From the NCBI RefSeq assembly GCF_013366925.1, contig NZ_JAALDK010000001.1, positions 6,508,001 through 6,572,000 of the forward strand: a stretch of DNA of 64,000 bases. The letters run 5' to 3'. Below the pieces are notes generated by a model. It saw only the letters and a program-made list of their open reading frames with translations, did no database searches and was not told the DNA's origin. The DNA is from Paraburkholderia youngii (lineage in GTDB: Bacteria > Pseudomonadota > Gammaproteobacteria > Burkholderiales > Burkholderiaceae). The stretch's first letter is position 1, and each line of letters starts with the position of its first letter. Below, piece by piece: positions 1 to 64,000 of the stretch. A program made the translations under genes and the position numbers.

Positions 1-537
1 ATGAATCACTTCATGCTGCCCGACGACGGCGCCGACCTCGCGCAGGCCGCGTCGGACTCGATGCGCTACGGCGCCTACGCGATGGAAGTGCTGATCAACG
101 AACTGATCAAGGCGGGCGGCCGGCGCGAGCGCTTCGAGGCCAAGGTGTTCGGCGGCGGCGCGGTGCTCGCGGGCATGACGACGATGAACATCGGCGATCG
201 CAACTCGGAGTTCGTGCGCCGCTATCTGGCCACCGAAAAGATCCGCATCGTCGCCGAGGACCTGCAGGGCTCGCATCCGCGCAAGGTCGCGTTCATGCCG
301 CGCACCGGCCAGGTGATGGTGAAGAAATTGCGCTTGCAACAGGAAGCGGGCGTCGCCGAGCGCGAACAGGCGCTCGTGCGGCAGAGCGCCGAAGCGCGCG
401 CCGAGCGGCTCGCCGCGGCGCGCAGCCGGGTCGAGCTGTTCGCGAAGCCGGCCGCCGCGCGGCCGAAAATCGAACTGTTCGGCGCGAGCCCGCGCCCGAC
501 TTATTCCAACAACGCCAGAACCACAGAGGAGGCGTGA
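1..537 (+). CDS. cheD: CheD, chemoreceptor glutamine deamidase (5' end outside window)
   Basis: CheD deamidates glutamines on methyl-accepting chemoreceptors to make methylatable glutamates, at the cytoplasmic face of the receptor array. The window opens inside the gene: the first visible Met belongs to the conserved HFMLP segment, whose His (residue 3 here) is the family's catalytic histidine. The catalytic Cys and the preceding N-terminal part must lie upstream, so the Met at position 1 is not the true start. The [10 protein letters not shown] glycine loop is near residues 50-59. The last 60 or so residues are a charged Ala/Arg-rich tail common in Burkholderia homologues. The stop overlaps the cheB GTG start by 4 bases, which indicates translational coupling in a che operon. 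Confidence 0.93.
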
Positions 538-1631
538 GCGCTGTGCAAAAGATCAAGGTATTGTGCGTCGACGATTCGGCGCTGATCCGCAGCCTGATGA
601 CCGAGATCATCAATGGCCAGCCGGACATGACGGTGGTGGCGACGGCGCCCGATCCGCTCGTCGCGCGCGAGCTGATCAAGCAGCACAACCCGGACGTGTT
701 GACGCTCGACGTCGAAATGCCGCGCATGGACGGCCTCGATTTTCTCGAGAAGCTGATGCGTCTGAGGCCGATGCCGGTCGTGATGGTGTCGTCGCTGACC
801 GAGCGCGGCAACGAAATCACGCTGCGCGCGCTCGAACTCGGCGCGGTCGATTTCGTGACCAAGCCGAAGGTCGGTATTCGCGACGGCATGCTCGACTATG
901 CGGAAAAGCTCGCCGACAAGGTTCGCGCGGCGGCCCGCGCGCGCGTGCGCCAGGCCGCGCCCGCGCAGCATGCGGCCACCCAGGCGGCGCATGCGCCGGT
1001 CGGCTCGGCGCCGCTCTTCAACAACCCGCTGCTCAGTACCGAGAAGCTGGTCATCGTCGGTGCGTCGACGGGTGGCACCGAGGCGATTCGCGAAGTGCTG
1101 GTGCCGCTGCCGCCCGATGCGCCCGCGGTGCTGATCGCGCAGCACATGCCGCCGGGCTTCACGAAATCTTTTGCGCAACGCCTCAATGGTTTGTGCCGGA
1201 TTACCGTTAAAGAAGCAGAGCACGGCGAGCGGGTGCTGCCGGGGCACGCGTACATCGCGCCGGGCCACGCGCATCTGTTGCTCGCGAGGAGCGGTGCGAA
1301 CTATATTGCGCATCTGTCCGACGACCCGCCGGTGAACCGGCATCGTCCGTCGGTCGATGTGCTGTTCCGCTCGGCCGCGCAGCATGCGGGCAAGAACGCG
1401 GTCGGCGTGATTCTGACCGGCATGGGGCGCGACGGCGCGGCCGGTCTGCTGGAGATGAGAAAAGCCGGTGCCTACACGCTGGCGCAGGACGAGGCGAGCT
1501 GCATCGTGTTCGGCATGCCGCGCGAGGCGATCGCTCTCGGTGCGGCCGACGAAATCGCCTCGCTGCCGGACATGAGCCGGCGCGTGATGGCGCGTTTGTC
1601 GTCGATGGGTGACCGCGTTCAGCGGGTATGA
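534..1631 (+). CDS. cheB: CheB, chemotaxis response regulator methylesterase/deamidase
   Basis: Two-domain protein of 365 aa. The N-terminal receiver domain has acidic pocket D13/D14, phospho-acceptor D59 ([12 protein letters not shown]) and K110. A linker of about 45 residues leads to the CheB methylesterase domain with catalytic triad S178 (GASTGG), H204 (AQHMPPGF) and D300 (GMGRDG). Phosphorylated by CheA, it removes methyl groups from receptors and drives adaptation. The start is GTG at 534, overlapping cheD (GTGA) with an AGAGGA Shine-Dalgarno just upstream; a second GTG at 543 is also possible and would remove only three residues. Length and motifs are normal for the family. Confidence 0.97.
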
Positions 1632-1692
1632 TGCGTGCCGGATGGAATGACGCGGTTCAACGCCGCAACATGGATCAAGCAAAGGGAAAGAA

Positions 1693-2088
1693 ATGGACAA
1701 GGGAATGAAGATTCTGGTGGTTGACGATTTTCCGACGATGCGCCGGATCGTCCGCAACCTGCTGAAGGAACTGGGCTACTCGAACGTCGACGAGGCGGAA
1801 GACGGCCAGGCCGGTCTCGCGCGTCTGCGCAGCGGCAGCTACGAGTTCGTGATCTCGGACTGGAATATGCCGAACCTCGACGGCCTCGCGATGCTGAAGG
1901 AAATTCGCGCCGACGCGAGCCTCGCGCATCTGCCGGTGCTGATGGTGACGGCCGAGTCGAAGAAGGAAAACATCATCGCGGCGGCGCAGGCCGGCGCGAG
2001 CGGTTACGTCGTCAAGCCGTTCACGGCCGCGACGCTCGACGAGAAGCTCAACAAGATTCTCGAGAAGATGGCGAAAGCCGGGAGCTGA
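1693..2088 (+). CDS. cheY: CheY, chemotaxis response regulator
   Basis: Single receiver domain of 131 aa that carries the signal from CheA to the flagellar switch protein FliM. All signature residues are present: D11/D12 metal-binding pair, phospho-acceptor D56 (ISDWNMP), T86 and K108 (VVKPF). The sequence follows the E. coli CheY pattern closely ([20 protein letters not shown] helix 1). The ATG is preceded by an AAAGGGAAAGAA purine tract. It sits 61 bases after cheB and one base before cheZ, whose product dephosphorylates it. Confidence 0.98.
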
Positions 2089-2089
2089 C

Positions 2090-2800
2090 GTGACGCCGCC
2101 GACCCAAACGCCTGGCGCCGAAGCGGGCAGCGATAGCGGCGACTTCGCGTCGGACCGCATCCTTGCGCGCATCGGTCAACTGACGCGCACGTTGCGCGAT
2201 TCGATGCGCGAACTCGGGCTCGACAAGCACGTCGAGCGCGCGGCCGAAGCCGTGCCCGACGCGCGCGACCGGCTGAAGTACATCGCCAACATGACCGAGC
2301 AGGCCGCCGAGCGCGTGCTGTCGGCGATCGACATCGCGAAGCCGATCCAGGAGCAGTTGCAGAAAGACGCGTGCACGCTCGACGCGCGCTGGGAGCAGTG
2401 GTACGCGGCGCCGATCGAACGCGAGGAAGTGCGCGCGCTGATGAACGACACGCGCACCTTCCTGCGCGGCGTGCCCGACTCGACCAGCGCGACCAACTCG
2501 CAGCTGATGGAGATCATGCTCGCGCAGGACTTCCAGGATCTGACCGGCCAGGTGATCAAGAAGATCACCGAGGTCGTCTATCTGATCGAGCAGCAGCTGC
2601 TCGGCGTGCTGGTCGAGAACATCGCGCTCGAGAGGCGCGAGCAGTTCGCGGCGCATGCGGCGGCTCTGAAGGCCGAGGTGTCGTCGACGGGCAGCCCCGA
2701 GCATCTGCTCAACGGTCCGCAGATCAATCCGGAAGGCAAGACGGATGTGGTCCAGGATCAATCGCAGGTCGACGATCTGCTCGCGAGCCTGGGTTTCTGA
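2090..2800 (+). CDS. cheZ: CheZ, CheY-P phosphatase
   Basis: Protein of 236 aa that accelerates dephosphorylation of CheY-P. The helical core carries QDFQDLTGQ near residues 146-154, which places the catalytic pair at D150 and Q154 (E. coli D143/Q147). The extreme C-terminus, VDDLLASLGF, is the conserved CheY-binding helix, joined by a flexible linker. GTG start immediately after the cheY stop, so the two are probably translated together. A GC-rich hairpin follows the stop, marking the end of the chemotaxis operon. Confidence 0.97.
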   Translation: MTPPTQTPGAEAGSDSGDFASDRILARIGQLTRTLRDSMRELGLDKHVERAAEAVPDARDRLKYIANMTEQAAERVLSAIDIAKPIQEQLQKDACTLDARWEQWYAAPIEREEVRALMNDTRTFLRGVPDSTSATNSQLMEIMLAQDFQDLTGQVIKKITEVVYLIEQQLLGVLVENIALERREQFAAHAAALKAEVSSTGSPEHLLNGPQINPEGKTDVVQDQSQVDDLLASLGF

Positions 2801-2812
2801 GCAAACGATACG

Positions 2813-2840
2813 GCCCGGCAAGCGCGCCGGGCTGGTGCTT
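2813..2840 (+). terminator. probable terminator after cheZ
   Basis: Perfect 7-bp inverted repeat GCCCGGC / GCCGGGC (2813-2819 and 2826-2832) starting 12 bases after the cheZ stop. It is followed by a T-containing but interrupted tail (TGGTGCTTTCT), so efficiency is uncertain. Confidence 0.5.
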
Positions 2841-3137
2841 TCTCCGCGATTTACGCCAAACACGCGGTCAATCGGCACCGACTCCCCATCTTCCTTACGA
2901 TTTCCTGCTAGTAATAGTCGGTAAGTCGCACGTGCCGGCGTACCTTGCGCCGGCTGAAAGAATCCGCAGGCATACTACGAGGTCAAAGCGGTACGGCACC
3001 CGGCCCGCGCAACGCCGGGCAGTCGCGTGGCGAGGAGATCCCTCGGCATTGCGGCCGCGGTGGCGCCGTATCATCTGCCTATAAGCGGCCGCTTCGTGTA
3101 ACCGGCGAAGCGTGCCGCGGCCCGGGAGGAGCTTCTC
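2841..3137. other. intergenic region cheZ to DUF2844 gene
   Basis: About 300 bases with no credible gene. The only recognisable elements are the cheZ hairpin on its left edge and a strong Shine-Dalgarno (GGGAGGAGC) at its right edge. It presumably holds the promoter of the DUF2844-DUF3443 pair, but no convincing sigma-28 motif was found. Confidence 0.5.
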
Positions 3138-3683
3138 ATGTGGAGTCGTATTGGTCGCGCCGGAGTCACGGCGCTCGTGTTGCCATGTTCGTTACTGGCC
3201 CTGACGGCCGCGCAATCAGCCCATGCGGCGCTGGGCAGCGCGCCGCTTACCCCCCCGTCCGACGCGTCGGTGTCGTCCCGCGTGGTGCAGCCCGCCAGCG
3301 GATCATCGCAAAGTGTGATGCGTTCTCAAGCGAGCGGGGCATCTTCCACCTCTTCCACACCCGCTTCCTACACGGTACGCGAGACCACGTTCGGCAACGG
3401 CACCGTCGTGCGCGAATATCTGAGCACGAGCGGCGCGGTATTCGGCATTGCGTGGCGTGGTCCGCAAATGCCCGATCTCAATGATCTGCTCGGCAGTTAT
3501 TTCCCGCAGTACGTGGCCGGCGTGAAGGCCGCTCGCGCCGCGCGCGGCAACGCGCGGGGGCCGGTCGCCGTGAACGACGGCAACATCGTGGTGCATTCGG
3601 GCGGCCACATGGGCGCGTTCAGCGGCGTCGCGTGGCTGCCATCAGCGCTGCCCGCCGGCGTCAGCGGTTCCGACATCCAGTAA
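3138..3683 (+). CDS. DUF2844 family exported protein
   Basis: Protein of 181 aa with a Sec signal peptide (hydrophobic core about residues 10-25, cleavage likely after AHA near residue 31). A Ser/Thr-rich linker leads to the DUF2844 core, seen as VREYLSTSGAVFGIAWRGP followed by LLGSYFPQY. The family is common in Burkholderia and usually stands next to a DUF3443 gene, as here; its function is unknown. ATG at 3138 follows GGGAGGAGC. The stop lies 15 bases before the start of the next gene, so the two form an operon. Secreted or periplasmic location is inferred from the signal peptide only. Confidence 0.85.
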   Translation: MWSRIGRAGVTALVLPCSLLALTAAQSAHAALGSAPLTPPSDASVSSRVVQPASGSSQSVMRSQASGASSTSSTPASYTVRETTFGNGTVVREYLSTSGAVFGIAWRGPQMPDLNDLLGSYFPQYVAGVKAARAARGNARGPVAVNDGNIVVHSGGHMGAFSGVAWLPSALPAGVSGSDIQ

Positions 3684-3697
3684 CGGCGAGGACGACG

Positions 3698-5014
3698 ATG
3701 CGAATCATGCTCACGACCGCGAATCTGAAAGGCTGGATGCAGGCCATGGTTGCCGTGCTGCTGACGGCGACGCTCGTTGCCTGCGGAGGTGGCGGCAGCG
3801 ATGACAACTCCGGCTCCAACAATGGCGGCGGCACGTCGAACGGACTGAACGGCGGTTCGCTGCCGCCCAGCCCGACCCAGCAGCCGATTTCCGCGAACGC
3901 GTCGAACACGGTGCCGATCACGGTTGGCCGCGGCGCGGCCGGTGTCATCAACATCCCGACCGTCAGCGTGACGATCTGCGCGCCGGGCTCGACCACCAAC
4001 TGCCAGACCATCAACAACATCCAGCTCGACACCGGCTCGTTCGGCTTGCGCGTGGTCAGCTCGGTGCTCAATTCGACGCTGCTGGGCGCGCTGCCAAACA
4101 GCACACTCGGCAGCGGCGGCCCGCAACTCGCCGAGTGCGCGACGTTCGCGGACGGCTTCACGTGGGGCTCGGTGCGCACCGCGCTCGTGACGATCGGCGG
4201 TGAAACGACGACCGGCGCCATCCCGCTGCAGATCATCGGCGACAAGCCCACGAGCACGGTACCCACGAGCGGCTGCGGCAGCGGTTCGCCCCAAAACACG
4301 GTCAGCGATCTGGGCGCCAACGGCATTCTCGGCGTCGGCACCGCGCTGACCGATTGCGGCGCGACCTGTGCGAACCCGGCGACCGCGGCGACCTACAGCA
4401 ACTACTTCGCCTGCCCGAACGGCACGTCGTGCACGCGCACCGCGGTGCCGATCAACCAACAGGTGGCCAACCCGGTCGCGAACTTCCCGCTCGACAACAA
4501 CGGCGTGATCGTACAGATGGCGCCCGTGTCGAACTTCGGGCAGGCGTCGGCGACCGGCACGCTGGTGTTCGGCATCGGCACACAGGGGAACAACCCGCTT
4601 GCGGCCGCGCAGGTCTTCACGACCGGCCCATTCGGCGATCTCGACAACAGCAGCTTCAACGGCGCGACGGTCCAGGCGTTCCTCGATTCCGGCTCGAACG
4701 GCTATTTCTTCACCGATGGCTCGATCACGCTGTGCGGCAGCCAGTTCCCGGGCTTCTATTGCCCGTCGTCGGCGCAAACCCGCACGGTCACGCTGGTAGG
4801 ATTGAACAAGGTGTCGGCGGTCGCGAGCGTGGGCATTCTGAGTGCGCAGACGCTGTTCGCGAACGGCAGCAACTTCGCGTTCAACAACCTCGCCGGTCAG
4901 ATCAGCGGCAACGCCAGCTTCGACCTCGGTCTGCCGTTCTTCTACGGCCGCCACGTGTACTACCACCTCGATCAGACCGCGAGCGGCGGTCCCTCCCCGT
5001 TCGTCGGCTACTGA
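3698..5014 (+). CDS. DUF3443 family lipoprotein
   Basis: Protein of 438 aa. The chosen ATG (3698) gives a clean lipoprotein signal: hydrophobic segment, then LVACGGGGSDD with the lipobox Cys near residue 28, followed by a Gly/Ser/Asn-rich tether. The body contains IQLDTGSFGLR and, later, QAFLDSGSNGYFF. These two D(S/T)G motifs resemble the paired catalytic motifs of aspartic-protease folds and are typical of DUF3443. Protease activity is not demonstrated and is only suggested by the motif. Cysteines are frequent in the middle. It follows the DUF2844 gene at 14 bases; the pair is probably surface or envelope related. Confidence 0.85.
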   Translation: MRIMLTTANLKGWMQAMVAVLLTATLVACGGGGSDDNSGSNNGGGTSNGLNGGSLPPSPTQQPISANASNTVPITVGRGAAGVINIPTVSVTICAPGSTTNCQTINNIQLDTGSFGLRVVSSVLNSTLLGALPNSTLGSGGPQLAECATFADGFTWGSVRTALVTIGGETTTGAIPLQIIGDKPTSTVPTSGCGSGSPQNTVSDLGANGILGVGTALTDCGATCANPATAATYSNYFACPNGTSCTRTAVPINQQVANPVANFPLDNNGVIVQMAPVSNFGQASATGTLVFGIGTQGNNPLAAAQVFTTGPFGDLDNSSFNGATVQAFLDSGSNGYFFTDGSITLCGSQFPGFYCPSSAQTRTVTLVGLNKVSAVASVGILSAQTLFANGSNFAFNNLAGQISGNASFDLGLPFFYGRHVYYHLDQTASGGPSPFVGY

Positions 5015-5033
5015 GGCCGCACGTCTATCCGAT

Positions 5034-5072
5034 ACCGGACGGCGCGCGTGAGACACGCGCGAGCCGTCCGGT
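5034..5072 (+). terminator. long hairpin after the DUF3443 gene
   Basis: Perfect 10-bp arms ACCGGACGGC (5034-5043) and GCCGTCCGGT (5063-5072), with a further inner GCGCGTG/CACGCGC pairing. There is no T tract, so this may act as an mRNA-stabilising or Rho-assisted 3' end and not as a classical intrinsic terminator. It separates the DUF pair from the flhB operon. Confidence 0.5.
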
Positions 5073-5189
5073 CATCTGTCGAAATACCCCCGTTTCTCCT
5101 CCTTTATCCGCCGATCAGCGCTTGCGTCGAGCAGGAATAATCGCTCTCACTGGAAAGAGGCGCCGTGCCTCGGCCGACTGGAGAGCTTT

Positions 5190-6425
5190 GTGGCAGAGGA
5201 CAGCGACCTCGAAAAAACCGAATCAGCCACCCCTCGGCGCCTGCAGAAGGCGCGCGAGGAGGGGCAGATCGTGCGTTCTCGGGAGCTGTCGACCTTCGCG
5301 CTGCTCGCGGCCGGGTTCTACGGTGTATGGGGCATGTCGGGCAACATCGGCGAGCATTTGCAGAACATGGTGCGGGCGTCGCTGATGTTCAACCACGCGA
5401 GCGTGTTCGACACCAACCGCATGCTGATCGGCGCGGGCACTGCGAGTCGCGAAGGGCTGTACGCGCTCGTGCCGGTACTCGGCGTCACCGGACTGGCCGC
5501 GCTGCTCGCACCGATGGCGCTGGGCGGCTGGCAGCTGTCGGCGAAGGGGCTCGAACCCAAGTTCAACCGGCTGAACCCGATCGAGGGCTTCGGCCGCATG
5601 TTTTCGATCAACGGACCGATCCAGCTCGGCATGTCGCTCGCGAAGACGCTGGTGGTGGGCCTGATCGGCGGCACGGCGATCTGGAATCGCCACGAGGAAT
5701 TCCTCGCGCTCGCGACACAGCCGCTCGAAGTCGCGCTCGCCAACTCCATGCATCTGATCGCGGTGTGCTGCGGCATGACGGTGGCCGGCATGTTCGCGGT
5801 GGCCGCGCTCGACGTGCCGTATCAGCTGTGGTCGTTCCACAAGAAGCTGCGCATGACGAAGGAAGAAGTGAAGCGTGAGCATCGCGAGAGCGAAGGCGAT
5901 CCGCACATCAAGGGCAAGATTCGCCAGCAGCAGCGCGCGATCGCGCGGCGCCGCATGATGGCGCAAGTGCCGAAGGCCGACGTGGTCGTGACGAACCCGA
6001 CGCACTTCGCGGTCGCGCTGCAATACACGGACGGCGAGATGCGCGCGCCGAAGGTGGTCGCCAAGGGCGTGAACCTCGTGGCCGCACGGATTCGCGAGAT
6101 CGCCACCGAAAACAACGTGCCGCTGCTCGAAGCGCCGCCGCTCGCAAGGGCGCTGTATCACAACGTCGATCTGAATCGCGAGATTCCGGGGCCGCTCTAT
6201 GGCGCGGTCGCCGAAGTGCTCGCGTGGGTCTATCAGCTGCGCCGCTTCAAGGCCGAAGGCGGCGACGTGCCGCTCGCGCCGACCGAACTCGACGTGCCGC
6301 CGGAACTCGACAAGGGCGCCGTGTCGGACCAGGACGCCGCCGAAGAAGCCGCCGACACGCTGAACCCGACCGCCGACAACGCCAACGACGCTACTAGCGG
6401 CGACAACAACGGAGCCTCCGCATGA
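5190..6425 (+). CDS. flhB: FlhB, flagellar export gate and substrate-specificity switch
   Basis: Protein of 411 aa. Four membrane segments lie in the first 215 residues, followed by a charged linker and the cytosolic autocleavage domain. The NPTH motif is at residues 269-272 (VVTNPTHFAVAL), the same numbering as the N269/P270 self-cleavage site of the enteric protein. It controls the change from hook/rod to filament substrates together with FliK. The C-terminal tail beyond residue 355 is acidic and low-complexity. GTG start (GTG GCA GAG) with GGAGAG upstream; the stop overlaps flhA by 4 bases (ATGA). Confidence 0.97.
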   Translation: MAEDSDLEKTESATPRRLQKAREEGQIVRSRELSTFALLAAGFYGVWGMSGNIGEHLQNMVRASLMFNHASVFDTNRMLIGAGTASREGLYALVPVLGVTGLAALLAPMALGGWQLSAKGLEPKFNRLNPIEGFGRMFSINGPIQLGMSLAKTLVVGLIGGTAIWNRHEEFLALATQPLEVALANSMHLIAVCCGMTVAGMFAVAALDVPYQLWSFHKKLRMTKEEVKREHRESEGDPHIKGKIRQQQRAIARRRMMAQVPKADVVVTNPTHFAVALQYTDGEMRAPKVVAKGVNLVAARIREIATENNVPLLEAPPLARALYHNVDLNREIPGPLYGAVAEVLAWVYQLRRFKAEGGDVPLAPTELDVPPELDKGAVSDQDAAEEAADTLNPTADNANDATSGDNNGASA

Positions 6426-8524
6426 ACGCTCGCGCCGGTTTCCTCGCCCGACGGCCGGATGCGCTGAGCAGCACCAACCTGCGCGCCCTCGCCGGGCCGG
6501 TGCTGATCTGCATGATCCTCGGCATGATGATTCTGCCGTTGCCGCCGTTCCTGCTTGATCTGCTGTTCACGTTCAACATCGCGCTGTCGGTGATGGTGCT
6601 GCTCGTCAGCATGTACACGATGAAGCCGCTCGACTTCGCGGCGTTCCCGAGCGTGCTGCTGTTCTCGACGCTGCTGCGGCTGTCGCTGAACGTCGCCTCG
6701 ACGCGGATCGTGCTGCTCGAAGGCCATACCGGTCCCGATGCGGCCGGCCAGGTGATCGAGTCGTTCGGCCACTTCCTCGTGGGCGGCAACTTCGCGGTCG
6801 GTATCGTCGTGTTCGTGATCCTGATGGTGATCAACTTCATGGTGATCACGAAGGGCGCGGGGCGGATCGCCGAAGTGTCCGCACGCTTCACGCTCGACGC
6901 GATGCCCGGCAAGCAGATGGCGATCGACGCCGATCTGAACGCCGGCCTCATCAACGAAGAGCAGGCGCGCAAGCGCCGCACGGAAATCTCGCAGGAAGCC
7001 GAGTTCTACGGCTCGATGGACGGTGCGAGCAAGTTCGTGCGCGGCGATGCGATCGCCGGTCTGCTGATCATGGTGATCAACATCATCGGCGGGCTGATCG
7101 TCGGGATGGTCCAGCACGACATGAGCTTTGCCGCGGCGGGCAAGAACTACACCCTGCTGACGATCGGCGACGGCCTCGTCGCGCAGATTCCGTCGCTGGT
7201 GATTTCGACGGCGGCTGGCGTGATCGTGTCGCGCGTCGCGACCAACGAGGACATCGGCACGCAGCTGACCGGGCAGCTCTTCACCAACCCGCGCGTGCTG
7301 ATGATCACGGGCTGCATTCTCGTGCTGATGGGCCTGATCCCGGGCATGCCGCACTTCGCTTTCCTGATTCTGGGCGGCGGCCTGATCCAGCTCGGCCGCA
7401 CGATGAAGAAGCGCAACGAGGAGCGCAAGAACGCGCCGGCGCTCGTCGACGTCGCGCCGGCCGCGCTCGCGCCGGTCGAAAACGCCGAGGCGAGCTGGGA
7501 CGACGTGACGATGATCGACACGCTCGGCCTCGAAGTCGGCTACCGGCTGATTCCGCTCGTCGACAAGAACTCGGACGGCGAGCTGCTCAAGCGGATCAAG
7601 AGCATCCGCAAGAAGTTCGCGCAGGAAATCGGCTTCTTGCCGCCGGTCATTCATATCCGCGACAACCTCGAATTGCGGCCAAACGGTTATCGGATCGCGT
7701 TGAAGGGCGTCGAGGTCGGTTCGGGCGAGGCGTACCCGGGCCAGTGGCTCGCGATCAACCCGGGCCAGGTATCGGCCGCGCTGCCGGGCACGCCGACCCA
7801 GGACCCGGCGTTCGGCCTTCCCGCGATCTGGATCGATACGAACCTGCGCGAGCAGGCGCAGGTATACGGCTACACGGTCGTCGATTCGAGCACGGTGGTC
7901 GCGACGCACCTGAATCACCTCGTCGTCACGCACGCGTCGGAGCTGCTGGGCCGCCGCGAGGTGCAGTCGCTGGTCGAGCGGATGCAGAAGGACACGGCGT
8001 CGCTGGTCGACGATCTGGTGCCGAAGATGCTGCCGCTCACCACGCTGCAAAAGGTGTTGCAGAACCTGCTCGAAGAAGGCGTGCCGATCCGCGACATGCG
8101 CACGATCCTCGAAGCGCTCGCCGAGCACGCGACCAAGATCACCGACCCGCACGACCTGACCGCCGCGGTGCGCCTCGCGCTGGGTCGCGCGATCACGCAG
8201 CAGTGGTTCCCCGGCACCGCCGACATGCAGGTGATGGGCCTCGACGCGAACCTCGAACGGGTGCTGTCGCAGGCGCTCTCGACCGGACCGAACCCGGGTC
8301 TCGAACCGGGTCTCGCGAACACGCTGCTCACCGAAACGCAGAAGGCGATGATGCGTCAGCAGAATCTCGGCCTCGCACCGGTGCTGCTCGTGCAGCACGC
8401 GTTGCGGCCGATGCTCGCGCGCTTCCTGCGCCGCAGCCTGCCGCAGCTGAAGGTGCTGTCGTATGCGGAAGTGCCCGATACGCGCAACGTCAAGGTGGTG
8501 AACCTGATCGGCGCACAGGGCTGA
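6422..8524 (+). CDS. flhA: FlhA, flagellar type III export gate protein
   Basis: Protein of 700 aa, full family length. The N-terminal half holds about eight membrane helices and the conserved FHIPEP-type cytoplasmic loop (seen as RIAEVSARFTLDAMPGKQM near residues 145-165). The C-terminal cytosolic domain binds chaperone-substrate complexes such as FliS-FliC and FliT-FliD. It forms the nonameric export ring with FlhB, FliP, FliQ and FliR, all encoded in this window. ATG overlaps the flhB stop. An intrinsic terminator follows 33 bases after the stop, so flhF begins a new unit or is read by read-through. Confidence 0.98.
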   Translation: MNARAGFLARRPDALSSTNLRALAGPVLICMILGMMILPLPPFLLDLLFTFNIALSVMVLLVSMYTMKPLDFAAFPSVLLFSTLLRLSLNVASTRIVLLEGHTGPDAAGQVIESFGHFLVGGNFAVGIVVFVILMVINFMVITKGAGRIAEVSARFTLDAMPGKQMAIDADLNAGLINEEQARKRRTEISQEAEFYGSMDGASKFVRGDAIAGLLIMVINIIGGLIVGMVQHDMSFAAAGKNYTLLTIGDGLVAQIPSLVISTAAGVIVSRVATNEDIGTQLTGQLFTNPRVLMITGCILVLMGLIPGMPHFAFLILGGGLIQLGRTMKKRNEERKNAPALVDVAPAALAPVENAEASWDDVTMIDTLGLEVGYRLIPLVDKNSDGELLKRIKSIRKKFAQEIGFLPPVIHIRDNLELRPNGYRIALKGVEVGSGEAYPGQWLAINPGQVSAALPGTPTQDPAFGLPAIWIDTNLREQAQVYGYTVVDSSTVVATHLNHLVVTHASELLGRREVQSLVERMQKDTASLVDDLVPKMLPLTTLQKVLQNLLEEGVPIRDMRTILEALAEHATKITDPHDLTAAVRLALGRAITQQWFPGTADMQVMGLDANLERVLSQALSTGPNPGLEPGLANTLLTETQKAMMRQQNLGLAPVLLVQHALRPMLARFLRRSLPQLKVLSYAEVPDTRNVKVVNLIGAQG

Positions 8525-8556
8525 CGCAGGCCGCTCGCTCGTGACTGTCCATACGA

Positions 8557-8595
8557 CGAAAACCGGCGCTCCAGTGGGGCGCCGGTTTTCGTTTG
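8557..8595 (+). terminator. intrinsic terminator between flhA and flhF
   Basis: Perfect 13-bp stem CGAAAACCGGCGC (8557-8569) and GCGCCGGTTTTCG (8579-8591) with a 9-base loop. The arms carry A and T runs, so it can work in either direction. It splits the flhBA and flhFG-fliA parts of the cluster. Confidence 0.8.
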
Positions 8596-8773
8596 CACGC
8601 GCCTTTCAGCGCTCGTCGAACGGTGTGTCTGCCGTGTGTCCATCGCGCGAATTGCCCGCCTTTAACGGTCTTTATCCATCGATCGTGGCCCGACGCGTTT
8701 CGCAATAATTGATCGCAATGGGAGGCGGTGTATTGCCGGTCCTTCAGTCCGTATACCTCATCGGGGGTCCAGC

Positions 8774-10711
8774 TTGAACATTCGTAAATTTGTCGGTGCT
8801 ACCAGTCGCGATGCATTGCGTCTCGTTCGCGAAGCACTTGGCGCCGATGCGGTCGTGCTGTCGAATCGGACGATGGACGACGGCAGCGTCGAAATCGTCG
8901 CGCTCGCCGATAGCGATCTTGCCGCGATCGCGCCGAAAGCGCGAGAAGGCGCGGCATCGACGGCGGCCCCGCGCGGCTTGTCCGCGACGCCGATGAATCC
9001 GTATGCAAGCGCCATGCCGGACGTGTTTTCGTCGGTGTTCGGCGCGAGCCCGGAAGCGGGTGCCGAAGCGATGCCGGCGAGCGAGCCGGCGAATGCGGCC
9101 GCGGATTCGATGGGCGGCTCGGCGAACAAGACGGCGCTCAATTCGGCGCTCAATTCTGCGGTCGGCCAGGCGGCCGACATGCTGTCCGCGACTGAAGCAG
9201 CGCCGGCCTCGTTGCCCGGCAGCTCGCCAGTTGGCCCGGCGATGCTGGCAACGAGCGGCGCGTCCGCGCCCGTCGCAAGCCAGCCCGCTTCCGCCGCGCC
9301 TTCCGGCGCGAGCGCCCGCGCCGCATCCACGCGCCTGTCGAAAGACATCCGCGCGGATCTGCTGAAAGCCGCCGGCGTGCCGCTACCGCCGGCCGTCGCA
9401 TCGAGCGAGGCCGCCGCGCCGCGCACGATGGCCGAATCGAATCCGTGGCTCATCGATCACGCGCGCCGCATCGCGGCCGAGCAGCAGCAACAACAAGACG
9501 GCCAATACAGCGCGCGTCCCGCCGCAATGACGCCCGCCGTCGCGACCGCCAAAGGCCTCGGCAACGCGGTCGACGCGCGGCCGGTGATCGACACGCCCGA
9601 CTGGGCGCGCGAAGCCGCCGAAGTCGCCGCGCGCCGCACCGCGCAGAAGATCGCGCCGGCGTCCTCCAGCGACGAGGGCCGCACGCCGGCCGCCGTCGCC
9701 GAAGCGATCAAGGGGCGTATGGAGCAGGTCGTCAAGGACACCGTGATGAACGAGCTGTCGTCGATCCGCGACATGATGGAAGAGCAATTCGCGGGTCTGC
9801 TGTGGGGTGATCGACAGCGCCGCAGTCCGGCACGCGCCGCGCTCACCAAGCATCTGTTCGCCGCGGGCTTTTCCGCGCAGCTCGTGCAGATGCTGGTCGA
9901 CAACATGCCCGAAGCCGTCGACACGATGGACGGCGGCATGGACTGGGTGCGCTCGGTGCTCGAATCGAACCTCCCGGTGATGGAGAACGAAGACGCGCTG
10001 ATGGAGCGCGGCGGCGTGTTCGCGCTGATGGGGCCGACCGGCGTCGGCAAGACGACGACCACCGCGAAGCTCGCCGCGCGCTGCGTGATGCGCTTCGGCG
10101 CGAGCAAGGTGGCGCTGCTGACGACCGACAGCTACCGCATCGGCGGTCACGAACAGCTGCGCATCTTCGGCAAGATTCTCGGTGTTTCGGTGCACGCGGT
10201 GAAGGACAGCGCCGATCTGCAACTCGCGCTCTCGGAATTGCGCAACAAGCACATCGTGCTGATCGACACGATCGGCATGAGTCAGCGCGACCGCCTCGTG
10301 TCCGAGCAGATCGCGATGCTGAGTCGCGCCGGCCAGCCGGTGCAGCGTCTGTTGCTGCTCAACGCGACGAGCCACGGCGACACGTTGAACGAAGTCGTGC
10401 AGGCCTATCAGCGCGCGCCGGACCAGCAGCCGCTCGCCGGCTGCATCCTGACCAAGCTCGACGAAGCGACCAACCTCGGCGGCGTGCTGGATACGGTGAT
10501 CCGCTACAAGCTGCCGGTGCATTACGTATCGACCGGACAGAAGGTGCCGGAGAACCTGTACGTCGCGACGAAGAAATTCCTGATCAAGAGCACCTTCTGC
10601 ATTCCGCGCGACAACTCGCCGTTCGTGCCGCACGACGACGACATCCCCGCTTTGCTGTCCTCGCTTTCCGCACGTTCGACGGCCGAGCTGCACGAGGTTC
10701 GCTTTGGATAA
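8774..10711 (+). CDS. flhF: FlhF, SRP-type GTPase for flagellar placement
   Basis: Protein of 645 aa. The N-terminal FlhF segment (MNIRKFVGATSRDALRLVRE) is followed by a long Ala/Ser/Pro-rich linker (about residues 60-300). The NG domain has P-loop GPTGVGKTT at residues 420-428, TTDSYRIGGHEQL, the switch DTIGMSQRD and the specificity motif TKLDEA. SRP-family GTPases of this type recruit early flagellar proteins to the assembly site. The linker makes the protein longer than the roughly 400-500 aa found in many species. TTG start at 8774 after GGGGGT. The 3' end overlaps flhG by 8 bases. Confidence 0.94.
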   Translation: MNIRKFVGATSRDALRLVREALGADAVVLSNRTMDDGSVEIVALADSDLAAIAPKAREGAASTAAPRGLSATPMNPYASAMPDVFSSVFGASPEAGAEAMPASEPANAAADSMGGSANKTALNSALNSAVGQAADMLSATEAAPASLPGSSPVGPAMLATSGASAPVASQPASAAPSGASARAASTRLSKDIRADLLKAAGVPLPPAVASSEAAAPRTMAESNPWLIDHARRIAAEQQQQQDGQYSARPAAMTPAVATAKGLGNAVDARPVIDTPDWAREAAEVAARRTAQKIAPASSSDEGRTPAAVAEAIKGRMEQVVKDTVMNELSSIRDMMEEQFAGLLWGDRQRRSPARAALTKHLFAAGFSAQLVQMLVDNMPEAVDTMDGGMDWVRSVLESNLPVMENEDALMERGGVFALMGPTGVGKTTTTAKLAARCVMRFGASKVALLTTDSYRIGGHEQLRIFGKILGVSVHAVKDSADLQLALSELRNKHIVLIDTIGMSQRDRLVSEQIAMLSRAGQPVQRLLLLNATSHGDTLNEVVQAYQRAPDQQPLAGCILTKLDEATNLGGVLDTVIRYKLPVHYVSTGQKVPENLYVATKKFLIKSTFCIPRDNSPFVPHDDDIPALLSSLSARSTAELHEVRFG

Positions 10712-11573
10712 GTTCGGTTCAGATCAAGCCGAAGGGTTACGGCGGCTGCTCGCGCGCGGCGGTGCGCGCGTGATCGCGTTGGCGGGTGCGTCGTCGGGCG
10801 TCGGCAATACGACCGCGGCGGTCAACCTCGCCGCGGCGCTCGCGCAGCAGGGCAAGGACGTGCTGGTGATCGACGAATGCGTCGGTGAGAACTCGGTGAG
10901 CGCGATGCTTGGCGGCTTGCGCGGCGCCGGCAACTTCGCGGCGGTGATGCGCGGCGACACCCCGGTCGACTTCGCCGCCGCGCGTCACGCGCTCGGATTT
11001 TCGGTGCTGGCCGCGTCGCGCAACAACCGCGAGGGGCACACGGAAGCCGAACTCAGCGTGCTGCTCGGCGGCTCGGCCGACATCGTGCTAATCGACGCGC
11101 AGCTCGACGTCGAAGGGCATTTGTCACCGCTCGCGAAGCAGGCGCACGACGTGATGATCGTCGCGCGCATGTCGGGCGAGGCGATCACCGACGCATATGC
11201 GTGCGTCAAGCGGTTGCACTACGCGCACGCGATCGGGCAGTTGCGCGTGCTCGCCAATCACGTGCAAAGCGCCAACGACGCGCAAGCCGCGTTCGCGAAG
11301 CTCGCCGGCGTGGCCGGCCGTTACCTGACCGTCGCGTTGGAATGCGCCGGCTGCATCGCGGCCGACGTGCGCATGGCGCGGGCGCTGGAGCTGTCGCGCT
11401 GTGTGGTCGACGCGTTTCCGTCGACACCGGCCGCGCGCGACTTCCGCCATCTCGCCGCCGAATTGCAGTACTGGCCGATGCGGCCAGCGATGTCGTCGCA
11501 AACGCCCTGGCGGGCGCCTGCGACAGTTACAGCGGCGCACCACGCCGACCAACCGTCCGCGCATCACGCTTAA
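10704..11573 (+). CDS. flhG: FlhG (FleN/YlxH), MinD-like flagellar number regulator, degenerate Walker A
   Basis: Protein of 289 aa of the ParA/MinD fold, normally an ATPase partner of FlhF that limits flagellar number. The fold is visible as VIALAGASSGVGNTTAAVN, LAAALAQQGKDVLVIDE and VLIDAQ. The Walker A loop is degenerate: G32-V33-G34-N35-T36 carries Asn where the phosphate-binding Lys is expected, and the upstream signature Lys of the deviant MinD loop (KGG) is also missing. It may therefore bind nucleotide poorly or act as a scaffold. TTG start overlapping flhF; followed 30 bases later by fliA. Confidence 0.88.
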   Translation: MDKFGSDQAEGLRRLLARGGARVIALAGASSGVGNTTAAVNLAAALAQQGKDVLVIDECVGENSVSAMLGGLRGAGNFAAVMRGDTPVDFAAARHALGFSVLAASRNNREGHTEAELSVLLGGSADIVLIDAQLDVEGHLSPLAKQAHDVMIVARMSGEAITDAYACVKRLHYAHAIGQLRVLANHVQSANDAQAAFAKLAGVAGRYLTVALECAGCIAADVRMARALELSRCVVDAFPSTPAARDFRHLAAELQYWPMRPAMSSQTPWRAPATVTAAHHADQPSAHHA

Positions 11574-11603
11574 AAGGCGTGCACGAAGGATAAGGGGAGC
11601 ACG

Positions 11604-12338
11604 ATGTACAACGCTCAGGGAAAGATTTCTCAGGCCGACGTTCTGACGAAGTACGCACCGCTCGTGCGTCGACTCGGCTTGCAGCTTGTCGCAAAAATGC
11701 CGGCGAGCGTCGATCTCGACGACCTGATCCAGGCCGGCATGATCGGCTTGCTGGACGCCGCCGGCCGCTACAAGGAAGACCAGGGCGCGCAGTTCGAGAC
11801 CTATGCCAGCCAGCGGATTCGCGGCGCGATGCTCGACGAGCTGCGCAGCAACGACTGGTTGCCGCGCAGCCTGCGCCGCACCTCGCGCGAAGTGGAAACC
11901 GCGGTGCACAAGGTGGAGCAGAACCTCGGCCGCTCGGCGAGCGAGGCGGAGGTCGCCGAGCACCTGCAGATGCCGCTCGACGAATATCAGTCGATGCTGC
12001 AGGACCTGCACGGCAGCCAACTGATCTACTACGAAGACTTCGACCGCTCCGCCGACGACGAACCTTTTCTGGACCGCTACTGCGTCGATCATTCCGATCC
12101 GCTGTCGGCGCTGCTCGACGACAGCTTGCGCTCGGCGCTCATCGAAGCGATCGACCGCTTGCCGGAGCGTGAGAAGCTGCTGATGTCGCTCTACTACGAG
12201 CGCGGCATGAATCTGCGCGAGATCGGCGCGGTGATGGAAGTCAGCGAATCGCGCGTATGCCAGTTGCACAGCCAGGCGGTGGCACGCCTGCGCGCCCGGC
12301 TGCGCGAAATGGCCTGGGCGAACGCCGAAACGAACTGA
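11604..12338 (+). CDS. fliA: FliA, sigma-28 factor for late flagellar genes
   Basis: Protein of 244 aa. Region 2 (VDLDDLIQAGMIGLLDAAGRYKEDQGAQF... and the RIRGAMLDELR segment) and region 4 (LPEREKLLMSLYYERGMNLREIGAVMEVSESRVCQLHSQA, a helix-turn-helix) are intact. It directs RNA polymerase to class III promoters and is held by FlgM, encoded 1.5 kb away at 13854-14213. ATG preceded by AAGGATAAGGGGAG. It is the last gene of the flhFG-fliA unit; the next genes run convergently. Confidence 0.97.
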   Translation: MYNAQGKISQADVLTKYAPLVRRLGLQLVAKMPASVDLDDLIQAGMIGLLDAAGRYKEDQGAQFETYASQRIRGAMLDELRSNDWLPRSLRRTSREVETAVHKVEQNLGRSASEAEVAEHLQMPLDEYQSMLQDLHGSQLIYYEDFDRSADDEPFLDRYCVDHSDPLSALLDDSLRSALIEAIDRLPEREKLLMSLYYERGMNLREIGAVMEVSESRVCQLHSQAVARLRARLREMAWANAETN

Positions 12339-12432
12339 CGCCAACGCGGGGCAGGCCGCCGATCTTCAAGCGCTGCCGTTCACATGCGGCGGTGCGGCGA
12401 TGCCGATGCACGCCGGTGCCGCCCGCCGTTGC

Positions 12433-12843
12433 TCAAGCGTCCGCCATCTCATGCTCGGCGGCGAGCGCGAGAAACGCCGAGCGCGACATGCCGCGCGCCT
12501 GTGCATACGCGTCGATCTCCTGCACCAGCACCTCAGGCAGCGAGATATTGATGCGAACCGCCTTCTTCAACGCCGGAATATTGCGCGTTGTCACGAAACC
12601 CCATGTGAACCCCTCGAACTCGGGATTGCGCCGATGCTCGCCGAGCGTGAGCGGCTCGGGCAGCGGCAACCCTTCGTCGAGCAAGGTTTCGAGATGCGAT
12701 TCGATTGCTTCCTTCGCGTTCGCATACGCTTCTTCGAGCGTGTCGCCCGCGGAGTAGCAGCCCGGGATATCGGGCACCACGACGCCGAACGCGTGCGCGT
12801 TGTCTCCGGGTTCGATGGCGATCGGAAAGATCAGATGCTTCAT
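12433..12843 (-). CDS. hicB: HicB-type antitoxin
   Basis: Protein of 136 aa starting MKHLIFPIAIEPGD. The N-terminal half is the HicB partial RNase-H-like fold (VVVPDIPGCYSAGDTLEEAY). The C-terminal half is a ribbon-helix-helix DNA-binding domain (RINISLPEVLVQEIDAYA, then SRSAFLALAA). HicB neutralises HicA and autorepresses the operon. The internal ATG at 12843 was chosen over the longer open frame because it overlaps the hicA stop by 4 bases and begins exactly at the family start. The pair sits between fliA and flgN and is not part of the flagellar regulon. Confidence 0.92.
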   Translation of the reverse strand: MKHLIFPIAIEPGDNAHAFGVVVPDIPGCYSAGDTLEEAYANAKEAIESHLETLLDEGLPLPEPLTLGEHRRNPEFEGFTWGFVTTRNIPALKKAVRINISLPEVLVQEIDAYAQARGMSRSAFLALAAEHEMADA

Positions 12844-13022
12844 TTGAGCCCCGCCTGTTTCAGAATGCTGTTCAGGGTGCCGGCCGGCAAATCTTTTTTC
12901 GGATGGGGGACAGTGACGAGCCACCGTTTTCCCGCGTGCCTGAAATGATGGTGACTGCCCGCCATGCGGACGAGCTGCCAGCCATTTGCTTGAAACAATT
13001 TGACGACCTCGGCACTGTTCAT
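12840..13022 (-). CDS. hicA: HicA-type mRNA interferase toxin
   Basis: Protein of 60 aa with a dsRBD-like HicA fold. Helix 1 is EVVKLFQANGW; the key histidine lies in AGSHHHFRH (residues 21-29, catalytic candidates H24-H26). It is followed by the strand RWLVTVPHPKKDLPAGTL and a final helix ending in LKQAGLK. HicA cleaves mRNA ribosome-independently when not bound by HicB. The order toxin first, antitoxin second with a 4-base overlap is standard for hicAB. GGAGGG lies 9-14 bases upstream of the ATG. The gene appears intact, with the expected length of about 60 aa. Confidence 0.92.
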   Translation of the reverse strand: MNSAEVVKLFQANGWQLVRMAGSHHHFRHAGKRWLVTVPHPKKDLPAGTLNSILKQAGLK

Positions 13023-13237
13023 ACATCATACCCTCCACCATACACACACCTACACAAATCCACCGGCAAACAAGATTTCGCCTGTCGATGCGCGGCCCCC
13101 TCGAAGTCGCGGCGCCAGTGAAACCTTGAACGAAGTCATCATTTCAACGTGATGAGGTGGACTAGCGCCAGCTAGCCGAACGGCTAACACGGCGTGGAAT
13201 GCGGAGGAAGGTGGATTAACAAGCGGTGGCGAAAAAT
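13023..13237. other. intergenic region upstream of hicA and downstream of flgN
   Basis: About 215 bases that must contain the hicAB promoter and the HicB operator (minus strand, right of 13022). A CA-rich stretch lies next to the hicA ribosome-binding site and a short hairpin GCTAGCCG/CGGCTAAC near 13173-13190. No gene is seen. Confidence 0.45.
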
Positions 13238-13261
13238 GAAAAGGCCCGTCGTCGACGGGCC
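13238..13261 (-). terminator. intrinsic terminator of flgN
   Basis: Stem GGCCCGTC / GACGGGCC (13243-13250 and 13254-13261) with a 3-base loop. Read on the minus strand it is followed by TTTTCATTTTT. It lies about 50 bases past the flgN stop. Confidence 0.8.
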
Positions 13262-13312
13262 CCTTCATTCATTTCGGATATTGCTCGATTGCGGCCCGGA
13301 CAGGCGGGCCGA

Positions 13313-13759
13313 TCAAAGTCCCGAATAAGCCGGAATTCGTCCGTCCGGCCCATACAGATTCGTCTTGCGCGGCACGTTGACTTGCAGCGCTTTTAGCGCG
13401 CGCTGGTTGTAGTCCATCCGCACGCGGATCAGCTCGCCGTTGTTGGTGTTGACGCGCCGAGCGCGATCCGCGGCTTTCTGCAGCAGCTTCCATTGCGTCG
13501 CGACGCGCGCGTCGGTGCTCGCCGCGAGTTCCATGCCGGACCAGCCGGTCGGGAAGCCGAGTTCGGTCAGATGTGCGTCACGCGCGGCTTCGAGCCTCGC
13601 GAGCACGCCGATGAGTTCGGTTTTCTTCTCGACGATCGCTGGCAACTGCTCCATTGGCGAGACCGCCGTCAGTGCTTTGGTTTCGAGAGTGAGGATCGAG
13701 GCGAATGCCTCGACGGTCGAATATTCTTCGATCAGGGTAGCAACCAGGGCGTCTTTCAT
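13313..13759 (-). CDS. flgN: FlgN, export chaperone for FlgK and FlgL
   Basis: Protein of 148 aa, almost entirely helical, with the FlgN pattern: an N-terminal helix with LIEEYSTVEAFASILTLETKAL, central heptads (EKKTELIGVLARLEAARDAHL) and a C-terminal segment NNGELIRVRMDYNQRALKAL that binds FlgK/FlgL. The DGRIPAYSGL end resembles other beta-proteobacterial FlgN proteins. It follows flgM by 94 bases on the same strand, so both are probably expressed from the sigma-28-like promoter upstream of flgM. A terminator closes the unit. Confidence 0.92.
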   Translation of the reverse strand: MKDALVATLIEEYSTVEAFASILTLETKALTAVSPMEQLPAIVEKKTELIGVLARLEAARDAHLTELGFPTGWSGMELAASTDARVATQWKLLQKAADRARRVNTNNGELIRVRMDYNQRALKALQVNVPRKTNLYGPDGRIPAYSGL

Positions 13760-13853
13760 GTCAACAACTCGCTACGCACACCGGCTCGCGAACGACGCGC
13801 GAACCGCGTTGGTCGAACGCCGCCCGGCAGGTCACCGCGCGGCGCAATGCGGA

Positions 13854-14213
13854 TCAGTGGCCGGTCGACGAGGTTTTGTTCCGCAACAGATCGCGCGCCG
13901 TCTGTAGTACGCCGTCGGCGATCTTGCCGGAGTCGATCTGCAGCGTGCCGTCCTTGATCGCCTGCTTGATCGACTCGACCTGCGCGGTGTCGATGTCGGC
14001 CGAGCCGGAGGCCGCGAGGCTGCGCAGATGTTGCGACAGACCCGACAGGCTGACGCTCGTGTCGCCCGGCGAGCTGTTCGCGGCCGGCGCGGCCGTGCCC
14101 GTCGCGCTCGGCGTGGCGCTGGTTGCCGGCGTGGCTTCGCCGCTCTGCTGCGAACGGGACAAAGCGTCTTTCAGCGACGGCAGATTCGAAGAGGTGGTGG
14201 GATCAACTTTCAC
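13854..14213 (-). CDS. flgM: FlgM, anti-sigma-28 factor
   Basis: Protein of 119 aa. The N-terminal half is disordered and Ser/Thr/Ala-rich. The C-terminal half carries the FlgM sigma-binding helices (ADIDTAQVESIKQAIKDGTL, then IDSGKIADGVLQTARDLL). It binds FliA until the hook is complete and is then secreted through the flagellar channel. A matching FliA-type promoter lies 28-56 bases upstream of the start, giving the expected feedback loop. Slightly longer than the enteric protein (97 aa) because of the low-complexity stretch. Confidence 0.95.
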   Translation of the reverse strand: MKVDPTTSSNLPSLKDALSRSQQSGEATPATSATPSATGTAAPAANSSPGDTSVSLSGLSQHLRSLAASGSADIDTAQVESIKQAIKDGTLQIDSGKIADGVLQTARDLLRNKTSSTGH

Positions 14214-14241
14214 GATTGGCTTCCCTTACGATTTGATCCTG

Positions 14242-14269
14242 ATAACGGCAACTGCTGATCAAAACTTTA
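14242..14269 (-). promoter_or_regulatory. sigma-28 (FliA) promoter of flgMN
   Basis: On the minus strand: TAAAGTTT (14269-14262), 12 bases, GCCGTTAT (14249-14242). This matches the enterobacterial FliA consensus TAAAGTTT-N11-GCCGATAA with one substitution in each of two -10 positions and one extra spacer base. It lies just upstream of flgM. Confidence 0.75.
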
Positions 14270-14340
14270 GCGCAATCGCTCGACCCCGGCCCGCCAGCAG
14301 GCGGCCATCTGCCCCTTTCAATATCCGTTTGTCATTCCGC

Positions 14341-15828
14341 TCACATCTGGATCTCGACCGTGCCGCCGTCCTTGACGATGCCGGAGATGATCTGGCCGTT
14401 TGCGGTCTTCACACGCACTTGCTGGCCCGGCGACGCGCTGTTCATCGCGCTGCCCTCGGACGAAATCGAGAACCCGTCGCCGGCCGCGACGACCCGCACG
14501 GTCTGGCCGAACACTACCGCCGACGCGCTCTTCAGCATGTCGCGGCGCAGCGGCATGCCGCCCGAGATCCGCACCAGCGAGACCGAACCGACCGCCTGCG
14601 ACGGGTCGGTGACGATCGCCTGCGGCAGGCCGGTCAGGTCGCCTTCACGCGCCACGAGGTCGGCGGCCGTGAGCACTTCGCCCGGCGCCATCGCGCGGGC
14701 GGCGAGGTAGTAGGTTGCATGCAGCGAGATGCGCGCCTGCAGATAAATGGTCCACGGGCGTTCGCCCGCGCAGCGCACGCCGACGGTGAGCCGCCCCCAC
14801 AAGCGCGCGCCGCTCGGCATGAACGGTTCGAGCGACGTGCACGCGGCGAGGCCGCGCGGAAACGCGGACGCGACCGTGATGTCCACCTTGCCGGGCAGGC
14901 CGACGGCCTGCTGTTTCAGGAACGCGAGCGCGGCTGCGTGAATCGCTTCCGGGTCCTGCTGGCCTGGCAGCGGCGCGGGTTGGGCGGGCGTCGCGGCGGC
15001 AGCGGTCTGCGGCGTTCTCTGTGCGATGGCGGTGGCGGTGTTGGCAACTGGTTGGCGCGCGCCGGGCGACGTCGCGGGCACTTTCACACTGGGCAGACGC
15101 GGCGGCTGCGCGGCAGCCGCCGCGAGCGGCTTGCCATTCGCGCCGAACTCGGGCGGCTCGCCACGAGCCGCGAGAGTGTCGAAGCCATCGCCTTGCCGTG
15201 CATTGGCGGCGACCGCGGGCGAATTCGCGGCGCCGGCGGCCGCGCCCGCTTCGACGTTGACGCGCGCGACGCCCGATGCTCCCGTGCTGGCCGCCGGCGG
15301 AATCGTGACGACGCCGTTGGCGTCCGGTTTGAAGTTGGTGCGGATGATGGCCGGCGCGGCGGCTGCGGGCTCGCCCGCGCCCGGAATGACGATCGCGCCG
15401 CTTGCGCTCGCCGCACGCCCGAAGGTATCGGTGTCGCGCGACGCGGATGCGCGGCCGAGCGACTGCGCGGTCGCCGCTGCGAGCGACGCCGCCGACGCGC
15501 TGCGCTGCGCCGGCGTCTGAATCCGCTGGGCAAGATCGTTCAGCGCGGCGGGGTTGTTCTCGGCGGGCCCTGGAATCACGATCGGGCCGCTCGCATCCTG
15601 CGCCTTGGTCGTAGCCGGCAGCAACACGATGCCGCCCGCAACCCATACGGCGACGTTGATCACCACCCGCGTCAGGCAACGCGCCACGCAACGCGAGATA
15701 GAGCGCGGCAGCGGTTGCGCGAGCACGCCCTCCGAACCCTCGACACGCTCATCGGCCCCGCCGCCACCCACGCGACGCCTCGTCGTGCCGCCCGCACGCT
15801 GCGGCAAGGGGTTGGTGGGCTGGTCCAT
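14341..15828 (-). CDS. flgA: FlgA, P-ring assembly chaperone with a long linker
   Basis: Protein of 495 aa, about twice the usual 220-250. A membrane/signal segment near residues 50-75 (VVINVAVWVAGGIVLLPA) is followed by some 240 residues of Ala/Pro-rich linker. The linker contains recurring G-x-(I/V)-(V/T)-I-P units (PIVIPG, AIVIPG, VVTIPP). The C-terminal 230 residues are the SAF/FlgA domain (VAREGDLTGLPQAI, QTVRVVAAGDGFSISSEG, VKTANGQIISGIVKDGGTVEI). FlgA guides FlgI polymerisation in the periplasm. ATG at 15828 (MDQPTNPL) was preferred to a longer frame that would enter the divergent promoter region. Confidence 0.9.
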   Translation of the reverse strand: MDQPTNPLPQRAGGTTRRRVGGGGADERVEGSEGVLAQPLPRSISRCVARCLTRVVINVAVWVAGGIVLLPATTKAQDASGPIVIPGPAENNPAALNDLAQRIQTPAQRSASAASLAAATAQSLGRASASRDTDTFGRAASASGAIVIPGAGEPAAAAPAIIRTNFKPDANGVVTIPPAASTGASGVARVNVEAGAAAGAANSPAVAANARQGDGFDTLAARGEPPEFGANGKPLAAAAAQPPRLPSVKVPATSPGARQPVANTATAIAQRTPQTAAAATPAQPAPLPGQQDPEAIHAAALAFLKQQAVGLPGKVDITVASAFPRGLAACTSLEPFMPSGARLWGRLTVGVRCAGERPWTIYLQARISLHATYYLAARAMAPGEVLTAADLVAREGDLTGLPQAIVTDPSQAVGSVSLVRISGGMPLRRDMLKSASAVVFGQTVRVVAAGDGFSISSEGSAMNSASPGQQVRVKTANGQIISGIVKDGGTVEIQM

Positions 15829-15893
15829 CGCGGGTCTCCATCGAATGCATCGGTACGCCTTGCATTCTAGTGAGCACCCCTCTCGCGCAAACG

Positions 15894-15926
15894 TTGAATA
15901 GAAGCCCCCTTTCCCGGTTATTCGTC
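15894..15926. promoter_or_regulatory. candidate operator in the flgA/flgB divergent region
   Basis: The stretch TTGAATAGAAGCC at 15894-15906 is followed by CCCTTTCCCGGTTATTC, giving an interrupted dyad GAATAG-N16-TTATTC. The same TTGAATAGA-GCC word occurs in the divergent fliF/fliE region at 40945-40956. It could be the binding site of a class II activator such as FlhDC; this is inference from shared position and sequence. Confidence 0.4.
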
Positions 15927-16048
15927 CGATTGCCGCTTGCGCCCGACCCATAAGATGCATCACATGCAAAAAGGCCTTTGCCCCCCCGCCGCGTGTCTTT
16001 CACGATGCGCACACGGGACGGCCTTCGAAACGTTCTCGGGAGATTCCG

Positions 16049-16549
16049 ATGCTGGACAAACTCGATGCCGAATTCGCGTTCGGCCGGCAGGCGATGGATG
16101 TGCGCGCATACCGGCAGGAACTGTTGTCGTCGAATATCGCGAACGCCGACACGCCCGGCTATAAGGCGCGCGATATCGACTTCGCGTCGTCGCTCGCCGG
16201 CGCGCTGAAGAAGACGGGCGGCAGCACCGCCGGGCAGGGCGCATCGAACAACTCGACGCTCGCGATGGCGCAGCCCGCCGGCGTGACGAGCGGCATGTCG
16301 ATGAACACGACCGAGACCGGCCACATGAGCGGCAAGACCAGGCTGAGCGCGACGGGCGGCAGCCCGGACGACTACGGCAACCTGCAATACCGCATGCCGC
16401 TGCAACCGGCGCTCGACGGCAACACGGTCGACGTAGACGTCGAGCGTGTGCAGTTCGCCGACAACACGGTGCACTTCCAGTCGGGTATGACGGTCGTGTC
16501 GAGCCAGATCAAGACGATGCTGTCGGCGATCACGTCGGGCTCGTCGTAA
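16049..16549 (+). CDS. flgB: FlgB, proximal rod protein
   Basis: Protein of 166 aa that forms part of the proximal rod in the periplasm. The N-terminal rod-protein signature RQELLSSNIANADTPGYKARDIDF is present, followed by a Gly/Ser/Met-rich middle (residues 55-105). The C-terminal helix is FQSGMTVVSSQIKTMLSAI. Longer than the enteric protein (138 aa) because of the middle insert. ATG at 16049 after GGGAGATTCC; first gene of the plus-strand flgBCDEFGHIJ operon. Confidence 0.95.
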   Translation: MLDKLDAEFAFGRQAMDVRAYRQELLSSNIANADTPGYKARDIDFASSLAGALKKTGGSTAGQGASNNSTLAMAQPAGVTSGMSMNTTETGHMSGKTRLSATGGSPDDYGNLQYRMPLQPALDGNTVDVDVERVQFADNTVHFQSGMTVVSSQIKTMLSAITSGSS

Positions 16550-16677
16550 GCCGGGCACGAGTACGCCGCGCGAGCAGGGCGCATAGCAGCTGAACACAGG
16601 CAGCATGCACGCACGAACAGAAACGCTACGGGACTTAACGTGAAGCCGGTGCGAACCGGCAGGAGAGGTCAGGAAAC

Positions 16678-17103
16678 ATGCCATCCCTGATGAATATTTT
16701 TGGTGTCGCGGGTTCCGCGATGTCGGCGCAGTCGGAGCGGCTCAACGTGACGGCGTCGAACCTCGCCAACGCGGACAGTACGACGGGCCCCGACGGCCAG
16801 CCGTACAAGGCCAAGCAGGTCATATTCGCGGTGAACCCGATCGGCGGCGCGCGCACGCGCTCCGGCCAGCAGGTCGGCGGCGTGCGGGTGACCGGCGTGG
16901 TCGACGATCCGTCGCCGATGAAGACCGCGTACGACCCCGGCAATCCGGCCGCCGACGCGAACGGCTACGTGACGCTGCCCAACGTCGACCCGGTGCAGGA
17001 GATGGTCAACATGATCTCGGCCTCGCGCTCGTACCAGGCCAACGTCGAAACGCTGAACACTGCCAAAACCCTGATGCTGAAAACGCTCACGATCGGAACC
17101 TGA
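16678..17103 (+). CDS. flgC: FlgC, proximal rod protein
   Basis: Protein of 141 aa, normal length. It shows the rod signature [19 protein letters not shown] near the N-terminus, [12 protein letters not shown] in the middle, and the conserved C-terminal segment [26 protein letters not shown]. It assembles between FlgB and FlgF in the rod. Strong Shine-Dalgarno (GGAGAGGTCAGG) before the ATG; flgD follows after 10 bases. Confidence 0.97.
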
Positions 17104-17113
17104 GGAGAGAGTC

Positions 17114-17824
17114 TTGACCACCAACACCACGATCGGCAGCAACGGCACGACCGTTTCGCAGACGCTGCTCGACACCATGAACGGCACGAGCAGCACGAGC
17201 TCGACGAGCGGCACCTCGGGCACTTCGGCGTCGGACCTGCAGAACACCTTCCTGCAACTGCTCGTCGCGCAGCTGAAGAACCAGGACCCGACCAATCCGA
17301 TGGACAGCTCGCAGATGACCTCGCAGCTTGCCCAGATCAGCACGGTGCAGGGCATCAGCAACCTCAATACCTCGCTGACCTCGCTGTCGACGCAGCTGTC
17401 GGCCAGCCAGCAGGCGCAGTCCGCGCTGCTGATCGGCTCGACCGTGCTCGCACCGGGCAACTCGGTCACGGTGTCGAGCGGCAAGGCGAACGAGTTCGGC
17501 GTCACGCTCGCGAATGCCGTGAGCGACCTGCAGATCGTCGTGAAGAACTCGGCCGGCACGATCGTCAACACGCTGGATCTCGGCAAGCAGTCGGCCGGCA
17601 CGATTCCGGTTGGCTGGACGCCGACCGACTCGGCAGGCAACACGCTGCCCGACGGCACCTACACGATTAGCGCGACCGGCACGATCAACGGCCAGCAGGC
17701 GACGGCCACCACGCTCACCAGCGCGACGGTCCAAAGCATCGTCCAGCAGAGCAGCGGCACGCCGGGCCTCGTGCTGTCGAACGGCACGACGGTCGGCCTG
17801 ACCAGCGTCGCCGCGATCCTGTAG
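17114..17824 (+). CDS. flgD: FlgD, hook-cap scaffold
   Basis: Protein of 236 aa. The N-terminal export/cap segment has the family hallmark FLQLLVAQLKNQDPTNPMD. The C-terminal part holds the FlgD tudor/Ig-like domains (LIGSTVLAPGNSV, then GTIPVGWTPTDSAGNTLPDGTYTI). It caps the growing hook and is replaced by FlgK. TTG start (TTG ACC ACC) with GAGGAGAG directly upstream. The next gene, flgE, starts 43 bases on. Confidence 0.95.
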   Translation: MTTNTTIGSNGTTVSQTLLDTMNGTSSTSSTSGTSGTSASDLQNTFLQLLVAQLKNQDPTNPMDSSQMTSQLAQISTVQGISNLNTSLTSLSTQLSASQQAQSALLIGSTVLAPGNSVTVSSGKANEFGVTLANAVSDLQIVVKNSAGTIVNTLDLGKQSAGTIPVGWTPTDSAGNTLPDGTYTISATGTINGQQATATTLTSATVQSIVQQSSGTPGLVLSNGTTVGLTSVAAIL

Positions 17825-17867
17825 TCCGGATCCATCCAGTTACGACTTTCCAGATACGGAGTACGTC

Positions 17868-19382
17868 ATGAGTTATCAAACAGGTTTGAGCGGGCTGTCG
17901 GCGTCGTCGAGCGATCTCGACGTGATCGGCAACAACATCGCCAACGCCAACACCGTCGGCTTCAAGAGCGGCACCGCGGAATTCGCCGACATGTACGCCA
18001 ATTCGGTCGCGACCGCGACGAGCCAGCAGATCGGCATCGGTACCAAACTCTCCGAAGTGCAGCAGCAGTTCTCGCAAGGCACGATCACGACGACCAACCA
18101 GGCGCTGAACGTCGCGATCAACGGCAACGGCTTCTACCAGCTGTCGGACAACGGCACGCTGGTCTATTCGCGCAACGGCGTGTTCCAGCTCGACAAGAAC
18201 GGCTTCATCACGAACGCGCAGGGCTTGCAGCTGATGGGTTATGCGGCCAGTAGCTCGGGCATCATCAACACCGCGCAGACCGTGCCGCTGACCGTGCCGA
18301 CCGCGAACATCGCGCCGCAGGCGACCACCTCGATCACCGCGGGCCTGAACCTGAACGCGCAGGACGACATCATGCTCGGCGCGCCGATCGTGACGCCCGG
18401 CGCCACGAACTCTAAACCAGGGGTGAGCACGACCGGCGCGACGATTACTAACGCGAGCGCGGGCACCAACACGGACACGTACACGATTAACTTCACCGAC
18501 GCGACCCACTACACGGTCACGGTCGGGGCCGGCACGGCCGGCGCCCCGCAGACCTTCACTGCGGGCACCGCGATCACGCTCGGCAACGGCGAGAGCATCA
18601 CTTTCAGCGGCACGCCGACTGCGGGTGACAGCTATACGGTTGCACCGAATCCAACCGCGTTCAACCAGGCCAGCTCGTCGACCTACAACTACTCGACGAG
18701 CACGACGGTCTACGACACGCTCGGCGGCTCGCAGACCGTCAACATGTATTTCGCGAAGACGGGCTCGGGCACGTGGAACGTGTACGCGGGCCCGTCGAAC
18801 GGCACCGCGACGCTGATCGGCACGGCGAACTTCAATTCGTCGGGCACGCTGGTCAGCACGACCGACGCGACGACCGGCCTCGCCACCGCGACGCTCGGCG
18901 CGTTCACCATGTCGCTGCCGAACACCGACGGTTCGAGTACGCCGCAGAGCGTCACGCTGAACATGGCCGCCACCACGCAGTACGGCGGCAAGAACGGCGT
19001 GAACAGCCTGTCCACCAACGGCTACGCGGCGGGCCAGCTGACCAGCTTCACGGTTGGCTCTGACGGCACGCTGACCGGCAACTACTCGAACGGCCAGACC
19101 GCGGCGCTCGGCCAGATCGTGCTCGCGAACTTCGCGAATCAGAATGGCCTCGTCAACCTCGGCAACAACGAGTACGGCCAGACGTCGGCCTCCGGCGTCG
19201 CGCAGATCTCGACGCCGGGCTCGACCAATCACGGTGTGCTGCAAGGCGGCGCGGTCGAGAACTCGAACGTCGATCTGACGAGCGAGCTGGTCAACCTGAT
19301 CACCGCGCAGCGCAACTATCAGGCGAACGCGCAGACGATCAAGACCCAGCAGGCCGTCGACCAGACCCTGATCAACCTGTAA
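17868..19382 (+). CDS. flgE: FlgE, hook protein
   Basis: Protein of 504 aa. The N-terminus (MSYQTGLSGLSASSSDLDVI, NNIANANTVGFKSG) and C-terminus (ELVNLITAQRNYQANAQTI) form the D0 coiled coil. Between them are the hook domains, including YAASSSG and FANQNGLVNLGNNEYGQT. Residues about 203-262 form an extra beta-rich module (YTINFTD ... SGTPTAGDSYTVAPN) that resembles modules in FlgK and FlgL of this window, which makes the protein about 100 residues longer than enteric FlgE. Its length is controlled by FliK. Confidence 0.96.
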   Translation: MSYQTGLSGLSASSSDLDVIGNNIANANTVGFKSGTAEFADMYANSVATATSQQIGIGTKLSEVQQQFSQGTITTTNQALNVAINGNGFYQLSDNGTLVYSRNGVFQLDKNGFITNAQGLQLMGYAASSSGIINTAQTVPLTVPTANIAPQATTSITAGLNLNAQDDIMLGAPIVTPGATNSKPGVSTTGATITNASAGTNTDTYTINFTDATHYTVTVGAGTAGAPQTFTAGTAITLGNGESITFSGTPTAGDSYTVAPNPTAFNQASSSTYNYSTSTTVYDTLGGSQTVNMYFAKTGSGTWNVYAGPSNGTATLIGTANFNSSGTLVSTTDATTGLATATLGAFTMSLPNTDGSSTPQSVTLNMAATTQYGGKNGVNSLSTNGYAAGQLTSFTVGSDGTLTGNYSNGQTAALGQIVLANFANQNGLVNLGNNEYGQTSASGVAQISTPGSTNHGVLQGGAVENSNVDLTSELVNLITAQRNYQANAQTIKTQQAVDQTLINL

Positions 19383-19399
19383 GCCAACGGGACCTCTTC

Positions 19400-20158
19400 A
19401 TGGATCGGCTGATCTACACCGCGATGTCGGGCAGCGCGCAAGCGCTCGAACAGCAGGCGATCGTCGCGAACAACCTCGCGAACGCGTCGACCACGGGCTT
19501 TCGCGCGCAGCTCGAAACCTACCGCGCCGTGCCGATGTCGTTCGGCGACGGCAGCACGATCGACGACAACACGACCCGCACCTTCGTGCTGTCGTCGACA
19601 CCGGGCGCCGACTTCACGCCGGGGCCGATCCAGCAGACCGGCAATCCGCTCGACGTCGCGATTCAAGGGTCCGGCTGGCTGTCGGTGCAGACCGCCGACG
19701 GCAACGAGGCCTACACGCGTGCGGGCAATCTGCACATCGACGAAAACGGCCAGCTCGTGAACGCGACCAATCAGGTCGTGCTCGGCAACGGCGGGCCGGT
19801 ATCGGTGCCGCCGGGCGCGCAGATCACGATCGGCAAGGACGGCACGGTGTCGGCATTGACGCCCGGCGATCCGCCCACCGCGGTCGTCACCATCGATCAG
19901 CTGAAGCTCGTCAATCCCGATCCGCAGTCGATCACGCGCGGCGATGACGGACTGTTCCGCACCGCCGACGGCAACCCCGCCGACGCCGATCCGACCGTGA
20001 TGCTCGCGCCGGCGTCGCTCGAAGGCAGCAACGTGAATCCGGTCAGCGCGATGGTCTCGATGATCACCAACGCGCGCCAGTTCCAGATGCAGACGCAGTT
20101 GCTGCAAAACGCCGACAAGAACGATCAGTCCGCCAATCAGATTCTCAGCTTCAGTTAA
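19400..20158 (+). CDS. flgF: FlgF, proximal rod protein
   Basis: Protein of 252 aa. It starts MDRLIYTAMSGSAQALEQQAI with ANNLANASTTGFRAQL following, and ends with NPVSAMVSMITNARQFQMQTQL. These are the FlgF versions of the rod/hook family termini. The central domain has DVAIQGSGWLSVQTADG, shared with FlgG. It joins FlgC to FlgG in the rod. It starts 17 bases after flgE. Confidence 0.96.
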   Translation: MDRLIYTAMSGSAQALEQQAIVANNLANASTTGFRAQLETYRAVPMSFGDGSTIDDNTTRTFVLSSTPGADFTPGPIQQTGNPLDVAIQGSGWLSVQTADGNEAYTRAGNLHIDENGQLVNATNQVVLGNGGPVSVPPGAQITIGKDGTVSALTPGDPPTAVVTIDQLKLVNPDPQSITRGDDGLFRTADGNPADADPTVMLAPASLEGSNVNPVSAMVSMITNARQFQMQTQLLQNADKNDQSANQILSFS

Positions 20159-20212
20159 CGGATTGCCACGGGGCGCCCTACGAGGCTCGCCCCGAGACCA
20201 GGAGAACCATAA

Positions 20213-21001
20213 GTGAACCGCTCACTCTATATCGCCGCCACCGGCATGAATGCGCAACAGGCGCAGATGGACGTGATTTCGAACAACCTCGCGAACGTCA
20301 GCACCAACGGCTTCAAGGGCTCGCGCGCGGTGTTCGAGGATCTGCTGTACCAGACCATCCGCCAGCCGGGCGCGAACTCGACGCAGCAAACCGAGCTGCC
20401 GTCCGGCATTCAGCTCGGCACCGGCGTGCAACAGGTCGCGACCGAGCGTCTGTACACGCAGGGCAACCTGCAGCAGACCGGCAACTCGAAGGACGTCGCG
20501 ATCAACGGCGCGGGCTTCTTCCAGGTGCAGATGCCCGACGGCCAGACTGCCTACACGCGCGACGGCTCGTTCCAGACCAATGCGCAGGGTCAGCTCGTCA
20601 CGTCGAGCGGCTACCAGGTGATACCGGCGATCACGATCCCGAGCAATGCGACCTCGCTGACGATCGGCAGCGACGGCGCGGTGTCGATCACCGTGGCCGG
20701 CTCGAGCAATACGCAGCAGCTCGGCACGATGCAGCTCGCGACCTTCATCAACCCGGCCGGCCTCGACTCGAAGGGCGAGAACCTGTTCGCGGAGACGGCT
20801 TCGTCGGGCGCGCCGAACGTGGCGCAACCGGGTCTGAACGGCGCGGGCACGCTCAACCAGGGTTACGTGGAAGCGTCGAACGTGAACGTCGTGCAGGAGC
20901 TGGTGAACATGATCCAGACGCAGCGCGCGTACGAAATCAACAGCAAGGCCGTGACGACCTCCGACCAGATGCTGCAGACCTTGAGCCAGATGCCGGTTTG
21001 A
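20213..21001 (+). CDS. flgG: FlgG, distal rod protein
   Basis: Protein of 262 aa, close to the very constant family length (260). N-terminus [20 protein letters not shown] and [20 protein letters not shown]-terminus [24 protein letters not shown]. It forms the distal rod through the P and L rings. GTG start at 20213 after a good AGGAGAA. It is followed after 26 bases by flgH. Confidence 0.98.
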
Positions 21002-21027
21002 GGACTGGAAATTTAAGGCGGTAAACG

Positions 21028-21729
21028 ATGATGTCGCATTCCACTCGCACTCCGGTTCATTCGCGCACGGCCGTGGCGCTCGTGCAGCTCACGCTGCTCG
21101 CCGCGCTCGGCGGCTGCGCGCTCGTGCCGAAGCAACCGATCATCCAGCAGCCGATGACCGCACTGCCCCCGGTGCCGCCGCAGGCGCAGGCGCCGGGCTC
21201 GATCTACAACCCGGGCTTCGCGGGCCGTCCGCTATTCGAAGATCAGCGGCCGCGCAACGTGGGCGACATCATCACGATCGTGATCGCCGAGAACATCAAC
21301 GCGACCAAGAACTCGGGCGCGAATGCGAGTCGCAATGGCAGCACGAACTTCAACGTGCCGACCGCGGGCTTCCTCGGCGGACTGTTCGCCAAGGCCAACC
21401 TGAGCGCGACCGGCACCAACGGCTTTGCCGGCACCGGCGGCGCGAATGCGTCGAATACCTTCAACGGCACGATCACCGTGACCGTGACCGGCGTGCAGGC
21501 GAACGGCAACCTGATCGTGAGCGGTGAGAAGCAGATGCTGATCAATCAGGGCAACGAGTTCGTGCGCTTCTCGGGTGTCGTCAATCCCAACACGATTTCC
21601 AGCCTGAATGCCGTGTACTCGACCCAGGTCGCCGACGCGAAAATCGAATACTCCGCGAAGGGCTACATCAACGAAGCGGAGACCATGGGCTGGCTGCAGC
21701 GGTTCTTCCTCAACGTGGCGCCGTGGTGA
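21028..21729 (+). CDS. flgH: FlgH, L-ring lipoprotein
   Basis: Protein of 233 aa. The N-terminal signal ends in a lipobox (LAALGGC, Cys near residue 30). The FlgH core is [29 protein letters not shown] with [18 protein letters not shown] after it, and the end is [18 protein letters not shown]. It forms the ring in the outer membrane around the rod. A Shine-Dalgarno-like GGCGG lies before the ATG. The 3' end overlaps the most upstream possible flgI start by 7 bases. Confidence 0.97.
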
Positions 21730-22901
21730 TCATGGGTACTGTTTTCAACACGCTGTCGCGCGCGGGCCGCGCACTGATGTTCGTCGCGCTCGCCTGCGCG
21801 GCGCTGCCGGCCGCGACGCCCGCGCATGCCGAGCGCCTGAAGGACCTCGCGCAGATCCAGGGCGTGCGCGACAACCCGCTGATCGGCTACGGCCTCGTGG
21901 TCGGCCTCGACGGCACCGGCGACCAGACCACGCAGACGCCGTTCACGACCCAGACGCTCGCGAACATGCTCGCGAACCTCGGCATCTCGATCAACAACCA
22001 GGCGGCGGGCTCGAGCAACTCGCAATCGTCGCTGTCGAACATCCAGCTGAAGAACGTCGCCGCCGTGATGGTGACCGCGGTGCTGCCGCCGTTCGCGCGG
22101 CCGGGCGAAGCGATCGACATCACCGTGTCGTCGCTCGGCAATGCGAAGAGCCTGCGCGGCGGCACGCTGCTGCTCACCCCGCTCAAGGGCGCCGACGGCC
22201 AGGTGTATGCGCTCGGCCAGGGCAACGTCGCCGTGGGCGGCGCGGGCGCGAGCGCGAACGGCAGCAAGGTGCAGGTCAATCAGCTGGCCGCGGGGCGCGT
22301 CACCGGCGGCGCGATCGTCGAGCGCGCGGTGCCGACCGCGGTGTCGCAGGCTGGCATGATGCAGCTCGACCTGAACGACATGGACTACGACACCACGCAG
22401 CGCGTCGTCGCGGCGATCGACAACGCGTTCGGCAGCGGCACCGCGACCGCGCTCGACGGCCGCACGATCCAGCTGCGCGCGCCGGCCGATCCGCAGCAGC
22501 AGGTCTCGTTCATGGCGCAATTGCAGAACCTCGAAGTGCGCCCCGGGCAGGCGGCCGCGAAGGTGATCCTGAACGCGCGCACCGGCTCGATCGTGATGAA
22601 CCAGATGGTCACGCTGCAGAGCTGCGCGGTCGCGCACGGCAATCTGTCGGTCGTGATCAATACGCAGCCGGTGGTGAGCCAGCCGGGCGCGTTCTCGAAC
22701 GGCCGCACCGTGGTCGCGCAGCAGTCGCAGATCCAGATGAAGCAGGACAACGGCGCGCTGAAACTCGTGAATGCCGGAGCAAACCTCGCCGAGGTGGTGA
22801 AGGCGCTCAACGCGCTCGGCGCGACGCCCGCGGATCTGATGTCGATCCTGCAAGCCATGAAAGCAGCCGGTGCCTTGCGCGCCGACCTTGAAATCATCTA
22901 A
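21723..22901 (+). CDS. flgI: FlgI, P-ring protein
   Basis: Protein of 392 aa (389 if it starts at the ATG at 21732). A Sec signal peptide ends near residue 35 (ATPAHA). The mature part has the conserved [32 protein letters not shown] block, [10 protein letters not shown] and [20 protein letters not shown] at the end. It forms the periplasmic P ring around the rod with help from FlgA. Both GTG (21723, overlapping flgH) and ATG (21732) give acceptable starts. Confidence 0.97.
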
Positions 22902-22913
22902 GGAGCACACGAG

Positions 22914-23921
22914 ATGAATTCCGATCCGACCAATGGCGTCAACTCCGCCGGCGACCTGACCAGCCGGTTCGCGCTCGACGTCCAGGGCTTCGGCGCACTG
23001 AGCGCGCAGGCGAAGGCCTCGCCGCAAGCCGGTATGAAGATGGCCGCGCAGCAGTTCGACGCCGTGTTCACGCAGATGATGTTGAAGAGCATGCGCGATG
23101 CGACGCCGCAGGACAGTCCGTTCGATTCGCACGACACGGCGACCTTTACGTCGATGATGGACCAGCAGATGGCGCAACAGCTGTCGAAGCGAGGCATCGG
23201 CGTCGCCGACGCGATGCTCAAGCAGTTGATGCGCAACCAGGGTATGCAGGTTGGTGGCGCGAACGGCGCGGGCGCGGCGGGCGGTCTCGCCGGCATGGCC
23301 AACGCGCTCGGCGGCGGCAGCGGCGGCGGCGACGAAGGCCAGAGCGTTGCGCTCAACGCGCTCGCGCGCGCCTACGGCAACACCCAGGCCAACGGCCAGC
23401 TCGCGCTGGGCCGCGCCTACTCGGCCAATAGCGCGCTGACGCCGCCGACGCGCGGCGACGGCAGCTCGCCGAAGGTCGATGCGTTCGTCGACAAGCTCGC
23501 CGCGCCGGCGCAAGCCGCGAGCGCGGCGACCGGCATTCCGGCGCGCTTCATCATCGGTCAGGCCGCGCTCGAATCGGGCTGGGGCAAGAGCGAGATCAAG
23601 AAGGCCGACGGCTCGACCAGCCACAACGTGTTCGGCATCAAGGCGGGCAACGACTGGACCGGCAAGACCGTGTCGACGGTCACGACCGAATACGTGAACG
23701 GCAAGCCGCATCGCACGGTGGAGAAATTCCGCGCGTACGACTCGTACGAGGAAGCGATGACCGATTACGCGAGCCTGCTGAAGAACAATCCGCGTTATGC
23801 ACAGGTGATCAATTCGTCGCGCGACGTGAACGGTTTTGCGAACGGCATGCAGCGCGCCGGTTATGCGACCGACCCGCATTACGCGAAAAAGCTGTTGTCG
23901 ATCATGCAGAAAATGGGCTGA
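22914..23921 (+). CDS. flgJ: FlgJ, rod cap and peptidoglycan hydrolase
   Basis: Protein of 335 aa with both domains. The N-terminal rod-binding domain (residues 35-110) includes AAQQFDAVFTQMMLKSMRDA. A Gly/Ala linker leads to the C-terminal glucosaminidase domain (about 185-335). This has ARFIIGQAALESGWGKSEI with putative catalytic E220, HNVFGIKAG, and SYEEAMTDYASLLKNNPRY. It makes the hole in peptidoglycan for the growing rod. Last gene of the flgB operon; ATG after AAGGAGCAC. Confidence 0.96.
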   Translation: MNSDPTNGVNSAGDLTSRFALDVQGFGALSAQAKASPQAGMKMAAQQFDAVFTQMMLKSMRDATPQDSPFDSHDTATFTSMMDQQMAQQLSKRGIGVADAMLKQLMRNQGMQVGGANGAGAAGGLAGMANALGGGSGGGDEGQSVALNALARAYGNTQANGQLALGRAYSANSALTPPTRGDGSSPKVDAFVDKLAAPAQAASAATGIPARFIIGQAALESGWGKSEIKKADGSTSHNVFGIKAGNDWTGKTVSTVTTEYVNGKPHRTVEKFRAYDSYEEAMTDYASLLKNNPRYAQVINSSRDVNGFANGMQRAGYATDPHYAKKLLSIMQKMG

Positions 23922-23997
23922 TTAAACGCAGGAAATGGGGCGGATACGCTTTTAACGTTTGCGCGACATTTTCCGGCGAATATTTAAATTGAGCCCC

Positions 23998-24024
23998 TAA
24001 ATTTTGGCTCGATGCTGCCGCTAA
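23998..24024 (+). promoter_or_regulatory. sigma-28 (FliA) promoter of the PilZ gene
   Basis: TAAA (23998-24001), 15 bases, GCCGCTAA (24017-24024). This agrees with the FliA consensus TAAA-N15-GCCGATAA at all but one -10 position. It lies 117 bases upstream of the flagellar brake gene, which fits late-class expression. Confidence 0.7.
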
Positions 24025-24140
24025 CGAGTTAGACCCGATACCGGAACAGCGCTGCAAGGTCCGGTCGAACGCGTGTGTTGCGGCTTTGCATGAAGACCCT
24101 CAGAGTCGATGGCTAGGCCCTGGCACGTGCCCGCAAGAAC

Positions 24141-24932
24141 ATGCTTACCGGCAAGCCCATGGATATGAACCAGTCGAACGGCCTGATTGACACAAACGGT
24201 CAGCCGCACGTCCCGCAAGACGAGAGCCCTTCCGATTTCGGCCGCCGCAATCCGCTGGAAATCGGCGTGCAGCTGCGCAATATCGTCAATCGCGGCGATT
24301 TCCTCACGGTCGAATATGCGGGCGGCCAGCTCGTCACGCGCCTGCTCGACGTCGACGTGCGCGAGCGCACCTTCACCTTCGATTGGGGCGCGCTCGCCGA
24401 GCAGAACAAGGGGCTGCTCAGCGCCCCGCGTTGCCAGTTCCACGCGTCGCCCGACGGTGTGCGCGTCGAGTTCACGACGCCGACGCCGCGCGAGACGCGC
24501 TTCGAGGGAATGCCGGCGTTCGAGGCCGACTTCCCCGAGGTGCTGTTCTACGTGCAGCGCCGCGAGTACTTCCGCGTCGCCGCGCCGATTCTCGACCCGT
24601 TCATGTGTACGGGCCGGCTGCCCGACGGCGACACGTTCCGCTTCGAGGTGCACGACCTGTCGCTCGGCGGCGTCGGCATGCGCACGACCGACCTGCGTGT
24701 CGCCGAGCTGCCAATGGGCGCGCGCCTGATGGACTGCGAGCTCACGCTCGGCGCGCTCGGCCGTCTGTCGCTCGATCTGCAGCTCGTGTCGCATCGCTCG
24801 CTCGCGATGCCGAACGGCACGCAGCGCTATCAGCTCGGCTTCCGTTTCCTGTCGCTGCCCGGCAGCGCGGAAAACACGCTGCAGCGGCTGATCACGCAGC
24901 TCGAAATGAAGCGCCGCTCGCTGGCGCGCTGA
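24141..24932 (+). CDS. ycgR: YcgR-like PilZ flagellar brake protein
   Basis: Protein of 263 aa. The N-terminal YcgR-type domain (NPLEIGVQLRNIVNRGDFLTVEY) is followed by a C-terminal PilZ domain, entered by the c-di-GMP binding motif QRREYFRV (residues about 138-145) and DLSLGGVGM. On binding c-di-GMP, YcgR proteins interact with the rotor/stator and slow the motor. The start may be ATG at 24141 or the in-frame ATG at 24162. It has its own sigma-28-like promoter, and flgK follows with another. Confidence 0.92.
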   Translation: MLTGKPMDMNQSNGLIDTNGQPHVPQDESPSDFGRRNPLEIGVQLRNIVNRGDFLTVEYAGGQLVTRLLDVDVRERTFTFDWGALAEQNKGLLSAPRCQFHASPDGVRVEFTTPTPRETRFEGMPAFEADFPEVLFYVQRREYFRVAAPILDPFMCTGRLPDGDTFRFEVHDLSLGGVGMRTTDLRVAELPMGARLMDCELTLGALGRLSLDLQLVSHRSLAMPNGTQRYQLGFRFLSLPGSAENTLQRLITQLEMKRRSLAR

Positions 24933-25075
24933 GCCGCGAGCCAACGCGCGGCGGGCGTGCGCAAAACGCGCGGCCGCTGCGCGAATGTTTTTGGCCGGCG
25001 AAGCAAACGTTGCACACGCAGTGGACGCAATCGCGCGGCAACATCGCGGCGAGCGCAAACGAGGTGGAATGGCCC

Positions 25076-25102
25076 TCAATTTTTCGCACCACGGGCCGTT
25101 AA
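25076..25102 (+). promoter_or_regulatory. sigma-28 (FliA) promoter of flgKL
   Basis: TCAA (25076-25079), 15 bases, GCCGTTAA (25095-25102). The -10 differs from the consensus GCCGATAA at one base, and TCAA is a -35 variant of TAAA. It lies 58 bases upstream of the flgK ATG. Confidence 0.7.
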
Positions 25103-25159
25103 AGAGGATGTTCCACTAACACGGTGGCATGTCTGCGATGCCGCCCTTCAGGATGACGC

Positions 25160-27157
25160 ATGTCCAGCAATCTGTTGAATATCGGCCTTAGCGGACTCAA
25201 CGCGGCCCAATGGGGTTTGACGACGACTGGTGAGAACATCAGCAATGCGTCGACGCCCGGCTATACGATGGAAACTCCGGTGTATTCGGAGGTGGGCGGC
25301 AACTATACGGGCTCCGGCTACATGCCGATGGGCGTGTCCACCGACACCATCACGCGCGCGTATAGCCAGTACCTGACGACCGAGCTCAACAACGCGCAGT
25401 CGTGGAGCAGCTCGCTCAGCACGTACAACACGATGATCAGCCAGCTGAACAACCTCGTCGGCAGTCCGACTGGGGGGATTGCGAGCGCGATCAGCGGTTA
25501 CTTCACGGGGCTGCAGAACGTCGCCAACGACGCGTCGAGCGTGTCGACGCGACAAACCGCGATCAGCGACGCACAGACGCTCGCGAATCAGATCAACGCG
25601 GCTGGCCAGCAATACGACCAGTTGCGCGCGAGCGTCAACACGCAGATGAGCGACGCGGTCACGAAGATCAACACCTTCACGGCGCAGATCGCGTCGCTGA
25701 ATACGCAGATCACGCAGGCGAGCAGCCAGGGCCAGCCGCCGAACCAGCTGCTCGACCAACGCGACCTGGCGGTGTCGAACCTGTCGCAGCTGATTGGCGT
25801 GTCGGTCGTGCAGGACAACGGCAGCTATAGTCTGTTCATGTCGAACGGACAGCCGCTCGTGCTGGCCGGCAACAGCTTCAACCTCGGCACGGCGACTTCG
25901 TCGGCCGATCCGACCGAGCTGTCGGTCCAGTATCTTGGCCAGGCCGGCGCGAAGCCGACCCCGACTCCGCAGACGCTGTCCGACAGCAGCGTGTCCGGCG
26001 GCACGCTGGGCGGCCTGGTGCAATTCCGATCGCAAACGCTCGATCCGGCCGAGGCGCAACTCGGTGCGATCGCGACCAGCTTCGCCGCGCAGGTCAATGC
26101 GCAGAACGAACTCGGCCTGACGCTGAACGGCACCGCGGGCGGCGCGCTGTTCACCGTCGGCTCGCCGACCGTGTACGCGAACTCGCAGAACAGCGGCACC
26201 GCGACGCTCGGCGTCTCGTTCGCCGACGCGAGCCAGCCGACCGCGGGCGATTACACGCTGTCGTACAACGGCAGCGCCTACACGCTGACCGACAACCAGA
26301 CCGGCAGCATCGTTGGCTCGGCGGCGGACCTCACCAAGCCGATCGGCGGCCTGCAGTTCTCGGTCGCGAGCGGCACGATGAACGCCGGCGACTCGTTCAC
26401 TGTCGAGCCGACCCGCGGCGCGCTGAACGGCTTCGCGCTGACCACCACGGCGGGCTCGGCGATCGCGGCCGCGGCGCCGGTGCTCGCGTCGGCGTCGACG
26501 TCGAACACCGGCAGCGCGACGATCACGCAAGGTACGGTATCGGCCGGCTATAGCGCGCCGACCAGCGCGTCGAAGATCACCTACACCGCGAGCACCGGCG
26601 GCCTCACCAACTTCCCGGTTGGCTCGGTGGTGACGGTCGCCGGCTCGCCGTCCACGTCGTACACGATCGGCTCGGCGACGGACGTGGTGCCGTACTCGCC
26701 GAATTCGGGCGCAACGCTGACGATCACCAACCCGACCAACTCGACGAACCCGGGCGTGATGAACAACGTGACGGTCACGATCAGCGGCACACCCGCCAAC
26801 GGCGACTCGTTCACGATCGGACCGAACACCGGCGCGACCAACGACGGCCGCAACGCGCAACTGTTGTCGAACCTCACCAATGCGAAGACGCTCGTGGGGG
26901 GCACCGCGACGCTGACGAGCGCGTATGCGAGCTACGTCAACAGCATCGGCAACCAGACCACGCAGATCCAGGCGATGGCGACGACGCAAAGCTCGCTCGT
27001 CACGCAGATCACGTCGGCGCAGCAGTCGGTGTCGGGCGTCAATATCAATGAGGAAGCGGCTAACCTGCTTCAATACCAGCAGCTCTATCAGGCCAACAGC
27101 AAGGTCATCCAGACGGCGCAGACGCTGTTCCAGACCTTGCTCGGCATCTTCTCGTAA
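25160..27157 (+). CDS. flgK: FlgK, hook-filament junction protein 1
   Basis: Protein of 665 aa. N-terminus SSNLLNIGLSGLNAAQWGL with ENISNASTPGYTMETPVY; C-terminal D0 helix VNINEEAANLLQYQQLYQAN. The middle has ANQINAAGQQYDQL and LLDQRDLAVSNLSQLIG, typical of FlgK. Two beta-rich inserts (about residues 360-420 and 470-555) end in NAGDSFTVEPT and NGDSFTIGPN, and are similar to inserts in FlgE and FlgL. They explain the extra length over the enteric 546 aa. It is exported with FlgN and caps the hook before filament growth. Confidence 0.96.
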   Translation: MSSNLLNIGLSGLNAAQWGLTTTGENISNASTPGYTMETPVYSEVGGNYTGSGYMPMGVSTDTITRAYSQYLTTELNNAQSWSSSLSTYNTMISQLNNLVGSPTGGIASAISGYFTGLQNVANDASSVSTRQTAISDAQTLANQINAAGQQYDQLRASVNTQMSDAVTKINTFTAQIASLNTQITQASSQGQPPNQLLDQRDLAVSNLSQLIGVSVVQDNGSYSLFMSNGQPLVLAGNSFNLGTATSSADPTELSVQYLGQAGAKPTPTPQTLSDSSVSGGTLGGLVQFRSQTLDPAEAQLGAIATSFAAQVNAQNELGLTLNGTAGGALFTVGSPTVYANSQNSGTATLGVSFADASQPTAGDYTLSYNGSAYTLTDNQTGSIVGSAADLTKPIGGLQFSVASGTMNAGDSFTVEPTRGALNGFALTTTAGSAIAAAAPVLASASTSNTGSATITQGTVSAGYSAPTSASKITYTASTGGLTNFPVGSVVTVAGSPSTSYTIGSATDVVPYSPNSGATLTITNPTNSTNPGVMNNVTVTISGTPANGDSFTIGPNTGATNDGRNAQLLSNLTNAKTLVGGTATLTSAYASYVNSIGNQTTQIQAMATTQSSLVTQITSAQQSVSGVNINEEAANLLQYQQLYQANSKVIQTAQTLFQTLLGIFS

Positions 27158-27168
27158 GGCGTTGAACC

Positions 27169-28395
27169 ATGCGAATTTCGTCCCAGCAGTACTTCAGCAT
27201 GAACGTCGCGAACATGAGCAATCAGCAGGCTCAGCTGTCGCAGATCTACCAGGAAATCTCGAGCGGCCAGAGCCTGACCACGCCCGCCGACAACCCGCTC
27301 GGCGCCGCGCAGGCCGTGCAGCTCAGCTCGACGGCGTCGGCGCTGTCGCAGTACACGACGAACCAGGGCACGGCGCTCGCGTCGTTGCAGGCGGAGGACT
27401 CGACGCTCACCAACGTCATGACGACGCTGCAAAGCGCGCACACGCTAGGTCTGCGCGCCGGCGACGGCGGTTTGAACGATGCCGACCGCACCGCGATCGC
27501 CGCGCAGCTGACGACTTTGCGCGACCAGCTCGTCACCTACGCGAATGCGACCGACGGCGCCGGCAATGCGTTGTTCGCCGGCTTCCAGAATTCGACCCAT
27601 GCCTTCACGACCGACCCGGCCGGCACTGTCACTTACACGGGCGACACCGGCTCGCGTACGGTGCAGCTCACCGATAGCAATGCAGTCGCGACCGGCGACA
27701 ACGGGCTGTCGGTATTCATGAGCGTCGGCGCGATCAACCCGCAGCCGATCGCCTCGGCCGTCTCGGGCAATACCGGCTCCGGCGTGATCGGCGCAGTGAC
27801 GGTCAACGATCCGACCAACGCCTTGAATGCGGACTCGTACCAGATCCAGTTCAGCGGCAGCGGCAGCTCGATGACCTACACGGTCACCGACACGACCACC
27901 GGCATCGCGGGTACGGCACAGCCCTACGCGGCGGGCACGGGCATCACCATCGCCGGGCAGAGCGTCGAAATCACCGGCACGCCGGCCGCCAACGACAAAT
28001 TCACGGTGCAGCCGGCCAGTCAGGCGGGCACCAACGTGTTCGCGAACCTGAATGCAATGATCGCGGCGCTTCAGCAGCCGGTCAGCGGCAATCCCACGGC
28101 CGCGGCATCGCTGCAGAACGCGTTGAACACGGGCCTGTCGCAGCTCGGCAACACGCTGAACAACATCACCGCGGTGCAGGCTTCGGTGGGCGGGCGCGAG
28201 CAGGAAGTGCAGGCGTTGCAAACGGTCACTCAGACCAACAGCACGCAAACGTCCAGTGAACTCGCGAACCTGACCTCGACCGACCTGGTCAAGACGATCA
28301 GCCAGTACACGATGCAGCAGGCGGCACTGCAGGCGTCGCAGCAGGCGTTCGTGAAGATCCAGGGCATGTCGCTGTTCGAGTACATCGGCAACTGA
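27169..28395 (+). CDS. flgL: FlgL, hook-filament junction protein 3
   Basis: Protein of 408 aa. The flagellin-like N-terminus MRISSQQYFSMNVANMSNQQ and C-terminus LVKTISQYTMQQAALQASQQ form D0/D1. The central insert (about residues 222-283, SYQIQFSGSG ... ITGTPAANDKFTVQPA) is the same module type as in FlgE and FlgK. It forms the second junction zone on which flagellin assembles. It starts 11 bases after flgK and is followed by a strong bidirectional terminator. Confidence 0.96.
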   Translation: MRISSQQYFSMNVANMSNQQAQLSQIYQEISSGQSLTTPADNPLGAAQAVQLSSTASALSQYTTNQGTALASLQAEDSTLTNVMTTLQSAHTLGLRAGDGGLNDADRTAIAAQLTTLRDQLVTYANATDGAGNALFAGFQNSTHAFTTDPAGTVTYTGDTGSRTVQLTDSNAVATGDNGLSVFMSVGAINPQPIASAVSGNTGSGVIGAVTVNDPTNALNADSYQIQFSGSGSSMTYTVTDTTTGIAGTAQPYAAGTGITIAGQSVEITGTPAANDKFTVQPASQAGTNVFANLNAMIAALQQPVSGNPTAAASLQNALNTGLSQLGNTLNNITAVQASVGGREQEVQALQTVTQTNSTQTSSELANLTSTDLVKTISQYTMQQAALQASQQAFVKIQGMSLFEYIGN

Positions 28396-28416
28396 TGCCG
28401 CTTCGGCGCGGCAATG

Positions 28417-28443
28417 AAAAAACCGGCGAGAGCCGGTTTTTTT
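28417..28443. terminator. bidirectional terminator between flgL and fliR
   Basis: AAAAAACCGGC (28417-28427), GAGA loop, GCCGGTTTTTTT (28432-28443). It lies 21 bases after the flgL stop and 30 bases past the convergent fliR stop, so it can end both operons. Confidence 0.9.
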
Positions 28444-28472
28444 CCGTCCGCGCTTTCGGGATTGCCGCGGCG

Positions 28473-29255
28473 CTACTTCAGCGCCGCTGCGATCCGCCCC
28501 ATCTGATCGATGCCGCTATCGAACAGCCGCACGAAGAACGGGATCATGTTCGGCAGCATCAGTTGCACGAGCAGCAGGCCGACCAGCATCGTCAGCGGAA
28601 AGCCGATCTGGAATACGCCGATCTGCGGCGCCGCGCGATTGAGAATGCCGAGCGCCAGATTGGCGATCAGCAGCGCGACGACGACCGGCAACGACAGCAG
28701 CAGCCCCGCCGAAAAGATCGAGCTGCCCCAGTTCGCGAGCGTCTGCCAGCCGTGCGGCGCGAGCAGGTTGGCCGACACCGGCACCGCCTGGAACGTCGTG
28801 ACGAGCGTGGCGATCATCTGCAGATGACCATCGACGGCGAGAAACGCCAGCGTCGCGATCGTCGTCATATAGCGCGAGATCACGACGCCCGAGCCGGTCG
28901 CCTGCTGGTCGAAGAAGGTCGCGAAGCCGAGACCCATGCCGAGGCCGATGAAATAGCCGGTCGCGTCGATCGCCTGGAACACGATCTGCATCGTCACGCC
29001 GAGCGCGATGCCGATCAGCAACTGGTTGGCGAGAATCCACACGCCATCCGCCGAAAACACGGTGACCTGCGGCAGCGCGCCGATCGTCGGCGCGACGATG
29101 ATCGTCGTGAACGCTGCGAGGCCGATCTTCACGCGCGAGGGCAGCGACGAATTGCCGAACACCGGCGCGGTCGCGATCAGCGCGGCGATGCGCGCGAACG
29201 GCCACAGGAACGCGGTCAGCCAGACGTTCAGTTGCGCATAGGTGACCGTGAACAT
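28473..29255 (-). CDS. fliR: FliR, flagellar export gate protein
   Basis: Inner-membrane protein of 260 aa with six or so hydrophobic segments. Family landmarks include FLWPFARIAALIATAPVFGN near the N-terminus, DATGYFIGLGMGLGFATFFD and FPLTMLVGLLLVQLMLPNMI near the C-terminus. It forms the core gate with FliP and FliQ, encoded just upstream. It is the last gene of the minus-strand fliL-R run; the terminator lies behind it. Confidence 0.97.
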   Translation of the reverse strand: MFTVTYAQLNVWLTAFLWPFARIAALIATAPVFGNSSLPSRVKIGLAAFTTIIVAPTIGALPQVTVFSADGVWILANQLLIGIALGVTMQIVFQAIDATGYFIGLGMGLGFATFFDQQATGSGVVISRYMTTIATLAFLAVDGHLQMIATLVTTFQAVPVSANLLAPHGWQTLANWGSSIFSAGLLLSLPVVVALLIANLALGILNRAAPQIGVFQIGFPLTMLVGLLLVQLMLPNMIPFFVRLFDSGIDQMGRIAAALK

Positions 29256-29286
29256 GGAGCGGGGAGGGCGGACGTGCGAGCAGCGC

Positions 29287-29556
29287 TCAGTTGACGAGCG
29301 TCGGAATGCTGGTGAGCGTGTGGCGCAGATAGTCGAGCATCGTGGTCAGCATCCACGGCCCGGCGATCACCAGCGTGGCCGCGATCGCGAGCAGCTTCGG
29401 GATGAACGACAAGGTGCTCTCGTTGATCTGCGTGGCCGCCTGGAACAGGCTCACGACCAGACCGACGACGAGCGCGACGAGCAGCAGCGGGGCGGCCATC
29501 ATGAGGCCGACATACATGGCCTGGTGGGCCAGCGTCATGACTGCTTCGGGTGTCAT
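29287..29556 (-). CDS. fliQ: FliQ, flagellar export gate protein
   Basis: Protein of 89 aa, the usual size, with two membrane helices (AMYVGLMMAAPLLLVALVVG and LAIATLVIAGPWM). The connecting loop carries the conserved FQAATQINESTLSFIPK. It is a gate subunit with FliP and FliR in a helical pore complex. It starts 34 bases after fliP and ends 31 bases before fliR. Confidence 0.97.
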   Translation of the reverse strand: MTPEAVMTLAHQAMYVGLMMAAPLLLVALVVGLVVSLFQAATQINESTLSFIPKLLAIAATLVIAGPWMLTTMLDYLRHTLTSIPTLVN

Positions 29557-29590
29557 CGTGAGTACCTGAAGAACGAGGAGTCGAAAATAA

Positions 29591-30400
29591 TCAGACGAAG
29601 CTCTGCGCGAGCGAGCCGAGCAGCAACTGCCAGCCGTCGACGAGCACGAACAGCATCAGCTTGAACGGCAGCGAAATCGTCGCCGGCGATACCATCATCA
29701 TACCCATCGACATCAGCACGCTCGCGACCACCATGTCGATGATCAGGAACGGAATGAAGATCGTGAAGCCGATCGTGAAGCCGGTTTTCAACTCGCTCGT
29801 CACGAACGACGGCACCAGCAGCGACAGCGGCACGTCTTCAGGCCCCTGCATCGGCGCCGCGTGCGAGATGCGCGCGAACAGTGCCAGGTCGCTTTCGCGG
29901 GTCTGACGCAGCATGAAGGTCTTGAACGGCGCGACGCCGCGCGACACCGCCTGGTCCATCGGCAGCGTGCCTTCGGAAAACGGCTTGTAGGCTTCGTTAT
30001 AGGCCTTATCGAGCACCGGCGACATCACGAAAAACGTCAGAAACAGCGCAAGACCGACGAGCACCTGGTTCGGCGGCGTCGTGGTCGTGCCAAGCGCCTG
30101 GCGCAGCAGCGACAACACGATCACGATGCGCGTGAAACTCGTCATCATCAGCACCATCGCGGGCAGGAACGACAGCATCGTGAGCAGCAGCATCGTCTGC
30201 ACGCTCAGCGAGTAGGTCGTGCCGCCGTTCGGGCCGGGGCTCGTCGTGAAGGCCGGCAGGCCGGCGGTTTGCGCGAACGACAGCGTCGGCAGCGCGACCA
30301 GCAGTGCCGGCAGCGCGAGTCGAAGCACTGCGGGGAGCGAGCGCGCCGCACGGCGCGATAGCGTGAAGAACCAATCTGACTGCCTGAAACTGACCTGCAT
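29591..30400 (-). CDS. fliP: FliP, flagellar export gate protein
   Basis: Protein of 269 aa. A cleavable signal peptide ends near ALPTLSFAQ (residue 44), followed by transmembrane segments and the invariant [20 protein letters not shown] and [19 protein letters not shown] blocks. The large periplasmic loop ([13 protein letters not shown]) is present. ATG at 30400 was chosen because it overlaps the fliO stop by one base (TAATG). An open frame continues upstream but runs inside fliO. Confidence 0.97.
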
Positions 30401-30915
30401 TACCGATCCCCGCCGCGGTGTGCGTTGAAACGTTTGCCCACTTCGCCCTTCATGGCGTCGCGAAAGCGTTGACCAAAGGTGCCGGAAAGCGGTGCGGGCG
30501 AAGCGGCAACCGTATCGGCCGCGACGGAACCCGCCGGCATCGTATGCAGCAGCCGCACGTTGCCGGGCGCAGCGCCGAGCACGAGCCACGTATCGCCGAT
30601 CTCGACGACCGCGACGCGCTCCTTGCCGCCGAGCGAAGCGCCGCCCACGGTCTTCACGAGGCCGCCGCGCTGGCCCGGTTGCAGGCCGAAGCGTCGCGCG
30701 AGCCATGCGCAGCCGAACACGAGGCCGATCACGACCGCGAGCCCGACGAAGGTTTGCAGCACCGCGCCCACGCCGAGCGCCGGCACCGCGCTACCCGCGC
30801 CGACCCCCGAGGCGATCTTCGCGGCGTTGTTGACCGCGTTCATGTCGGCGGCGTGAGCGACGCTGGACGCGATGAGCGGCGCGAGCAACACGCCGCGACC
30901 TGCCAAACGTTTCAT
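30400..30915 (-). CDS. fliO: FliO, export gate assembly factor
   Basis: Protein of 171 aa. It has a signal-like N-terminus (residues 1-23) and one strong membrane segment ([20 protein letters not shown]). The FliO-type cytosolic beta domain follows ([38 protein letters not shown]). FliO helps FliP oligomerise and is the least conserved protein of the set. It overlaps fliN by 4 bases and fliP by 1 base. Confidence 0.93.
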
Positions 30916-31382
30916 CGATTGAGTTTCCGGATGCGTTCGGACGGCGTGATGATGTCGGTCAGCCGGATACCGAACTTGTCGTTGACGACCACCACTTCGC
31001 CCTGCGCGATCAAACAGCCGTTGACGAGCACGTCCATCGGCTCACCGGCCATGCCGTCGAGTTCGACGACCGAGCCCTGCGCGAGCTGCAGCAGATTGCG
31101 GATCGCGATCTTGGTGCGGCCGAGCTCGACCGTCATCTGGACGGGGATGTCCAGGATCATGTCGATATCGTTGTGCGTCGCGGTCGGCTCGACCTTCGAC
31201 AGCGGCTGGAACACACCGGCCGCGGCCGGGTTGACCTCGGCGTTGCCGTTCTGCTCGGCGAGCGCGCTCGCCCAGTCGTCCATCGCCGCGTCGTCTTCCG
31301 CGGCGGACAGCGCGCCGGCGGCGAGTTGCTCGGCTGCCTCGAGATCGCTCTCGGGCTTTGCGTTCAGGTCACTCATATCCAC
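30912..31382 (-). CDS. fliN: FliN, C-ring switch protein
   Basis: Protein of 156 aa. An acidic Ala-rich N-terminal extension of about 75 residues precedes the SpoA domain, recognised by DIPVQMTVELGRTKIAIRNL, LAQGSVVELDGMAGEPMDVL and GEVVVVNDKFGIRL. It forms the bottom of the C ring, binding FliM and FliH. It overlaps fliM by 14 bases and fliO by 4, so translation is coupled along the operon. Confidence 0.96.
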   Translation of the reverse strand: MDMSDLNAKPESDLEAAEQLAAGALSAAEDDAAMDDWASALAEQNGNAEVNPAAAGVFQPLSKVEPTATHNDIDMILDIPVQMTVELGRTKIAIRNLLQLAQGSVVELDGMAGEPMDVLVNGCLIAQGEVVVVNDKFGIRLTDIITPSERIRKLNR

Positions 31383-32367
31383 CTTCCTTCATCGTGTCGG
31401 CTGCGCTGATCATCTTCTGGACCCGCAACGCGTACTGACCATTGAAAATTCCGTAGCCGCATTCCATCACCGGCACGCCGTCGACTTTCGCGGTGATGTG
31501 CTCGGGGATGTTGATCGGCAGAACATCGCCTTTGCGCATGTTCAGGATCTGTTCGAACGTGACCGGCACCTGCGCGAGGTCGGCGGTCAGTTGCACTTCG
31601 GCAGCCTGCACCTGCTGCGACAGCACGCGCACCCAGCGCCGATCGACGTCCATCGCTTCGCCCTGGATCGGCGACGAGAGCACGTCGCGGATCGGCTCGA
31701 TCATCGAGTACGGCATGCAGATGTGCAGCGTGCCGCCCGTCGAGCCGAACTCGATCGAAAACTGGGTGACGATGACGATTTCGTTCGGCGTCGCGACGTT
31801 GGCGAACTGCGTGTGCATTTCCGAGCGCACGTATTCGAACTGCAGCGGGCGCACGCTCTTCCACGACGCGGTGTAGTGCTCGAACGTCAGATTGAGCAGC
31901 TTCGTGATGATGCGCTGCTCGGTCTGCGTGAAATCGCGTCCTTCGACGCGCGTATGGAAACGCCCGTCGCCGCCGAACAGGTTATCGACCACGAAGAACA
32001 CGAGGTTCGGATCGAACACGAACAGCGACGTGCCGCGCAGCGGCTTCACGTGGACCAGGTTCAGATTGGTCGGGATCGGCAGGTTGCGCGTGAATTCGCT
32101 GTACTTCTGCACCTTCACCGGGCCGACGGAGATTTCCGCCGAGCGCCGCATGAAGTTGAAAATGCCGACGCGCAACAGGCGCGCGAAGCGGTCGTTGATG
32201 ATTTCGAGGCCCGGCATCCGGCCACGGACGATGCGTTCCTGCGTCGCGATGTTGTACGGGCGTACGCCCGTGCGGTCGTTTTGCTCGGATTCCGTGTCGG
32301 ATTCGCCGGTGACGCCCTTCAGAAGGGCATCGACCTCCTCCTGGGACATGAACTCTTCATGGCTCAT
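31369..32367 (-). CDS. fliM: FliM, C-ring switch protein and CheY-P receptor
   Basis: Protein of 332 aa. The N-terminal CheY-binding segment is FMSQEEVDALLKGV (near residues 5-18). The middle domain has FARLLRVGIFNFMRRSAEIS and GRDFTQTEQRIITKLL. The C-terminal SpoA domain has PVTFEQILNMRKGDVLPINIPEHI. CheY-P binding to the N-terminus biases rotation direction. Normal length. It stands 58 bases downstream of fliL. Confidence 0.97.
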   Translation of the reverse strand: MSHEEFMSQEEVDALLKGVTGESDTESEQNDRTGVRPYNIATQERIVRGRMPGLEIINDRFARLLRVGIFNFMRRSAEISVGPVKVQKYSEFTRNLPIPTNLNLVHVKPLRGTSLFVFDPNLVFFVVDNLFGGDGRFHTRVEGRDFTQTEQRIITKLLNLTFEHYTASWKSVRPLQFEYVRSEMHTQFANVATPNEIVIVTQFSIEFGSTGGTLHICMPYSMIEPIRDVLSSPIQGEAMDVDRRWVRVLSQQVQAAEVQLTADLAQVPVTFEQILNMRKGDVLPINIPEHITAKVDGVPVMECGYGIFNGQYALRVQKMISAADTMKEGGYE

Positions 32368-32425
32368 TGCTTATTCCTCGTGCGTCCCTTGGCGATTGAT
32401 GATGGCAGTGCTAGACAAGGTCACG

Positions 32426-32926
32426 TCACTGCACGACGAACTCGGTGAACAGCACGTCCTGCACGCGGATCGGTGCGGCGCCCCGCTCGGTCGGCTCGGT
32501 GATCAGCGTCTTCAGCTCTTCGGCGAGCGCGCGCTTGCCTTCGAGCGGCGCGAGTTCTTCGGGGTGCTTGTTCGACAGCGCGAGCAGGATGCGGCTGCGC
32601 ACTTCCGGCATGTGATCGGTGAGCGCCTGCTGGGTGCCGGCGTCGCCGAGCTTCAGTGTGAGGCCGATGCGCAGGAAGTGTTGCTGGCCGTCGTCCGATT
32701 GCAGGTTGACGGTCATCGATTCGAGCGGGAAGAACAGCGGCACGGCGGACTGCGCCGGCGCGGCTTCGGCCGATACGGCGACGGGTGCGCGCTTCGACAT
32801 GAAGAACCACACGCCGGCACCGGCAGCGCCCGCGGCGATCAGCGCAATGAGGCCGATCAGGATGATGCGCTTCATGGGGCCCGGCGAGGCGGGCGCGGCT
32901 TGTTGCGGGGCGGTCGTAGTTGCCAT
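32426..32926 (-). CDS. fliL: FliL, basal-body associated membrane protein
   Basis: Protein of 166 aa with one transmembrane helix (MKRIILIGLIALIAAGAAGAGVWFF, with a short cytosolic tail before it). A periplasmic FliL domain follows (PLFFPLESMTVNLQSDDGQQHFLRIGLTLKL ... PEVRSRILLALSNKHPEEL) and ends in VLFTEFVVQ. It forms rings around stators and supports torque. It is the first gene after the inverted-repeat element, so in effect it heads the fliLMNOPQR segment. Confidence 0.95.
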   Translation of the reverse strand: MATTTAPQQAAPASPGPMKRIILIGLIALIAAGAAGAGVWFFMSKRAPVAVSAEAAPAQSAVPLFFPLESMTVNLQSDDGQQHFLRIGLTLKLGDAGTQQALTDHMPEVRSRILLALSNKHPEELAPLEGKRALAEELKTLITEPTERGAAPIRVQDVLFTEFVVQ

Positions 32927-33074
32927 TTGGGTTGCCAGCCTGGTGCTGGCGTAGTAAGGGTTAGGGTGATTGTTGTTGATTTGTCTGCGGCGCTATGGGT
33001 CGAAAAGAAGGGCTATTTCTGGCTATTTCTGGGTGTTTCCAGTTTTTGTTTGTTTTTCTGGTCTTTATTCTTGG

Positions 33075-33265
33075 CGGTGTTGGCCTTTCCTTGCTTTCTT
33101 ATCGGTCTATTAGCGTTGCCCCTGTGCGGGGCGGCACCTACTTTCTTTGCTGCTGCAAAGAAAGTAGGCAAAGAAGACAGCTCAAACCGCTAACTCTTAA
33201 GCGGGGCCCTCGGTCCGCGTGAGGTAGTGGTGCATCTGGAATCCGTGCTCCCGCACATTCCGCGT
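33075..33265 (+). repeat. left arm of a long inverted repeat
   Basis: About 190 bases that recur in reverse complement at 33460-33648. The core from 33103 to about 33192 appears identical in both arms, and the flanks are diverged with small indels. Inside the arm is a perfect 13-bp hairpin CTACTTTCTTTGC / GCAAAGAAAGTAG (33138-33150 and 33155-33167) and a second small hairpin GCCCCTGTGCGGGGC. I recall this sequence type as frequent in Paraburkholderia genomes, but this was not searched. Confidence 0.88.
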
Positions 33266-33459
33266 TCGTGACACGGCAGTCATTCCTCCGGCGGCGCTCC
33301 GCGCGCCGAATCCCCGTTCTAAAACCACTGGTCATTTCGGCGTGTCGCCGAGGCGGAGCCGAGGGCTCCCGCTGCGCGGGCAAGCCCGCTGGTTTCCCGG
33401 GCAGACCCGTCCGCGACGCACGTAGTGCGGAGTGGGATGGATGATGGCTTTGTCACTGC

Positions 33460-33648
33460 CGGGGAATGTGCGGGGGCACGGATTCCAGATGCACCACTAC
33501 CCCTGCCAAGCCAGGGGACCCGCTTATGAGCTGGCGGTTTGAGCTGTCTTCTTTGCCTACTTTCTTTGCAGCAGCAAAGAAAGTAGGTGCCGCCCCGCAC
33601 AGGGGCAACGCTAATAGACCGACAAGACAACAAGGAAAGGCCAAGACA
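33460..33648 (-). repeat. right arm of the long inverted repeat
   Basis: Reverse complement of 33075-33265, separated from it by a spacer of about 195 bases. It begins next to CTGCCGGGGAATGTGCGGG and ends at AAGGAAAGGCCAAGACAG, 31 bases before the fliK stop. It contains the same nested hairpins as the left arm. Confidence 0.88.
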
Positions 33649-33679
33649 GCCAGAACAACGAAAAAGAAGCCCGCCTGGC

Positions 33680-35221
33680 TCAGGCAAACGTATCGACTAA
33701 TCCAACCTGCTGCCGCACGGCACCACTCCCGATGGCATCGCTGGAGTCCACCGAGCTGTCCCCGGCGAGGGCGCCGCCATTACGACCACCGCCCCCCTTT
33801 CCACCAGACCCACCCGCGTCAGCATTCTGCTGTTGCCCGCTCTGCCGGGCAAACCCATCACTCACACTCGCGCTGCCAAGCCCAATCCCATTGGACTCCA
33901 TCGCCTCGCGAAGCTTCGGCAACGCCGCCTCGACCGCCTCTCGCACCGACTGGTGCTGCGACACGAACAGCGCATGCGCATGGTTATCCGCCACCTGCAA
34001 CACGACCTGCAACGGCCCCAGATCCTTCGGATTGAGCGTCAGTTCAGCACTCTGCGAATGCGCATTCGACAAGAACACCACCTTCTGGCTCAACGCTTCT
34101 TCCCACGCGCTCGTGCCGACCTGCGGCGTCAACGCGTTCGCGGCGGCGGCAGCACTCGCGTTGCCGGTGCTCTGCACCGCCGCCGTCGTGCTCGCAGCGT
34201 TCGCTGCCGCCTGCGCCGCGGCCAGCGCGCTGTTCGCCGCCTCGGACGCGCTGCGCGCCAATGCAACGTTGTCAGCCTGGCCGCTCGTCGCGGCCGCGGC
34301 GCTCATTGCGTCGGCGGCCGACTTCGCTGTCGATGGATCGGCCAGCGCGGTCGCGGCGGCCATTGCGGTCGTCGGCGTCGTGTGGATGGTCGAGGTGCCC
34401 TTGCCGGTGCCGGTGCCGACCGTCTTGTCGTCCGAGGTGCCGTTCAGGTCATTTTTCGTGTTGCTAAGGCCGCGCACCGCGCTCGATACGCTCGCGGCTT
34501 TCGCAGCCGCGCCGCTGGCGAGCGCGGCCGCAGGCACCGCGCCCTGGCCGCTCGATAGCGCGGACAACGCACTCTGCAATGCATCCTGCAGCGACTTCGG
34601 ATCGACCGCGCCTTTCGTGCTCGCCGCGGCGGCCGTGAGCGCGCTCGTGGCGGTGCCGGCCAGCGCGCTCACCGCGTCGGCCGCGGAGCTTGCGGCATCG
34701 GTAGCGGTAGCGGTAGCGGTGGTCGCGTTCGCATCGGCGTTATTGACGACGGCCTGGGCCTGCGCTTGCGCCTGTGCCTGGACGGCAGCCGCCGCGGCGG
34801 CGAGCGCGCCAGCGTCGGTCTGCGCCTTGGTGTCTTGCTGCCTGGTTTGCGTCGTGGTCGGCTGGCTGTTCGATGCCTGCTGCGTGGGTGTCGTCGGCGT
34901 CGTGGACGACGATGAAGCGCTGCTGCTCGCCGCGTTGCTCGTCGTGCCGCTGGCGTTCTGGCCGCTGCTCGCGCTCTGCTGCGACGGAGCGGGCGCCGGC
35001 GCTGGTGCGGGTGCACTGGGCGCGCTCGGTGCCGAGGCTTGCGACGCCTTCGCTGAACCGGTCTGCTGTTGATTCGCGGTGTTCTGCTGGTCGATGCTCT
35101 GCTGCAAGGTCTGCGCGAACGGAGTCGGGCTCGCGGCGTTCGCGGCCGCGCTGCTCGACCCATTGCTGCTCGCGTCGAGCAGCGTGCTCAGTTGCGAGCC
35201 GATCTGTGAAAGAAGCGACAT
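33680..35221 (-). CDS. fliK: FliK, hook-length control protein
   Basis: Protein of 513 aa. The first 380 residues are low-complexity, rich in Ala/Ser/Thr/Gln, and probably act as the extended ruler. The C-terminal Flg_hook domain is clear: LTLNPKDLGPLQVVLQVADN, then HQSVREAVEAALPKLREAME. It measures the hook and triggers the FlhB switch. ATG at 35221 (MSLLSQIGSQ) was preferred to a frame starting 12 codons earlier. It is the last gene of the fliFGHIJK set. A second FliK-like gene exists at 42535. Confidence 0.94.
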   Translation of the reverse strand: MSLLSQIGSQLSTLLDASSNGSSSAAANAASPTPFAQTLQQSIDQQNTANQQQTGSAKASQASAPSAPSAPAPAPAPAPSQQSASSGQNASGTTSNAASSSASSSSTTPTTPTQQASNSQPTTTQTRQQDTKAQTDAGALAAAAAAVQAQAQAQAQAVVNNADANATTATATATDAASSAADAVSALAGTATSALTAAAASTKGAVDPKSLQDALQSALSALSSGQGAVPAAALASGAAAKAASVSSAVRGLSNTKNDLNGTSDDKTVGTGTGKGTSTIHTTPTTAMAAATALADPSTAKSAADAMSAAAATSGQADNVALARSASEAANSALAAAQAAANAASTTAAVQSTGNASAAAAANALTPQVGTSAWEEALSQKVVFLSNAHSQSAELTLNPKDLGPLQVVLQVADNHAHALFVSQHQSVREAVEAALPKLREAMESNGIGLGSASVSDGFARQSGQQQNADAGGSGGKGGGGRNGGALAGDSSVDSSDAIGSGAVRQQVGLVDTFA

Positions 35222-35282
35222 AAAGAATCCTGTGAATCGGTCAAACGGGGGTGCCATCAGGCATTAACCGTGAGGCAAGGCC

Positions 35283-35732
35283 TCACGCGCCGTCGGCTCG
35301 CATGCGCAGACTTCGGGCCGCGAATTCGTCGGCGTCGCGCTGTTCGCGCCGCGCCGCAACCTTCGCCTCGGCCGCCTCGCCGCGTGCCTGCAGCACTTCG
35401 TACGAACCGAGCTTCTGCTTCTGGCGCTGCCAGTCGGGCTTTGCCATCTCGACGCGCGCGCTCGCCGCCGCGAGCAGGTTGCGCTGCTGCTCGATCGCGG
35501 CGTCGAGCGTGTCGAGGAACGCCTGGAAGTTGCGCATGTTGCCGGCGGGCATGCCTGACTGCGCGCTCTCCGTGAAGCGTGCGTAGTATTCGTTGCGGTA
35601 CTGCACGAGTGCATCGAGTTGCGCCTCTACGTCGTTGCGCTCGCGCTGCGCGCGGCCGAGCCGCTGCGCGGCGGCATCCACGTCGTCCTGCGCGAGACCG
35701 ATCAGCGTCTTGATCGGAAAGTGTTTCGACAT
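35283..35732 (-). CDS. fliJ: FliJ, export ATPase cofactor
   Basis: Protein of 149 aa, an antiparallel coiled coil through most of its length (AAAQRLGRAQRERNDVEAQL, LDTLDAAIEQQRNLLAAAS, YEVLQARGEAAEAKVAARRE). It sits in the FliI hexamer and connects it to FlhA. ATG at 35732 (MSKHFPIKT) follows GAGGAGGC. A longer frame would overlap fliI. It starts 17 bases after the fliI stop. Confidence 0.95.
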   Translation of the reverse strand: MSKHFPIKTLIGLAQDDVDAAAQRLGRAQRERNDVEAQLDALVQYRNEYYARFTESAQSGMPAGNMRNFQAFLDTLDAAIEQQRNLLAAASARVEMAKPDWQRQKQKLGSYEVLQARGEAAEAKVAARREQRDADEFAARSLRMRADGA

Positions 35733-35749
35733 CTTCAGCCTCCTCGGCC

Positions 35750-37372
35750 CTAAGCAAACAGCGCGTTGAGCATGTCGATGCTCGGCTGGAAGTTCGCGCA
35801 CTCGCGAAAGCCTTGCTGCAGGAACGCTTCCATCCGCGGGTACAGCGCGATCGCGCGATCGAGCAGCGCGTCGCGCCCGGCCGAATAGGCGCCGACGTTG
35901 ATCAGATCGCGGTTGCGCTGGTAGCGCGACAGCATCTGCTTGAACATACGCGTTTTATTCAGATGGTTATCGTCGATCAACGCGGTCATTGCCCGGCTAA
36001 TCGACGCTTCGATATCGATCGCGGGGTAGTGGCCGGCTTCGGCGAGCGAGCGCGACAGCACGATGTGGCCGTCGAGAATCGCGCGCGCCGAGTCGGCGAT
36101 CGGGTCCTGCTGGTCGTCGCCTTCGGTGAGCACCGTGTAGAACGCGGTGATCGAGCCGCCGCCCGCCGGGCCGTTGCCGGTGCGCTCGACCAGCGCCGGC
36201 AGCTTCGCGAACACAGACGGCGGGTAGCCCTTGGTGGCGGGCGGCTCGCCGATCGCCAGCGCGATCTCGCGCTGCGCCATCGCGTAACGGGTCAGCGAAT
36301 CCATCAGCAGCAGCACGTGCTTGCCCTGGTCGCGGAAGTATTCGGCGAGCGAGGTCGAGTACGCGGCGGCCTGCATCCGCAGCAGCGGCGACACGTCGGC
36401 CGGCGCGGCGATCACGACCGAGCGCGCCAGGCCTTCCTCGCCGAGAATCTGTTCGATGAACTCCTTCACTTCGCGGCCGCGTTCGCCGATCAGGCCGATC
36501 ACGATCACCTCGGCGCTGGTGTAGCGCGCCATCGTGCCGAGCAGCACCGATTTACCGACGCCCGAACCCGCGAACAGCCCCATGCGTTGACCGCGGCCGA
36601 CGGTCAGCAGCGAGTTGATCGCGCGCACGCCGACGTCGAGCACCTTGTGAATCGGCTCGCGATTGAGCGGATTGATGACCGGCGCGGACAGCGGCGCATC
36701 GGTTTGCGTGCCGAGCGGGCCGAGCCCGTCGAGCGGACGGCCCGATGCGTCGAGCACGCGGCCGAGCAATTCCCAGCCGACCGGCAGACGCTTCGCGCCG
36801 GCGAGCGGATCGGCGATCGGCGCGCTTTCGAGCGGAAAGACGCGCGCGCCGGGCAACAGGCCGATCACTTCGGTGGTCGGCATCAGGAACAGCTTGTCGC
36901 CGGAGAAGCCGACCACTTCGGCTTCGGCCATCGGCAGCGAACTGCCGGGCGGCAGCTCGATCATCACTTCGGCGCCGACCGACAGGCGCAGCCCGACCGC
37001 TTCGAGAACCAGACCGGCCGCGCGCGTCAGACGCCCGCACGCGCGCAGCGGCTTCGCGATCGCGTTGCGCGCGCGCAGCGCGTCGAGCTGGCCGCGCCAT
37101 GCCTGCATATGCGGATTGATGTCGAGCGCGGGATCGTAGGACGGTACGTGCGGCGCGTGAGCGGCGTGGTCCTTCGCGGCGGACGGGCGGCTCACCGCCG
37201 CGCCTGCCGCCGGATGCTCACTCGCGGGAGCGTGCCATCCCGCATCCGGGGGCTCCGGAAAACCGGACGACTCGACATCGGCCAGCGCCTCGGCGCCGAA
37301 CGACGCCAACGCGAGTTCGCGTTCGAGCGGCGTCAGATCGCTCGCGCGGATCTCGTCGAGTGTCGGCTTCAC
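35750..37372 (-). CDS. fliI: FliI, flagellum-specific export ATPase
   Basis: Protein of 540 aa, with an N-terminal extension of roughly 90 residues over the enteric 456 aa. Walker A is GSGVGKS near residues 269-275. Walker B is [13 protein letters not shown], and [18 protein letters not shown] is the family catalytic region. It belongs to the F1-beta-like type III export ATPases. GTG start at 37372 overlapping the fliH stop (GTGA). The 3' end runs into fliJ after 17 bases. Confidence 0.96.
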
Positions 37373-38052
37373 CACGTGCTCACCTTGCCGAGAGCGGCGG
37401 CGACGCGCTGCCAGCGCGTGTCGATGCCCGCGTCGACCTCGCCGGTGCCGGCCTGCGCGCGGCAACCGCCACGCTCCACCGATGCATCGGTACGCACGGT
37501 CCAGCCGCGCGTTTGCAGTTCTTCGAGCAGATACGCCTCGACGACCGGCAGATCGGCGGGACTCACGATCAGCGCCGGCGCCCCGGAGAGCGCGGGCTCA
37601 GCCGCGAGCACCTCGCGCGCGGCCGCGATCAGCGCGGTCGGGTCGTGCTGCACGTGCTGGCGCACGACCTGTTGCGCGATGTCGAGCGCGAGTGCGATCA
37701 GCGTTTCGGAGATCGCGTGCTGCGCGCCATCGAGCGCGGTCTTGAAGGTTTCGGCCAGCGCGGCGAGCCGCATCGCTTCCTCGCGCGCCTCGGTCTGGCC
37801 CTGCGCGAAACCCTGCGCGCGCCCCTGGTCGTAGCCCGCCTGATAGCCGAGCGCCTGGCCGGCCACATGACCGGACGCGACGCCCTGCGCATGCGCGGCT
37901 TCGCGGCGCCGCTCGAGTTCGGCTTCGAACGCGCGCTCGTCGAACTCGGGTTCGGCCGGCGGGGGCGGCGGCGGGGCCGGGTCGAACGACGCCATCTCCC
38001 AGCGCTGGTAAGCCGAGAGGCCGTCCTTTGCCGGGGCGTTCGAATCAGACAT
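37369..38052 (-). CDS. fliH: FliH, regulator of the export ATPase
   Basis: Protein of 227 aa. It has an N-terminal tail with a Trp residue that anchors to the C ring ([12 protein letters not shown]) and a proline run ([13 protein letters not shown]). The glycine-repeat helix follows ([37 protein letters not shown]), then a C-terminal domain ending KVSTW. GxxxG repeats are typical of FliH. It binds FliI and FliN. It overlaps fliG by 8 bases and fliI by 4. Confidence 0.95.
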
Positions 38053-39040
38053 ATGCGTCTTCCGCCTTGCCGCCGATCGCGATCTGGCCGCTCTCGGCCA
38101 GGTTGCGCACGATCTGCAGGATGCGGCGCTGCTGCGTCTCGACTTCGGACACGCGCACCGGGCCGCGTGCGTCGAGGTCTTCGGCGAGCAACTCGGCCGC
38201 GCGCTGCGACATGTTCGACAGGAACTTCTGACGCAGCGCGGGCGGCGCGCCCTTCAGCGAGATGATCAGCGCCTCGGATTCGACTTCCTTCAGCAGCAGC
38301 TGGATCGCACGGTCTTCGAGGTCGAGCAGGTTCTCGAACACGAACATCTGGTCGATGATCTTTTGCGCGAGCTCGGCGTCGTACTGGCGCACGTTTTCGA
38401 TCACGCCTTCCTCGTGGTTGCTCGACATGAAGTTCAGAATCTCGGCCGCCGTGCGGATGCCGCCCATCGGGCTGCGCTTCAGGTTGTCGCTGCCCGACAG
38501 CAGGCCGGTCAGCACGTCGTCGAGTTCGCGCAGCGCGGCCGGCTGGATGCCGTCGAGGGTCGCGATCCGCAGCAGCACGTCGTTGCGCAGGCGCTCCGGG
38601 AAGCACGACACGATCTCCGAGGCCTGGTCGCGGTCAAGATGCACGAGGATCGTCGCGATGATCTGCGGATGCTCGTTCTTGATCAGTTCCGCGACCGCCG
38701 ACGAGTCCATCCACTTCAGGCCTTCGATGCCGCTCGTGTCGCTGCCCTGCAGGATCCGGTCGATGATCGCGCCGGCCTTGTCGTCGCCGAGCGCCTTGGT
38801 CAGCACCGAGCGGATGTAATCGCTCGAATCGAGCGACATGCCGGTGTGCTGCTCGGCCTCGCGCACGAACTCCTGCAGCACCTCGTCGATCTGCTCGCGG
38901 GTGACGTTTTTCAGCGCGGCCATGGCGACGCCGATTTTCTGAACCTCACGCGGGCCCAGAAACTTGAACACCTGCGCCGCCTCTTCCTCGCCGATCGACA
39001 TCAGCAGCAGCGCGCTCTTCACTACGCCTTCAGCGCTCAT
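38045..39040 (-). CDS. fliG: FliG, rotor switch protein
   Basis: Protein of 331 aa, the normal length. The N domain that binds FliF begins GVVKSALLLMSIGEEEAAQVFKFL. The middle EHPQ motif is seen in IKNEHPQIIATILVHLD. The C-terminal torque helix carries charged residues (MFVFENLLDLEDRAIQLLLKEVE, then LRQKFLSNMSQRAAELLAEDLD) that interact with MotA. It overlaps fliF by 11 bases. Confidence 0.98.
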   Translation of the reverse strand: MSAEGVVKSALLLMSIGEEEAAQVFKFLGPREVQKIGVAMAALKNVTREQIDEVLQEFVREAEQHTGMSLDSSDYIRSVLTKALGDDKAGAIIDRILQGSDTSGIEGLKWMDSSAVAELIKNEHPQIIATILVHLDRDQASEIVSCFPERLRNDVLLRIATLDGIQPAALRELDDVLTGLLSGSDNLKRSPMGGIRTAAEILNFMSSNHEEGVIENVRQYDAELAQKIIDQMFVFENLLDLEDRAIQLLLKEVESEALIISLKGAPPALRQKFLSNMSQRAAELLAEDLDARGPVRVSEVETQQRRILQIVRNLAESGQIAIGGKAEDAYV

Positions 39041-40826
39041 CGGACACCCAGTTCTTGACGACGGTTGCTACGATCTTCGGATCCTGACGCGCGATGTTGC
39101 GCGCGAACTCCAGGTTCCGCTCGTACTTGTGCTTCGCGTTTTCGAGTGCGAGCTTCTCGCTATCCGCTTCGATTTCGACCACCGCGCCATCGCGCTCCTC
39201 GGCCGGGATGCCGTCGAGCAGCACCGGTTCGTCTGGCGACATCAGCGCGGGCACCGGCTCGGGCGGCGGCGGGAAGGCGCGGCGCAGCGCCGGCTTCACC
39301 ATCACGAAGTAGAGGAACAGGGCCACCGCGCCGATGCCGAGGTACGTCGCGATCTGCTTGTACAGCGCGAGCATGTCCGGGGTGCGCCACCACGGCAGGT
39401 CGGCGTTCGGATCGAGATCGGTGGTGAACGCGCTGTTGACCACGTTGACCGAGTCGCCGCGCGACGCGTCGTAGCCCATCGCGTCCTTCACGAGCTGCGT
39501 GATCTGCGCGAGCTTGTCGGCGCTGACCGGTTGCATCGTCACGTGGCCCTTCGGATCGACGACCCGCAGATAGTTGACGACCACGGCGACCGTCAGCCTG
39601 CGGATGCCGCCCATCGGCTGGTCGATGTGACGCACGGTCTTGTCGAGCTCGTAGTTGGTGGTCGAATCCTTGTGATCGCTGATCGGGGTCGCGCTCACCG
39701 AGCTCGCGCCGTTGCCGGCCACGATCGGCGCGGAGGCAGGCTGCGGCGGCTGATTCGACAGCGCGCCCGGCACCCCCGAGGCGCCCCCCTGCGACATTTC
39801 GGTGGCGCTGCTCGTCTGCTGGCTGCGGATCGCGGCGTCCTGCGGATTGGCGTTCGGGCCGTACTTCTCCGAAGTCTGCTCGCTGTGCGAGAAGTCGATG
39901 TCGGCGCTGACCTGCGAGCGCGCGTTGCCGGCGCCGAACAGCGGCGCGAGGATCGTGTCGATGCGCTGCTGCGTGTTGCGTTCGATCTGCTGGCGGAACT
40001 TCAGCTGGGTTGCATCGAGGCCGCTGCCGTTGCTTGGCTGCGTGAGCAGGTTGCCGTCCTGGTCGAGGATCGTCACGCCGCGCACCGGCATTTGCGGCAC
40101 CGCCGACGCCACCATGTGCGTAATCGCGACCACCTGCCCTTCGTCGAGCACGCGGCCCGGGTACAGGTTCACGAGCACCGACGCCGACGGCGGTTCCTTG
40201 TCGCGCACGAATACGCTCGGCTTCGGAATCGCGAGGTGCACACGCGCCGATTTGACGCTCGAGATCGATCCGATCGTGCGTTCGAGTTCGCCTTCGAGCG
40301 CGCGCTGATAGTTCACCTGTTCGTCGAACTGGCTGATGCCGAATTTCTGGTTGTCCATCAGCTCGAAGCCGACCGAGCCGCTCTTCGGCAGTCCCTGCGA
40401 GGCGAGGCGCAGGCGCGTCTCATGAACCTGCTCGGCGGGCACGAGAATCGCGGTGCCGCTTTCGGACAGCTTGTATGGGATATTGGCCTGCTGCAGCGCG
40501 GTGATGATCGAGCCGCCGTCGCGGTCGGACAGATTGCTGTAGAGCACTTTGTAGCTAGGCGCGCGCGACCACAGGAACAGACCGGCGACGACCGCCACCA
40601 GCAGCGCGACCGCGAACACGAGCGGCGCGCGCGGGTTGCCGCGCATCTGCGCGAGTCCGGACAGACGCTGGCCGAAATTGCCGCCGAGACCTCCGAGGCC
40701 GCCGAGGCCGCCGAGGTCGGCCGTGCCGCCGGCCTGGCCGCTCGCGGCCTGAGCGGCCGCGGGCTGCGCGCCGGCGAGCCCCATGCGGGCGTCGGGGTTG
40801 ATCAAAGAGTTGGCTGACGAATCCAT
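39030..40826 (-). CDS. fliF: FliF, MS-ring protein
   Basis: Protein of 598 aa. Two membrane helices (about residues 70-90, FAVALLVAVVAGLFLW, and about 470-490, YLGIGAVALFLYFVMVKP) flank the periplasmic ring-building domains. A Gly-rich segment (GGTADLGGLGGLGGLGGNFG) precedes the first helix. The C-terminal FliG-binding segment is NLEFARNIARQDPKIVATVV, VKNWVSDER. The MS ring is the base on which the rotor and export gate assemble. ATG at 40826 (MDSSANSLI) was chosen; it heads the minus-strand fli operon. Confidence 0.97.
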   Translation of the reverse strand: MDSSANSLINPDARMGLAGAQPAAAQAASGQAGGTADLGGLGGLGGLGGNFGQRLSGLAQMRGNPRAPLVFAVALLVAVVAGLFLWSRAPSYKVLYSNLSDRDGGSIITALQQANIPYKLSESGTAILVPAEQVHETRLRLASQGLPKSGSVGFELMDNQKFGISQFDEQVNYQRALEGELERTIGSISSVKSARVHLAIPKPSVFVRDKEPPSASVLVNLYPGRVLDEGQVVAITHMVASAVPQMPVRGVTILDQDGNLLTQPSNGSGLDATQLKFRQQIERNTQQRIDTILAPLFGAGNARSQVSADIDFSHSEQTSEKYGPNANPQDAAIRSQQTSSATEMSQGGASGVPGALSNQPPQPASAPIVAGNGASSVSATPISDHKDSTTNYELDKTVRHIDQPMGGIRRLTVAVVVNYLRVVDPKGHVTMQPVSADKLAQITQLVKDAMGYDASRGDSVNVVNSAFTTDLDPNADLPWWRTPDMLALYKQIATYLGIGAVALFLYFVMVKPALRRAFPPPPEPVPALMSPDEPVLLDGIPAEERDGAVVEIEADSEKLALENAKHKYERNLEFARNIARQDPKIVATVVKNWVSDER

Positions 40827-41062
40827 GCGTCGGGTTTCTCCGGGGGATGCCTTGGCGTTCTGCCGTGATGCCGCGCCGGGGCTCGGCGGACGGACAGAGA
40901 CTTTCACCCTTGAAATTATCCCCAGCGCCGCCCAACCCGATTGCTTGAATAGAGCCGGGTTTCCCCCCTAGTTTCGGGACTTTCCGCGTGGGGCCGCTGC
41001 TATGCTTTCGTCCAGATCGGTACACTTCCGGTGCTCCGATCGCCTATCCAACGGAGAAGAAG
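40827..41062. promoter_or_regulatory. divergent promoter region fliF / fliE
   Basis: 236 bases between two divergent flagellar operons. TTGAATAGAGCC at 40945-40956 repeats, apart from one base, the word at 15894-15906 in the flgA/flgB divergent region, and is followed by GGGTTTCCCCCC. It probably carries class II promoters for both operons; exact -10/-35 boxes could not be assigned. Confidence 0.5.
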
Positions 41063-41398
41063 ATGACCATGCCCGTGAACGCGCTATCGTCGGCGCTGCA
41101 ACAGATGCAGGCGATGGCGGCGCAGGCGGCCGGCGGCTCGACCCCAGTGGCGGAGCAATCCGGCGCGGCGACGCCGACCAACTTCGCGGCGGCGCTGAAG
41201 GCCTCGCTCGACAAGATCAGCAGCGACCAGCAGAAGGCGATCGGTGAGTCGCAGGCGTTCGAACTCGGCGCGTCGAACGTGTCGCTGAACGACGTGATGG
41301 TCGATATGCAGAAGGCCAACATCGGCTTCCAGTTCGGCCTGCAGGTGCGCAACAAGCTGGTCGCCGCGTACAACGACATCGCGCAGATGTCGATCTGA
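41063..41398 (+). CDS. fliE: FliE, MS ring-rod junction protein
   Basis: Protein of 111 aa, close to the family length. It starts [20 protein letters not shown] and ends in the conserved helix [20 protein letters not shown] with [19 protein letters not shown]. It joins the FliF ring and export gate to the FlgB rod. The ATG at 41063 lies 6 bases after GGAGAAGA; a second in-frame ATG at 41069 is possible. Confidence 0.96.
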
Positions 41399-41554
41399 GC
41401 GGGATCGCGCGGGACTGCCTGAAGGACTTGCCCGAAGGTCCGCTGGAGGCCCGTCCGACGATCCGGCAAGCCGCTGCCGGCACATGCGCCGACGGCTTCG
41501 CGCCGCGTCTTCCGTGCCCGCCCAGCGGCGCTTTCGATCCTCCCGACACCGGAC

Positions 41555-41582
41555 TAAAGCTTTGTCGTCGTGCATCCGATAA
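41555..41582 (+). promoter_or_regulatory. sigma-28 (FliA) promoter of fliST
   Basis: TAAA (41555-41558), 16 bases, TCCGATAA (41575-41582). Apart from the first -10 base this is the FliA consensus, with the same 16-base spacing as the flgM site. It lies 88 bases upstream of fliS in the 270-base fliE-fliS gap, which otherwise shows nothing coding. Confidence 0.7.
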
Positions 41583-41670
41583 CCAAAGTACATGTCAGCG
41601 ATTGGCGCGGCGACGCGCCGCGCGGCCACGCCACGACTTAACCGCAGCCAGTATCAGAGGAGGAGCGCCG

Positions 41671-42105
41671 ATGTTTTCCCAAGGACACGCTGGAGCCAAC
41701 GCGTATGCGCGTGTCGGTATCGAGACATCCGTGATGGGCGCAAGTCCGCATCGTCTGATCGTGTTGCTGTACCAGGGTGCACGCCAGGCGATCGCGCAAA
41801 GCCGCCTGCATTTGCAGCAGGGCAACGTGGCAGAGCGTGGCATGGCGATCAGCAAGGCGATCCGGATCATCGAAAGCGGGCTGCAGGCGTCGCTCAACCT
41901 CGAGGCAGGCGGCGAAATCGCCGAACGGCTCAATGCGTTGTACGACTATATGGCGCGTCGGCTGTTGCAGGCCAATATCAATCAGAGCGACGCGATGCTC
42001 GTGGAAGTGGACCGACTGCTCGCGACGCTCGAAGAGGCATGGATCGGGATTGCCCCGGAGATCGCGCGGATGGCGGCACAGCCAGCCGCGGAAAGCCTGA
42101 GATGA
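41671..42105 (+). CDS. fliS: FliS, flagellin export chaperone
   Basis: Protein of 144 aa, a four-helix bundle with the family marks AYARVGIETSVMGASPHRLIVLLYQGA and ISKAIRIIESGLQASLN, plus YMARRLLQANI. It prevents early flagellin polymerisation and hands it to FlhA. ATG at 41671 follows GAGGAGGAG. The stop overlaps fliT by 4 bases. The flagellin gene itself is not in the window. Confidence 0.96.
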   Translation: MFSQGHAGANAYARVGIETSVMGASPHRLIVLLYQGARQAIAQSRLHLQQGNVAERGMAISKAIRIIESGLQASLNLEAGGEIAERLNALYDYMARRLLQANINQSDAMLVEVDRLLATLEEAWIGIAPEIARMAAQPAAESLR

Positions 42106-42428
42106 CATCGAACGCAGACTATTTTGCCCGCTATGAAGCGGTCGCCGCGCTGTCCTGCCGCATGCTGATCGCGGCCCGCCGTGCACTGTGGAGCGACCTG
42201 GTGCACTTGCAGGAAGAGTATCGGCATCTGGTCGAAGCGCTGCGCGAAGCCGACGTGGGCGTCAAGCTCGACGAGGCCGAGCGCCTGCGCAAGTACGCGC
42301 TGATCCGCCAGATCCTCGCCGACGACGCCGCGATCCGCGACCTCGCGAATCCGACCATGGCGCATCTGTCGGCGCTGTTCGCCGGCCGGCCGACGCGTGT
42401 GCTCAAGGAGTTGTACGGGGCGCGCTGA
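42102..42428 (+). CDS. fliT: FliT-like flagellar chaperone
   Basis: Protein of 108 aa, all helical. It has FliT-like spacing (YEAVAALSCRMLIAARRALW, LHLQEEYRHLVEAL-type helix, LDEAERLRKYALIRQILADD) and ends LKELYGAR. FliT chaperones FliD and modulates late expression in enterics. The match to the family is by position after fliS, size and helical pattern; individual residues vary widely in this family. ATG overlaps the fliS stop. Confidence 0.85.
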   Translation: MTSNADYFARYEAVAALSCRMLIAARRALWSDLVHLQEEYRHLVEALREADVGVKLDEAERLRKYALIRQILADDAAIRDLANPTMAHLSALFAGRPTRVLKELYGAR

Positions 42429-42534
42429 GTGCGGGCGGGCACGCGGGTGAGCTGGCGTCACGCCGTGCGCGTCTGAAGGATCGCAGCAATCAGAGCATCG
42501 CGCGCATTGCCGCCGATGCGACCAAGGAACCGGC

Positions 42535-43974
42535 ATGAACGGAATCGATTCGGCCCTCGCTTCGGTGCTGTCGAGCCGGATCGACAGCCTGCTCAACATT
42601 GCGCCGGGAACCGCGACCACCTCGCAGACCGGCGCGGCCGGCGTCGATACCAAGGTTCCCGCGGCGCCTGCGAACGCGACGCCAGCGCCGCAGTCGTCCG
42701 CGCAAACCGCGCTGTCGGCCGTCGCGCTGACGCTGAACGCGATCGCGCACTCGGGCGGCGAGGCGACCCCGGCGGTGCTCGGCCGCGCGCCGATCTGGGC
42801 GGCCGCGCCGGCGCTCGACGTCGCCATCGAGAGCTTGCCGCTGACCAACGCGGGCGCCACTACTGGCGATTCCGCCGCTTCTGCGAATCTCAATACCAAT
42901 CCCAACGCTGCTGCCCACGCTACCGCGGCTGCCACCGCGAGCGTGGCGGCGACCGAAGTGCCCGTCGCGGCGCTCGCGGCCGCGCTGCAAAAGACAGTGG
43001 CCGACAGCGGCCTGTTCTACGAGGCGCATCTCGCGGCGTGGCTGGTCGGCCAGCGGTCGCCGGCTCAACTGGCGAACGAGGCACAGAATCAGCTCGTCGC
43101 AGATTTTCAATTGCCTCCCGGCTGGAGCGCCGACGCTGGCGACGCGAGCACGCGGTCCGGTTCGGCGAACGGAGCCGCCGCGGCGACGCCACGCGGCGCG
43201 CCGAACGGTACACCGAACGGCACGCCGGCTGGCACGCCGGCTGGCACGCCGAACGCCGCCGACAACAACCCGGCCTCGCACGCGATGCCGTCGATCCTGA
43301 CCGCGCAGGCCGCGCGCCTCGTCGCGGGCGAGCTGCTGGCCAGTTCGGTGTCCGATCTGAACGGGCAGTCCACACATGCGGGGCCGCACGGCGCGGCGTC
43401 GCAGGCGGCCGATGCGGGTCCATCGCAGAGCGCGCAGGCAATGGCGGCGGCGGTGCATCCGGCGACGGTGCCGCTCGTGCGCCAGCAGCTCGATCTGCTC
43501 GCGACCGGACAGTTTCGCTGGACCGGCGAGGCGTGGCCCGGCGCGCGTCTGGACTGGACCATCGAGCAGGATGGCGACGAATGGGACCGCAGCGGCGGCG
43601 GCCTCGCGAGCGAGGACGACCAGCCGTGGCGCACGCGCCTGACGCTGTCGCTGCCGACGCTCGGCACCGTCGATGCCGAACTGACGCTGACCGGCACGCG
43701 GTTGAGCGCGCGCGTGCAGGCGAGCCCGCGGGGCGCCGCGCGGCTCGCGAATCAGGGTGACGGTTTCCGTCAGCGGCTCGCGGCGGCGGGGATCGAGCTG
43801 CAGGGCTTGACGATTCGGGAGATTGGCGGCGGTGCACCGGCGGCTGCTGTGGCTGGCGCCTCGGCGGCGGGGGCGCAGGCGGCGGGCGCGTATGCACGGT
43901 CGGCGTCGGCGGCTGCAACCGAGTCGGCGGCGGCGAGCACCGCGTTGCGCGACGACTTCGATTGGGATATCTGA
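42535..43974 (+). CDS. second FliK-like protein (Flg_hook domain)
   Basis: Protein of 479 aa. A long Ala/Thr/Asn-rich N-terminal region includes a GTPNGTPAGTPAGTPN run near residues 224-240. The C-terminal part resembles the Flg_hook domain of FliK: LRLTLSLPTLGTVDAEL-type strand, then RLSARVQASPRGAARLANQG and LAAAGIELQGLTIREIGGG. The true fliK is at 33680. Together with the next gene, an FlhB-C-like protein, it forms a miniature ruler/switch pair whose role is not established. It overlaps the next gene by one base. Confidence 0.8.
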   Translation: MNGIDSALASVLSSRIDSLLNIAPGTATTSQTGAAGVDTKVPAAPANATPAPQSSAQTALSAVALTLNAIAHSGGEATPAVLGRAPIWAAAPALDVAIESLPLTNAGATTGDSAASANLNTNPNAAAHATAAATASVAATEVPVAALAAALQKTVADSGLFYEAHLAAWLVGQRSPAQLANEAQNQLVADFQLPPGWSADAGDASTRSGSANGAAAATPRGAPNGTPNGTPAGTPAGTPNAADNNPASHAMPSILTAQAARLVAGELLASSVSDLNGQSTHAGPHGAASQAADAGPSQSAQAMAAAVHPATVPLVRQQLDLLATGQFRWTGEAWPGARLDWTIEQDGDEWDRSGGGLASEDDQPWRTRLTLSLPTLGTVDAELTLTGTRLSARVQASPRGAARLANQGDGFRQRLAAAGIELQGLTIREIGGGAPAAAVAGASAAGAQAAGAYARSASAAATESAAASTALRDDFDWDI

Positions 43975-44342
43975 TGAGCCGCACCCATCGTCGCAGCGCG
44001 GCTGCGCTCGTTTATGACGCTCATGGCGGGGAACCCGCGCCGCGTGTGGTCGCGAAGGGGTATGGGCTGCTTGCCGACATGATCGTGCAGCGCGCGAAGG
44101 AAGCAGGGCTGTATGTGCACGAGGCGCCCGAGATGGTGTCGCTGTTGATGCAGGTCGATCTGGATGCGCGGATTCCTCCCGAGCTTTATCAGGCTGTTGC
44201 CGAGTTGTTGGCCTGGTTGCATCGGCTCGAGAGTGGGGCTGATGTTGAGCCGGCTCATGAGGGGGAGAGTGCTGGCGCGCAGGATGTGGTGGATGTCGTT
44301 GCTACTGATGTGCCTGGCGGCACGGGGGCTGTGGATCATTGA
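43974..44342 (+). CDS. FlhB C-domain-like protein (FhlB/YlqH type)
   Basis: Protein of 122 aa that resembles only the cytosolic part of FlhB after the cleavage site (PRVVAKGYGLLADMIVQRAKEAGLYVHEAPEMVSLLMQVDLDARIPPELYQAVAELLAWLHRL in segments). It has no membrane helices and no NPTH site; the equivalent place reads AAALVYDAHGG. Such proteins occur in several bacteria, and some can partly replace the FlhB C-domain. ATG at 43974 overlaps the preceding stop (TGATG). Confidence 0.85.
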   Translation: MSRTHRRSAAALVYDAHGGEPAPRVVAKGYGLLADMIVQRAKEAGLYVHEAPEMVSLLMQVDLDARIPPELYQAVAELLAWLHRLESGADVEPAHEGESAGAQDVVDVVATDVPGGTGAVDH

Positions 44343-44394
44343 CGGTGCGGGCTTGCCCTTTTGCAGGGGCGGAGTTTACTTGTCCTTGTTCTTG

Positions 44395-44445
44395 CGGTGT
44401 TGGTCTTTCCTTGCTTGTCGGTCTAATGGCGTTGACCGTGCGCCA
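44395..44445 (+). repeat. degenerate copy of the inverted-repeat arm
   Basis: CGGTGTTGGTCTTTCCTTGC and the following TGTCGGTCTAATGGCGTTG closely match the left arm near 33079-33130 (GGTGTTGGCCTTTCCTTGC ... TCGGTCTATTAGCGTTG). Only about 50 bases are recognisable, so this looks like a decayed single arm. Confidence 0.65.
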
Positions 44446-44475
44446 TCGCAATCGGTGGATCCTCGCGTGACGTAG

Positions 44476-44530
44476 AAAAGGCCCCGCTGCGGCGCGGGCC
44501 TTTTCGCGGGAAAAACCCCGCAAAAGCGGG
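44476..44530. terminator. pair of terminators between flagellar and T6SS cargo genes
   Basis: First hairpin: AAAAGGCCC (44476-44484) and GGGCCTTTT (44496-44504), serving the plus-strand fliST unit. Second hairpin: CCCGC / GCGGG (44517-44521 and 44526-44530), with five T's on the minus strand (44515-44511), serving the convergent immunity gene. Confidence 0.75.
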
Positions 44531-44545
44531 AATAGCGAGCCGAAC

Positions 44546-45277
44546 TCAGAGATCAACGAAACGTGGCAACAGGTCCTGATCGGCGAGGCGGATTTCGATA
44601 TCATTTGCCGCCTTGACGTGCTCCCGGTTGTGCACATCGAAGACTTCATCCGTCACGCTGACGACGATCGTGCCTTGCTGCTTGCCATCGCGCATGACAG
44701 GGATAAGGTCGCGCGCTTCAGGCACCTGGGTCAGCGTGAGAACGTGCGGCAGGTAGAGCATCCAGCTTACGCTTGGGCGGTCGTCGAATACCTGCTTTTC
44801 GAAATACCTTCGAGGGCCGAACGTCACATAGAACGAATCGTAAATCTCAGCAATCTTGGCAACGACTTCGGCAACGGATCGGAATCCACCGAGCCGAGAT
44901 GATGCGTAGCTTTTTTCATCCATAGCTAGTTCAAAAGATTGGGGCAAAAGCCTGCCACCATCAATTGAAATCGAGAATGCCGCCCCGCTGTCATCTGCCT
45001 GGGTGCCATTCCAAATACCGATAGTCTTCGGCGCATCGTCAGCTTTACCCTTATAGCGGTCAACGACTTCATTCATTGCATCCTTCGTCGGGCGATCGTC
45101 TTCGTAAGCGCGATACTTTAGCGCCTCCCCAAGATCGTCCCCTTTGAGATACCAGTTTTCGAGCAGCCGGTCTTTCCGCGCCAGCAATTCGATAACCGGC
45201 CGAAGACGTTCAAAATGGAAGAGAAAGGCTCTGGAGGGAATGTTGTCAGCGTCTCGATGCTGCGAAAACAGATTCAT
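44546..45277 (-). CDS. Imm52-like immunity protein, copy 1
   Basis: Protein of 243 aa without signal peptide. It resembles the Imm52 family that accompanies Tox-REase-5 toxins: NWYLKGDDLGEALKYRA near residues 41-57 and IGIWNG near 86-91, with an acidic overall composition. It lies 7 bases after the stop of a dead toxin gene (45285-45910), so it is an orphan immunity gene that may still protect against kin carrying the active toxin. The last 90 residues are almost the same as copy 2 (46360-47088) while the first 150 are diverged. Confidence 0.7.
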   Translation of the reverse strand: MNLFSQHRDADNIPSRAFLFHFERLRPVIELLARKDRLLENWYLKGDDLGEALKYRAYEDDRPTKDAMNEVVDRYKGKADDAPKTIGIWNGTQADDSGAAFSISIDGGRLLPQSFELAMDEKSYASSRLGGFRSVAEVVAKIAEIYDSFYVTFGPRRYFEKQVFDDRPSVSWMLYLPHVLTLTQVPEARDLIPVMRDGKQQGTIVVSVTDEVFDVHNREHVKAANDIEIRLADQDLLPRFVDL

Positions 45278-45284
45278 GGCCGAC

Positions 45285-45910
45285 TCACGGTTGATAGGTA
45301 GAAGAAACGCCGTTGGCTGCGAGAGTTCGCAGCATGTAAGCGCAGGTCTTCGGCGTTTGAAAGTACGACATTAGTCTCGCGGGCGGATTGGCGCGCACAA
45401 TCGTCCCTTGCGTCTTTATCTGATCTTGCATCGAATCGAAACCGGTGAAGAAGCGCAACACTTCGCCGTCGTCCTTTATGAACTGATCGTAGTTTCCCTT
45501 CGCCTCCTGCAAGAGGCATTGCGAGGGCTGGAACCCGTCAAAGTCCGTGGCAAACCATTCCCACTCCGTATTCCAGCCCTAGGTGGTCTCACGGCCCTTT
45601 CCATCCGTGGTTATCCCATATTCGAATCCGGTAATGCGTGCCTGATAGCGGCGCGGCTCAGGGTTCATGCTGTGGTTCTTTTGCACCTTTTCGCCACCCT
45701 TCTCAGCGTGCACTTGCACGGCCTCTCACGCTCGCGGGACCGGTCACGCGACAGTTCGCCCCAACCGCCGTCTGCACGCGCACCCGTGCCGCTGCTGCCC
45801 GCAGGGCCAGCAGACGGTGCGACAGCGGGGACCGGAACAGGCATAGGCGTTGCCTGCGCCATTGCGTGTGCTGCGCGTGCGAGCGTCGCCGGGAATGGAA
45901 TAGCCATCAA
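45285..45910 (-). pseudogene. Tox-REase-5-like toxin, inactivated copy
   Basis: Aligned with the intact copy at 47095-47721, this gene has two lesions. One base is missing near 45706 (CTTCTCAGCGTGCACT against CTTCTCGGGCGGGCACT), which shifts the frame after about 68 codons. A CAG codon has also become TAG (45586-45584 region; ETTQGWN position). After the lesions the reading frame still encodes the toxin core (DFDGFQPSQCLLQEAKGNYD) and a C-terminus ending NGVSSTYQP. The last 50 residues differ strongly from the intact copy. It would not yield a full toxin. Confidence 0.85.
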
Positions 45911-46143
45911 CGTTTCTCGTTCATTTCCTGGTGTCTTTTTCGCGTTACCTGCATTGACATTTCGAATCGCTGTTCAGCCGGAACCCCGGGCTTGTGCAGC
46001 CATGCTATGACCGCCGGAATAAAGTCCACATAGTTGCGATCTTCATAGGCTTTCAGAAGCGCCCTGAAAAGCTCACGCTCGCTCTTGCCGTGCCATACGG
46101 CATTGAGCGCATGCAACACCCCCGGGTCCCAGAAGCGCAGCAA
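45907..46143 (-). pseudogene. fused remnant of DUF4123 and small-protein genes
   Basis: The segment reads LLRFWDPGVLHALNAVWHGK and SERELFRA, matching the DUF4123 protein at 48019. It then continues directly into LLKAYEDRNYVDFIPAVIAW and LHKPGVPAEQRFEM of the small protein at 47718. The parts between, including the DUF4123 end and the middle of the small protein, are deleted. It is the upstream part of the decayed duplicate cassette. Confidence 0.8.
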
Positions 46144-46356
46144 CGTATTGGCCTTGGCTGAAATGATGAAGTGCCGGTTGTCGCCGCGTGAAGCCTGTGA
46201 TGGCGTCGAGCCGACGCCTGACGAAGATCGGGCCGCTATCGAACAGGCAGATGAAGCCGGTAAGCGCGAAGAGGTGTTGCAACGACTCGCAACGCAACGG
46301 CACAAGTGGCATCGTGAGGGAGCACCGCACGGCGTCAATCGGTGGATGCACGTCAA
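46144..46356. other. unexplained segment between the two cassettes
   Basis: 213 bases that have no counterpart in the intact cassette. The plus-strand frame starting at 46160 reads MMKCRLSPREACDGVEPTPD, then EDRAAIEQADEAGKREEVLQ and RLATQRHKWHREGAPHG, a plausible amphipathic helical protein piece that runs against the strand of its neighbours. No ribosome-binding site is obvious. It is probably an inserted gene fragment. Confidence 0.4.
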
Positions 46357-46359
46357 AAC

Positions 46360-47088
46360 TCAAAGGTCAACGAATCGTGGCAACAAATCCTGATCTGCCA
46401 GACGAATCTCGATATCGTTAGACGCCTTGACGTGATCGCGGTTGTTCACGTCGAAGACGTCATCCGTCACGCTGACAATGATCGTGCCTTGCTGCTTGTC
46501 TTCCCGCATGACAGGGATAAGAGCGCGCGCTTCGGGCACTTGGGCCTGCGTGAGAACGTGCGGCAGGTAGAGCATCCAGCTAACGCCTAAACGATCGTCG
46601 AAGACCTGTTGATCTTGATAGGCTCGTGGCCCGAACGTTACGTACAACGCCTCGTAGATAATGGCGACTTCGGAGACGAATTCTCCAATCGCGTCATAGA
46701 GTCCAAGCCGCGAACTATCGTCACTCTTTTCGCCAAGGGAAATTTCGAAAATATCGGACAATTCACCACTATCGAACGATACCGAAATCAACGCATTGTG
46801 ATAGACGGACTGTTGACCGTTCCAGCAGAGGACCGATTTCGGATCTTTTTCACGCCCATCATATTCTTTGGAAAGAAGGGCTAGTGCGGTTGCCGACGGC
46901 TCGGAATTTGCAAATACAGGCCGCTGCAGTGACTCAGAAATCGAATCGGCACTCAGATACCAGCTTCCACCTAGCGTTTCGTCCTTGTTTGCGAGCCGCT
47001 CGATAATGCGGCGAAGTCTGCGAAGATGGAATTCAAAATCTCCCCGCCGAATGCCGGACTTATCGCGATGCTGTGAAAATAGATGCAT
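46360..47088 (-). CDS. Imm52-like immunity protein, copy 2
   Basis: Protein of 242 aa, paralogous to the gene at 44546. Shared starts (FSQHRD) and nearly identical last 90 residues (YVTFGPRAYQDQQVFDDR, SWMLYLPHVL, NDIEIRLADQDLLPRFVDL) flank a diverged N-terminal 150. The Imm52-type marks SWYLSADSISESL and LCWNG are present. It starts 6 bases after the stop of the intact toxin, so it is the cognate antitoxin. Predicted cytosolic. Confidence 0.72.
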   Translation of the reverse strand: MHLFSQHRDKSGIRRGDFEFHLRRLRRIIERLANKDETLGGSWYLSADSISESLQRPVFANSEPSATALALLSKEYDGREKDPKSVLCWNGQQSVYHNALISVSFDSGELSDIFEISLGEKSDDSSRLGLYDAIGEFVSEVAIIYEALYVTFGPRAYQDQQVFDDRLGVSWMLYLPHVLTQAQVPEARALIPVMREDKQQGTIIVSVTDDVFDVNNRDHVKASNDIEIRLADQDLLPRFVDL

Positions 47089-47094
47089 GTTGAC

Positions 47095-47721
47095 TCACGG
47101 TTGATATACGGAAGGGACGCTTGCGGCTCGAAGAGCGGACATCATGTAAGTTCTTGTTCGAGGTGTTTCGAAATACCACATGAGCTTTGATGGCGGATTT
47201 GCACGAACCAGCATACTCTGTTTCCGAATCGTTTCCCCCATCACCTTGAAACCTTGAAAGGGGAATATTGGCATATTCTGCTGATTCAAAAACTGATCAT
47301 AGTTTCCCTTGGCTTCCTGCAAGAGGCATTGGGAAGGCTGAAATCCATCAAAGTCTGTGCCAAGCCACGCCCACTCCATATTCCAGCCCTGGCTGGTTTC
47401 CCTGCCCTTTCCGTCCGTCACAATTCCATAGTCAAACCCTGTAATACGGGCTTGGTAGCGTCGCGGTTCAGGATTCATGCTGTGATTCCTCTGCACCTTT
47501 TCGCCACCCTTCTCGGGCGGGCACTTGCACGGCCTTTCGCGTTCGCGGGACCGGTCACGCGCTAGTTCGCCCCATCCGCCGTCTGCACGCGCACCCGTGC
47601 CGCTGCTGCCCGCAGGGCCAGCAGACGGTGCGACAGCGGGGACCGGAACAGGCATCGGCGTTGCCTGCGCCATCGCGTTTGCTGCGCGTGCGAGCGTCGC
47701 CGGGAATGGAATAGCCATCAA
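47095..47721 (-). CDS. Tox-REase-5-like toxin, intact
   Basis: Protein of 208 aa. N-terminal 60 residues: Ala/Pro-rich (MAQATPMPVPVPAVAPSAG), then Gly/Arg-rich, then PCKCPPEKGG. The C-terminal 125 residues match the restriction-endonuclease-fold toxin family Tox-REase-5: YQARITGFDYGIV, WNMEWAWLGTDFDGFQPSQC, LLQEAKGNYDQF. The D, E and K of DFDGF...EAK fit a PD-(D/E)xK nuclease site. It is probably a type VI secretion cargo that degrades DNA in target cells. It overlaps the preceding gene by 4 bases; the immunity gene follows after 6 bases. Confidence 0.75.
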   Translation of the reverse strand: MMAIPFPATLARAANAMAQATPMPVPVPAVAPSAGPAGSSGTGARADGGWGELARDRSRERERPCKCPPEKGGEKVQRNHSMNPEPRRYQARITGFDYGIVTDGKGRETSQGWNMEWAWLGTDFDGFQPSQCLLQEAKGNYDQFLNQQNMPIFPFQGFKVMGETIRKQSMLVRANPPSKLMWYFETPRTRTYMMSALRAASVPSVYQP

Positions 47722-48062
47722 CGTTTCTCCTTCATTTCCTGTTGTCTTTTTCGCGTTGCCTGCATCAGGATTTCGAATCGCTGTTCAGCCGGAACGCCGG
47801 GCTTGTGCAGCCATGCTATGACCTCCGGAATCCAGTAAAACCCCGGCGTGGTTGCTTCCACGTACAGGAAATCGACTATCGGCCCGTCATGTGTAAAACG
47901 GAGCATCCTTGTCTGCGCAAAGGCCCCATCAAGCCGGTCGCGCAAGGTCGGATCATTGGCCAGCGCGGGATAATCGCGCACGATATGACCGCAGATAAAG
48001 TCCACGTAGTTGCGGTCTTCATAGGCTTTCAGAAGCGCCCATTGTCCTTCGGTAAATTCCAT
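47718..48062 (-). CDS. small T6SS-cassette protein of unknown function
   Basis: Protein of 114 aa starting MEFTEGQWALLKAYEDRNYVDF and containing VIAWLHKPGVPAEQRFEILMQ. The C-terminus is strongly basic/acidic helical (ATRKRQQEMKEKR). I do not recognise a named family. It lies between a DUF4123 adaptor and the toxin, overlapping the first by 44 bases and the second by 4. It is therefore translated with them and may help load the toxin. A truncated copy is present at 45907. Confidence 0.7.
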   Translation of the reverse strand: MEFTEGQWALLKAYEDRNYVDFICGHIVRDYPALANDPTLRDRLDGAFAQTRMLRFTHDGPIVDFLYVEATTPGFYWIPEVIAWLHKPGVPAEQRFEILMQATRKRQQEMKEKR

Positions 48063-48552
48063 TGTCGTCGATGGTGAACCGTCGTCCTTCGTTGAGGTAG
48101 TGCCACGCGTCGGCAGCCCTGAAAAGCTCACGCTCGCTCTTGCCGCGGCATACCGCATCGAGCGCATGCAACACCCTTGGGTCCCAGAAGCGCAGCAGGG
48201 CCGACCGTCCTTTTGGTATTCGGGTATGCAGGTGCGGGCGCAGCTTTGCGGCCTGCCGCTCAAGGCTCTCTGCGGTACTCAGCCAGATCACGCCAGGGCG
48301 GGCCTGTTCGAGTTCGCGCAGGTCCGCAATAAACTCGCGCGCCATCTTCGGATCAAGCAGCCACGGCCCCGCGTGTGCGAGTGCCATCTCGTGCGTTCCC
48401 GCGAACAGCGAAACCGCCCGATCGGTTTCGGCCGTGAGTTGCTGGCCGGTATGCTGCTGGTACTGGATACCGTCCACCAGCGCCAGCACGTGGCCGCTGT
48501 AGCGCCGTTGCCCGTACTGGCGAAGCTGTTCATTGACAGAGGCGGGCATCAT
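48019..48552 (-). CDS. DUF4123 T6SS effector adaptor/chaperone
   Basis: Protein of 177 aa with the DUF4123 pattern: VLALVDGIQY near residues 22-31, GPWLLDPK in the middle, LRPHLHTRIPKGRSALLRFWDPRVLHAL in segments. DUF4123 proteins bind an effector and hand it to its VgrG spike. No vgrG gene is visible in the window; it may lie elsewhere. ATG at 48552 overlaps the preceding stop (TGATG). Confidence 0.8.
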   Translation of the reverse strand: MMPASVNEQLRQYGQRRYSGHVLALVDGIQYQQHTGQQLTAETDRAVSLFAGTHEMALAHAGPWLLDPKMAREFIADLRELEQARPGVIWLSTAESLERQAAKLRPHLHTRIPKGRSALLRFWDPRVLHALDAVCRGKSERELFRAADAWHYLNEGRRFTIDDNGIYRRTMGASESL

Positions 48553-48911
48553 CAGCGCTCCAGGGTCATCGCACCTTGCCCGGCAGCGCGGATCATGCAA
48601 TCGAGACAGATAGACGACTGCGGAAGCACCGGCCGGGGCGTTGCGCCGTAGCCCGATGACGGGCCTTTTTTCTGTGGAGTATCCGGAGAGCGTCCGCGAC
48701 AATTGCATGCCCATCCGTAACCCAGGGCTTCGGCCATCTCATAGCCGGTTGCATACGACTTCAAACTATCGAACGGAAACCATTCGCCGGTTTCAGCGTT
48801 CAGCGCCATTGCCGACGGCATTGGCGGGAAGTTTGAGTAGAGGGAATAGGTGATACGACAAAGCTGGCACTCTTCCATGCCCCGGGTTTCATCCTGCTTC
48901 TGTTTTTCCAT
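48552..48911 (-). CDS. cysteine-rich protein of unknown function
   Basis: Protein of 119 aa, first gene of the cassette. It has three cysteine pairs: C15/C18 (CQLC), C69/C71 (CNC) and C102/C105 (CLDC), suggesting a metal-binding fold. It has no signal peptide and I do not recognise the family. Translational overlap with the DUF4123 gene implies a joint role. ATG at 48911 follows AGAGGTCAG. Confidence 0.7.
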   Translation of the reverse strand: MEKQKQDETRGMEECQLCRITYSLYSNFPPMPSAMALNAETGEWFPFDSLKSYATGYEMAEALGYGWACNCRGRSPDTPQKKGPSSGYGATPRPVLPQSSICLDCMIRAAGQGAMTLER

Positions 48912-49285
48912 CTGACCTCTGCTGTTTTCCAGAACACACCCGACGAATTAACCATCGAAAACGCAACACGGTCAACGGCTTTAAATTGAGATAAAACCTT
49001 TTTGACAACTATTTACTATGGTGTCGGGTATCTCTATTTCTGTTGCATATTCCTGCTCACGCAGGATGACTAAAAAAGGCGGCATTGCGCCCCGACCATT
49101 AACGGCCTTTCCGGTTAGCGGGTGCGTAATCGTCGACTCCGTGGCGTGTCAAAGTGCATTGCTTTCAAAGATGCAATGGAATTGTCACGTAACGTTCTTA
49201 GACTGCGCCCGAAGCAATAATTTCAATAATCGGGCGAGGTCTCGCGAAGACGACATCCGTCCAGCGCGTAGAGGATTGACATCGT
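48912..49285. other. intergenic region between divergent T6SS cargo and phosphoesterase genes
   Basis: 374 bases, more AT-rich than its surroundings around 48960-49020. It must hold the promoters of both divergent units. TTGACA at 49001-49006 is a possible -35 element, but no matching -10 could be fixed. No gene is seen. Confidence 0.4.
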
Positions 49286-51193
49286 ATGGATTTTTCAAAG
49301 AACAAGAGTCGGATGTTGCGGGTGAGCGCTTGTGCGCTGCTGGCCAGCATCGGTGTGGCGGCGGGCCTGAGCGCGTGTGGCGGCAGCAACAGCATGGTTC
49401 CCCAGGTGTCGGGCCAGGTGCTCGGCAGCTACATCCAGAATGCGAAGGTCTGTCTCGACCTCAACGACAACGGCAAGTGCGATAGCGGCGAGCCCTATGC
49501 GGTGACCGATGCCAAGGGCAAATTCTCCATTGGCGACGCGAGCAACGGCGGCTGGAAGAATGTGGTCGCCGATCTGACCAACGCGCGGGAAAACGATGCC
49601 AATGGCAACAACATGGGCACCCAGTTCGGTTCCGGTACGTTCTTCCGCGCGCCCAAGGGCGCGACGGGCACCGTCAGCGCCATCACCACGCAACTGGCTC
49701 AACTGGTGGCGGGCGGCGCCACGCTCGACGACGCAAAGAGCACGCTCGCAGCCAGGTACGGCAGCGTGCCGGCCGACAAGCTGCTCGGCGACTTCAACAG
49801 CGACAGCAGCCTTGCCAGCCTGAAGACCGCAAGCGACAACTACATCAAAGCGGTGGTCGGAGCAAAAGCGGTGCGCCACGTTTTCGTGATCACGATGGAA
49901 AACAAGGACTACGAGGAGTCTTTTGGCACGACTGCGGCCACCAGTGGCCAGGACCCTTACCTGAAGTCGCTCGCGACGCAGGGCGCGATGCTGACCAACT
50001 ACTACGGTACGGGTCACGTCAGCCTCGATAACTACATCTCGATGATGAGCGGTCAACCCTCGACGGTGGATACCGAGACCGACTGCTTCGCCCTCTGGTC
50101 CGACATCGTCGATGCCGGCGACTACACCGATCCGGTCAACGGTGCCAAGCTGCTCAAGGCTGGCACGGATGCAAACGGTCACGTCGGTGGCGGCTGTGTG
50201 TATCCGGCGCGCGTCAAGACGCTTGCCAACCAGCTCGATAACGCCAAGTTCGCCTGGAAGGGCTACATGGGCGACATGGGTAACGACCTGAACCGCGACG
50301 GCACGAAGACGTGCAGCTTCCCGACCCGTACCGCGAAGCTGGCGGGCACTGATCCCGCCAAGGCGGTCGACGGTACGCAGTCGGCTTCGGCGGGTTCCGC
50401 GTCCGGCGACGTCATCGCGGACGCCTACGCAACGCGTCACAATCCGTTCGTGTACTTTCACTCGATCATCGACGACATCGAATATTGCGACCAGCACGTC
50501 GTGAATCTGGACGCAAACCTGGAAAACGATCTGAAGTCGATCGACACCACGCCGAACCTCGTGTTCATCACGCCGAACCTGTGCGATGACGGCCATGACG
50601 GCGACGGCACGGGCGCGGCAGGCAAGGGCTGCAAGAGCGGCGCACCGGGCGGTCTGACTTCGATCGACGCGTTCCTGAAAAAGTGGATTCCTATCATCCA
50701 GGCTTCGCCGGCTTACCAGCGCGATGGTTTGATCGTCATCAACTTCGATGAGTCGAATGCGTCCAGCGGCGGTTATAGCCCGTCCCTCAACGGCACGACG
50801 CTGCAACTGATGATCAACCTGACTGGCGCGTCGACCGCCAACCAGCAGAGCGGTCCTAATGTGACGCGTCCCGAGGACGAGTTCCTGATGGCGAACTATC
50901 CGATTTCCGCTGCTGCGGGATTGCTTGGTTCGGCAAGTGCTTCGGCGCTTACGGCAGCATTCCCGGCGGCGACCACGTTCAGCCTCGGCATGCACTACAA
51001 CGGCGTTGGCGGCGACCGCACCGGGGCCGTGCTGTTGTCGCCGTTCATCAAGGCGGGTACGACCACCGCTACGGGCTACAACCACTACTCGCTGCTCAAG
51101 AGCCTGGAAAACATATTCGGTATTCCGCAGTATCTGGGCTATGCAAACGATGTGAATCTGACGGCCTTCGGCTCCGACATCTTCACTCAGTAA
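49286..51193 (+). CDS. phosphoesterase-family lipoprotein (phospholipase C / acid phosphatase-like)
   Basis: Protein of 635 aa. Lipoprotein signal with lipobox LSACGG, Cys near residue 31. Residues 40-185 form an EF-hand-like/carbohydrate-binding type domain (CLDLNDNGKCDSGEPYAVTD). The phosphoesterase domain (PF04185 type) starts at VRHVFVITMENKDYEESFG near 192-210 and contains NYYGTGHVSLDNYISMMSGQ and YFHSIIDDIEYC. The latter part holds VINFDESNASSGGY and a conserved HYSLLKSLENIFGI close to the end. It probably hydrolyses phosphoesters at the cell surface. The next gene starts 6 bases after its stop. Confidence 0.85.
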   Translation: MDFSKNKSRMLRVSACALLASIGVAAGLSACGGSNSMVPQVSGQVLGSYIQNAKVCLDLNDNGKCDSGEPYAVTDAKGKFSIGDASNGGWKNVVADLTNARENDANGNNMGTQFGSGTFFRAPKGATGTVSAITTQLAQLVAGGATLDDAKSTLAARYGSVPADKLLGDFNSDSSLASLKTASDNYIKAVVGAKAVRHVFVITMENKDYEESFGTTAATSGQDPYLKSLATQGAMLTNYYGTGHVSLDNYISMMSGQPSTVDTETDCFALWSDIVDAGDYTDPVNGAKLLKAGTDANGHVGGGCVYPARVKTLANQLDNAKFAWKGYMGDMGNDLNRDGTKTCSFPTRTAKLAGTDPAKAVDGTQSASAGSASGDVIADAYATRHNPFVYFHSIIDDIEYCDQHVVNLDANLENDLKSIDTTPNLVFITPNLCDDGHDGDGTGAAGKGCKSGAPGGLTSIDAFLKKWIPIIQASPAYQRDGLIVINFDESNASSGGYSPSLNGTTLQLMINLTGASTANQQSGPNVTRPEDEFLMANYPISAAAGLLGSASASALTAAFPAATTFSLGMHYNGVGGDRTGAVLLSPFIKAGTTTATGYNHYSLLKSLENIFGIPQYLGYANDVNLTAFGSDIFTQ

Positions 51194-51199
51194 AGATCG

Positions 51200-52483
51200 A
51201 TGGCTTTGCACTTTACGAAAGGGACCGCCCGGGGGGCGGCCCTTTTTCTCTTTGCGAGTTTCTTCCTCACGGCCTGCGGCCCCAAGGAAGAGGCGATCAG
51301 CACCGCAGCCGCCGCGACACCCCCCGCGGCAACTTCCGCAGCGCCTTCCAACAAGGACATGGCCGAGATCGGCAAGTTGGCCTTTTTCGATCCGTCGCTG
51401 TCGGCGTCGGGCCGGCAGTCGTGTGCGAGCTGTCACAGCCCTGATCGTGCCTATGGGCCGCCCAATGGCCTCGCCGTGCAACCGGGCGGCGCCGATATGA
51501 AGCACTACGGCACGCGTGCCGTGCCATCGCTGCGCTATCTGCGGCGCGTGCCGATCTGGACGCACACGTATGCGAGCAGCGCCAAGGAACGCATGGAGGA
51601 TGGCGACAACATGCCTTCCGGCGGCTACACCTGGGATGGGCGCTTCGACCGTCCGGCAGACCAGGCCGCGTTCCCGCTTTTGAATCCGGACGAGATGGCC
51701 AACGCGGACGCTGCCGCGGTCGCGAGCAGATTGAGCAGGAGCGCTTACGCTGCGCGTTTCCGTGCCGTGTTCGGTCAAGACATCTTCTCGCGTCCGGCCG
51801 ACGCCCTCGCAGCGCTCGGCAAGTCGCTGGAGCGCTTCCAGTTCGACGATCCGAGCTTTCAGCCGTTCGACAGCAAGTTCGATCGCGTGCTGGACGGCAA
51901 GGCGCAGTTCACTACGCAGGAGGCGCGGGGCTTCAGCCTGTTCGTCGATCCCGAGCGAGGCAACTGCGCGTCGTGTCACCTGGTCGACAAGGGCGCGGCC
52001 GGTGCGCATCCGACGCTTTCCGACTACAACTTCCAGACACTGGGCGTGCCACGCAACCCGGAGATTCCGGCCAACGCCGATCCGAAGTACTACGACCTGG
52101 GTTTGTGCGGCCCGATGCGGACCGACAAGACCGACAACAAGTGGTACTGCGGCATGTTCAGAACGCCCACGCTGCGCAACACCGCAACCCGCCAGGTGTT
52201 TTTCCATAACGGCCGCTTACACACGCTCGAAGATGCTTTGCGCTTTTACGTGCAACGCGACACGAACCCGGGCAAGTGGTATCCGCATGCCGGTGGCAAG
52301 CAGCAGTTCGACGACCTGCCAGTGCAATACCAGAGCAACGTCGACCATCGCACCGCGCCGATGACGAATCACAAAGGCGGCAAGCCGGTCTGGTCGGACA
52401 GCGATATCCGCGACGTGATCGCCTTTCTGGAGACATTGAATGACAGCGACGCAGAGGCGAACAAAAAGGTCGCAGCGCATTGA
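51200..52483 (+). CDS. di-haem cytochrome c peroxidase / MauG-like lipoprotein
   Basis: Protein of 427 aa. Lipoprotein signal FFLTACGP (Cys 26). Two CxxCH haem motifs: C75-x-x-C78-H79 (SCASCHSPDRAYG) and C256-x-x-C259-H260 (NCASCHLVDKG). Other features of the family include PSLSASGRQSC and TPTLRNTATRQVFFHNG near residues 325-340. It reduces peroxide with electrons from cytochrome c, in the periplasm. ATG at 51200 is 6 bases after the phosphoesterase stop. The hairpin that should end that gene lies inside its first 16 codons. Confidence 0.88.
   Translation: MALHFTKGTARGAALFLFASFFLTACGPKEEAISTAAAATPPAATSAAPSNKDMAEIGKLAFFDPSLSASGRQSCASCHSPDRAYGPPNGLAVQPGGADMKHYGTRAVPSLRYLRRVPIWTHTYASSAKERMEDGDNMPSGGYTWDGRFDRPADQAAFPLLNPDEMANADAAAVASRLSRSAYAARFRAVFGQDIFSRPADALAALGKSLERFQFDDPSFQPFDSKFDRVLDGKAQFTTQEARGFSLFVDPERGNCASCHLVDKGAAGAHPTLSDYNFQTLGVPRNPEIPANADPKYYDLGLCGPMRTDKTDNKWYCGMFRTPTLRNTATRQVFFHNGRLHTLEDALRFYVQRDTNPGKWYPHAGGKQQFDDLPVQYQSNVDHRTAPMTNHKGGKPVWSDSDIRDVIAFLETLNDSDAEANKKVAAH
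51219..51249 (+). terminator. intrinsic-terminator-like hairpin inside the cytochrome gene
   Basis: AAGGGACCGCCC followed by GGG and GGGCGGCCCTTTTTCTCTTT: a stem with a single bulged A and a five-T tract. It overlaps codons 7-17 of the cytochrome gene. It may terminate the phosphoesterase transcript or attenuate the downstream gene. Confidence 0.6.
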
Positions 52484-52696
52484 GGTCGCGGCGGAATACC
52501 GATTCAAGGGGTCCAGGCGTAGAGAGGACGAAGCGCCGAAACAACCAGTGGTTCCGGAGCGGGGCTTCGGCGCGCGCAGCGCCGCCGGAAGAAGGCTTCC
52601 AGCGATTGAGACGGTTGCAGCGGTCGTTAAAACGCGTCCCGTGGGGAGCCAGTGGGGAAGTTGCGGCAACTGCGCGGAAACGGCGAAGACGGTCTG

Positions 52697-54454
52697 TCAG
52701 AACTGCCCCGTCACCTGGAATCCGAGCGTCACGCGCGCAGTTGGAAAGCCGGATGGTTTATAGATGGGCGTAGCTGCAAAGAGGTCGCAGGCAACCGCAC
52801 CTGTCTTTGCCGATGCGCTGCCGCGCACACCGATCACCGCGCCCGCGAGTTGGGTACCGGCGAGAAATGCGGTGTTCGGCCCGAACACGCGGCCGTAGTC
52901 GATACCGGCATAAGCGGCCTGGCCCGTCGAGCCGACCGGTAGCTGAAGCTCGTTGCGCCAGAAGAAACCGCGCTCGGCCGCGAGCATCGTTTCGCCGTCG
53001 AAGCCGCGCACCGTGTAGCGGCTGCCGATGGTCAGGTCATCGATATAGTTGAGCGTGTTGTTCGTGAACTGTCCGTGAACGCTTGTCACGTAACGTAGCG
53101 TCTGGTTCGCGATCTGGAACGGCACCGACAGGTTCGCGTCGAGCAGGGCCATGTGGAAGCGATAGGTCGGGCCATTCTCGTAGAAGTCTGGTGTCGCCCC
53201 AAGTCCGCCCACACCCTGACGGTAAGCGAGACTGCCGTCGAACTGCGACGCGCCGAAGTAGTGACGGTCGGTAAGCCCCGCCTCGATGAATGTGTTGTTG
53301 CGCCGCTGCTGCGGGATAGCGGTGTCTTCAATAAAGCTTTCGCCGAAGCGCTTTGTGAGCCTCAACTGCGCGCCGAGTACGTTGTTCCGGCTGCGCATCA
53401 ATACCCGCTGTAGCCTGAAGTCCACTGTCTGAGAATTGCCACTCGACACGAAAGTCGTGTTGACGCCCGCGATCTGCTGGTAATACGTGTTCGTATAGGC
53501 TGACAGCGTGCCGGTCCAGTAGCCCCACGGAATCGAATAGGAACCGTTCCAGCCGTGCGAACCGAGACCTTTGTCGCCGAATTCGAGGTCCTGACTCACG
53601 CCGACATTGAAAATGTCGTTCAGCCCGAGCGGATTGTCGATGCCCAGGCTCAGGTTGCCTTGCAGCTTGCCGGTGGCCCGCGTGCCTGAGTTGTCCACCG
53701 AGGCGACCACCGTCCACGGCTTCACGCGCTTTACCGTAACGACAATATCGCTTTCGCCAGGTACATCAGTTGGCTCGATTTTCATGTCCATGTCCTGGCT
53801 GCTGACGCGCTTCATCTGTTCGAGCCCCTGTTCGAGGTCGCGCAGGTTCAGCAGATCACCCTCGCGGGCCGGGAAGGCAGTTTTCCACGTACCGCGCGTG
53901 GCAGGTTCAGCGAAGCGGATCGCACGCACAACACCCGGCACCAGCGCGAACTTCAGCGCGCCGGTAGAGAGGTCCTGCTCGGGCAGCAACACGCGCGTGG
54001 TGATGTAGCCCCGGCTCAGGATGACCTGTTGCAGTCCCTTTGTGAGCATGTCGAGTCCCGCCTTGCCGACGCGTTGCCCCGTGTAGTGGTCGAGCCATTC
54101 GCGGGCGAACGCGAAGCGGTCGAGCGGCAACGCGGATGCGCCTTGCGAGCGCACGGCATCAGGCAGTGTCGCAGGTACATCGAGAACGAACGAATCGATG
54201 CGGAAGCACGGCGTTTCAGCCGGCAGATCAGGCCAGCCAGAGGCGCGCTCAACCGTCGAACGCACCGAGGGTGCATTGACAGTGACGTTGCGTTCCTGCG
54301 CATTGCGTTGCTGCTCGACCTGCTGGTTCTGATCGGCGTTGGCACGTGCCGCTGCTGCTTTGTCCGCTGGTGTGAGCGTCGACGTCTGCTGCGCATGGGC
54401 GAGCGTTATCAGGGCTGTCAGCGGCAATGCCGCCAGCCTTTTGCGGATTTTCAT
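52697..54454 (-). CDS. cdiB: CdiB/FhaC-type two-partner secretion pore (TpsB)
   Basis: Outer-membrane transporter of 585 aa (ShlB/FhaC/HecB family) that exports CdiA. Signal peptide 1-21 (TALITLAHAQ), N-terminal helix and linker, POTRA domain(s) at about 75-230 (FRIDSFVLDVPATLPDA ... GYITTRVLLPEQDLSTGAL), then the beta barrel. The barrel contains the family motif SRYTVRGFDGE near residue 470 and ends in a terminal Phe (FQVTGQF) as outer-membrane barrels do. It lies downstream of cdiA and its immunity array, the Burkholderia-type order. Confidence 0.92.
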   Translation of the reverse strand: MKIRKRLAALPLTALITLAHAQQTSTLTPADKAAAARANADQNQQVEQQRNAQERNVTVNAPSVRSTVERASGWPDLPAETPCFRIDSFVLDVPATLPDAVRSQGASALPLDRFAFAREWLDHYTGQRVGKAGLDMLTKGLQQVILSRGYITTRVLLPEQDLSTGALKFALVPGVVRAIRFAEPATRGTWKTAFPAREGDLLNLRDLEQGLEQMKRVSSQDMDMKIEPTDVPGESDIVVTVKRVKPWTVVASVDNSGTRATGKLQGNLSLGIDNPLGLNDIFNVGVSQDLEFGDKGLGSHGWNGSYSIPWGYWTGTLSAYTNTYYQQIAGVNTTFVSSGNSQTVDFRLQRVLMRSRNNVLGAQLRLTKRFGESFIEDTAIPQQRRNNTFIEAGLTDRHYFGASQFDGSLAYRQGVGGLGATPDFYENGPTYRFHMALLDANLSVPFQIANQTLRYVTSVHGQFTNNTLNYIDDLTIGSRYTVRGFDGETMLAAERGFFWRNELQLPVGSTGQAAYAGIDYGRVFGPNTAFLAGTQLAGAVIGVRGSASAKTGAVACDLFAATPIYKPSGFPTARVTLGFQVTGQF

Positions 54455-54584
54455 GCGAAATTGCTTTTAGTAGATAGCTGAACGTCTGCTTAGTCGATGC
54501 ACCATTTTTCAGAAATAACCTGTGATTCTCGACTCGCATTCACCCTTCGAAAAGTCATCAGGTAGACACCCTGACTCTCGGGAG

Positions 54585-54869
54585 TTATTCCTTTTTCTTC
54601 GCTGCCGTTGCCCCGAGGAACGCGCAGAATGCCAGTGCCGCTGCAATCCCGGCTGGAGCAAAAAATCCCGGCACTGTAAAAATTATTGCCGATATCGTTT
54701 TGATCGCAGGTACGACGCCGAATTTAAAACCCGCAATTAAAAACATCAGCGCATAAATAGCAGTTAGGGTGAGGAAAAATACTTTCCAAAACGTGTACCG
54801 CCCAAGCCAACGCGAAATGGCTGGTCCAAGCAGGCCACCAAAGATGCCCCTCCAGAAACCGTCAATCAC
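54585..54869 (-). CDS. small membrane protein, putative CDI immunity protein 1
   Basis: Protein of 94 aa with two or three hydrophobic segments (FWKVFFLTLTAIYALMFLIA, then VPGFFAPAGIAAALAFCAFL) and a basic tail (AKKKE). The first 22 residues, DGFWRGIFGGLLGPAISRWLG, are very similar to those of the gene at 55078 (DGFWSGVFGGLFGSAVMRWA). GTG start at 54869 with GAGGAG 7 bases upstream. It stands between the displaced cdiA-CT at 55380 and cdiB, where immunity genes are expected. Function is inferred from position and membrane character. Confidence 0.65.
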   Translation of the reverse strand: MIDGFWRGIFGGLLGPAISRWLGRYTFWKVFFLTLTAIYALMFLIAGFKFGVVPAIKTISAIIFTVPGFFAPAGIAAALAFCAFLGATAAKKKE

Positions 54870-54896
54870 TGTTAGCTCCTCATCACTTGCTATCAG

Positions 54897-55031
54897 TTAC
54901 CAACCAATCCGTGAAGAGATGATCTTTACAACCAAGGGTCCAAATAAGATCACTCCGACAATCAATCCAAATATTTGGCACGCAAATTTCTGCTCCGATG
55001 TCATTTTTTTCTTCACCAGTTGCAAGGGCAT
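54897..55031 (-). CDS. 44-aa membrane peptide, putative
   Basis: Open frame of 44 codons, starting ATG at 55031 and ending TAA at 54897. A basic N-terminus (MPLQLVKKKMTSEQK) is followed by one hydrophobic segment (CQIFGLIVGVILFGPLVVKII) and the end SSRIGW. Composition and location between two membrane proteins suggest a real small gene. Ribosome-binding site is weak (AAGTGAAG). I do not recognise it. Confidence 0.45.
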   Translation of the reverse strand: MPLQLVKKKMTSEQKFACQIFGLIVGVILFGPLVVKIISSRIGW

Positions 55032-55077
55032 AGGAACTTCACTTTCGTTGATTTAAACGAGCAGGCTGGCAGTCGGA

Positions 55078-55365
55078 TCACTCTTTCTTCTCCGCGTCAA
55101 ACGTTGCACATACAAACACACACAGAACCGCCAGCAGACCTATGCCCATCGGCACCAAGAGACCTATCGGTGTAAAAGTAAACTCTTGCAATCGGGCGAG
55201 AGCCGCAGGGCCGCCGACATCCACCAGATCCTGTACGAACGAAAAGATATACACCGCAATTGTCACAATGAGGAATATCGTCGTATACCGATACTTCCTG
55301 GCCCAGCGCATGACTGCTGAACCAAAAAGTCCGCCAAAGACGCCGCTCCAGAAACCATCAAACAT
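55078..55365 (-). CDS. small membrane protein, putative CDI immunity protein 2
   Basis: Protein of 95 aa from ATG at 55365 (an upstream start at 55383 would add six residues). N-terminus MFDGFWSGVFGGLFGSAVMRW matches the gene at 54585. Hydrophobic segments are TIFLIVTIAVYIFSFVQDL and IGLLVPMGIGLLAVLCVFVC; the tail is AEKKE. It starts about 15 bases downstream of the stop of the displaced cdiA-CT at 55380, the usual distance for a cdiI gene. Membrane location would fit a membrane-acting toxin. Confidence 0.7.
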   Translation of the reverse strand: MFDGFWSGVFGGLFGSAVMRWARKYRYTTIFLIVTIAVYIFSFVQDLVDVGGPAALARLQEFTFTPIGLLVPMGIGLLAVLCVFVCATFDAEKKE

Positions 55366-55379
55366 AAGCGCCTCCCAAA

Positions 55380-56669
55380 TCACTGACTCAAGTTATGTTG
55401 CTGGACCGCGCTCTGCGCCGCCTTACCAGCAGTTTGGCTCAAAGCAAGTCCATTTGCCTGGATAACAAAGCCAGGAACCGTGGCAACATTCTTTGCCGAA
55501 TTTGCGACACCCGCCCAGCTAAACATCGATGTTTTGAACATGCCGTTAATGGCACCGAAGGTCGAAGCAGCGGCGAGTCCCGGTGCGGAAAAGCGTTCAT
55601 TGAAACTTGCGCCGAAGTCTTGGCCACCTTTGTAGTCCCTGTAGGCTCCATATGCAGCTGATGCTGTATATAGCCCGCCTGAACTCGTCGCTCCAGTCAG
55701 CGCACCGGTTGTCAGCGAATATGCAGCCTGAGCGGCTTTATATGCGGCGAACGCCTCGGGACCGAGAGCGATTGCGGCGGCGGCACCCGCGGCCAGTCCG
55801 ACAGCCGCTCCTGTTTGGGCGACGTTATCTGCGGCTGCGCCAGAGAGTTCCCCTTGTGCCTGGATCACAGCATTCAGCATTGCATCACTGCACTGCGCGC
55901 CGGCCCCACAAACCTGAGAAATTAGGTCCTTCTTCTTCTGATGAAGCATCTGGTTGTACAACTCGACGTTCGACGCCGTGGCCGCGCCTGCGGTGCCGCC
56001 GACGAGTACACCTCCGACGCCCGCCGCTACGTTCGCAGCGAGGTTGCCGAGCAGTTCCGAGCCCGTTTCTGATGCTACACCCTTCGAAAGGCTCTCAAGC
56101 TGCGCCGCCACCTTCGACGACAGGCCCGCCCCGGCAGCACCACCGATAGCCCCGAACGCGCTGCCGCCACCAAGGCCACCAATCAGCGCACCACCCGCCG
56201 CGTGCAGCAGCGCGCGGTTGTCGCCACCCTCGGCCCACGCGGCCTCTCCGGCCGCGTCACCGGCCTTCTGCGCCGCCTCCAGCTTTGATTCAGCATACGC
56301 GCCGATGCCTTGCGATACCGTCTGGCCCGCCGCCTGCGCGGCCTGCATCGTGTCGGCCTGCTGGTTCAGGATCGCGTTCACGTCCGGCGTTTTCGCAACC
56401 TTGCCGTTCGTGTTCGTTGTATCGCGCGACAGGTTCGCCACGTCCTGCGTCTGGCCCGCGCTGTTCGTCACGTTGATCGTGCCCGCGCTGATCGCGCTGC
56501 GCGTGGTTGCGCTCTCGTCGCCGCTTTCGTGCTGCGAGATCATCGGCGATACGCCCGGATGGCCGCTCACCGAACCTGGGCCAACCGCCTTGTTGGTGTT
56601 ACTACCGAAGCCCACGCCCGCACTGATACCGTTGCTGGTCGCGGCGTAGTGCGACTGGTTCTGGATATC
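55380..56669 (-). CDS. displaced cdiA-CT module 3 with hydrophobic toxin region
   Basis: A cdiA 3' fragment of about 430 codons with no start of its own. The left part repeats the CdiA pretoxin region (SGIGAYAESKLEAAQKAGDA, GGALIGGLGGGSAFGAIGGA) up to the NVELYN motif (55970-55953), the Burkholderia-type CT boundary. After it come about 190 residues with KKKDLISQVCGAGAQCSDAM, then a long Ala/Gly-rich hydrophobic stretch (AAVGLAAGAAAAIALGPEAF) and GLAAASTFGAINGMFKT. This suggests a membrane-inserting toxin. Junction with the upstream immunity gene is at 56668-56672. Confidence 0.72.
   Translation of the reverse strand, partial: DIQNQSHYAATSNGISAGVGFGSNTNKAVGPGSVSGHPGVSPMISQHESGDESATTRSAISAGTINVTNSAGQTQDVANLSRDTTNTNGKVAKTPDVNAILNQQADTMQAAQAAGQTVSQGIGAYAESKLEAAQKAGDAAGEAAWAEGGDNRALLHAAGGALIGGLGGGSAFGAIGGAAGAGLSSKVAAQLESLSKGVASETGSELLGNLAANVAAGVGGVLVGGTAGAATASNVELYNQMLHQKKKDLISQVCGAGAQCSDAMLNAVIQAQGELSGAAADNVAQTGAAVGLAAGAAAAIALGPEAFAAYKAAQAAYSLTTGALTGATSSGGLYTASAAYGAYRDYKGGQDFGASFNERFSAPGLAAASTFGAINGMFKTSMFSWAGVANSAKNVATVPGFVIQANGLALSQTAGKAAQSAVQQHNLSQ
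55953..55970 (-). other. LYN-type cdiA-CT boundary motif, module 3
   Basis: Codons for N-V-E-L-Y-N. Burkholderia CdiA proteins carry an (E/Q)LYN motif at the start of their variable CT, and this one fits that form. Confidence 0.75.
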
Positions 56670-56943
56670 AAGGAGAGGTCTTGTCCAGGTTCATGAGCCG
56701 ATGTGCAACAGTTCTGGTATGCACTTCATCGCCATCGAGACCAATGTGCTTGACCTCAACCCATCTGAGGTAGTCGTACAACTCGTCGACTGTTTTCTCC
56801 TCTCGAAGCATACGACTAATATCCTGGACGTATGAGTCGTATTCATCGTCCGCTTCCGGTGAATCGCCAACGCCAATGGGATCCCACTCCTTGAGCAGGA
56901 CCTTTTTTACGTCCAGATCCAAACCAATAAACGTTCTCTTCAT
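56668..56943 (-). CDS. DUF1871-like immunity protein
   Basis: Protein of 91 aa, acidic. LLKEWDPIGVGDSPEADDEY is the DUF1871-type block (residues 16-35), followed by VDELYDYLRWVEVKHIGLDG. It starts 3 bases after the stop of the DUF4258-like toxin module, so it is that module's immunity gene. The stop codon TGA lies exactly at the junction with the next cdiA piece. The last residues (NLDKTSP) may therefore be foreign and the protein slightly truncated. A fragment with IGLDGDE also occurs at 59806-59880. Confidence 0.7.
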   Translation of the reverse strand: MKRTFIGLDLDVKKVLLKEWDPIGVGDSPEADDEYDSYVQDISRMLREEKTVDELYDYLRWVEVKHIGLDGDEVHTRTVAHRLMNLDKTSP

Positions 56944-56946
56944 TTT

Positions 56947-58722
56947 TCAGGGTGCTCCGGGGATTACTGTGACGACCAGCCCAGTCTTTGAATTCGTGAC
57001 CACCCGAACGTTGTTCACCGGATCATAGTATCCGGTTGTTCCGGGACGCGTAGGGTAGTTAACACCGTTTGCAATAGTGTTTTGCACCACTGAAGGCGGC
57101 ACACCTCGACCCTGCATCTGGTCCATTGCATGAGCGGAGTAATCAACTCCGCCAATTGTAGCGGGCGCATTTGTCCCACGTGGCACGTCCATTGGACTAC
57201 CGCTGACTCCCACAGGTGTACTCGGGTCCTTAGCACCCTTGCCAGCCGCTGCCGCCCCCGCAGCCAGCGCTGTCGAAGGCACGGTCGCGGCCTGGGTACC
57301 CGCTGGCACTTTGGCACCTGCCTGTCCCAGCATCGCGCGCTCCTTGTCGAGCGCCTGCTTCAGTTCCTGCGCCTCCTTCTTCGCCTCGGTGTCGTTCTTG
57401 TCGTTCGCGGCGTTGTACAGGTTCACGTTCGATGCCATCGCCGCGCCCGCCGTGCCACCAACCGCTGCGCCCGCAAGACCCGACGCAATATTCCCCGCCA
57501 GATTGCCGATCAGCGACGAACCGGCCGCACCCGATACCGAATCGCTGAGTCCCTTCATCTGGTCAGCCAGTTTCGAAGAAATCGCCGCGCCTGCTGCGCC
57601 GCCCACCGCACCGAACGCACCGCCACCCAGGCCACCGATCAACGCACCGCCCGCGAGGTGCAGGCCCGCTCTGGCATCGCCTCCCTCACTCCACGAATCG
57701 AAGTCTGCCAGCGCTGCCGACGCGCCTTCGAGGTCGCCATTCTTGTAGGCTGCTTTCGCCGCATCAAGCGCTTCATCACGCTTCATGTCCGCATACGCGC
57801 CGATGCCTTGCGATACCGTCTGACCCGCCGCCTGCGCGGCCTGCATCGTGTCGGCCTGCTGGTTCAGGATAGCGTTCACGTCCGGCGTTTTCGCAACCGT
57901 GCCGTTCGTGTCCGTCGTGTCGCGCGACAGGTTCGCCACGTCCTGCGTCTGGCCCGCACCGTTCGTCACGTTGATTGCGCCTGCGCTGATCGCGCTGCGC
58001 GTTGTTGCGCTCTCGTCGCCGCTTTCGTTCTGCGAAATCATCGGCGATACGCCCGGTGTGCCACTCACAGAACCCGGACCCGTTGTCTTGCCGGTGTTGC
58101 CTACGCCTACGCCTGCACTGACACCGTTGCTGTTGGCGCTGTAGTGCGACTGGTTCTGGATGTCGCTGAAGGTGAGCGTGCCGGTCGTCAGGCTGTTGTT
58201 CGACGCGTCGGCCGTGCTCGATATCACTCCGCCCGTCAGGTCCGTGTTGCCCTTGACGTTGATGTTGAACCCGCCATCTCCCGCATTGATGCCAGCCTGT
58301 TCGTTGACACCTGCATAGTTTGAATCGGCATGGCCGTTCTGCGCGCTGAAGCTGGCGCTGCCGCCGCCCTGGCTGATTGTGAACCCGCCGCCCGTGCTGC
58401 TCTGGTGCGCGGCGCTGTTCGTCACATCCTGCACACTCACGATATTCAGGTTGCCGCCCACGTCAGCCGCGATCTGCCTGCCGTTGATCTGCGAGCCGAT
58501 GATGTTCGTATCGCCGCCCGATATCACCGTGACGCTGTTCGCGCCGTTCACATGTGACGCGTTCTGGATCGACGCGTCGCTGTTCGCGTCGCCATGCGCG
58601 TTCGACATCGCCGCCGAGACGCCAAAGCCGCCGCCGAGCGTGTACTGCACACCAACGCTTGCACTGCTGGAGCTGTTCGAGCTACGCGTCGAATCGGTGT
58701 CGGTCGTGTTGATGACGTTCAC
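56947..58722 (-). CDS. displaced cdiA-CT module 2 with DUF4258-like toxin
   Basis: Frame of 591 codons equal to the 3' region of the main cdiA; its first Met is an internal position, so it lacks start and export signals. It carries haemagglutinin-type repeats, the glycine-rich pretoxin, NVNLYN at 57429-57412, then about 55 residues shared with the main CT. The unique C-terminus follows: YSAHAMDQMQGRGVPPSVVQ, NTIANGVNYPTRPGTTGYYD and VNNVRVVTNSKTGLVVTVIP. This resembles DUF4258/RelE-like RNase folds. It is likely silent unless recombined into cdiA. Confidence 0.75.
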   Translation of the reverse strand: MNVINTTDTDSTRSSNSSSSASVGVQYTLGGGFGVSAAMSNAHGDANSDASIQNASHVNGANSVTVISGGDTNIIGSQINGRQIAADVGGNLNIVSVQDVTNSAAHQSSTGGGFTISQGGGSASFSAQNGHADSNYAGVNEQAGINAGDGGFNINVKGNTDLTGGVISSTADASNNSLTTGTLTFSDIQNQSHYSANSNGVSAGVGVGNTGKTTGPGSVSGTPGVSPMISQNESGDESATTRSAISAGAINVTNGAGQTQDVANLSRDTTDTNGTVAKTPDVNAILNQQADTMQAAQAAGQTVSQGIGAYADMKRDEALDAAKAAYKNGDLEGASAALADFDSWSEGGDARAGLHLAGGALIGGLGGGAFGAVGGAAGAAISSKLADQMKGLSDSVSGAAGSSLIGNLAGNIASGLAGAAVGGTAGAAMASNVNLYNAANDKNDTEAKKEAQELKQALDKERAMLGQAGAKVPAGTQAATVPSTALAAGAAAAGKGAKDPSTPVGVSGSPMDVPRGTNAPATIGGVDYSAHAMDQMQGRGVPPSVVQNTIANGVNYPTRPGTTGYYDPVNNVRVVTNSKTGLVVTVIPGAP

Positions 58723-58852
58723 CTGGTTTTTCGCCGCCAGAATGACATCGTTCGCGCTGACATCGAGCCGGCGATAGTCAGGTCGCCATTCGTTGCCACG
58801 AATCCCGCCGTGCCGCTTGCCTGCACGCTGGAGCCGCGTTGCAACGTCTGAT
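57241..58852 (-). repeat. direct repeat of the cdiA 3' region, copy 2
   Basis: About 1.6 kb nearly identical to 61271-62880. Differences seen: a 6-base insertion near its left end, scattered substitutions, and one missing base near 58761 (GACATCGAG against GACGTTCGAG) that breaks the frame further upstream. It provides a long tract for homologous recombination with cdiA. Confidence 0.88.
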
Positions 58853-58868
58853 AGATATAGTCCAAAGA

Positions 58869-59123
58869 CTATGAGCTCAATCGAGGTCTGTTGATCAAAT
58901 CAAGCAAGCTCTCCAGTTCTAGGCCATACTCGTTCGGCTCAAAGTTCGGCAATATGCCTTCCATCATGAACTCGGCGTTGATGAGCCCACAAAGCGCACC
59001 ATTCTCCGAGAAAGTCATTTCTCCCTTTTCCAGGTTATCGAACGCCGCTGCGTTCTTCCCTGCGTCTTTGACACGCAAGCTGCTCACGATTTGCTTCTGA
59101 CGATCATTTAGTGCCAATTTCAT
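58869..59123 (-). CDS. orphan immunity-like protein
   Basis: Protein of 84 aa starting MKLALNDRQKQIVSSLRVKD, ending LLDLINRPRLSS. Acidic, no membrane segment, helical. No toxin gene is intact next to it; upstream there is only a short frame (VLGVMWLPHEVQVQRESG) that might be the tail of one. The cdiA fragment of module 2 begins 17 bases after its stop. I do not recognise the family; the immunity role is inferred from context. Confidence 0.5.
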   Translation of the reverse strand: MKLALNDRQKQIVSSLRVKDAGKNAAAFDNLEKGEMTFSENGALCGLINAEFMMEGILPNFEPNEYGLELESLLDLINRPRLSS

Positions 59124-59198
59124 TTCCCGACTCCCGCTGCACTTGTACCTCATGCGGTAACCACATTACCCCGAGGACCTGGGCCGCTAACGCTACAT

Positions 59199-59230
59199 AC
59201 AACAAATCCGGCTAACGCCGGGTTTGTTGT
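59199..59230 (-). terminator. hairpin after the CdiI_4-like gene
   Basis: 14-bp stem ACAACAAATCCGGC (59199-59212) and GCCGGGTTTGTTGT (59217-59230) with a TAAC loop and one T-G pair. On the minus strand it ends in TTTGTTG, so it could stop transcription coming from the immunity gene at 59238. Confidence 0.65.
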
Positions 59231-59237
59231 TTATACA

Positions 59238-59468
59238 TCAGCTATTCATGCCCATCATTTTCCCGGCAGTCTTCAATGATTCCGGGTGAACCCTCTGCTG
59301 CTTGTCAAGAACGCAAGTCAGCAGTTCATAAGCCACTCCATACTCACCGAACTCAATATATTCAGCAACGTCGTTGCAATCTTGCTCAGAGATCTCTCTC
59401 TCAACCTGCACAAGAGCTTCACGCATCAATCGCTCAATCTCATCATAAGGGTCTGGTTGCTTCGTCAT
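59238..59468 (-). CDS. MafI/CdiI_4-like immunity protein
   Basis: Protein of 76 aa. The pattern IERLMREALVQVEREISEQD, DVAEYIEFGEYGVAYELLT is like the MafI/CdiI_4 family, which protects against EndoU-type toxins. It starts 4 bases before the end of the EndoU remnant at 59465, an ATGA-like overlap. It is complete, whereas the toxin partner is truncated. Predicted cytosolic. Confidence 0.72.
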   Translation of the reverse strand: MTKQPDPYDEIERLMREALVQVEREISEQDCNDVAEYIEFGEYGVAYELLTCVLDKQQRVHPESLKTAGKMMGMNS

Positions 59469-59749
59469 TTCGGATTTCTGGGAACATTTGTTGGGAACGC
59501 CGTAACGATTCCACCGCCTTTACTAGCTGGCTCGATAACCACACGAATGGCGATGCCATCGACAGAGCCATTTTTAACTATTCTGCCGTTGGCTTGAACC
59601 GTTTCAGGAACGGGCGGATCTGTGGTGATATCTGAAACAGCACTCATGATCTTCGACGATGACCAATCCTGTGGAAACACTGACTTACCAAGACCACCTG
59701 GCCATTGATGACCGCCGCCCGTTGCGTCTCCAGTCAGTATATGAGTCGG
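59465..59749 (-). pseudogene. EndoU nuclease domain remnant (cdiA-CT)
   Basis: The minus frame from 59749 reads PTHILTGDATGGGHQWPGG, then GKSVFPQDWSSSKIMSAVSD and, at the end, IRVVIEPASKGGGIVTAFP and NVPRNPK. This is the C-terminal EndoU ribonuclease domain seen in CdiA-CT and Maf toxins, including the catalytic-type His (HIL, GGGH). There is no start and no connection in frame to the piece of cdiA (FSDSVSGATGSS) just upstream. It is an inactive leftover. Confidence 0.75.
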
Positions 59750-59880
59750 ACGAACCGGTCGCGCCCGATACCGAGTCGCTGAACGCCTTCATATCGTCGG
59801 CCGGGCGCCCAGCAATTGTTGTCGTAATTTGCTGAGCATGCTGCTCGTCACCATCAAGCCCGATGCGCTCCGCCGGACCT
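59750..59880 (-). pseudogene. mosaic of immunity and cdiA pretoxin fragments
   Basis: One frame reads ELGPAERIGLDGDEQHAQQI then TTTIAGRPADDMKAFSDSVS and GATGSS. The first part resembles the end of the DUF1871-like protein at 56668 (KHIGLDGDEVHTRTVAHRL). The second part resembles the pretoxin segment DQMKGLSDSVSGAAGSS of cdiA. It therefore marks two recombination joints within 130 bases, just before the EndoU remnant. Confidence 0.6.
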
Positions 59881-60325
59881 AACTCAGACCGTCAACGCTA
59901 CGAGCGTTTTGCCATTGATCTACCGAATGCTTCGCGGCAAAGAATTTTTGAAGCTGAACAGGATCACGCTCCAGAATTCCAACGTAATGCTGATAGTCAT
60001 TAACCAAGGCGTCATAGCCGATAAAGGCGGTAATACCAAATGCCCCCATCAACGCTTGGTAGTCACGAACCTGCCCCGTCAAACATATCTGCCATGCAGG
60101 AAGGCCTGAATCCGCGATCGCAAATAGATTGCTTGGCATCCAGTAAGGGGCCATTCCGTCCGGACACACCAGAAAGTCGACACGACTGAATCGGAACATC
60201 AAGCCGTAGACGATGTACTCGTCGCCAACTTTTAGCGGTGCAAATTCTGTCCTATCCGTTTCACCGAGGCACCGCGCGCTCTCTGGAAGACTTGCACCTG
60301 TATTCGATCGACAAAGAATGCGCAT
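59879..60325 (-). CDS. immunity-like protein of an orphan CT module
   Basis: Protein of 148 aa from ATG at 60325 (MRILCRSNTGASLPESARCL). Further marks are VGDEYIVYGLMFRFSRVDFL and WMPSNLFAIADSGLPAWQIC. The order after a toxin end, the overlapping start and the soluble, slightly acidic composition suggest a cdiI gene. I recall similar proteins next to polymorphic toxins but cannot name the family. The end VDGLS is at 59879, directly beside the mosaic fragment. Confidence 0.6.
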   Translation of the reverse strand: MRILCRSNTGASLPESARCLGETDRTEFAPLKVGDEYIVYGLMFRFSRVDFLVCPDGMAPYWMPSNLFAIADSGLPAWQICLTGQVRDYQALMGAFGITAFIGYDALVNDYQHYVGILERDPVQLQKFFAAKHSVDQWQNARSVDGLS

Positions 60326-60588
60326 AGTTCGCACTTGAATTTGAAATCGTCAATGGCACCGGAGTTGATATTCCGGACGTAGTGAATCTCGACACCATTC
60401 ACGTTTTGCGACATTTTCACCCAAGCATCGGCAGCCGGCCACCGAGAATCGCCCAAGGGAATAGGCAACTGTACTCCTGCCGTGGGATTCGACATTGCCT
60501 GTTCAAGAGCCAGTTGTTCCTGGAGGCTGTTAGGGACGGCCCGTCCAGTAGACCCAAGGCCGAGGGGTGCGTTGTTTGCGGCAACAAA
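60232..60588 (-). pseudogene. toxin C-terminus fragment (orphan cdiA-CT)
   Basis: The frame opens after a stop at 60589 with FVAANNAPLGLGSTGRAVPN and continues with SLQEQLALEQAMSNPTAGVQ, then RWPAADAWVKMSQNVNGVEI and HYVRNINSGAIDDFKFK. This reads as the last 85 residues of a secreted polymorphic toxin. After DFKFK the frame continues for 31 codons into the immunity gene, so the natural stop seems lost. There is no start codon or pretoxin region. Confidence 0.6.
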
Positions 60589-60631
60589 TCATGGGTACAG
60601 ACGTTGGTTAGGATGCTCTTCGTCGAGCTCA

Positions 60632-60958
60632 TTAGCCTGTCATTTGCGGGGCCGTCACAATAAAGACATCGTGAACTGGGGTCTCTGAGCGAATGAACTC
60701 GGCCGCGGCTAGATTGTTTTGTTCCGCGGCACCAACGTCCACGGGCGGATCGACTCCGTCCCAAATGCAATCGAGCCTCGCTTCGAATCCGGGAGAATGC
60801 CAAATACCTCCCTCGATCCTAGCGATAACCAAGCCGTGTTGAGCAGCCCGTTCGCAAACCGCAATCGCTGCATCGGAGGACAGCCTCATCACAATGCTTC
60901 CACCGAACGAGAAAAAGTCATCCGATGAATCGTAGCGTCGTTGGAGATCAATCTTCAT
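60632..60958 (-). CDS. cdiI: CdiI, colicin-E5-type immunity protein
   Basis: Protein of 108 aa. From residue 24 on, MRLSSDAAIAVCERAAQHGL and IEGGIWHSPGFEARLDCIWD resemble the immunity protein of colicin E5 (MKLSPKAAIEVCNEAAKKGL ... GGHWLNPGF). The protein ends EFIRSETPVHDVFIVTAPQMTG. It starts 6 bases after the cdiA stop and so is the cognate immunity gene. In the E5 family the immunity protein blocks the tRNA anticodon pocket of the toxin. It has an N-terminal extension of 23 residues. Confidence 0.85.
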   Translation of the reverse strand: MKIDLQRRYDSSDDFFSFGGSIVMRLSSDAAIAVCERAAQHGLVIARIEGGIWHSPGFEARLDCIWDGVDPPVDVGAAEQNNLAAAEFIRSETPVHDVFIVTAPQMTG

Positions 60959-60964
60959 CGCAAC

Positions 60965-63900
60965 TCACTTCCAGTTAATTCGACTATCGGGAATCCAGCC
61001 CGGATCGTTCTTACCGCTCGCCTGGACAACTTCGCCGGTCCGGTCGTTGACCACAACGTAGCCGCTCTTCGACCCATAAACGGATGCGGGATCATTTCTA
61101 GACAACCCATCGGGCGTTTTCCCTGCAGATCGATTATCCATCGTCGTTCCCACAGGTCCTTCATTGACCACCGCTTGTACCTCTTGCGGCGTCCATCCCC
61201 GAGCCTCAAGTTGGCCACCAATCTTGCCGTCGATAATAACCTTGCCCGTGTTTGTGGCCTTCGCTCCATTGCCAGCCGCCCCCGCAGCCAGCGCTGTCGA
61301 AGGCACGGTCGCGGCCTGGGTACCCGCTGGCACTTTGGCACCTGCCTGTCCCAGCATCGCGCGCTCCTTGTCGAGCGCCTGCTTCAGTTCCTGCGCCTCC
61401 TTCTTCGCCTCGGTGTCGTTCTTGTCGTTCGCGGCGTTGTACAGGTTCACGTTCGATGCCATCGCCGCGCCCGCCGTGCCACCAACCGCTGCGCCCGCAA
61501 GACCCGACGCAATATTCCCCGCCAGATTGCCGATCAGCGACGAACCGGCCGCACCCGATACCGAATCGCTGAGTCCCTTCATCTGGTCAGCCAGTTTCGA
61601 AGAAATCGCCGCGCCTGCTGCGCCGCCCACCGCACCGAACGCACCGCCACCCAAGCCACCGATCAACGCACCGCCCGCGAGGTGCAGGCCCGCTCTGGCA
61701 TCGCCTCCCTCACTCCACGAATCGAAGTCTGCCAGCGCTGCCGACGCGCCTTCGAGGTCGCCATTCTTGTAGGCTGCTTTCGCCGCATCAAGCGCTTCAT
61801 CACGCTTCATGTCCGCATACGCGCCGATGCCTTGCGACACCGTCTGACCCGCCGCCTGTGCAGCCTGCATCGTGTCGGCCTGCTGGTTCAGGATCGCGTT
61901 CACGTCCGGCGTTTTCGCAACCGTGCCGTTCGTGTCCGTCGTGTCGCGCGACAGGTTTGCAACGTCCTGCGTCTGGCCCGCACCGTTCGTCACGTTGATC
62001 GCGCCTGCGCTGATCGCGCTGCGCGTTGTTGCGCTCTCGTCGCCGCTTTCGTTCTGCGAAATCATCGGCGAGACGCCCGGTGTGCCACTCACAGAACCCG
62101 GACCCGTTGCCTTGCCGGTGTTACCACCGAAGCCCACGCCTGCACTGATACCGTTGCTGTTGGCGCTGTAGTGCGACTGGTTCTGGATATCGCTAAACGT
62201 GAGCGTGCCGGTCGTCAGGCTGTTGTTCGACGCGGCGGCCGTGCTCGATATCACGCCGCCCGTCAGGTCCGTGTTGCCCTTGACGTTGATGTTGAACCCG
62301 CCATCTCCCGCATTGATGCCGGCCTGTTCGTTGACACCTGCATAGTTTGAATCGGCATGGCCGTTCTGCGCGCTGAAGCTGGCACTGCCGCCGCCCTGGC
62401 TGATTGTGAACCCGCCGCCCGTGCTGCTCTGGTGTGCGGCACTGTTCGTCACATCCTGCACACTCACAATATTCAGGTTGCCGCCCACGTCGGCCGCGAT
62501 CTGCCTGCCATGGATCTGCGAGCCGATGACGTTCGTGTCCCCGCCCGATATCACCGTGACGCTGTTCGCGCCGTTTACATGCGAAGCATTCTGGACTGAC
62601 GCGTCGCTGTTCGCATCGCCATGCGCGTTCGACATCGCCGCCGAGACGCCGAAGCCGCCGCCGAGCGTGTACTGCACGCCAACGCTTGCACTGCTGGAGC
62701 TGTTCGAATTGCGCGTCGAATCGGTGTCGGTCGTGTTGATGACGTTCACCTGGTTTTTCGCCGCCAGAATGACATCGTTCGCGCTGACGTTCGAGCCGGC
62801 GACAGTCAGGTCGCCATTCGTTGCCACGAATCCCGCCGTGCCGCCTGCCTGCACGCTGGAGCCCCGCTGCGTCGTCTGATCTTCCGACGACTGGCTTTCG
62901 CTTTTGCTCGATCCGATGCTGACCTTGATGCCGATGTCGGGCTTGCCACCATCGGCCAGGGTTTTCGCCCCCATACCCGCTATCGCCACATCGCCCGCCG
63001 CCGCAATGCTATGCAGCGCAGCCGCACGGTCATTGCCCGTGCTGGTCGAATTCTTCGCCGCCTGACTTTCCGAATACGCGTTGTTGATCGCATCGCCGAC
63101 CGAACCCGCCAGACCAATCGTGAGGCCGCTGCTGCTGGTCTTCTGCGTCTGCGCCTGGTGCGAGGTATCGGTGGCCGCGTCGATGATGACGTTCGCCGCC
63201 GTGCCAGCGAGGTTCCTGCCTGCGACAAGATCGCTACCGGTGACGTGCAGGGTGTTGCCCGCCTGGATCGACAGGTCGCCGTTCAGCGAGCCGACCGTGC
63301 TCGCGTTGTTCGTGACACCCGATGCCTCACTGGTCGTCGCGAGCTTGTTGGTGCCGACCGTCACGCTCAGGCCGCTCGTCCCCAGGCCCGTGCGCGTCTC
63401 CTCATAGCTGCTGGACGACTGCATGGTGTCCTGTGACGTCGTGATATCCACGTCATGCGCAGCACTGAGCGCGACATCGTTCGTGCCGACAATCGTGCTG
63501 CCCTTGACGTTGATGTCGTTGCCACTGGCGATAGTCACGGCGTCTGCCGAAACCAGGCTGCCCTGCGAGAGCGTGGCGGTGGTGTGGCTCGAACTCGCCA
63601 CATCCTTGCCGCTCACGATATTGCTGTGGCTGTGCTGTTCCTGCGAATTGTCGACATAGGTCGCGGTGGCCGCACCGATGTTGACGTTGTTCGCCGCCGC
63701 CAGCGTCGCCGTCCCCTGGTCGAGACTGATCGCGCTGCCGATGAGGTTGAGGTCGTGGCCCGATGCGACGGTCAGTGAATCTCCGGCATGGAGCGTCGTC
63801 CCTGTCAGGGTATCGGCCGAGGTATGCTGCGACGCTGAATAGCTGACGTGGCTATCGCTACCGGAACTGCTGCTGTCGACGGTAGAGTTCGCCTTCGCCG

Positions 63901-64000
63901 CCTGGAGCGTGACGTCGCCGTTCGCCGCAACCGCCCCGCCACCGCCCAGGTTGATATCAGCGCCCGTCGCGGTCAGGTTGCCGCCCACGCCGATCTGCGA
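60965..64000 (-). CDS. cdiA: CdiA, contact-dependent inhibition exoprotein, C-terminal part (5' end outside window)
   Basis: At least 1,011 codons are present; the gene continues past the right edge. Haemagglutinin-type beta-helix repeats (DINVKGSTIVGTNDVALSAA, NLIGSAISLDQGTATLAAA) are followed by the Gly-rich pretoxin and the NVNLYN boundary at 61453-61436. The CT ends in a colicin-E5-like tRNase domain (IIDGKIGGQLEARGWTPQEV, KTPDGLSRNDPASVYGSKSG, YVVVNDRTGEVVQASGKNDP). Colicin E5 cleaves the anticodon of tRNAs for Tyr, His, Asn and Asp. It is exported by CdiB and delivered on contact. Confidence 0.9.
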   Translation of the reverse strand, partial: SQIGVGGNLTATGADINLGGGGAVAANGDVTLQAAKANSTVDSSSSGSDSHVSYSASQHTSADTLTGTTLHAGDSLTVASGHDLNLIGSAISLDQGTATLAAANNVNIGAATATYVDNSQEQHSHSNIVSGKDVASSSHTTATLSQGSLVSADAVTIASGNDINVKGSTIVGTNDVALSAAHDVDITTSQDTMQSSSSYEETRTGLGTSGLSVTVGTNKLATTSEASGVTNNASTVGSLNGDLSIQAGNTLHVTGSDLVAGRNLAGTAANVIIDAATDTSHQAQTQKTSSSGLTIGLAGSVGDAINNAYSESQAAKNSTSTGNDRAAALHSIAAAGDVAIAGMGAKTLADGGKPDIGIKVSIGSSKSESQSSEDQTTQRGSSVQAGGTAGFVATNGDLTVAGSNVSANDVILAAKNQVNVINTTDTDSTRNSNSSSSASVGVQYTLGGGFGVSAAMSNAHGDANSDASVQNASHVNGANSVTVISGGDTNVIGSQIHGRQIAADVGGNLNIVSVQDVTNSAAHQSSTGGGFTISQGGGSASFSAQNGHADSNYAGVNEQAGINAGDGGFNINVKGNTDLTGGVISSTAAASNNSLTTGTLTFSDIQNQSHYSANSNGISAGVGFGGNTGKATGPGSVSGTPGVSPMISQNESGDESATTRSAISAGAINVTNGAGQTQDVANLSRDTTDTNGTVAKTPDVNAILNQQADTMQAAQAAGQTVSQGIGAYADMKRDEALDAAKAAYKNGDLEGASAALADFDSWSEGGDARAGLHLAGGALIGGLGGGAFGAVGGAAGAAISSKLADQMKGLSDSVSGAAGSSLIGNLAGNIASGLAGAAVGGTAGAAMASNVNLYNAANDKNDTEAKKEAQELKQALDKERAMLGQAGAKVPAGTQAATVPSTALAAGAAGNGAKATNTGKVIIDGKIGGQLEARGWTPQEVQAVVNEGPVGTTMDNRSAGKTPDGLSRNDPASVYGSKSGYVVVNDRTGEVVQASGKNDPGWIPDSRINWK
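61271..62880 (-). repeat. direct repeat of the cdiA 3' region, copy 1
   Basis: The part of the main cdiA that recurs at 57241-58852. It covers the last haemagglutinin repeats, the pretoxin, the LYN motif and the first half of the CT, and stops about 300 bases before the cdiA stop, exactly where the toxin domain begins. Confidence 0.88.
61436..61453 (-). other. LYN-type cdiA-CT boundary motif, main cdiA
   Basis: Codons for N-V-N-L-Y-N. It fits the Burkholderia-type CT boundary, although the sequence in fact diverges from module 2 only some 55 residues later. Confidence 0.75.

What the first reader, a model, noticed from the sequence alone, without database searches (positions are those of the whole stretch)
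54585..60958. Array of displaced cdiA-CT/immunity modules between cdiA-cdiI and cdiB
Between the stop of cdiA and cdiB there are at least four toxin pieces (fragment with DFKFK end, EndoU remnant, DUF4258-like, hydrophobic CT) and six or more immunity-type genes, all on the same strand. Orphan modules are known downstream of enterobacterial cdiBAI loci. Here they lie inside a Burkholderia-order cdiA-I-B locus, so a recombination event between pretoxin copies could swap the active toxin while keeping cdiB in the unit. The immunity genes are more intact than the toxins, as expected if they protect against sister strains.
Basis: partly seen in the sequence, partly recalled or inferred. Interest (0 to 1): 0.8.

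Follow-up and report, generated by a model that had tools for sequence, protein, structure and literature searches.

The report
Stacked spare toxin tips before cdiB
Between a bacterial weapon gene (cdiA) and its exporter gene (cdiB) lies a stack of old toxin tips and their antidotes; each tip still in place is the working tip of the same kind of weapon in a related species, and relatives show a mobile DNA element that carries such tips.

Summary
On the minus strand, cdiA (colicin-E5 RNase tip) and its immunity gene are followed by four displaced toxin domains, each with its own immunity gene, plus an orphan immunity gene, then cdiB. All four displaced toxins are C-termini of single-ORF, 2719-3192-aa CdiA in other species of the genus, with the matching immunity gene next door. 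Such arrays recur: 24 of 63 surveyed Burkholderiaceae cdiA-cdiB intervals hold displaced cdiA 3' fragments, although two primary papers report or assume none for this gene order (one review mentions them). The window shows a trace of recombination: cdiA and the CT5 module are almost identical exactly next to the toxin. Relatives show a likely vehicle that my paper searches did not list: a ~7-kb element with primase and XerC-like recombinase whose left end is a toxin tip plus immunity gene. It is stacked nine deep between cdiA and cdiB in one genome, sits once in an unrelated gene with exact ends, and lies behind CdiA or Rhs genes in Paraburkholderia, Pseudomonas, Enterobacter and E. coli. The window keeps only a 45-bp end-like scar, after the EndoU module; in the survey the element's ends are rare. 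Expression and toxin activity are untested.

The parts
60965..64000 (-). cdiA 3' part (whole ORF 2739 codons, runs past the window); CT1 colicin-E5 RNase tip 60968-61273, entry domain 61274-61435, pretoxin 61436-62065
   Evidence: Pfam Colicin_E5 3.4e-33 and Fil_haemagg_2; full ORF read with L005
60632..60958 (-). Imm1, colicin-E5 immunity of the active tip
   Evidence: Pfam ImmE5 1.1e-11
60334..60588 (-). CT2, displaced 'DFKFK' toxin domain without pretoxin/entry part
   Evidence: 90% to the C-terminus of a 2766-aa CdiA ORF in L190
59879..60325 (-). Imm2
   Evidence: 82-83% to the gene next to that CdiA in L190
59749..59802 (-). pretoxin sliver in front of CT3 (MKAFSDSVSGATGSS)
   Evidence: 83% DNA match to window 57515-57568
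59468..59752 (-). CT3, displaced EndoU toxin domain
   Evidence: PF14436 2.7e-11; 92% to the C-terminus of a 2853-aa CdiA ORF in L193
59238..59468 (-). Imm3, MafI-like immunity gene
   Evidence: NF033691 4e-6, below cut-off; 65-93% to genes beside EndoU tips or fragments in eight loci (L052 has no EndoU hit)
59189..59233 (-). hairpin, scar-like left end (LE) of the primase-XerC element
   Evidence: nhmmer 27 bits, E 1.4e-6; dG -24.8, z -5.9; motif once in 9.49 Mb; LE starts 8-17 bp after Imm3 in 6 of 8 relatives with Imm3, not in L055, L194; L191 and L193 were among the copies the model was built from
59120..59146 (-). last codons of the lost toxin of Imm4 (TSAAGVGK*)
   Evidence: same end as the displaced toxin in L067
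58869..59123 (-). Imm4, orphan immunity gene
   Evidence: 79-83% to L067, L195, L196
56947..58852 (-). module 4: cdiA FHA/pretoxin/entry copy (57251-58852) plus CT5 DUF4258-like toxin (56947-57249); frame broken in the FHA part
   Evidence: 96.6% DNA over 1606 bp to cdiA 61275-62880; CT5 93% to the C-terminus of a CdiA ORF of at least 2719 aa (cut by the stretch) in L209
56668..56943 (-). Imm5
   Evidence: 91% to L209, 96% to L065
55380..56690 (-). module 5: older pretoxin copy plus CT6 hydrophobic toxin (55380-55952)
   Evidence: CT6 77% to 2760-aa and 2965-aa CdiA ORFs in L212, L213
55078..55365 (-). Imm6a, membrane-type immunity gene
   Evidence: 81% to the gene after the CT6 CdiA in L212
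54897..55031 (-). 44-aa ORF, uncertain
   Evidence: no match in the fetched loci
54585..54869 (-). Imm6c, paralogue of Imm6a
   Evidence: 37% to Imm6a; 53% in L212, where that copy has stops
52697..54454 (-). cdiB
   Evidence: Pfam ShlB 2.2e-96, POTRA_2, POTRA_3

Best explanation
The stretch is a stack of displaced cdiA tips. Each time this lineage took up a new toxin-immunity pair at the end of cdiA, the older pair was pushed downstream, towards cdiB, and kept there as a headless fragment with its immunity gene. Shown: each of the four remaining toxins is the live tip of a full-length CdiA elsewhere; pairs stay in order; cdiA and module 4 exchanged sequence recently next to the toxin. Inferred: displacement happened by recombination in the pretoxin region and, at least for the EndoU module, with the primase-XerC element whose left end is the toxin tip; the immunity genes protect against relatives that still use the old tips; recombination between cdiA and module 4 could bring CT5 back and would delete what lies between.
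For: Cross-matches to full-length CdiA with neighbouring immunity. Survey: 24 of 63 intervals hold displaced cdiA fragments; in the 75 intervals before filtering, 85 of 85 CT hits and 686 of 686 pretoxin hits are on the sense strand, controls downstream of cdiB 0 of 73 and 2 of 73. Mosaic: 51 substitutions in 1607 bp between cdiA and module 4, only 2 in the last 507 bp (P 9e-7), where four to six third-party loci differ by 16-49%. Solitary immunity 20 against solitary toxin 2. Element: nine tandem units between cdiA and cdiB in G034, ectopic copy with exact ends, scar after Imm3.
Against: No expression or activity data. The window has no primase, no XerC and no right end; four of five module joints show no element trace. 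In the survey, long end sequences (>=90 bp) occur in only 3 of 24 positive and 1 of 39 negative intervals (P 0.15), so the element is not shown to be the general cause. Order of displacement cannot be read from divergence: module 4, not the module next to cdiA, is the freshest copy.
Confidence: 0.85

Rival explanations
1. The array grew only by homologous recombination and unequal crossing-over in pretoxin sequence; the primase-XerC element is a bystander that likes the same loci.
For: Module 4 carries 1.6 kb of cdiA homology and shows recent exchange; element ends are rare in the survey; V. cholerae T6SS arrays are explained by displacement with homologous recombination (abstract and section list of PMC5361080).
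Against: CT2 and CT3 have almost no upstream homology left; the LE-like scar follows Imm3 as LE does in 6 of 8 relatives; element boundaries put the toxin tip inside the element.
Confidence: 0.35
2. The small genes are accessory CDI genes (BcpO-like) or unrelated ORFs, not immunity genes.
For: Imm2, Imm4, Imm5, Imm6 match no curated immunity family at cut-off; an extra small ORF, BcpO, does lie between bcpI and bcpB in Burkholderia (PMC3415462, passages).
Against: Imm2, Imm3, Imm5 and Imm6a sit directly after the matching toxin both here and after full-length CdiA in relatives.
Confidence: 0.05
3. The repeats are an assembly artefact.
For: Several draft contigs break in or near such loci, so that requested stretches came back short.
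Against: Own genome is four contigs with the array in a 6.8-Mb contig; repeats are 96.6%, not 100%, identical; similar stacks in a two-contig genome and in complete E. coli chromosomes.
Confidence: 0.03

Closest known systems
Orphan cdiA-CT/cdiI arrays of cdiBAI loci (Poole 2011, PMC3150448, passages; P. aeruginosa PMC4725963, passages)
   Same: Headless cdiA 3' fragments with immunity genes, stacked behind the active pair.
   Different: Here between cdiI and cdiB of an A-I-B locus. Anderson 2012 (PMC3415462, passage) found no such modules in Burkholderia-type systems and Koskiniemi 2015 (PMC4364669, passage) calls that gene order correlated with their lack; a 2022 review (PMC9086364, passage) says they sometimes occur there.
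T6SS immunity arrays by sequential displacement in V. cholerae (PMC5361080, abstract and section list)
   Same: Old immunity genes kept after new effector pairs displace old effectors.
   Different: T6SS effectors, homologous recombination; no tip fused to a long carrier protein by an element with its own recombinase.
B. thailandensis bcpAIOB transposon and megacircle (PMC6350997, abstract and section list)
   Same: CDI genes on a mobile, circularising element in the same family.
   Different: A ~210-kb composite transposon with IS2-like ends carries the bcpAIOB genes; here a 7-kb element carries only the tip and immunity gene.
Toxin cassettes and polyimmunity loci (Zhang 2012, PMC3482391, passages)
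   Same: Proposed recombination of toxin-immunity cassettes; XerC/D recombinases noted beside polyimmunity loci.
   Different: No element with defined ends, primase and tandem stacking in the passages I saw.

Membership tests
Orphan cdiA-CT/cdiI array | cdiA 3' fragments without the TPS/secretion part | tested here: met
Orphan cdiA-CT/cdiI array | cognate immunity gene directly downstream | tested here: met
   4 of 4 displaced toxins
Orphan cdiA-CT/cdiI array | located downstream of a cdiBAI operon | tested here: not met
   array lies between cdiI and cdiB
Orphan cdiA-CT/cdiI array | orphan toxins toxic when expressed, immunity genes expressed | not testable with these tools
   no expression data
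Burkholderia-type CDI (cdiAIB) | gene order A-I-B | tested here: met
Burkholderia-type CDI (cdiAIB) | (E/Q)LYN motif before the CT | tested here: inconclusive
   cdiA and module 4 read NVNLYN, module 5 reads NVELYN
Burkholderia-type CDI (cdiAIB) | BcpO lipoprotein gene | not tested
   no BcpO model was searched
Colicin E5 RNase tip with ImmE5 | Pfam match above cut-off for toxin and immunity | tested here: met
   114.2 and 45.3 bits, cut-offs 25 and 25; solved colicin-E5 2.6e-30
EndoU / MafI pair | EndoU_bacteria above cut-off | tested here: met
   44.4 bits, cut-off 25.3
EndoU / MafI pair | MafI immunity above cut-off | tested here: not met
   26.5 bits, cut-off 31
DUF4258 | CT5 above Pfam cut-off | tested here: not met
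   15.6 bits, cut-off 25
Primase-XerC toxin-tip element (named here) | left end after the immunity gene | tested here: inconclusive
   45-bp match only
Primase-XerC toxin-tip element (named here) | primase, XerC and right end present in the window | tested here: not met
   no match in the window; primase nowhere in the own genome at 1e-60

The most novel reading that the evidence does not exclude
CDI and Rhs weapons are re-armed by a dedicated mobile element: a ~7-kb primase/XerC unit whose left end is itself a toxin tip plus immunity gene, in its clearest form starting at the conserved motif before the tip (D-R-F/Y-N-R-Q-L-H in CdiA, Y-Y-R-N-R-Y-Y-N-P in Rhs). Insertion there fuses the new tip in frame, brings the new immunity gene, and pushes the old pair downstream; repeats build tandem stacks. 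The window's array is a decayed stack of this kind.
Probability: 0.5. Interest if true: 0.92.

Novelty: new variant of a known kind. Interest (0 to 1): 0.74.

Why it matters
It contradicts two primary papers by which Burkholderia-type CDI loci lack orphan modules, and shows a place where their toxin diversity is stored: inside the A-I-B unit. The element in the relatives would answer an open question, how polymorphic toxins swap tips while staying in frame and immune, and could explain why the motif before the tip is conserved. It is directly testable by looking for the circular form and for new junctions.

Tried and rejected
General driver: I expected element ends in most arrays; the survey gave 3 of 24 positive against 1 of 39 negative intervals, so I dropped that claim. 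Age gradient: I expected older modules nearer cdiB; divergence does not follow position. Single target site: of 30 right-end joints extracted (one empty, two unclear), read by eye, they abut different points of cdiA (LYN, WxEGG, entry motif, FHA, toxin start, VENN) and once the cdiB start, so a single site holds only for the LYN-type units. Element in other genera of the order: primase in 7 of 399 genomes, but 0 of 10 short flanks showed a tip motif, inconclusive. The inner part of the left end is scattered in many genomes, often alone, so only its outer part was used as a scar. Sequence searches of solved structures gave nothing useful for CT2, CT3 and CT5; the CT5 hit to a designed protein (3.9e-12 over about 32 residues) I take for spurious without a test. 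The promoter scan found no sigma-70-like site in 8.7 kb on either strand (3.0 expected), uninformative at this GC. Salmonella and Providencia plasmid contexts of the element are less clear than the others, and the two Caballeronia records carry no annotation (one shows Rhs-tip motifs). No structure prediction, no large protein-database search and no viral-contig scan was run.
Full report
Where it is. The window is C1:6508001-6572000 of a 9.49-Mb, four-contig genome in a genus whose nearest named cdiB relatives are Paraburkholderia. cdiA comes in from the right on the minus strand, stops at 60965, and cdiB begins at 54454. The 6.5 kb between them is the longest of the 63 intervals compared (the 66-kb stack of G034, below, was not in that set).

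What is in it. cdiA ends in a colicin-E5 RNase tip with an ImmE5 gene behind it. Then come CT2/Imm2, CT3 (EndoU)/Imm3, orphan Imm4, module 4 (a 1.6-kb copy of the cdiA FHA, pretoxin and entry region with CT5) /Imm5, module 5 (an older pretoxin copy with CT6) /Imm6a, a 44-aa ORF and Imm6c. CT2 and CT3 begin at the entry/toxin junction but span the toxin domain of intact CdiA; the CT2 frame runs on past the relative's end. In front of Imm4 only the last codons of its toxin remain.

Are they really displaced tips? I searched 59 relatives with the whole stretch and the 144 held genomes of the genus with three pieces of the array, fetched the loci and 77 named loci by cdiB, and compared them with the modules. 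CT2 is 90% identical to the end of a 2766-aa CdiA ORF with Imm2 behind it; CT3 92% (2853 aa) and 85% (3192 aa) with Imm3; CT5 93% (2719 aa, cut by the stretch at its start) with Imm5; CT6 77% (2760 and 2965 aa) with Imm6a. CT1 itself has a 63% relative in Trinickia fusca, and Imm1 matches occur without an E5-tip match in three loci. Toxin and immunity keep their order in all four pairs. dN/dS between own pieces and relatives is low for toxins and immunity genes alike (0.03-0.30 in the comparisons with at least 70% identity), so neither shows relaxed decay; this mostly reflects the living copies.

How common is it? Of the cdiA-cdiB intervals I could read, 75 went into and 33 held displaced cdiA pieces. 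The unnamed loci were found by similarity to the window and are biased; the named ones, found by cdiB alone, give 16 of 49. No interval under 700 bp is positive (0 of 11), 9 of 15 over 3 kb are. In the 75 intervals all hits are on the sense strand (85 and 686), and same-length stretches downstream of cdiB give 0 of 73 (CT) and 2 of 73 (pretoxin; L140, L142). With 57 usable toxin-immunity pairs (75 CdiA ORFs, 70 with a neighbour ORF, 13 set aside by hand), displaced immunity matches without their toxin outnumber toxins without an immunity match 20 to 2 (18 to 2 when two split genes are merged, P 4e-4). Fractions read as intact do not differ (26 of 39, 12 of 21; P 0.58).

Trace of recombination. 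cdiA 62880-61274 and module 4 differ by 51 substitutions in 1607 positions, 49 in the first 1100 bp and 2 in the last 507 bp next to the toxin (P 9e-7). Against the four to six third-party loci alignable there, that last part differs by 16-49%, in five of six loci more than the first part (L065 about the same). The two copies therefore exchanged sequence recently, exactly where a swap of tips would cross over.

Published view. Anderson 2012 searched for such modules in Burkholderia-type systems and found none; Koskiniemi 2015 links the A-I-B order with their lack; a 2022 review states that they sometimes lie between cdiI and cdiB (passages). Nikolakakis 2012, cited there, is not held.

The vehicle in relatives. 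In L209 the CT5/Imm5 pair is followed by a CHC2/Toprim primase and an XerC-like recombinase, and the 7.0-kb unit is repeated. The left end follows the immunity gene; the right end abuts the next tip. In G034 nine primase-XerC units lie in tandem between cdiA and cdiB, with nine displaced cassettes of about six different tips. Where homology between resident cdiA and a unit was found (three of five units tested), it starts 9 bp after the right-end model, at codons D-R-F-N-R-Q-L-H, and likewise in L255. A further copy sits in an unrelated AAA/SMC-like gene; joining the flanks restores one frame with only CG shared. So toxin tip and immunity gene are the left end of the element. All 22 primase places found in 10 of 144 genus genomes (at most five scored per genome) lie at a CDI or Rhs locus in the stretches I read. 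Rhs versions start at YYRNRYYNP in L262 and L265 and further on in L264. Annotated plasmids show the same order behind tpsA2 in P. aeruginosa, hemagglutinins in two Enterobacter and an FG-GAP protein in Janthinobacterium. Two small circular records, Lonsdalea 11.3 kb and Shigella 8.8 kb, are made largely of such units, though a circle may be an assembly product of a tandem stack. By megablast of one primase-XerC stretch, 55 of 5426 complete E. coli genomes carry it, in 1-6 places, and the three I opened lie behind a long rhs gene, frameshifted in one. The listings of paper searches show no description of it; only this open-access library was searched.

Link to the window. The window has no primase, XerC or right end. 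It has a 45-bp left-end match 8 bp after Imm3; the end lies 8-17 bp after Imm3 in 6 of 8 relatives with Imm3 (not in L055, L194; L191 and L193 were among the copies the model was built from). Its hairpin motif occurs once in the genome. I take it as a scar of the element on the EndoU module, with moderate confidence. The hairpin (dG -24.8, z -5.9) also looks like a terminator, which argues against simple read-through to cdiB.

Verdict. The array is real and is a stack of displaced CDI tips; as a class it is known, in this place primary papers reported none, and it is common. The element that may build such stacks is, as far as my searches go, undescribed, and is the more surprising part; its role in this window is an inference.

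Noticed in passing
L041, L267, L259, L260 (G034 C1:1783600-1857400): 66-kb tandem stack of nine primase/XerC units with toxin tips between cdiA and cdiB.
   Followed up: yes
L261 (G034, about C1:2909930-2916920): Solitary copy of the unit interrupting an AAA/SMC-like gene, with exact ends and a shared CG.
   Followed up: yes
L296, L297, L298 (E. coli rhs region): Same primase-XerC units with SymE and HTH genes and Rhs tips behind a long rhs gene; 55 of 5426 complete E. coli genomes carry the primase-XerC stretch.
   Followed up: partly
L293 (Lonsdalea 11,289 bp), L292 (Shigella 8,758 bp): Small circular records made largely of the unit, possibly its circular form.
   Followed up: partly
L055, L061, L085, L104, L111, L134, L146, L211, L215: CdiA with ...PW(G/S)H.. 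ends (Ntox22 in the one tested, L055) and no evident immunity gene next to them.
   Followed up: partly
window 47095-48714: DUF4123 gene and Tox-REase-5 gene, T6SS-effector-like, left of cdiB.
   Followed up: no
window 49295-52207: 970-aa minus-strand ORF next to cdiB without Pfam match.
   Followed up: no
G000 C1:2100791-2106111 (L006): Second cdi locus of the same genome with a 2881-aa CdiA ORF.
   Followed up: partly
L067 and L190: The FFWSGRT toxin is the active tip in L067 and displaced in L190: reciprocal pair.
   Followed up: partly
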